This document shows, piece by piece, positions 1 to 20,496 of a stretch of 20,496 nt of DNA (the first letter of the stretch is position 1; each line of letters starts with the position of its first letter). This DNA comes from a virus. Position numbers and translations under genes: made by a program. The notes beneath the pieces were generated by a model. That model had not been told where the DNA came from and searched no databases. It saw only the letters and a list, made by a program, of their open reading frames with translations. Location of the stretch: positions 1 through 20,496 of IMG/VR virus record IMGVR_UViG_3300009183_000443. One strand, written 5' to 3'.

Positions 1-1
1 T

Positions 2-1927
2 ACTCATAAAAGAAGGTTTAAAGCATTTCAGGAGTACATTGATAGCGACTACTTTGATGCATCCTCATGTAATGTTAGCAGGGTGTGCTTTGAGTCTTAT
101 GATCCTGGTGCCTATATCAATTTAGCAGCTGAGGTATTTAATCTTATTGAAGAGGAGAAAGGGCATAGCTCATTTGAAAGGGTGCCAGTGCTACCAATGA
201 CTAATGAGAGCAATATCATTGATAATATAATGAAGTTTAACCATGGAGAAGTTTCCAATGGTAGAAACATTTGGGTGTTTAAGGTTGCCTGCTGCTTTGC
301 TGAGTATGGAATATCTGAGAATACTGCTAAGCTGTATCTGCACCAATATAGTGCTAAGGACTTTACACAAATAGAAATCAATACAGCTGTAGGTTCTGCT
401 TACAAAAGTGCTAATAAAAGTACTAAGTACTTCGAGGATAAAGAGACCATTATAAAGGTAAAGTCTAAACTAAAGGAGGGCATCTCTCCTGGTGATATCT
501 CAAAACAATTAGACATCAAGCCTGATGTGGTAGAGGATGTTAAGAAGGATGTAGCTAATAGTGAGGATGTATTCTGGACTTTTAGTGATAAGAAAGGAGT
601 TAGTGTAGATCCTATGAAGTATAGAGATTTTCTGTACAAATATGGGTTTAACAAGTATTACCCTGAGAGATCAGAAAAACCCACCTTTGTGAGGGTGATA
701 GAGAACAAAGTTAATCTATCCTCAGTGGACCAAGTTAAGGATTTTGTACTGGCTTACCTGATGAAGCAGAAGCAGGTTGAAGTTTGGAACTACTGCAGTA
801 AGTCACCTTACCTCTTCACAGATGGGCACCTCTCAATGCTAGAGCCTATCGGCTTAATGATGCTGCAGGATACTAAAGATGTGAGCTTCATCCCTTATCG
901 TAATGGAGTGGTTAAAATTACTAAGAACAAAATTGACATTGTGCCCTACATAGATATAGATGGGTACATTTGGGATAGGCAGATCATTGATAGAGACTAC
1001 AAGCCTACTCCTACTATTGAAAATGACTTTAAGAGCTTTGTGTCCAAAGTATCAGCAGATGATGAGCAGAGGGTTAATGCCTTAGAGACTACCCTAGGAT
1101 ATCTACTTCATACCTATAAGGATAAAACAGATCAGAAGGCAATAATCTTTAATGATCAGGAAATAGATGATAACCCTAATGGGGGAAGTGGTAAGAGCTT
1201 AGTACTAACTGCCATAGGTAAGATTAGGAATATAGTCAAAATAGATGGCAAAGCATTTAACCCTCAGAAGTCAGACTTTGTTTATCAGAGGGTGAATTTA
1301 GATAGTCAGATCCTGGCCTTTGATGATGTAAAAAAGAACTTTGACTTTGAGCAATTATTCTCACTGATCTCAGAAGGTATTACAGTAAACAGAAAGAATA
1401 AGGATGAGATCTTTATCCCATTTGAGAGAAGCCCTAAGATAGTCATCACTACCAACTATGTAATAGGGGGGGCAGGTGGTAGTCATGATAGGAGAAGGCA
1501 TGAGATAGAGTTCAATCAGTACTTTAATGCTCAGCGTAACCGATTGGATGAGGACGGTAGGTTATTGTTTGACCACTGGACTGTAGTAGATTGGATGATC
1601 TTTGATAATTACATGATCAGTAACCTGCAAAAATTCTTAACTCTAGGACTTGTAAAAGCAATAGCTATCAATGCTGATGATAAGAGGTTCATCTCTGCTA
1701 CTAATAAAGAGTTCTACGACTATGCAATAGAGGGTAATATTACAATGGATGTACTGCACTACAATAATATATCCATTCAGGACTTCCAAACTTATACAGG
1801 AGGATGGCACGATCTCAATGCACAGAAGTATCTTAAGATGGTTAGTGAGTACTGCAAGTTTAAAGGCTACCACTTTGACAAGGGCAGAAGTGCAGCAGGC
1901 CGATGGTTTAAAATAACTAAGTTATGA
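2..1927 (+). CDS. Primase-helicase (BT4734/VirE-N end, PriCT, SF3/D5-like helicase), 5' partial
   Basis: This protein probably primes and unwinds phage DNA at the replication fork. The frame is open from base 2 with no stop, so the gene starts before the window; the GTG at 83 is only an internal codon. The first ~45 visible residues contain SRVCFESYDP, which resembles the end of a BT4734/VirE-N primase-like domain. Residues ~75-145 look like a PriCT primase C-terminal domain (GRNIWVFKVACCFAEYG and a TAVGSAYK segment). The helicase follows, with Walker A GGSGKS (codons 1181-1198), Walker B ILAFDD (about 1312-1329), a sensor-1-like KIVITTN and a basic DRRRH that may hold the arginine finger. 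At least 641 residues are present. It overlaps the next small ORF by ATGA. Domain names come from motif recognition, not a search. Confidence 0.85.
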   Translation, partial: THKRRFKAFQEYIDSDYFDASSCNVSRVCFESYDPGAYINLAAEVFNLIEEEKGHSSFERVPVLPMTNESNIIDNIMKFNHGEVSNGRNIWVFKVACCFAEYGISENTAKLYLHQYSAKDFTQIEINTAVGSAYKSANKSTKYFEDKETIIKVKSKLKEGISPGDISKQLDIKPDVVEDVKKDVANSEDVFWTFSDKKGVSVDPMKYRDFLYKYGFNKYYPERSEKPTFVRVIENKVNLSSVDQVKDFVLAYLMKQKQVEVWNYCSKSPYLFTDGHLSMLEPIGLMMLQDTKDVSFIPYRNGVVKITKNKIDIVPYIDIDGYIWDRQIIDRDYKPTPTIENDFKSFVSKVSADDEQRVNALETTLGYLLHTYKDKTDQKAIIFNDQEIDDNPNGGSGKSLVLTAIGKIRNIVKIDGKAFNPQKSDFVYQRVNLDSQILAFDDVKKNFDFEQLFSLISEGITVNRKNKDEIFIPFERSPKIVITTNYVIGGAGGSHDRRRHEIEFNQYFNAQRNRLDEDGRLLFDHWTVVDWMIFDNYMISNLQKFLTLGLVKAIAINADDKRFISATNKEFYDYAIEGNITMDVLHYNNISIQDFQTYTGGWHDLNAQKYLKMVSEYCKFKGYHFDKGRSAAGRWFKITKL

Positions 1928-2058
1928 CTATAGAAGAAAAAAAGAAAAGAGATAAGTTATATAGAGAAAAACACAAAGAGCAGAGAAAGTTAGCTGCGTG
2001 GCTTAAATTTAAAAAACAATGGGAAAATGAACAAACAAAACAAACAAAGACTACATGA
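1924..2058 (+). CDS. Small lysine-rich hypothetical protein (44 aa)
   Basis: This short ORF starts in an ATGA overlap with the stop of the primase-helicase and ends 32 nt inside the following nuclease gene. The product is very charged (starts MTIEEKKKRDKLYREKHKEQ), with Lys, Arg and Glu dominating and one aromatic patch (AAWLKFKKQW). It looks like a short helix and could bind nucleic acid or a partner protein, but I do not recognise the family. The tight overlap and its fit into an otherwise unexplained ~100-nt gap are the main support. The A-rich composition makes a chance ORF possible. Confidence 0.45.
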   Translation: MTIEEKKKRDKLYREKHKEQRKLAAWLKFKKQWENEQTKQTKTT

Positions 2059-2488
2059 GCTAGAGGAGAAGTACATGAGCTACAGGTACCCATCAGCACC
2101 AGGGCACATCATCCCCTTCACTAAGTACTCAGATGCTACAGCTAATGGTTTGACTAGATGCATTACTGACTTTCTTAATCACTCTAAGCACCAAGCTGAG
2201 AGGATAAATACAATGGGAGTATTCAGGCAAAGCTATAGAACAGATGGCACTAAGACTGCAGGGCAGTGGACCAAGGGAACAGGCACCCCAGGATCTGCAG
2301 ATATTTCTGCTACTATTTATGGGAGATCTGTAAAGATAGAGGTAAAGATAGGTAAGGATAAGCAGTCAGTGGTGCAGAAGCAATATCAACAGATGATAGA
2401 AGCTGCAGGAGGGGTGTATATAATCAGTAAGACCTTTGATGATTTTGTTGAGTGGTATGATAATTTTTGCGTAAAGTATGAAATATAA
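2027..2488 (+). CDS. VRR-NUC-like PD-(D/E)XK nuclease
   Basis: This is probably a small structure-specific nuclease acting in phage replication or recombination. The C-terminal half carries a nuclease signature: GSAD with Asp92, then EVK (Glu105, Lys107) after a short beta hairpin, then a helix with Gln117/Gln119 and a GGVYII strand. This spacing fits VRR-NUC and Holliday-junction-resolvase-like members of the PD-(D/E)XK group. At 153 aa it has the usual length for stand-alone phage VRR-NUC proteins. The N-terminal ~60 residues (TRCITDFLNHSKHQAERINT) resemble the helical lead-in seen in these proteins. The ATG at 2027 lies inside the preceding small ORF; the ATG at 2075 (MSYRYP) is an alternative start. 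It is the last gene before the largest non-coding gap in the window. Confidence 0.75.
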   Translation: MNKQNKQRLHELEEKYMSYRYPSAPGHIIPFTKYSDATANGLTRCITDFLNHSKHQAERINTMGVFRQSYRTDGTKTAGQWTKGTGTPGSADISATIYGRSVKIEVKIGKDKQSVVQKQYQQMIEAAGGVYIISKTFDDFVEWYDNFCVKYEI

Positions 2489-2646
2489 GTACTAATAGCA
2501 AAACAAAACTATAAAGCATAAGGGGTAAAAGTTGCCCCATTACTTAAATAGAAATGATATAACTAGCCAAAACTATAAAATTTAACCATATTTGGCGAAG
2601 TATAGCACTAAAATATAATTAACGTACAACCTTAAAATATAGAACA
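2489..2646 (+). promoter_or_regulatory. Largest non-coding gap: hairpin, inverted repeat and likely promoter
   Basis: This 158-bp AT-rich gap separates the replication genes from the recombination genes. It contains a GGGG(TA)...(TG)CCCC hairpin at 2522-2538 with no T-run after it. It also holds a perfect inverted repeat GCCAAA (2566-2571) and TTTGGC (2591-2596) with a 19-nt AT-rich spacer. A near-consensus Bacteroidota -7 box, CATATTTG, lies at 2587-2594 and overlaps the right arm of the repeat. No clear -33 TTG box is seen. The overlap of repeat and promoter-like box suggests an operator, but this is inference. Confidence 0.45.
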
Positions 2647-2835
2647 ATGAAACAAACAGCAGTAGAATGGCTATTTAATAAATTAGATATTTCACAAGGG
2701 TATGAAAGTTCTATTCAGGTATTACAACAAGCAAAAGAAATGGAGAAGGAGCAGATAATTAAAGCGTATGAATATACAGCAGCAGGAACAAGCCATTATG
2801 GTGAACAATACTACAACGAAACCTTTAATAAATGA
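2647..2835 (+). CDS. Small phage hypothetical protein (62 aa)
   Basis: I recognise this as a type of small protein common in Flavobacteriia phages, of unknown function. It begins MKQTAVEWL, has a central helix rich in Glu and Lys (QAKEMEKEQIIKAYEY) and ends with a GEQYYNETF segment. No catalytic motif or membrane segment is visible. The start has an A-rich leader (atagaacaATG) typical for this genome, and the gene follows the non-coding gap, so it is probably the first gene of a new transcript. It overlaps the next gene by ATGA, which suggests coupled translation. Confidence 0.75.
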   Translation: MKQTAVEWLFNKLDISQGYESSIQVLQQAKEMEKEQIIKAYEYTAAGTSHYGEQYYNETFNK

Positions 2836-3035
2836 AAGCAACCCTAGAATATAACTTACCTGAGGATCAGGAGCACTTCAACCACGCTACCAATGGCTTC
2901 AACTATTACATGGCACTTGTAGAGATGGATGAGTGGCTACGAAGTGAGTACAAGTACAATGATAAGGAGGAGATGTATGAGGTAAGGGAGAAGTTGAGGC
3001 AAATAATTACTGATAATAATGTAAAACTAGACTAA
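2832..3035 (+). CDS. Small phage hypothetical protein (67 aa)
   Basis: The product (starts MKATLEYNLPEDQEHFNHAT) resembles short acidic proteins that recur in phage genomes near recombination genes. Their pattern is an N-terminal strand, then NGFNYYMALVEMDEWLRSE, then a KLRQII helix. Function is unknown. No cysteine cluster, membrane segment or nuclease motif is present. It starts in the ATGA overlap with the previous gene, and its stop overlaps the next start by one base (TAATG), so it is firmly part of the same operon. Confidence 0.75.
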   Translation: MKATLEYNLPEDQEHFNHATNGFNYYMALVEMDEWLRSEYKYNDKEEMYEVREKLRQIITDNNVKLD

Positions 3036-3424
3036 TGATAACACGACATGAATACGATGACTACTGTATACTAATTGGCACAGATGCTATAAGTATTTTT
3101 GACTACTACCAGGTAGATGAGATGCATGGACTCAGCAGAGCAGGTGCAGTGAAGAGGATAGCTGAGGGGGGAACTTATATAGATGGATGGGTTAACTTAG
3201 GACCAGGTGATAAGCCTTATCTATTTCTTAATCAAGCTGCATTTTTATACAACTATAAAGACATAACTCTAGTGATGCATGAGTACTGCCACATGGCTCT
3301 GCTGCTGAATGATTACGATATTGAAAGTAAGGAAGAGCAGATAATTACATTCGCTGAAAACTCAACTAATTTATTTTTTGAGAATTTATATAGCTTATAT
3401 AATAAAAGTTTTGTATATTTGTAA
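3035..3424 (+). CDS. Small HExxH metallopeptidase-like protein (129 aa)
   Basis: The protein carries the sequence HEYCH at residues 82-86, matching the zinc-binding HExxH motif of metallopeptidases. An acidic stretch (KEEQ, Glu100-Glu101) lies about 15 residues further on and could give the third ligand, as in gluzincins. The motif sits in a hydrophobic helix (ITLVMHEYCHMALLL), as expected for an active-site helix. No signal peptide is seen, so it probably acts in the cytoplasm. The rest gives no family match that I recognise. It lies between small hypotheticals and the ERF gene, and its last codons overlap a promoter box for ERF. Peptidase activity and substrate are not shown by the sequence. 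Confidence 0.6.
   Translation: MITRHEYDDYCILIGTDAISIFDYYQVDEMHGLSRAGAVKRIAEGGTYIDGWVNLGPGDKPYLFLNQAAFLYNYKDITLVMHEYCHMALLLNDYDIESKEEQIITFAENSTNLFFENLYSLYNKSFVYL
3414..3421 (+). promoter_or_regulatory. Bacteroidota -7 promoter box (TATATTTG) before ERF
   Basis: TATATTTG is a perfect match to the Bacteroidota -7 consensus TAnnTTTG. It ends 22 nt before the ERF start, leaving a short A-rich leader. A -33 TTG box at the usual 19-21 nt spacing is not present; the nearest TTG (3378-3380) is 33 nt upstream. The box overlaps the end of the metallopeptidase-like gene. Confidence 0.5.
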
Positions 3425-3443
3425 ACAATTAATTAACTAACCA

Positions 3444-3995
3444 ATGGAAAAAACAACAACTAAGGCTGTAAAGCCTAAGGAGGTTGAGCAGCAGCCTGCT
3501 CCCTTCTATGTTCGCCTTCACAAGGCAAAGCAACTAATCGGTAAAGTACATAAGAATGCTACTAACCCCCACTTTAAGAAGTCTTATGCAGATATCAATA
3601 GTATCTTAGAGACTGTTGAGCCTATCTTATTACAGCACGATCTGTTATTACTGCAGCCTATAGATGGTGGTAGTGTATGCACTCAGATTGTATGCATATA
3701 CACTGGCTTTAGTATCTCTAGCTGTATGGCTTTAGATCTTAGCTTAGATGCCCAAAAACAGGGTAGTCAAATTTCTTACTTCAGGAGGTACACTATCCAA
3801 AGCCTGCTAACTTTGCAAGCCACTGATGATGATGGCCACGTAGCAGCAACTGCGAAGCCTAAGATGGACAACAATAGATTTAATGAGGCAGTGAAAGCTA
3901 TAGCAGATGGGAAGTATACTGTAGAGAAACTTAAGGATAGTTTTGACCTTACAGATGTGCAGATTAATTCACTGTTGCTAATACCTATGATATGA
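3444..3995 (+). CDS. erf: ERF-family single-strand annealing recombinase
   Basis: ERF proteins bind single-stranded DNA and anneal complementary strands during phage recombination. The family signature is clear: NPHFKKSYADINSILE at residues 41-56, a GSQISYFRRYTIQSLL segment at 107-122, and DDDG at 128-131. The length (183 aa) fits a compact ERF with a short C-terminal helical tail. It has an A-rich leader and a TATATTTG box upstream. Its stop overlaps the start of the YqaJ-type exonuclease by ATGA, the expected pairing of an annealing protein with a 5'-3' exonuclease. Confidence 0.9.
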   Translation: MEKTTTKAVKPKEVEQQPAPFYVRLHKAKQLIGKVHKNATNPHFKKSYADINSILETVEPILLQHDLLLLQPIDGGSVCTQIVCIYTGFSISSCMALDLSLDAQKQGSQISYFRRYTIQSLLTLQATDDDGHVAATAKPKMDNNRFNEAVKAIADGKYTVEKLKDSFDLTDVQINSLLLIPMI

Positions 3996-4663
3996 AAATT
4001 AGATGCTCAGCTATAGGTAAGATAATGACTTCACCAAAAACTAAGGGTGAGGTACTATCACAGACTACTAAGACGTATATTCAGGGCCTAGCCCTGGCAC
4101 ACGTTTATGGTATCAGAAAAGAGTTTACTAGTAAGTATACTGACAAGGGTAATGAGTGCGAGGATATGTGCCTCAGCTTTGTAATGGAGCAGATTGATAA
4201 AGGCTTTATCTTTAAGAACGAAGAGCAGTTTAGTAATGATTGGTTAACAGGTACTCCTGATGTGGTTACTGATCAGGTGCTAATAGATGTTAAAAATTCA
4301 TGGAGTGGTAGCACTTTCCCCTGGTTTGATACTGAATGCCCTAATAAGGATTATTTTTTTCAGCTCCAAGGGTATATGTTTTTATGTGATAAGCAGGAAG
4401 CTCTGCTATGTTACTGCCTAACCAATACACCCCATGCTATCGTTGAGCAGGAGGTAAAGAGTGCACACTATAAGCTAGGACTAATGGAGGAGAATTTAGA
4501 TCTTAGAGACCAGGTGCAGAAACAGCACAGCTTCGACCACATCCCTGATGCTAAGAGAGTAAAGACTTTTGTAATACAAAGGGATGAGGAGGTGATAGAA
4601 CAGATTAAGGTGAGGGTAGAACAGTGCAGGGAGTATTTTAACGAACTAATAACACAACTATGA
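3992..4663 (+). CDS. Lambda-exonuclease/YqaJ-type PD-(D/E)XK exonuclease
   Basis: This is probably the exonuclease partner of ERF, resecting DNA ends to give single strands for annealing. The order of motifs fits the lambda exonuclease/YqaJ fold: GNECED (Glu55, Glu57) in an N-terminal helix, TGTPDVV with Asp90, IDVK with Asp99 and Lys101, and FFQLQGYM at about 122-129 as the conserved Gln motif. At 223 aa it is close to the usual family length. The N-terminal CSAIGKIM resembles the opening SxxxxI/L segment of YqaJ proteins. It is translationally overlapped on both sides by ATGA. Confidence 0.88.
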   Translation: MKIRCSAIGKIMTSPKTKGEVLSQTTKTYIQGLALAHVYGIRKEFTSKYTDKGNECEDMCLSFVMEQIDKGFIFKNEEQFSNDWLTGTPDVVTDQVLIDVKNSWSGSTFPWFDTECPNKDYFFQLQGYMFLCDKQEALLCYCLTNTPHAIVEQEVKSAHYKLGLMEENLDLRDQVQKQHSFDHIPDAKRVKTFVIQRDEEVIEQIKVRVEQCREYFNELITQL

Positions 4664-4839
4664 GATCAAGAGAAGAGTTTAAAGAGGATGCTATCCTATT
4701 AGCCATGCAGGCACTTATAACAAACGGTGCAGGAGTATCAGCTAAGTATATAGCCAAAGAGGCCATTAAGTATGCAGAAGAGCTTACATGCAGGCTATAC
4801 GGTGAAGAGCTACCTATCATCAAAGAACGTAGGTTATGA
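4660..4839 (+). CDS. Small hypothetical protein (59 aa)
   Basis: This short ORF begins in an ATGA overlap with the exonuclease stop and ends in another ATGA overlap with the next tiny ORF. The product (starts MRSREEFKEDAILLAMQALI) is predicted mainly helical, with an Ala- and Glu-rich middle and a basic C-terminus (KERRL). I see no motif that assigns a function. Such small helical proteins are common between the recombination genes of Flavobacteriia phages. The overlap on both ends is the best evidence that it is real. Confidence 0.65.
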   Translation: MRSREEFKEDAILLAMQALITNGAGVSAKYIAKEAIKYAEELTCRLYGEELPIIKERRL

Positions 4840-4934
4840 TTATCCTAATATCAATACTACTAGCCCCTGCGATTGTGTGGGGGTGGACAGCCACAATATG
4901 GTATATCGTGGATTTTTTTAATAATGAACACTAA
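4836..4934 (+). CDS. Tiny single-pass membrane peptide (32 aa)
   Basis: The start overlaps the previous stop by ATGA. The product begins MIILISILLAPAIVWGWTAT and is almost entirely hydrophobic up to the final DFFNNEH, so it reads as one transmembrane helix with a short polar tail. No signal-peptidase site is obvious. A regulatory, holin-like or superinfection role is possible but nothing in the sequence decides it. Its small size leaves real doubt, though the coupling to an upstream ORF favours translation. Confidence 0.5.
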   Translation: MIILISILLAPAIVWGWTATIWYIVDFFNNEH

Positions 4935-4970
4935 ATAATAGTTATTAACAATTTAAAACAGTAATAAACA

Positions 4971-5216
4971 ATGGAGACAAAGAACAATTCAGGAGCTATC
5001 TTTAAAAATGATAAGAAGACAGCAGAGACTCAACCAGATTACAAAGGGAAGGTAAACGTTAATGGTGCTGATATGGAGGTGGCACTGTGGTTAAAAGAAT
5101 CTTCGAAAGGATTAAAATACTTTAGTGCTACTTTTCAAGAGCCTTATGTTAAGCCAGCAGTACTATCACCACCTGCAGAACCGTTCAAGTTAGAGGATGA
5201 TGATCTACCGTTCTAA
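4971..5216 (+). CDS. Small protein with SSB-like acidic C-terminal tip (81 aa)
   Basis: The product ends EDDDLPF, nearly identical to the acidic tip (DDDIPF) with which bacterial single-strand-binding proteins recruit repair and replication enzymes. The body (GAIFKND...PDYKGKVNVNGADMEVALWLKES...GLKYFSATFQEP) reads as a small beta-rich domain; I know similar small phage proteins of unassigned function. At 81 aa it is shorter than a normal SSB (about 110-180 aa), so it may be a minimal ssDNA-binding protein or an SSB mimic. It directly follows ERF and the exonuclease, fitting a role in recombination. The leader (agtaataaacaATG) is A-rich. The tip is seen; DNA binding is inferred. Confidence 0.7.
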   Translation: METKNNSGAIFKNDKKTAETQPDYKGKVNVNGADMEVALWLKESSKGLKYFSATFQEPYVKPAVLSPPAEPFKLEDDDLPF

Positions 5217-5225
5217 TTAAATTAC

Positions 5226-5233
5226 TATATTTG
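5226..5233 (+). promoter_or_regulatory. Bacteroidota -7 promoter box (TATATTTG)
   Basis: This is a second perfect TAnnTTTG box. It ends only 4 nt before the ATG at 5238, so a transcript from it would begin at or very near the start codon and be almost leaderless. No -33 TTG box is visible at the expected spacing. It could be a chance match in an AT-rich gap. Confidence 0.35.
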
Positions 5234-5237
5234 AGCT

Positions 5238-5486
5238 ATGATATTATTAGCTCTTATACCTTTAGCCTGGTGGTTTACTAATTTTGAACCCTTACAGGCA
5301 TTAATAGATTACTTTTTTAAGTATAATACTAGGTACCCAATAGCCATACATATACACTCTGCACTAGGATGTATTAAATGTGTGGCTTTTTGGCTTACTT
5401 TACTTTTTACCTTTGATTTTATCCTGGCTTGTCAGGCTGCACTGCTTGCTTTTATACTAGACGAATGTTTGAACAAACTGAGATAG
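5238..5486 (+). CDS. Small membrane protein with CxxC motif (82 aa)
   Basis: The product has a hydrophobic N-terminal segment (MILLALIPLAWWFTNF) and a longer hydrophobic stretch at residues ~47-75 (FWLTLLFTFDFILACQAALL), so it likely spans the inner membrane twice. Before the second span lies GCIKCVAFW with Cys45 and Cys48. The pattern 'CxxCxxFW' in a short membrane protein is familiar from Bacteroidota phages, but the role is unknown. A metal-binding or holin-like function is conceivable. It overlaps the next gene by about 22 nt. Confidence 0.7.
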   Translation: MILLALIPLAWWFTNFEPLQALIDYFFKYNTRYPIAIHIHSALGCIKCVAFWLTLLFTFDFILACQAALLAFILDECLNKLR

Positions 5487-5680
5487 ATCTTATTGCTGAA
5501 ATAGAGTTACTACCTGAGAACATCAGGTACTCTAAGCACTCATGTGTGGCTTTATTAAAGATTAGAATTAAGTATGATGGGGTGCAACCTAGAGAATGCT
5601 TTTGTGCATCTGTTAGGAGGAGGATATGGTACAAAGATTTTATGATATGGTATGAAAAAGCTCTTAGATCAGTACATTAG
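5465..5680 (+). CDS. Small hypothetical protein (71 aa)
   Basis: I chose the ATG at 5465 (MFEQTEIDLI), which overlaps the previous gene by 22 nt. An upstream ATG at 5429 would add 12 residues and overlap by 58 nt, which is less likely. The product is mixed alpha/beta in character with several aromatic residues and a basic stretch (SVRRRIWYKDF); it has two cysteines near the middle (ECFC). I do not recognise the family. Its 3' end overlaps the sigma-like gene by 29 nt, so the three genes 5238-6194 are probably read as one unit. Confidence 0.6.
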   Translation: MFEQTEIDLIAEIELLPENIRYSKHSCVALLKIRIKYDGVQPRECFCASVRRRIWYKDFMIWYEKALRSVH

Positions 5681-6194
5681 CAGGGCTTACCCTGAGGTGA
5701 GAGCTTATACGGCTTACTTTCTATCTAAGATGGGTAGCTACATAGACGCTGATACAGTCATAAACAACAGTTACCTTCATGTGCTTACTATAATTGATTA
5801 CACAGCAGATGAGGATAAGGTAAAGGGATACCTGCTGAACACTATCAAGTATCAGATCCTTTGGAGTACATCTAAAAGCCACAAAGATGATAGGGTAACA
5901 GCTATAATAGATAATACTCCTGATAGGATAGAGGATGATGAGCTAGCAGATAAGATAAGGGAGGATAGAACCTACTCTTTTAACAAGGGATTGATAGAGA
6001 TATATAGATCAGAGATAGTGGACCAGGTACAAAGGATAGTATTTGAGGCATACATTGATAAGGGGTACATAACAAGCAGAGCACTGGCTACATATTTTGG
6101 TATTACTCACACCTCAGCTTACTACCTGATCAAAGAATTAAAACAAAATCTAAACAAATTACAATATAGGTATGAAAGCGAGCCAGTTTATTAG
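5652..6194 (+). CDS. Sigma-70-like transcription regulator
   Basis: The layout resembles a small ECF-type sigma factor. Residues ~20-85 (YFLSKMGSYIDADTVINNSYLHV, then VKGYLLNTIKYQILW) resemble sigma region 2, which binds the -10 DNA and core polymerase. A variable acidic linker follows (DDELADKIRED). Residues ~125-175 (QRIVFEAYIDKGYITSRALATYFGI, then TSAYYLIKEL) read as a region-4-like helix-turn-helix. I know this family from Flavobacteriia phages, usually unannotated or called sigma factor. Its place just before the packaging and structural genes suggests late-gene control, and a recurring TATAATATAGGT-type motif downstream is a candidate target. It could instead be an HTH regulator that does not bind polymerase. 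Confidence 0.6.
   Translation: MKKLLDQYISRAYPEVRAYTAYFLSKMGSYIDADTVINNSYLHVLTIIDYTADEDKVKGYLLNTIKYQILWSTSKSHKDDRVTAIIDNTPDRIEDDELADKIREDRTYSFNKGLIEIYRSEIVDQVQRIVFEAYIDKGYITSRALATYFGITHTSAYYLIKELKQNLNKLQYRYESEPVY
6160..6171 (+). promoter_or_regulatory. TACAAT-ATAGGT start-site motif (variant copy)
   Basis: TACAATATAGGT lies directly against the ATG at 6172, sharing AATATAGGT and the zero-length spacing to ATG with the copies at 15443 and 17913. It lies inside the 3' end of the sigma-like gene, so part of the match is also coding sequence. It may drive or initiate expression of the 54-aa membrane protein. Confidence 0.4.
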
Positions 6195-6336
6195 TATCTT
6201 GTCACTGCTTACAGCTCTGAGCTGTGGACTTGCTTTGTTCATGCTAGATTATGTGTGGGCTAGTAGGGCAGCAGGATTATGGATAGCTTTTTATTATACA
6301 TTTTTAATTTTATTACAGCATGAAAACAAAGAGTGA
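6172..6336 (+). CDS. Small two-span membrane protein (54 aa)
   Basis: This ORF starts inside the sigma-like gene (22-nt overlap) and ends 17 nt into the next one. The product has two hydrophobic segments, one near residues 6-24 (ISILSLLTALSCGLALFML) and one near 34-49 (GLWIAFYYTFLILL), joined by a short loop containing DYVWASRA. It ends with a charged tail (HENKE). The shape resembles a small holin or antiholin, but the sequence does not prove this and no lysin gene is nearby. The AATATAGGT motif touches its ATG. Confidence 0.6.
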   Translation: MKASQFISILSLLTALSCGLALFMLDYVWASRAAGLWIAFYYTFLILLQHENKE

Positions 6337-6529
6337 ACACCTAGGAAAATACATTACTATGTATAATGGTAATTTTGAGACCAGCTTTACAGTAACAGAA
6401 GAGACTGCTAAGGATCATAAGTATTATACATCTAAAGGATTAGGCTATCTATTTGAAGAGAGCACTCCTAAGGTAAAGTATAAAGGGGTAGATAACGAAG
6501 AGAAAAAAGAGAAAGATGCCGAGGCCTAA
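6320..6529 (+). CDS. Small hypothetical protein (69 aa)
   Basis: The product begins MKTKSEHLGKYITMYNGNFE, has a short mixed alpha/beta body (ETAKDHKYYTSKGLGYLFEE) and ends in a strongly charged tail (NEEKKEKDAEA). I do not recognise a domain. It lies directly before the terminase small subunit with a 14-nt overlap, and small genes in this place are frequent in related phages. No membrane segment or cysteine cluster is present. A packaging accessory role would be a guess. Confidence 0.65.
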   Translation: MKTKSEHLGKYITMYNGNFETSFTVTEETAKDHKYYTSKGLGYLFEESTPKVKYKGVDNEEKKEKDAEA

Positions 6530-6929
6530 ACTGATAGAAACTCCTGAGAAGTTAATGGAGATATTTGAGGAGTACAAAGCATATTGTGCTGCTAACCCCA
6601 GGACTAAATGGGTGCTATCACAAAAGACTGCTGAGATGGTAGCAGAGCCATTAAGAGTACCTTTGACTAATGAGGGCTTTGAGATATTCTGCTATAATAA
6701 CTACAGTGATGTGCACCATTATTTTGATAACACTGATGGTAGATATTCTGAATATAGGACAATCTGTACGCACATAAAGAAAGAGATCCGTAACGATCAA
6801 ATTACAGGAGGGATGGTAGGACAATTTAACCCGTCTATAACTCAGAGACTAAACGCACTGAAAGAGCACACAGATGTAACCAGTGGTGATGAGAAGATAT
6901 CTGCTATAACTGTTACTATAGTTAAGTAG
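6516..6929 (+). CDS. Terminase small subunit
   Basis: The small terminase subunit recognises phage DNA and feeds it to the large subunit for packaging. The protein has the form typical of Bacteroidota phages: an N-terminal MPRPKLIETPEKLMEIFEEY, a PLTNEGFEIFCY helix-turn-helix-like segment, and a C-terminal GGMVGQFNPSITQRLNALKE used in assembly. Its length (137 aa) is usual for the family. It is directly followed, after 50 bp, by the large subunit. The start at 6516 lies inside the preceding gene with a 14-nt overlap and fits the conserved N-terminus. Confidence 0.82.
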   Translation: MPRPKLIETPEKLMEIFEEYKAYCAANPRTKWVLSQKTAEMVAEPLRVPLTNEGFEIFCYNNYSDVHHYFDNTDGRYSEYRTICTHIKKEIRNDQITGGMVGQFNPSITQRLNALKEHTDVTSGDEKISAITVTIVK

Positions 6930-6979
6930 TATAATAATAATAATAACTATATAGTATCTAACTAGGTACTAGCTTTGCT
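6930..6979 (+). repeat. AAT-repeat and palindrome between terminase genes
   Basis: This 50-bp gap contains a short (ATA)n run at 6931-6946, beginning with a TATAAT at 6930-6935, and a perfect palindrome ACTATATAGT at 6946-6955. It could hold a weak promoter for the large terminase gene. Simple AT-rich drift explains it equally well. Confidence 0.3.
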
Positions 6980-8128
6980 ATGGATATAAAAGCGACTGCC
7001 ATCTTTGAGAAGAACTATGAGGCCATCTTAAGTGATAAGAGGTTCATTATTAATGAGGGTGGTTCCAGGAGCTCTAAGACCTACAGCCTCTGTCAGCTCA
7101 TGATCATCTACTGCCTGCAGAATAACAATAAGGTAGTATCAGTAATACGCAAGACCTTCCCTGCCCTACGTGCCACAGTGCTCAGGGACTTCATAGAGAT
7201 ACTTAAAGATATAGGGCTGTATAAGCAGGAGAGCCACAATAAGTCTGAGCACATCTACACCTTTGGTAATGGTAGCATGGTGGAGTTTTTTAGTGTGGAT
7301 GATGAGCAGAAAATAAGGGGTAGGAAAAGAGATATAGCCTGGTGTAATGAAGCCAATGAGCTGTACTTTGATGACTTCACTCAGCTTAACATGCGTACTG
7401 AGGACAAGCTCATCTTTGACTACAACCCATCTGATAGTGTATCGTGGCTGTATGAGCTCCCTGCTGAGGAGAGCACCCTGATAAAGTCCACCTACAAAGA
7501 TAACCCATTCCTACCTGATAGCATCAAGGCACAGATAGAGGATCTAGCTAGAACAGATGAGGCACTGTATCAGATCTATGCCCTAGGTGAGAAGGCAACA
7601 AGCAAGAGTAACATCTACAGCAACTGGTCCTTTGTGGCTCATAGGCCTAGCAGATTTGTTAAGTACGTGTATGGCTTAGACTTTGGTTACAATCACCCCA
7701 CAGCTTTGATGAGGGTATACTACTGTGATAATGATATCTACATAGAGCCTGTGATATATGAGAGCTACCTCACCACTACTATGCTCATAGAGAAGTTAGC
7801 CACCCTAAACATAGAACAGACTGTTACCATCCTAGCAGATTACTCACGTCCAGAAATCATCCAAGAGATGAACATAGCAGGGTATGATGTACAGAACGCA
7901 AACAAGGTGGTTAAGAAAGGGATAGACAACCTTAAGACCTTTGGAGTTATATGCCAGGATGATAAGGCAGTGAAGAGAGAGTATGAAAACTACAAATGGA
8001 AAAAGATAGGGGACTTCATAACAGATGAGCCCGTCAAATTATTCGATGATGCTATGGATGCAATAAGATATGCCACTACTCACATAAGGCAGGAGTATTA
8101 CACTGATGATAGTTACTATGCATTCTGA
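6980..8128 (+). CDS. terL: Terminase large subunit (PBSX/Terminase_3 type)
   Basis: This is the motor that pumps DNA into the prohead and cuts it. The N-terminal ATPase has Walker A GGSRSSKT (residues 27-34), an IRKTFPALRATV segment, and Walker B RDIAWCNEAN with Glu124. The nuclease domain follows: GLDFGYNHPTAL with Asp234, ILADYSRPE with Asp287, and DDAMDAIRYA with Asp357/Asp360, giving the expected acidic triad. At 382 aa it is compact but complete. The ATG at 6980 lies about 20 residues before the first conserved block, as in relatives. It overlaps the next ORF by up to 23 nt. Confidence 0.95.
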   Translation: MDIKATAIFEKNYEAILSDKRFIINEGGSRSSKTYSLCQLMIIYCLQNNNKVVSVIRKTFPALRATVLRDFIEILKDIGLYKQESHNKSEHIYTFGNGSMVEFFSVDDEQKIRGRKRDIAWCNEANELYFDDFTQLNMRTEDKLIFDYNPSDSVSWLYELPAEESTLIKSTYKDNPFLPDSIKAQIEDLARTDEALYQIYALGEKATSKSNIYSNWSFVAHRPSRFVKYVYGLDFGYNHPTALMRVYYCDNDIYIEPVIYESYLTTTMLIEKLATLNIEQTVTILADYSRPEIIQEMNIAGYDVQNANKVVKKGIDNLKTFGVICQDDKAVKREYENYKWKKIGDFITDEPVKLFDDAMDAIRYATTHIRQEYYTDDSYYAF

Positions 8129-8294
8129 TACGCTACATAAGATACAAGTGGTGCAGGCATACATCCACCATAAGACAGGCAAGAGTGTACGGATAGTATT
8201 CAACAACCCTATGAGGATGCAGCAACATTTGGCCATGTTAGATCATGCCTACCTCATCGCAATGGGTGGCTTTAAAAACAATAATACAAAGTAA
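8106..8294 (+). CDS. Small hypothetical protein after TerL (62 aa)
   Basis: The frame overlaps the end of the terminase gene and fills the gap before the first tail gene. Two in-frame starts are possible, 8106 and 8118; the second gives a smaller overlap (11 nt) and 58 residues. The product contains IQVVQAYIHHKTGKSVRIVF followed by a helical QQHLAMLDHAY segment and a polar tail. It has a plausible alpha/beta composition without low complexity, so I think it is real. No function is recognised. Confidence 0.55.
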   Translation: MIVTMHSDTLHKIQVVQAYIHHKTGKSVRIVFNNPMRMQQHLAMLDHAYLIAMGGFKNNNTK

Positions 8295-8306
8295 ACTAAT
8301 ATAGGT
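8295..8306 (+). promoter_or_regulatory. ACTAAT-ATAGGT start-site motif (divergent copy)
   Basis: TAATATAGGT lies 11 nt before the ATG at 8318 of the first tail gene. It shares AATATAGGT with the copies at 6160, 15443 and 17913, but here the motif does not touch the ATG. If it is a promoter, this transcript would have a short leader. Confidence 0.35.
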
Positions 8307-8317
8307 AAAGACAAGTA

Positions 8318-9793
8318 ATGGCATTAGTAGCACAAGCAACCCCACAAATAATAGTTCCTGCATACAACCCTGTTAAGTATATCTACAGCAGTAGCAATGT
8401 AAACCTGCAGGGCTTCAAGTTTATCTATGATATCTATCAGAGTGGTACCCTAAACAAGATAGCAGAGTACAGGGTGCTGCCAACTTATGCGACTGGCTTT
8501 GGTGAGATAGATCTATCGAAGCTCTTACAGGCTAAGGTAAGCTATGACCTGAACTTGACTAACACCTCAGTATATAACGCACCTGGATCCCACTACAAGT
8601 ATGATGTAAGGATAGGGGAGGAATACTTGACTACCACTAGTTACACCTTTGCATTAACCCAATATCTAATAGCCCCTTATGTAGGAAGGGTACAGATAAA
8701 CGTAGCTAACACATTCATAGTAGGTGACCAAATCAATATAGTGCAAACAGGTGCAGGTGTAACCAACCCCAACTTAGAGGGACTCTTTACAGTCTTAGTA
8801 GCTAACCCTGCTTTCATAGTAGTGAACAGCTTATGGTCTCAGATAGTCAATGCCAATAAGGATGGAGATATCACCTATGCAGATGGCCGTAAGACTGTCA
8901 ACAGAAACCTAGCACAACAGCTTAACAAGTATGTATTCAACGGTGCTATCAATTGGGCTGAGTGGCCTAGCTATAACTATCAGGACTTCATGCTCAATGG
9001 TATCTTTGATAGGTTCCTAACTAACTACCCTGCAGGTAACAAGAATATGTACGCTACCCTATCTCAGGATATGTGGGTGAATGCAATAGCTAACGGCTCA
9101 CCTACTCCACCTGATACAATGGTCTTTGCAAATAGTAATGGTAGCATCTTTGAAAAGAACGTAACAGCTGTGGACCATCTTAGTGGTGTATCAGTAGGGC
9201 CTAACAACTTTGGGGTGCTTACCCTGGTCTTTGGTTCAGGTAACTTGATAGAGCCTACCACTGAGTACTATGACTTTTACTATGAACGTAATGGGGTGAT
9301 GAGCTCAGCAAGATACAGAGTAACACTAGATAGAAGGATCCGCACCACTGAGTACAGCATCTTATTCCTAGACAAGCTAGGCTCATGGAACAGCTTTGCC
9401 TTTACCCTTAATGTATATGAGAAAGGTAACGTTACACGTGAGCAGTTTAACCAGGATGTAAGAGGTTATATAAATGGTAGTAATCAATGGGACTATGCAC
9501 TAACTGAGAGAGGTATGACAAACACCTATGTGAGCACTGAGACTACCCTAGATCTAGCTACCAACTTCATGACTATGGACATGGCCAACTACTTCACTGA
9601 GCTCATCTCATCACCCTTCACTTATGTAAAGCTAAGCTCATATGCAAATGACTGTGATGTGCCTGTGAGTGAGGAGTATATTAGCTGTAACATTGTAACA
9701 AGTGACTACCAGGTATATAATAATAGGAGTAAGAATTTAATTAAGCAGAACGTAACTATTAAGCTAGCTAATAACAATATCGTAAATGGTTAA
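8318..9793 (+). CDS. Tail structural protein (distal tail/tip component), 491 aa
   Basis: I recognise the N-terminus (IIVPAYNPVKYIYSS, then FKFIYDIYQSG) as a structural protein widespread in Flavobacteriia phages, always beside the large tail protein and tape measure. It is beta-rich. An inserted segment at residues ~117-200 (RVQINVANTFIVGDQINIV, then DITYADGRKTV) looks like a small beta-barrel. No enzymatic motif is seen. The exact place in the virion is inferred from gene order: it precedes the 962-aa tail protein, with which it overlaps by 8 nt. A head-fibre or adaptor role cannot be excluded. Confidence 0.65.
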   Translation: MALVAQATPQIIVPAYNPVKYIYSSSNVNLQGFKFIYDIYQSGTLNKIAEYRVLPTYATGFGEIDLSKLLQAKVSYDLNLTNTSVYNAPGSHYKYDVRIGEEYLTTTSYTFALTQYLIAPYVGRVQINVANTFIVGDQINIVQTGAGVTNPNLEGLFTVLVANPAFIVVNSLWSQIVNANKDGDITYADGRKTVNRNLAQQLNKYVFNGAINWAEWPSYNYQDFMLNGIFDRFLTNYPAGNKNMYATLSQDMWVNAIANGSPTPPDTMVFANSNGSIFEKNVTAVDHLSGVSVGPNNFGVLTLVFGSGNLIEPTTEYYDFYYERNGVMSSARYRVTLDRRIRTTEYSILFLDKLGSWNSFAFTLNVYEKGNVTREQFNQDVRGYINGSNQWDYALTERGMTNTYVSTETTLDLATNFMTMDMANYFTELISSPFTYVKLSSYANDCDVPVSEEYISCNIVTSDYQVYNNRSKNLIKQNVTIKLANNNIVNG

Positions 9794-12674
9794 GATACAA
9801 CTAAGCACAGGCTTCCTAGATGTTAAAGAGGGCACTGCCTTCCCTTTAAATTTTCAGGTAGGAGATATCAGAGATGTGAGCCAAAGGAAGGGTAACTTCT
9901 CTAAGACTATTACTTTAACCGGGAGCAAGAATAACAACAACTTGCTTAACCACTACTATGATGTGAATATAGTGGAGGGCACCTTTAACATAAATGCTAT
10001 TACTACCTGTGCTGTTATTCAGCAGGGCATCCCAATAATGGAGGATTGCACTATGCAGTTAACAGGGGTGGTTAAGTCACAGGTAACAGATGGGTATGAG
10101 GAGCAGGTAACGTATGAGGTATTGGTTAAGGATAGCAAAGCAGATTTCTTTACAGCCATCGCTAACAAGGAACTAACTGATATAGACTTCTCAGATTTTA
10201 ACCACATATACAATGCACTACAAGTAGTTAATAGATTTTCTAATACTGTAGCTAATGGCTTCAAGTACTTTCTACCTGCTTCTACTAATGGTGTCTATAG
10301 CATAAACGAATTTAAGCCTGCCATCTTTGCTAAGACTTACTTTGATAGAATCTTTGAGGATGCTGGCTTTAGCTACAGCTGGCCTACCATGTCTTATGAT
10401 AGATTTCAGCAGCTGCTTATCCCTTACAATGGAGGTACTGATAACTTTGATTATAATGATTTTTTAGTAAAAGCAGAAAAGACAACACCCACTACTATCA
10501 ATGGAGCTAACAACTGGGCAGGCTTCTCTAACATAGCACAAGTAGCTACCACACAATCTCCTGCCACTAAGATTAACTTAACAGGGTGGACTGAGCTAGA
10601 TGATATACAAGGGCAATTTAATCCTGTAACAGGTGTGTACTCTACACCATTTTTTAATATAAGTGCAGCCAATGCTCAAAGCTATGACTACAGCATCACT
10701 ATGACTTACACGCTTAATGTAGTGAATACATCAGGTGGTACTTTGTATGGTAGTGCTAGTGGATCAGCAGCCAATGTATATTATAAGCCTGCTATAGGAG
10801 TTTCAATACCAGGGGTGCCTATTATATTTAGTAATCTATTTACTAACACAGCACCCAATGCTACTTTATTAGGTGTTACTAATGCAGTGCAATGTCCTTT
10901 AACTATACCTGTAGGTACTACTTCTATTTTAACACAAACAGTACAGACTACTATACCACTTAGCTACACTCAAATAGGGCAAAACTCATCAGCAACTTTA
11001 GGTATAAATGTAAGCCAACAATATGCCACAATAGGCAACGCTGCATCTGTTAGAAATTGGAGAAAAACTTCCCCATCAGGATTAGCTCCTGCATCAGGAC
11101 AAGTACAAATACAGGCTGTTATCTCTAACATACTAATAAGCATAGTGCCTAGTAGTAATATATATGCTATAAACTCCGCCCTTGGTATAATAGAGGTTAA
11201 TGATTACGTGCCTAAAAAGATAAAGCAGAGTGATTTCATTAAGGGCATCTTTAACATGTATAACATCTACGCTCAGGTAGATAGCACCCAACCCAATAAG
11301 CTACTAATACAGAATAGGGATGATTTCTACGATAGTGGTGCTGAGGTGGACTGGACTGCTAAGCTAGCCAAAGACCAGGAGCAGAACTTATCATTTCTCC
11401 CTGAGCTCACCGCTAAGAAAATAATACTAACATATGCTGAGGATAAGGATAACCCTAACACTACTTACACCAACGCCACTAATAATATCTATGGGCAAGC
11501 TGAGGTTATCTTTGATAATGAGTATGTAAAGGATGTAGATACTAAGGATGTACTCTTTAGCCCTACTCCTGTAATTAAAACACAATTTGGTGCATACGTT
11601 CCTATGATAGCAGGTGCTGCACCTGAGACTAACATACGTATCCTATATGATAAGACTACAGCAGGACAGCCACTAGCTACCTGTGGGCAGTTCTACATAT
11701 ATGACTATGGATCTATAGGACAAATTAACTTAACTAGCTATCCATTGGTAGGCCACTTTGATGATCCACTCACTCCTACCTTTGATATTAACTTTGCCAT
11801 CTGTGATTACTACTACTACCAACCTACTAGCCTAACAGATAACAACCTGTACAACAGATACTGGAGGCGTACAATGGGGCAGATAAACAACGGTAAGATG
11901 CTAACTGCTTTGTTTAATCTTAAAGAGCCTGATATCCAGGCCATGAAATTAAATGATAAGATTAGGATAGATAATTCATGGTGGAACATTAACAAAGTAA
12001 TTGACTATGATGCCAACGCTAACAAGCTCACAAGGGTAGAGCTCATCAGTATAGATAATGAAATTAACTTCACCCCGTTCATGGGACCTAGTGGACCTAA
12101 TGTACCCAACCCTCCTGCAGGGATAGGCCCTATACAAATGATGGCCATGAGTAATATCAATACTACTAGGATGGTGAACTCTAATGTATTTGGTGATCAG
12201 GCTACAGCAACTGTACAGGGTAGAGGTAATGTGATAGTGGGTGGCACTAGATCAGTGGTGGTAGGAGATGATCGTATCATCAGTGAGACTACTCTAGCAG
12301 GTGATCACCTAGTGGTTAATAGTTTAAATGGAGTACCTACAGGCACAGTGCCATTAATCTACATAGCTAACTTAACACAGGCAGGATTAACAGATCCTAT
12401 AGTACAGGTAAAAAATGATAGCTTAGGTGGTGTTACATGGACCAGAACAGGAGTAGGTACTTATGAGGGGTACTTAGATGGCTTTGAGCCTTCATATATC
12501 TCTAGCACAAACGTGCCTACTATAATGATTAACAACGTAAACTTTGACGGGGTAATCTCAGCACAATACTCTACAAGCTCTAACAGCGTATCAGTTACAA
12601 CCACTCAAATAGGGATAGGCTTTGTAGATGGATACTTAGACGGCACCACAATAGAAATTAAATACTACATATAA
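9786..12674 (+). CDS. Large tail tip/baseplate-type protein (962 aa)
   Basis: This is probably part of the tail tip that contacts the host. The N-terminal ~170 residues (GFLDVKEGTAFPLNFQVGDI, then FSKTITLTGSKNNNNLLNHY) form a block I know from Bacteroidota phage tail proteins, continuing with FKPAIFAKTYFDRIFEDAGF. Residues ~235-470 are a Ser/Thr/Asn/Gly-rich beta insert unlike the flanks. The conserved body resumes at KKIKQSDFIKGIFNMYNIYA. Residues ~855-962 look like a small C-terminal beta domain (YIANLTQAGLTDPIVQV, then DGYLDGTTIEIKYYI) shared with phage fibres. It overlaps the preceding gene by 8 nt and ends 1 bp before the tape measure gene. Confidence 0.7.
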   Translation: MVKIQLSTGFLDVKEGTAFPLNFQVGDIRDVSQRKGNFSKTITLTGSKNNNNLLNHYYDVNIVEGTFNINAITTCAVIQQGIPIMEDCTMQLTGVVKSQVTDGYEEQVTYEVLVKDSKADFFTAIANKELTDIDFSDFNHIYNALQVVNRFSNTVANGFKYFLPASTNGVYSINEFKPAIFAKTYFDRIFEDAGFSYSWPTMSYDRFQQLLIPYNGGTDNFDYNDFLVKAEKTTPTTINGANNWAGFSNIAQVATTQSPATKINLTGWTELDDIQGQFNPVTGVYSTPFFNISAANAQSYDYSITMTYTLNVVNTSGGTLYGSASGSAANVYYKPAIGVSIPGVPIIFSNLFTNTAPNATLLGVTNAVQCPLTIPVGTTSILTQTVQTTIPLSYTQIGQNSSATLGINVSQQYATIGNAASVRNWRKTSPSGLAPASGQVQIQAVISNILISIVPSSNIYAINSALGIIEVNDYVPKKIKQSDFIKGIFNMYNIYAQVDSTQPNKLLIQNRDDFYDSGAEVDWTAKLAKDQEQNLSFLPELTAKKIILTYAEDKDNPNTTYTNATNNIYGQAEVIFDNEYVKDVDTKDVLFSPTPVIKTQFGAYVPMIAGAAPETNIRILYDKTTAGQPLATCGQFYIYDYGSIGQINLTSYPLVGHFDDPLTPTFDINFAICDYYYYQPTSLTDNNLYNRYWRRTMGQINNGKMLTALFNLKEPDIQAMKLNDKIRIDNSWWNINKVIDYDANANKLTRVELISIDNEINFTPFMGPSGPNVPNPPAGIGPIQMMAMSNINTTRMVNSNVFGDQATATVQGRGNVIVGGTRSVVVGDDRIISETTLAGDHLVVNSLNGVPTGTVPLIYIANLTQAGLTDPIVQVKNDSLGGVTWTRTGVGTYEGYLDGFEPSYISSTNVPTIMINNVNFDGVISAQYSTSSNSVSVTTTQIGIGFVDGYLDGTTIEIKYYI

Positions 12675-12675
12675 A

Positions 12676-14994
12676 ATGAACGAAGTAGAAATACCAATAG
12701 TAGTCTCTGGCCTTGGTGCCATTAAAGCAGAACTAAAAGCACTCAAAGGTGAGATAGCTAACGCTACAGATCCTGCAGATATTGCTAGGCTGTCTCAGGA
12801 AGCAGGGGTACTTAAGGATAAGATATCAGATGCTAATGAGGCAGTGAATGTATTTGCTACAGGCTCAAAGTTTGAGCAGGTTAGTAATGGTATAGGTGGT
12901 ATCAAAGATAGTTTGATGAGCCTTGACTTTGAGGAAGCATCCACTAAGGCATCCACACTAGCAACTACTATGGGCAAACTTAACCCCAAAGAAATACTAG
13001 GGGGGATGGGTAACTTTGTTAAGATGCTAGGAACTCTAGGCAGTGCCTTTGTAAAGCTAGGTGTACAGATCCTTATGAATCCTTTATTCTTATTGGTAGT
13101 AACTATTGTAGCTATTGTGGCTGCAGTAGGTTTCTTCCTGGATAAGATAGGGGTGCTAGGGGCTGTGCTAGATTTCTTAATGATACCTATCAATGCTGTG
13201 ATAGATGCTTTAAAATGGCTAGGAGATGCACTAGGATTAACTACATTCGCTCAGGATGAGGCAGCTGCTAATGCTAAGAAAAATTCAGAGGCTACACTAG
13301 CAGAAATTAAAAAAGAAACAGAAGCAAGAGATAAGAGCTTTGAAAGAAGGAAACAAGTGTACACCGAATCAGATGATGCAATGGGCAGGGAAATTAAGCT
13401 CATGAAGGCACAGGGTAAGGATACTACCAGCTTAGAAAGAGCAAGACTAAAGGCAGCCATATCATATCAGGCAGGACTAGTAAATGAAACCTATGCTATT
13501 CAGCAACAACTAAAAGCTAAAAATGAGTTAACAGTAGCTGAGCTTAGAGCAAGTGCTGAGAAAACAGGTGACTATACTGCATGGAATAAATTTGAGAAAG
13601 AGATGGCGGCTACAATGGCGGCTAATGCCAAGGCTAATGCTGCTGCCAATACTGCTAGACTAAACTCTATAAATGATTTGGCTGTCTTTGAGCAGGAGCT
13701 AATAAATGATAAAAAAAAGGCGGCTGATGATGAGGCAAAAGAGGCAGCAAAAAATAGAGAGAAGGCTAACAACGATAGTAAGGCAGCTGCTGAAACTAAT
13801 GCAGCGGATAGATTAGCATCTGCTAGAAAGATTAGGGATGGTGAAATAAGGATAATGGCCGAAGGTTTAGCTAAAGAGGAGGCTATAATACAGGAGAAAT
13901 TCAAAAGAGAAAGAGAGGATATCGCTTCTAATACTAAACTAAAAACAAAAGAGAAAATAACATTAACTGAGCAAGCGGATAAAGAAGAGGCAGCAGAACT
14001 TAAGTTAAAAAGAGAAGCTATTAAAGACCTTGAAAAAAAGAACTTGATAGCAGTAGAGAGTGAACTAGCACAGCTTAGATTAGATGCCATGGCAGAAGGT
14101 GCTGAGAAAGAATTAATACTACAAAATGAGAAGTATCAAAAGCTAAGAGATGCTGCCAACGCTGATACTAGATTAACTCAAGAGCAACTAAAAGAGAAGC
14201 TAGATTTATATAACACTATGCAGATACAGGAAGAGACTGCAAGAATGAAAGACAAGGTTAAGGCTGCAAGTGATTTACTAACTGAACTTACTACCACAGA
14301 AGAGCAGAAGAGAATAGCAGAAATAGAAGCTAAGTATCTTAAGGATCAAGAGATGGCAATGGGTAACCAGAAAGCTCTAGAGATACTAGAAGCCAACCAC
14401 AAAAAAGCTCTAGATGATATTAATAAAGAGGCCACATTAAAACAAATAGAAGAGGATCAAAAAGCAAGGGATGCAAAGCTAGCACTAGCAGGAGATATTG
14501 CTAAGGGTATTACTGATATTGGTGGTATGCTTATTAAAGACCAGGAGAAGCTAGCTAAATTTAACAAGGCCAGTGCTCTTATTCAAATAGGTATAGATAC
14601 TGCTAAGGCTATCAGTGCTTTGGTAGCTAATTCACAGGCTAACCCAATGAATAGTTTAACAGCAGGTGCAGCAGGTATTGCTCAATTTGCTACAGGAATT
14701 ATTCAGATTGCTACCAACGTAGCTAAGGCAAAGCAGATACTTACATCACCAGGCACAACCCCTAGCGGAGGTGGTGGAGGTGGTGGTGCTACAGGAGGTG
14801 GAGGTACATCGGCAGCCACAGCTTTACCTCAGGCAGCTCAATTATTTGGCAGTGCTAACACAGGTGGAACCATGAGTGCAGGGGGTGGATCTAGTGAGTC
14901 AGGCAATATGACTGTAACAGCTGTAGTATCTGAGACTCAAGTAACATCCACACAACAGAAAATAAACCGTATAAATAAATCAGCAGAACTATGA
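12676..14994 (+). CDS. Tail tape measure protein (772 aa)
   Basis: The tape measure sets tail length and helps DNA cross the host envelope. The protein has a helical N-terminus, a strongly hydrophobic segment at residues ~136-156 (NPLFLLVVTIVAIVAAVGFF) with a second amphipathic stretch after it, and a long charged coiled coil from ~195 to ~610 rich in Ala, Glu and Lys. A further hydrophobic block (IQIGIDTAKAISALVANSQA, then AAGIAQFATGIIQIA) precedes a Gly-rich tail and a C-terminal VSETQVTSTQQKINRI, a typical ending in Bacteroidota phages. Using the common rule of about 1.5 Angstrom per residue, 772 residues suggest a tail near 115 nm. Its stop overlaps the next gene by ATGA. Confidence 0.9.
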   Translation: MNEVEIPIVVSGLGAIKAELKALKGEIANATDPADIARLSQEAGVLKDKISDANEAVNVFATGSKFEQVSNGIGGIKDSLMSLDFEEASTKASTLATTMGKLNPKEILGGMGNFVKMLGTLGSAFVKLGVQILMNPLFLLVVTIVAIVAAVGFFLDKIGVLGAVLDFLMIPINAVIDALKWLGDALGLTTFAQDEAAANAKKNSEATLAEIKKETEARDKSFERRKQVYTESDDAMGREIKLMKAQGKDTTSLERARLKAAISYQAGLVNETYAIQQQLKAKNELTVAELRASAEKTGDYTAWNKFEKEMAATMAANAKANAAANTARLNSINDLAVFEQELINDKKKAADDEAKEAAKNREKANNDSKAAAETNAADRLASARKIRDGEIRIMAEGLAKEEAIIQEKFKREREDIASNTKLKTKEKITLTEQADKEEAAELKLKREAIKDLEKKNLIAVESELAQLRLDAMAEGAEKELILQNEKYQKLRDAANADTRLTQEQLKEKLDLYNTMQIQEETARMKDKVKAASDLLTELTTTEEQKRIAEIEAKYLKDQEMAMGNQKALEILEANHKKALDDINKEATLKQIEEDQKARDAKLALAGDIAKGITDIGGMLIKDQEKLAKFNKASALIQIGIDTAKAISALVANSQANPMNSLTAGAAGIAQFATGIIQIATNVAKAKQILTSPGTTPSGGGGGGGATGGGGTSAATALPQAAQLFGSANTGGTMSAGGGSSESGNMTVTAVVSETQVTSTQQKINRINKSAEL

Positions 14995-15425
14995 ACAGTC
15001 TACAAGCCATAACAAACCATATCACAGCTTTCTATACAGCACATAAGCAAGTATTCAAAGTGGGTAGTGATTTCAAAGAACAGCTTTACAACTTTGCTAC
15101 TCAGGATGAGAAGTATCCTTTAGTGTATATTGTACCTAGTGGAGTGATACCAACTGAGAATACTACAGAGTTTAGCTTTGATATATACTGTTATGATATC
15201 ATACAAAAAGATAGAGCTAACATCATAACTATTCTAAGTGATACACAACAGATCCTTAATGACTTGTATATCTATTATATGGATAGCACTGATTATAGCT
15301 TTGATGTGGTAGGAGTGCCAACATTCTCACCCCTCAATAATGATCTACTAGATTACGCTGCAGGATACCAGATGAGTATAACACTAACAGTTAATGATTG
15401 GACTGATTGTGCTGTGCCAATTTAA
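14991..15425 (+). CDS. Tail terminator/completion-like protein (144 aa)
   Basis: The protein has the shape of a small alpha/beta neck or tail-terminator protein: an N-terminal helix (NSLQAITNHITAFYTAHKQV), then YPLVYIVPSG, then strands and a helix (DIYCYDIIQKDRANIITILS, then TQQILNDL). I know this pattern from Flavobacteriia phages, where it lies near the tape measure. Tail terminators cap the tail tube and contact the head. No motif proves the role. It is overlapped with the tape measure by ATGA and followed by a 29-bp gap with a promoter-like motif. Confidence 0.55.
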   Translation: MNSLQAITNHITAFYTAHKQVFKVGSDFKEQLYNFATQDEKYPLVYIVPSGVIPTENTTEFSFDIYCYDIIQKDRANIITILSDTQQILNDLYIYYMDSTDYSFDVVGVPTFSPLNNDLLDYAAGYQMSITLTVNDWTDCAVPI

Positions 15426-15442
15426 ACATTTAACTTTGATAA

Positions 15443-15454
15443 TATAATATAGGT
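15443..15454 (+). promoter_or_regulatory. TATAAT-ATAGGT start-site motif
   Basis: TATAATATAGGT directly abuts the ATG at 15455. Together with the first coding bases it forms TATAATATAGGTATGGC, 17 bases identical to the site at 17913-17929. A TATAAT box followed by 6 nt and ATG would place the transcription start at the start codon and give a leaderless mRNA. The upstream bases are AT-rich with no clear -35 element. Confidence 0.5.
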
Positions 15455-16165
15455 ATGGCTAATGGATGGTGGGGTGATTGGAGGCCCTCTTTACCTGCTC
15501 ACACAGGAGACTTACAGGCAACAGATTTGATAGAGTGTACTTCCATTATAGGAGGGGTGCCTACTAATACTGCTATTACAGGCACTCAGATAATAAACGC
15601 TGCTAGTGGTGGTGCTGCAGTATGGGGAGCTATCACAGGAACGCTATCTAGTCAAACAGATTTACAGACTGAATTGAATGCTAAGCAGAATAAGACTGTA
15701 CTAGCTAACACTACAGCTACAGTTTCAATAACAAATACAACTAGTGAAATTAATATACTAACTGTAGCTATACCTACCACAATAAATAATGCCATGCTTC
15801 GCTCATCTTTTATTGTAAGGGTAACTACATTAGGTGCAGCTGCTCCTAGGACCAGAATAAGAATGGGTACATTTGCCAACCCTACTAATGCACAACTAAC
15901 AGCTTCCACTCAAATAGCTACTAATGCTATAGGATCTATAGGGATGGTATCCATCTATAGGACTATGCCTGTAATAGGAGGTGTATCAGGAACTATAAAA
16001 GCCTTTGCTACAGGAAGTAATGCTAATGCTGACTATGGTCAGTTATCATCCTTTGATTTAATATCTAAAGACTTTACTACTCAGCAATACTTATACTTTA
16101 CAATTCAAAATAATACACTAGCTGCAGTAACTCAAAGCCTTGGGGTAATGGTAGAAAATTTATAA
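15455..16165 (+). CDS. Fibre-like structural protein (236 aa)
   Basis: The first ~80 residues carry WGAITGTLSSQTDLQTELNA, a motif typical of phage fibre proteins, where short helical and beta repeats anchor the fibre. The rest (from VLANTTATVSITNTTSEINI) is a Thr/Asn-rich beta domain with an IRMGTFANPTNAQL segment and a YLYFTIQNNT near the end. This is a jelly-roll-like pattern that recurs in Flavobacteriia phage fibres. It is probably a short appendage or receptor-binding protein. Whether it sits on the tail or head is not decided by the sequence. It starts directly after the TATAATATAGGT motif and lies 2 bp before the next gene. Confidence 0.6.
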   Translation: MANGWWGDWRPSLPAHTGDLQATDLIECTSIIGGVPTNTAITGTQIINAASGGAAVWGAITGTLSSQTDLQTELNAKQNKTVLANTTATVSITNTTSEINILTVAIPTTINNAMLRSSFIVRVTTLGAAAPRTRIRMGTFANPTNAQLTASTQIATNAIGSIGMVSIYRTMPVIGGVSGTIKAFATGSNANADYGQLSSFDLISKDFTTQQYLYFTIQNNTLAAVTQSLGVMVENL

Positions 16166-16167
16166 TA

Positions 16168-16638
16168 ATGGGTAGATACGCAAATACAGGTGAATTTAAT
16201 GTGCTTTATCCTACACGTAGGAGGATGGCAAACATCCTTAAGAGAATAGTAGATGCTGAACTAGAAGATCCTGAGGGCACACTAGTAAGCTCTATAAGGA
16301 TCAATGCTAAGATTACAGGCTTTGAGAAGCTAGAGATACAAATAGTAGCAGCTTATTACTTTATCTTTCTTAATAATGGGGTGCCAGAAACTGCTAACCA
16401 ATATGGGCCTAATGATGGTAGGATTGCACCTAGAGATTTTGTCTCTAAGTTTACTAGGGCTTTGGCTAGTGCAGGTATTACTACAGAAATATATTCTCAG
16501 TATGTAGATTGGATAAATAAAAGATACCCTATCCTAGAAGCTGTTAAGGTATTAGAAGAAAATCAAAAACTAGTCTACACATTTGAGGCACTCTTTGCAC
16601 CTCCTGGATTTGTCCAGGGAACGCCCTTAGATGTCTAG
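16168..16638 (+). CDS. Possible head-tail connector/neck protein (156 aa)
   Basis: The protein has an N-terminal helix-rich part (RRRMANILKRIVDAEL), a strand pair (IRINAKITGFEKLEIQIVAA), then YYFIFLNNGVPE and GRIAPRDFVSKFTRAL. The 'aromatic patch, loop with Gly/Pro/Arg, helix' order is reminiscent of HK97 gp10-like connector proteins, whose members carry a RPF-like motif before the last helix. I hold this only weakly. Its position between tail and head genes fits. The 3' end overlaps the convergent - strand gene by 12 nt, so no terminator fits between them. Confidence 0.4.
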   Translation: MGRYANTGEFNVLYPTRRRMANILKRIVDAELEDPEGTLVSSIRINAKITGFEKLEIQIVAAYYFIFLNNGVPETANQYGPNDGRIAPRDFVSKFTRALASAGITTEIYSQYVDWINKRYPILEAVKVLEENQKLVYTFEALFAPPGFVQGTPLDV

Positions 16639-17364
16639 CTCTTTTTTCATACCCATCATATTGAATACGTAGGTAAGGGGTAGAGCTCCTATCTTATCAG
16701 ACTTAGTAAGATCATTATTGCACAGGCCGTAGATCATACGTTCCCAGCTCCATTTAGAATCTTTCTTAGTATCCTCCTCCTCTTTCAACTCCTCAGGTGT
16801 GAGCTCTGCTTTCTGTTCTGCTGTTAGCTCAGGTAACTCCTCACCTTGAAATAAGTTTTGGTAGGTCTTTAGAAAGTTATCTCTGAACTTTAGAAAATCA
16901 CTAATGATTCCATAAACATCTGTGATGGGTAGGTCTAGGAACTTATCAGCTCTGATGGTACAATCATATTCATACGGCTCTATTATCTCTTCACCCCACT
17001 CATTAACTTTGCTTTGCCTGTACAGTACACCACATATATTAGCTAGATTAGTGATGTAGTTATTAGTGAAATAATAATCTAGATCTATATACTCATAGAG
17101 GCACAGTTTATTAAAGGGCTTAACCTTCATACCTAGAAGCTCTGATTTATAATTGTTGGATGGCTGTGATAGTGCCCATTTGCACTGCTTAACTATCTTG
17201 ACCATATCATCCACATCTATATCATCTATCACCTCAGTAGACTCATTACAAATAATAGATAGTATCTCAGTATTATAGTAGTAGGATCCCTGTGATTTAT
17301 CTATCTCAGATATCTCTATGAACTGCTCTACACTTATCTCACTCCACTGCTTCGGTAGATACAT
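16627..17364 (-). CDS. Tail assembly chaperone-like protein, second of pair (245 aa)
   Basis: The N-terminus (LPKQWSEISVEQFIEISEID) resembles that of the upstream neighbour (EELTIEQFEAITDI), so the two look related. The C-terminal end has a highly charged stretch (LPELTAEQKAELTPEELKEE) followed by KWSWERMIYGLCNNDLTKSD, a 'Trp, helix, LA/LC-xxD' pattern like the C-terminal part of phage tail assembly chaperones. Such proteins hold the tape measure before tail assembly. The ATG at 17364 lies 26 nt inside the upstream gene, in its +1 (equivalently -2) frame, with a GGAG just before it. A slippery A AAA AAC lies 11-17 nt upstream. Function is inferred; the - strand placement is unusual. Confidence 0.55.
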   Translation of the reverse strand: MYLPKQWSEISVEQFIEISEIDKSQGSYYYNTEILSIICNESTEVIDDIDVDDMVKIVKQCKWALSQPSNNYKSELLGMKVKPFNKLCLYEYIDLDYYFTNNYITNLANICGVLYRQSKVNEWGEEIIEPYEYDCTIRADKFLDLPITDVYGIISDFLKFRDNFLKTYQNLFQGEELPELTAEQKAELTPEELKEEEDTKKDSKWSWERMIYGLCNNDLTKSDKIGALPLTYVFNMMGMKKELDI

Positions 17365-17881
17365 TCTCCACTTGGTTTTTTACCTTGTTAGCCACAAACA
17401 TAATGTAAGGGATGCAGATCTCTGCTTTCAATTTTCTTATGTGCTTAGATTTAAGCTTAAGATGAGCTTCGGAATAATGTTCTGCAGTAGTTAGGTGATC
17501 TGCTTTAAACATTACTGCCATCATATCTGAGATGTATCCCTTCTGCTTATGGATAGCTATTTTTTCTATCAGCTTAGTTTCTCTTACTGTTAGTTTTAGC
17601 TCTGCAGTATATGTAAAGCCATCTAGCTCTAATGTACCTACAGGCTCCATGTTATTAGTAAGCTCTGGTGCTGTATTAAACTCTTTTACTATATCAATAA
17701 AATCTGAGATGTCAAAATCAAAAAATTCCTTCTCAGGTATTCCTAGATACTCAAAGATTTGCAGGTGCCTGTCCACAGGATCTATCTCTTTATTATTGTT
17801 AATGTCTGTAATTGCTTCAAACTGCTCAATAGTCAGTTCCTCAATTTTGTTGGGGATCTCCCTTCCTAAAATAGTTACCAT
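17339..17881 (-). CDS. Tail assembly chaperone-like protein, first of pair (180 aa)
   Basis: This protein begins MVTILGREIPNKIEELTIEQ and has an acidic first half (PEKEFFDFDISDFIDIVKEF), a central beta pair (GTLELDGFTYTAELKLTVRE) and a basic C-terminal helix (HLKLKSKHIRKLKAEI). I assign it to tail assembly chaperones from its location between tail and head genes, the two-gene overlap and the shared N-terminal pattern with its partner; no motif proves it. It is transcribed opposite to all other genes here, from a TATATTTG box that ends 15 nt before its ATG. It ends inside the next gene and carries a slippery heptamer near its 3' end. Confidence 0.55.
   Translation of the reverse strand: MVTILGREIPNKIEELTIEQFEAITDINNNKEIDPVDRHLQIFEYLGIPEKEFFDFDISDFIDIVKEFNTAPELTNNMEPVGTLELDGFTYTAELKLTVRETKLIEKIAIHKQKGYISDMMAVMFKADHLTTAEHYSEAHLKLKSKHIRKLKAEICIPYIMFVANKVKNQVENVSTEAVE
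17375..17381 (-). other. Canonical slippery heptamer A AAA AAC
   Basis: On the - strand the zero frame of the 180-aa gene reads GTA AAA AAC, so A AAA AAC is in exactly the register needed for tandem tRNA slippage. A -1 shift would add only 13 codons before TAA. A -2 (or +1) shift enters the frame of the 245-aa gene, which is open from a TAA that overlaps the heptamer, and would give a fusion of about 418 residues. Confidence 0.4.
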
Positions 17882-17896
17882 AGTTTATTTTTTTTA

Positions 17897-17904
17897 CAAA
17901 TATA
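17897..17904 (-). promoter_or_regulatory. Bacteroidota -7 box (TATATTTG) for the - strand pair
   Basis: Read on the - strand the sequence is TATATTTGTAAA, identical over 12 bases to the box before ERF (from 3414). It ends 15 nt before the ATG at 17881, leaving a short A-rich leader. A TTTG lies 24 nt upstream, slightly farther than the usual -33 spacing. It shares a 43-bp divergent gap with the + strand motif at 17913. Confidence 0.5.
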
Positions 17905-17912
17905 TGAATAAT

Positions 17913-17924
17913 TATAATATAGGT
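17913..17924 (+). promoter_or_regulatory. TATAAT-ATAGGT start-site motif before protease
   Basis: TATAATATAGGT directly touches the ATG at 17925. With ATGGC it makes a 17-base match to the site at 15443-15459. It is the only promoter-like element on the + strand in the divergent gap upstream of the protease, scaffold and capsid genes. Confidence 0.5.
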
Positions 17925-18878
17925 ATGGCAAAAGATAATTTACCTGTTTACAAGATTACTATAGATCCTGAATACTCTGAAAATGGGGAGGACTTAGGTA
18001 TAGAACAAATTGCTTTTACATCCACTCCTGCTATCAAAGTAATGGGTATGGCTTTCAATAGCCAGGTTAAGCCTATGATATTTACAGATGATCTTAAGTA
18101 TCGCATAGTAGCACCTGCTCTTATCCCTATGGAGATCTATAGGAAGGATGATGAGGATGGTAAAGAGTACTATGTTAAGTTTACTATAGAAGAGATAGAG
18201 AAAATTCATGCAAAGTTTATGCGTGATATGAGTAACAAGGATCTCTTTAACCTAGAGCACGATACAGATAAGACTGTACCTGCTTATGTATTGGAAGCAT
18301 GGATAGTAGATACACCCAAAGAGGATAAGGCTTATTCTAGTTTTGGCATTGAGGTACCTGAGGGCACACTAATGGTAACAGCTCAGGTAACTGACAAAGA
18401 ATACTATGCTCAATTGGTAGCAGATGGGCAGGTAGGTTTCAGCATAGAAGGATATCTAGGCATGAAGCTCAAAGAACAGCAACAACTTAAAACAAATAAT
18501 ATGAACAAATTACCTGATGGTGAACACTTAATTGACGGCAAGATCTACGTTGTGGTTGATGGTGAAATCACTGAAATTAGAGATCAAGAAGTAGTAGTAG
18601 AAGAAGAGGCAATGTCTGATACTGTTGTAGAAGAGGAAGTAGTAGAGGAAGAGACTATGGCTGTAGATCCTGCTTTAGATGCTGAGGCAATACTAGCAAT
18701 AGTAACGCCATTAGTAACAGAACAAGTAGATATGCTTGTGGCTATGATAGCTGATTTAAAAAATCAATTAGAAGAGGCACTTGTAGCAGAGACTGCAGAT
18801 GAGGCAGTAATGGAAGAGGCTGTAAAAATGAGTGTACAGCAAAAATTAAGTAAATTCAATAAATTTAATAATCAATAA
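17925..18878 (+). CDS. XkdF-like prohead protease with C-terminal scaffold
   Basis: The N-terminal ~180 residues match the XkdF-type phage serine protease: IAFTSTPAIKVMGMAF, then YRIVAPALIPMEIYRKD with YYVKFT, then LFNLEHD with His112, a VLEAWIVDTP strand, and GFSIEGYLG with Ser173 as likely nucleophile. From residue 193 on the protein changes: NKLPDGEHLIDGKIYVVVDG is followed by an acidic, Glu/Val-rich coiled region and a basic tail (SVQQKLSKFNKFNN), the look of a capsid scaffold. So it is a protease-scaffold fusion of 317 aa. The start at 17925 gives a clean N-terminus; the frame continues upstream but runs through the opposite gene. It lies 15 bp before the major capsid gene. Confidence 0.82.
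   Translation: MAKDNLPVYKITIDPEYSENGEDLGIEQIAFTSTPAIKVMGMAFNSQVKPMIFTDDLKYRIVAPALIPMEIYRKDDEDGKEYYVKFTIEEIEKIHAKFMRDMSNKDLFNLEHDTDKTVPAYVLEAWIVDTPKEDKAYSSFGIEVPEGTLMVTAQVTDKEYYAQLVADGQVGFSIEGYLGMKLKEQQQLKTNNMNKLPDGEHLIDGKIYVVVDGEITEIRDQEVVVEEEAMSDTVVEEEVVEEETMAVDPALDAEAILAIVTPLVTEQVDMLVAMIADLKNQLEEALVAETADEAVMEEAVKMSVQQKLSKFNKFNNQ
18501..18878 (+). CDS. Possible internally started scaffold protein (125 aa)
   Basis: The ATG at 18501 is in frame with the protease gene (codon 193) and would yield just the scaffold part. It is preceded by ttaaaacaaataat, an A-rich leader like the one before the capsid gene (aaaaaaacaaacaATG). The start coincides with the domain boundary after the last protease block. 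Nested scaffold genes inside protease genes are known, the model being lambda C and Nu3. This is an inference; the sequence cannot show that the start is used. Confidence 0.45.
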   Translation: MNKLPDGEHLIDGKIYVVVDGEITEIRDQEVVVEEEAMSDTVVEEEVVEEETMAVDPALDAEAILAIVTPLVTEQVDMLVAMIADLKNQLEEALVAETADEAVMEEAVKMSVQQKLSKFNKFNNQ

Positions 18879-18893
18879 ACAAAAAAACAAACA

Positions 18894-19838
18894 ATGAGAA
18901 AACTAAGATTTGATTTAAACATTGATGCTTCTGCATTATTAGCACCAAACGCTGATGCGTTTTACGCACAGGCTTACCTTTCAGGTAGTGAAATTCCTGA
19001 TAACTTCCGTACTTTACCTGGTATCAAGTACAAAACTAAAATTGGTACAGTTACTTTTGGTTCTGGCTTACTAGCTACTAGCCCTTGTAACTTCCCTAAC
19101 TTGAATACAGATGACTTAAGCTCTCATGAAGTAGACGTATGTGCTCTTTCTGCTATGGCTCAAGTTTGCCAGTTTGACTTAGAGCAGTCTTTTGTATCTT
19201 TACAAATGGCAGCAGGTTCTAATGGTGATTTCACAGTAGCTTCTTTCTTTAACTTCTACTGGTCTGAAATGGCAAACGCTATTGCTGGACAAATTGAGTC
19301 TTTAAGATGGCAAGGTGATACCTTATCTGTTAATCCACAACTTGCTTTATGTGATGGTTATGAGAAAGGATTAGCTGCTTCAGTTTTAGCAGGTGATGTT
19401 ATCAATGGTGGTACAGGTGCTATCACTACATTTACAGGTGTAGCTGGATTAGGTGCAAAATTAGCAGCTGCTTTTGCTTTAGTTCCTGCAGCTATTGCTT
19501 CCCGAACTGCTGACTTGCGTATCTACATGCCTACTCAATTGGTTAATATCTACCGATTAGGTGTAGCTTCAGGTAACACTAATGCATATATCACTCAAGA
19601 TTTATCTTTAACTTACTTAGGTATCAAAATAGTTCTTTGTCCAGGGATGTCTAATGATACTTTTGTAATCACTTTGAAAGACAGTCTTATCTATGCATTT
19701 GATGGTGAAGGTGACTCTTCAGACTTACGTGCTGTAAACTTAGCAGATACTGTTGCTGAGCCAGTGATCAGAACACGTGCTAACATGAAAGTAGGATTTA
19801 GCTTTGTTAACCCTACAAATATCGTTTACTACGCTTAA
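18894..19838 (+). CDS. Major capsid protein (HK97-fold expected)
   Basis: The protein forms the capsid shell. Evidence is its position directly after the protease-scaffold gene, its length (314 aa), and its composition: an N-terminal part with NADAFYAQAYLSGSEIPDNF, a long middle with EQSFVSLQMAAGS, a loop DVINGGTGAITTFTGVAGLG, then ASRTADLRIYMPTQLVNIYR and a C-terminal TRANMKVGFSFVNPTNIVYY. This resembles capsid proteins of Bacteroidota siphophages, with P-domain-like strands near the end. Codon use differs from the neighbours: Arg is often CGT or CGA and Ser often TCT, as in highly expressed genes. The leader is very A-rich (aaacaaaaaaacaaacaATG). A strong hairpin follows the stop. Confidence 0.85.
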   Translation: MRKLRFDLNIDASALLAPNADAFYAQAYLSGSEIPDNFRTLPGIKYKTKIGTVTFGSGLLATSPCNFPNLNTDDLSSHEVDVCALSAMAQVCQFDLEQSFVSLQMAAGSNGDFTVASFFNFYWSEMANAIAGQIESLRWQGDTLSVNPQLALCDGYEKGLAASVLAGDVINGGTGAITTFTGVAGLGAKLAAAFALVPAAIASRTADLRIYMPTQLVNIYRLGVASGNTNAYITQDLSLTYLGIKIVLCPGMSNDTFVITLKDSLIYAFDGEGDSSDLRAVNLADTVAEPVIRTRANMKVGFSFVNPTNIVYYA

Positions 19839-19851
19839 TATTAACTCATAG

Positions 19852-19867
19852 AGGGGGGCAACCCCCT
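19852..19867 (+). terminator. GCAA-tetraloop hairpin after the capsid gene
   Basis: AGGGGG (19852-19857), loop GCAA and CCCCCT (19862-19867) form a 6-bp stem closed by a GNRA tetraloop. Only TTTA follows, so it is a weak terminator at best. It lies 13 nt after the capsid stop and 20 nt before the next start. It may partly end transcription or protect the 3' end of the capsid message. Confidence 0.6.
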
Positions 19868-19887
19868 TTATATAAAACATATAAATC

Positions 19888-20427
19888 ATGCCAACATGTC
19901 AAGCCCTCGAGGCCATTTTAAAAAGTTGCGATAATAACAGTGGGGGTATCTATGGAATATGGATTAACCAACAGGATGAGATCGCATCCATCACTCCAGC
20001 AGATCCTTCTGCAGGTGCAGGATGGGCTATCACAGCTATCACTTTAGCAGGTCTTAATTTATTTGAGAACTATTATATCCGTAGAAATACATCTAGCTTT
20101 ACAGAAGAGGCTGCTATTGACTTAATCAATGGTTCATCTTTTGTTACTTCTACTATCTCTTTGATGTTTCAACGTAGAGAAGCTGATAAGTCTAGATCTA
20201 TCAAAATTTTAGGATCAGGACAGCAGTATCTTACTGCTATTGTTTTGGATGCTAATGGAATTTATTGGTACTTTCCTTACTTACAAGTTACAGGTGTAGC
20301 TGAAGGATCAGGTACTGCTCGTGCAGATGGTTCTAAATATGCTGTAACTTTGTTAGGTGAAAATGAATATCTAGCTTATGAGGTACAAATGTTAGCACCT
20401 GCTTTAGCTGCTATCGGAGTATCTTAA
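19888..20427 (+). CDS. Structural protein, possible tail tube protein (179 aa)
   Basis: The protein begins MPTCQALEAILKSCDNNSGG and reads as a beta-sandwich: RRNTSSFTEEAAIDLINGSS, then RSIKILGSGQQYLTAIVLDA, then NGIYWYFPYLQVTGVAEGSG and ADGSKYAVTLLGENEYLAYE. The 'DANGxYWxF...GTARADGSxYxxTLxGxxxxxA' pattern is one I associate with tube-like or decoration proteins of Bacteroidota siphophages. A tail tube protein is required and no better candidate is visible, but a head decoration protein would also fit. Its codon use resembles that of the capsid gene, implying high expression. It is followed by a strong terminator. Confidence 0.5.
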   Translation: MPTCQALEAILKSCDNNSGGIYGIWINQQDEIASITPADPSAGAGWAITAITLAGLNLFENYYIRRNTSSFTEEAAIDLINGSSFVTSTISLMFQRREADKSRSIKILGSGQQYLTAIVLDANGIYWYFPYLQVTGVAEGSGTARADGSKYAVTLLGENEYLAYEVQMLAPALAAIGVS

Positions 20428-20449
20428 TAGACTTAACACTATCAAAATT

Positions 20450-20477
20450 AGCCCTGCATATTGTGGGGCTTTTTTTA
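20450..20477 (+). terminator. Strong rho-independent terminator
   Basis: AGCCCTGCA (20450-20458) pairs with TGTGGGGCT (20462-20470) across a TAT loop, giving nine pairs including two G-T wobbles. A run of seven T follows from 20470. It lies 22 nt after the stop of the 179-aa structural gene and probably ends the protease-capsid transcript. Confidence 0.85.
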
Positions 20478-20496
20478 TTTCTAAACATTTGACTAA

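Follow-up and report, generated by a model that had tools for sequence, protein, structure and literature searches.

A bipartite element heading late gene units, a probable late promoter in a phage group with an ECF-like candidate sigma factor

The window analyzed here, all 20,496 bases of the linear fragment that forms the complete IMG/VR record IMGVR_UViG_3300009183_000443, carries a recurrent bipartite element with the consensus tAAACA-N17-tAATATAGGT. We consider it likely that this element is a late promoter used by host RNA polymerase together with a phage ECF-like sigma factor, with transcription starting on or near the start codon. A sequence-only reading of this DNA had proposed a phage late promoter, and the proposal gains support from the position of the element at the heads of structural units, its orientation, the fixed spacing of its -35- and -10-like parts, its synonymous conservation, and its sigma-like neighbor.

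Copies of the element in the window

An exact search of the whole window located AATATAGGT at 6163, 8298, 15446, and 17916, all on the + strand and each just before a gene start, and found no copy on the - strand. Shuffled sequence contained a mean of 0.49 copies over both strands (100 shuffles, maximum of 3). The credible genes that follow begin with ATGs at 6172, 8318 (11 nt further on), 15455, and 17925. These four sites and start codons, along with an exact 17-mer repeat, TATAATATAGGTATGGC, at 15443 and 17913, had been recorded in the sequence-only reading and are present as claimed. The motif that it described is real at the four sites but is only the downstream half of a bipartite element; the half that was missed, [A/T]ACA, lies 17 nt upstream of every AATATAGGT copy, at 6142, 8277, 15425, and 17895. 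When one mismatch was allowed, the bipartite pattern had no further match in the window (0.23 in shuffles). No Rfam family matched, and a sigma70 consensus scan did not discriminate, giving 48 matches versus 48.7 in shuffles.

The first copy (6142 to 6171, +; AACA, 17 nt, AATATAGGT) is located within the 3' end of the sigma-like gene and touches ATG 6172, which opens a + strand unit (6172 to 8128) encoding a 54-aa protein, a 69-aa protein, and the small and large terminases. The second (8277 to 8306, +), with the same AACA half, precedes a + strand unit (8318 to 15425) of four large genes that are late tail-type genes by position, their function being inferred; one of them (12676 to 14994) is tape-measure-like by length. 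The third (15425 to 15454, +), again with AACA, touches ATG 15455 and a + strand unit (15455 to 16638) that contains a fibre/tail-like protein (phrog_25379 tail protein) and a further gene. The fourth (17895 to 17924, +) has TACA as its upstream half and touches ATG 17925, the first codon of a + strand unit (17925 to 20427) comprising a head protease (Peptidase_S78_2), a capsid-like virion protein, and a 179-aa protein. A mechanical open reading frame at 17532 to 18878 extends upstream of the real protease start and across the antisense of a minus-strand gene; an automatic gene caller would mis-start the protease gene.

The tail of the window, TCTAAACATTTGACTAA, is the upstream half of a fifth copy (20484 to 20496, +, with AACA at 20484 to 20487) that is cut by the window end; the expected fifth AATATAGGT would begin 8 nt beyond it. 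This assignment was made because the tail matches contig L197 and other relatives, in which AATATAGGT follows 17 nt on. Just before this copy lies an intrinsic terminator-like hairpin followed by a T tract (20450 to 20470, +). A conserved DNA site in several copies might also be an operator or another non-promoter site, for a repressor, packaging, or replication. We regard this as highly improbable, since the element is not palindromic, is orientation-specific, is always found at gene starts heading late units, and in one case directly follows a terminator.

Conservation among related viral contigs

Related contigs were gathered by two protein scans of viral contigs and one pattern scan, and 18 relatives of 28 to 32 kb, 8 of them with end repeats of 73 to 127 bases, were read whole. 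A weight-matrix scan of the 18 found 4 to 5 strong sites on one strand in nearly every genome and no comparable score on the opposite strand. As the matrix had been built from such sites, the test was repeated with orthologous start codons as the anchor. AATATAG was then found ahead of the same set of five genes, in 360 of the 377 distinct upstream sequences (73/73 for element 1, 69/72 for element 2, 41/53 for element 3, 95/95 for element 4, and 82/84 for element 5). The genes headed by these sites in relatives are the 54-aa gene before the terminases, the tail-type gene, the fibre-like gene, the head protease gene, and a 116-aa gene past the capsid gene. The fibre-gene alignments include 12 of 53 without the motif directly upstream; in at least one complete relative, G004, the fibre-gene motif sits one inserted gene further upstream.

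Ten control genes were treated in the same way. Seven of them (sigma, 5238, small terminase, tape-measure-like, 14991, capsid, and 19888) had no AATATAG upstream, and gene 16168 had a single upstream region with it. The string occurred without the spacing of the element in 16 of 72 upstream regions of terL and in 19 of 71 of gene 9786. An 8-mer count for which no motif was supplied, covering the 30 nt upstream of 534 genes from 12 genomes, ranked ATATAGGT (46 seen versus 1.1 expected) and AATATAGG at the top; the two were seen 46 to 48 times each, versus 1.1 to 1.3 expected. The second enriched class in this count was TATATTTG, the Bacteroidota -7 box.

Across relatives, the ACA-to-core spacing is 16 to 17 nt (16 in 57 of 95 sequences at element 4), and conservation is 0.95 to 0.99 in the core, 0.64 to 0.91 in AAACA, and 0.38 to 0.52 in the spacer. 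The distance from motif to start codon is 0 in 37 of 56 sequence clusters, 1 to 2 nt in 13, and 10 to 12 nt in 6, and 30 of the 84 genes behind element 5 start with GTG at the motif. The element persists in the distant lineages G026 and G027 as TAATATAG[GAT]T. The motif takes a shifted form, CAATATAAGT (AATATAAGT), at three G024 sites and at two in G023. A motif that has shifted together at several sites in one distant lineage fits a single trans-acting reader. In L117, one of the relatives, the early region has two nearby copies of AAATATAGGTATTAAT, at 7162 and 7212; neither is accompanied by the upstream half or followed by a called start.

A DNA signal and its candidate reader

The sequence-only reading had allowed that the motif might instead be a translation-initiation signal, in which AATATAGGT beside the ATG would aid ribosome binding in a host without Shine-Dalgarno (SD) signals. 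The motif does touch the start codon in most cases. However, its upstream half keeps a fixed distance whereas that to the start codon ranges from 0 to 12 nt, most other genes lack the motif, and the motif imposes G at -3, whereas A at this position is favored in Flavobacterium johnsoniae (PMC6847099). It is also conserved within a coding region upstream of a start. On the fixed upstream half, the variable start distance, and the G at -3, this alternative was rejected, and we consider it very unlikely.

The copy within the sigma-like gene was also informative as to coding constraint. In 86 sigma genes, codons 164-165 (AAACA) and 171-174 (CAATATAGGTAT) had a synonymous entropy of 0 to 0.27 bits, versus a mean of 0.91 bits over 57 invariant residues, and the next gene does not overlap the upstream half of the element there. 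This synonymous freezing rules out coding constraint as the cause of the conservation of element 1. In G026 and G027, the end of the sigma gene is without the element, and the QYRY residues of the protein are also lost. The constant internal spacing, the varying start distance, and the synonymous freezing indicate that the late element acts as DNA, and the economical reading of these sequence data is most likely a promoter-type DNA element.

With AATATA(G) as the -10 part of a promoter, and given that the ATG must be transcribed, transcription would start on the ATG or no more than a few bases ahead of it. The encoded N-termini align from the motif-adjoining start codon across relatives, and lineages differ in how the reading frame is set relative to the motif, which argues against starts further upstream. 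From this geometry, leaders would probably be absent or only a few nt long at four of the five elements and about 11 nt long at element 2, and most late mRNAs would probably be leaderless or nearly so. In F. johnsoniae, the mean leader length is 33 nt and most leaders exceed 10 nt (PMC6847099); in the literature on leaderless promoters (PMC12340547, PMC3898074, and PMC3160421), 1 of 37 Bacteroidetes/Chlorobi genomes had leaderless genes.

The candidate reader is the product of the gene at 5652 to 6194 (+), a putative ECF-like phage sigma factor with two helical domains, so designated on sub-threshold NCBIfam matches, an AF2 model, and Foldseek neighbors. The protein had no Pfam or PHROG match, and its weak NCBIfam sigma matches, although nearly full length, were all below cut-off (TIGR02937, 16.3 bits against a cut-off of 42.9). 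No sigma factor was matched when PDB sequences were searched with a plain profile. The AF2 model (pLDDT 81, pTM 0.42) places helices at residues 2-73 and 95-176 on either side of a linker at 75-92, the two-domain layout of sigma2 and sigma4, and the sigma4 domain aligns to 3hug chains with TM scores of 0.62 to 0.64. Among the top Foldseek neighbors in the PDB, most were sigma factors, of the ECF and other types (best E value of 1.4e-3 at a probability of 1.00, with no match reaching E 0.001), and many of the top neighbors among viral structures were named sigma factors. The gene had been called sigma-70-like in the sequence-only reading; the predicted fold does resemble ECF sigma factors, but the sequence scores fall below cut-off, and we call the protein sigma-like and do not file it as a member of the ECF sigma family.

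The proximity of this gene to the first element and the coordinated motif shift suggest that its product is the likely reader of the late element. Alternatively, the same promoter could be read by a host sigma factor (another ECF or alternative sigma) or through a phage activator working together with the polymerase of the host, and the 5652-6194 protein would then have a different role; the assignment of that protein from fold and weak profiles leaves room for this. The element and the protein nevertheless co-occur in those near-complete relatives that were examined, among them lineages where the protein is only 43 to 49% identical and the element is still present. Three unrelated large contigs that match the pattern lack the protein and look like chance matches. 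With fold neighbors that are mostly sigma factors as well, we judge this alternative unlikely. Less probable than any other reading is a promoter for a T7-like single-subunit RNA polymerase, which the TATAGG string at the presumed start resembles: the 30-bp bipartite form better fits sigma-type promoters, and RNA_pol (PF00940) was unmatched in 13 relatives, though the control set was uninformative, giving no match either.

Host-type promoters, hosts, and comparison with known systems

No Bacteroidota housekeeping box (TAnnTTTG) is conserved on the strand of the late element; such boxes serve other genes. One host-type -7 box, TATATTTG, at 5226 to 5233 (+), is 4 nt before ATG 5238 and heads the unit containing the sigma-like gene; it is present in 60 of 70 orthologues, at 4 to 5 nt in 57. 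Another, at 3414 to 3421 (+), precedes the ERF gene at 3444 and is found 21 to 23 nt upstream in 28 of 28 orthologues. The sequence-only reading had listed these two boxes and one at 17897 as distinct from the motif, which holds for 3414 and 5226; the third is on the minus strand (17904 to 17897) and serves minus-strand genes. A TAnnTTTG string at 15431 was rejected as a promoter of gene 15455, as relatives do not conserve it. The F. johnsoniae rule, which puts the start 4 to 5 nt after the box, would make the mRNA of gene 5238 (5226 to 5241) leaderless as well.

The minus-strand box lies at the same place as the -35-like half of element 4, where CAAAnnTA is present in 95 of 95 sequences. It belongs to the unit at 17881 to 16627, and 79 of 80 minus-strand orthologues have it. 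This unit, the only one on the minus strand among the late genes, encodes two similar-looking proteins of 180 and 245 aa with no family match of note.

In the mechanism that we propose, a host-type promoter (TAnnTTTG) would drive the early genes and the unit containing the sigma gene. Host RNA polymerase carrying the phage ECF-like sigma would then open five late units, one from a promoter inside the 3' end of the sigma gene itself, and would start on, or a few bases from, the start codon to give leaderless or nearly leaderless late mRNAs. Late initiation at element 4 could switch the minus-strand unit off, and we put forward a built-in early-to-late switch at this site as a proposal. The complete picture, in which the whole late programme of a Bacteroidota-type phage consists of leaderless mRNAs and is driven by a divergent ECF sigma that has a promoter in its own last codons and occludes an opposite-strand host-type promoter as an early-to-late switch, is tentative, and we rate it at somewhat below even chances.

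The hosts are probably SD-less Bacteroidota, on the basis of terminase neighbors, -7 boxes, and one MAG. A capsid query against genome contigs returned one related contig of 29.6 kb (L400, JAIXRY010000011.1) in a pond MAG, with 119-base end repeats and CAATATAAGT as its late motif; the same MAG encodes type IX secretion tail domains, which are weak evidence of the host. The sigma-like query against genome contigs, a prophage and host search, found none, and neither the sigma-like nor the capsid protein matched cultured phages.

If the proposal is true, it would supply a defined pair of promoter and sigma factor, specific to the phage, for a phylum whose transcription and translation signals are unusual. 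It would then also be a natural example of leaderless mRNAs being translated in hosts without SD signals, and the pair would be compact enough to serve orthogonal expression. The late element also lets late units be annotated in uncultured relatives. The literature searched, a scope that leaves out most subscription papers, contained no report of the late motif, and no phage late-promoter system in Bacteroidota was found in it.

The closest known system is that of phiEco32, 7-11, and SU10, in which the ECF sigma gp36 reads tAATGTATA before middle and late genes (motif read by the phiEco32 sigma, TAATGTATA) (PMC4331800, PMC4281155). Both systems would have a phage-encoded ECF sigma and a few promoters heading structural units, and tAATGTATA resembles tAATATAGG; in our phages, the recurrent element heads late or structural units only, with -35- and -10-like parts at constant spacing. 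In phiEco32, the motif lies 6 to 8 nt before the start site, and the same distance here would place the start on or just past the ATG at sites with an offset of 0.

T4 late promoters (TATAAATA) are read by the sigma gp55, have no known -35 element, and depend on a coactivator. They share with our element a TA-rich late sequence and a phage sigma but differ in that a -35-like half is conserved here. In Deinococcus-Thermus and Mycobacterium, the -10 element is so near the open reading frame that the mRNA has no leader (PMC12340547, PMC3898074, PMC3160421); the adjoining -10 is alike, whereas theirs are TANNNT promoters of the housekeeping sigma. The late promoters of phiKZ, as cited in PMC5312081, consist of TATG with G as the start site. 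They too are phage-specific late promoters whose motif is very short and sits at the start site, but they are read by a phage multisubunit polymerase and are not sigma-type bipartite elements. The phiEco32-type phages are enterobacterial podophages, and the available parts of their reports mention neither a -35 half nor start-codon contact; here, the element is bipartite and abuts the start codon, and the phage group has no close relative in culture. The -35-like half, the start-codon contact, the phage group, and its SD-less, probably Bacteroidota hosts are the differences from phiEco32.
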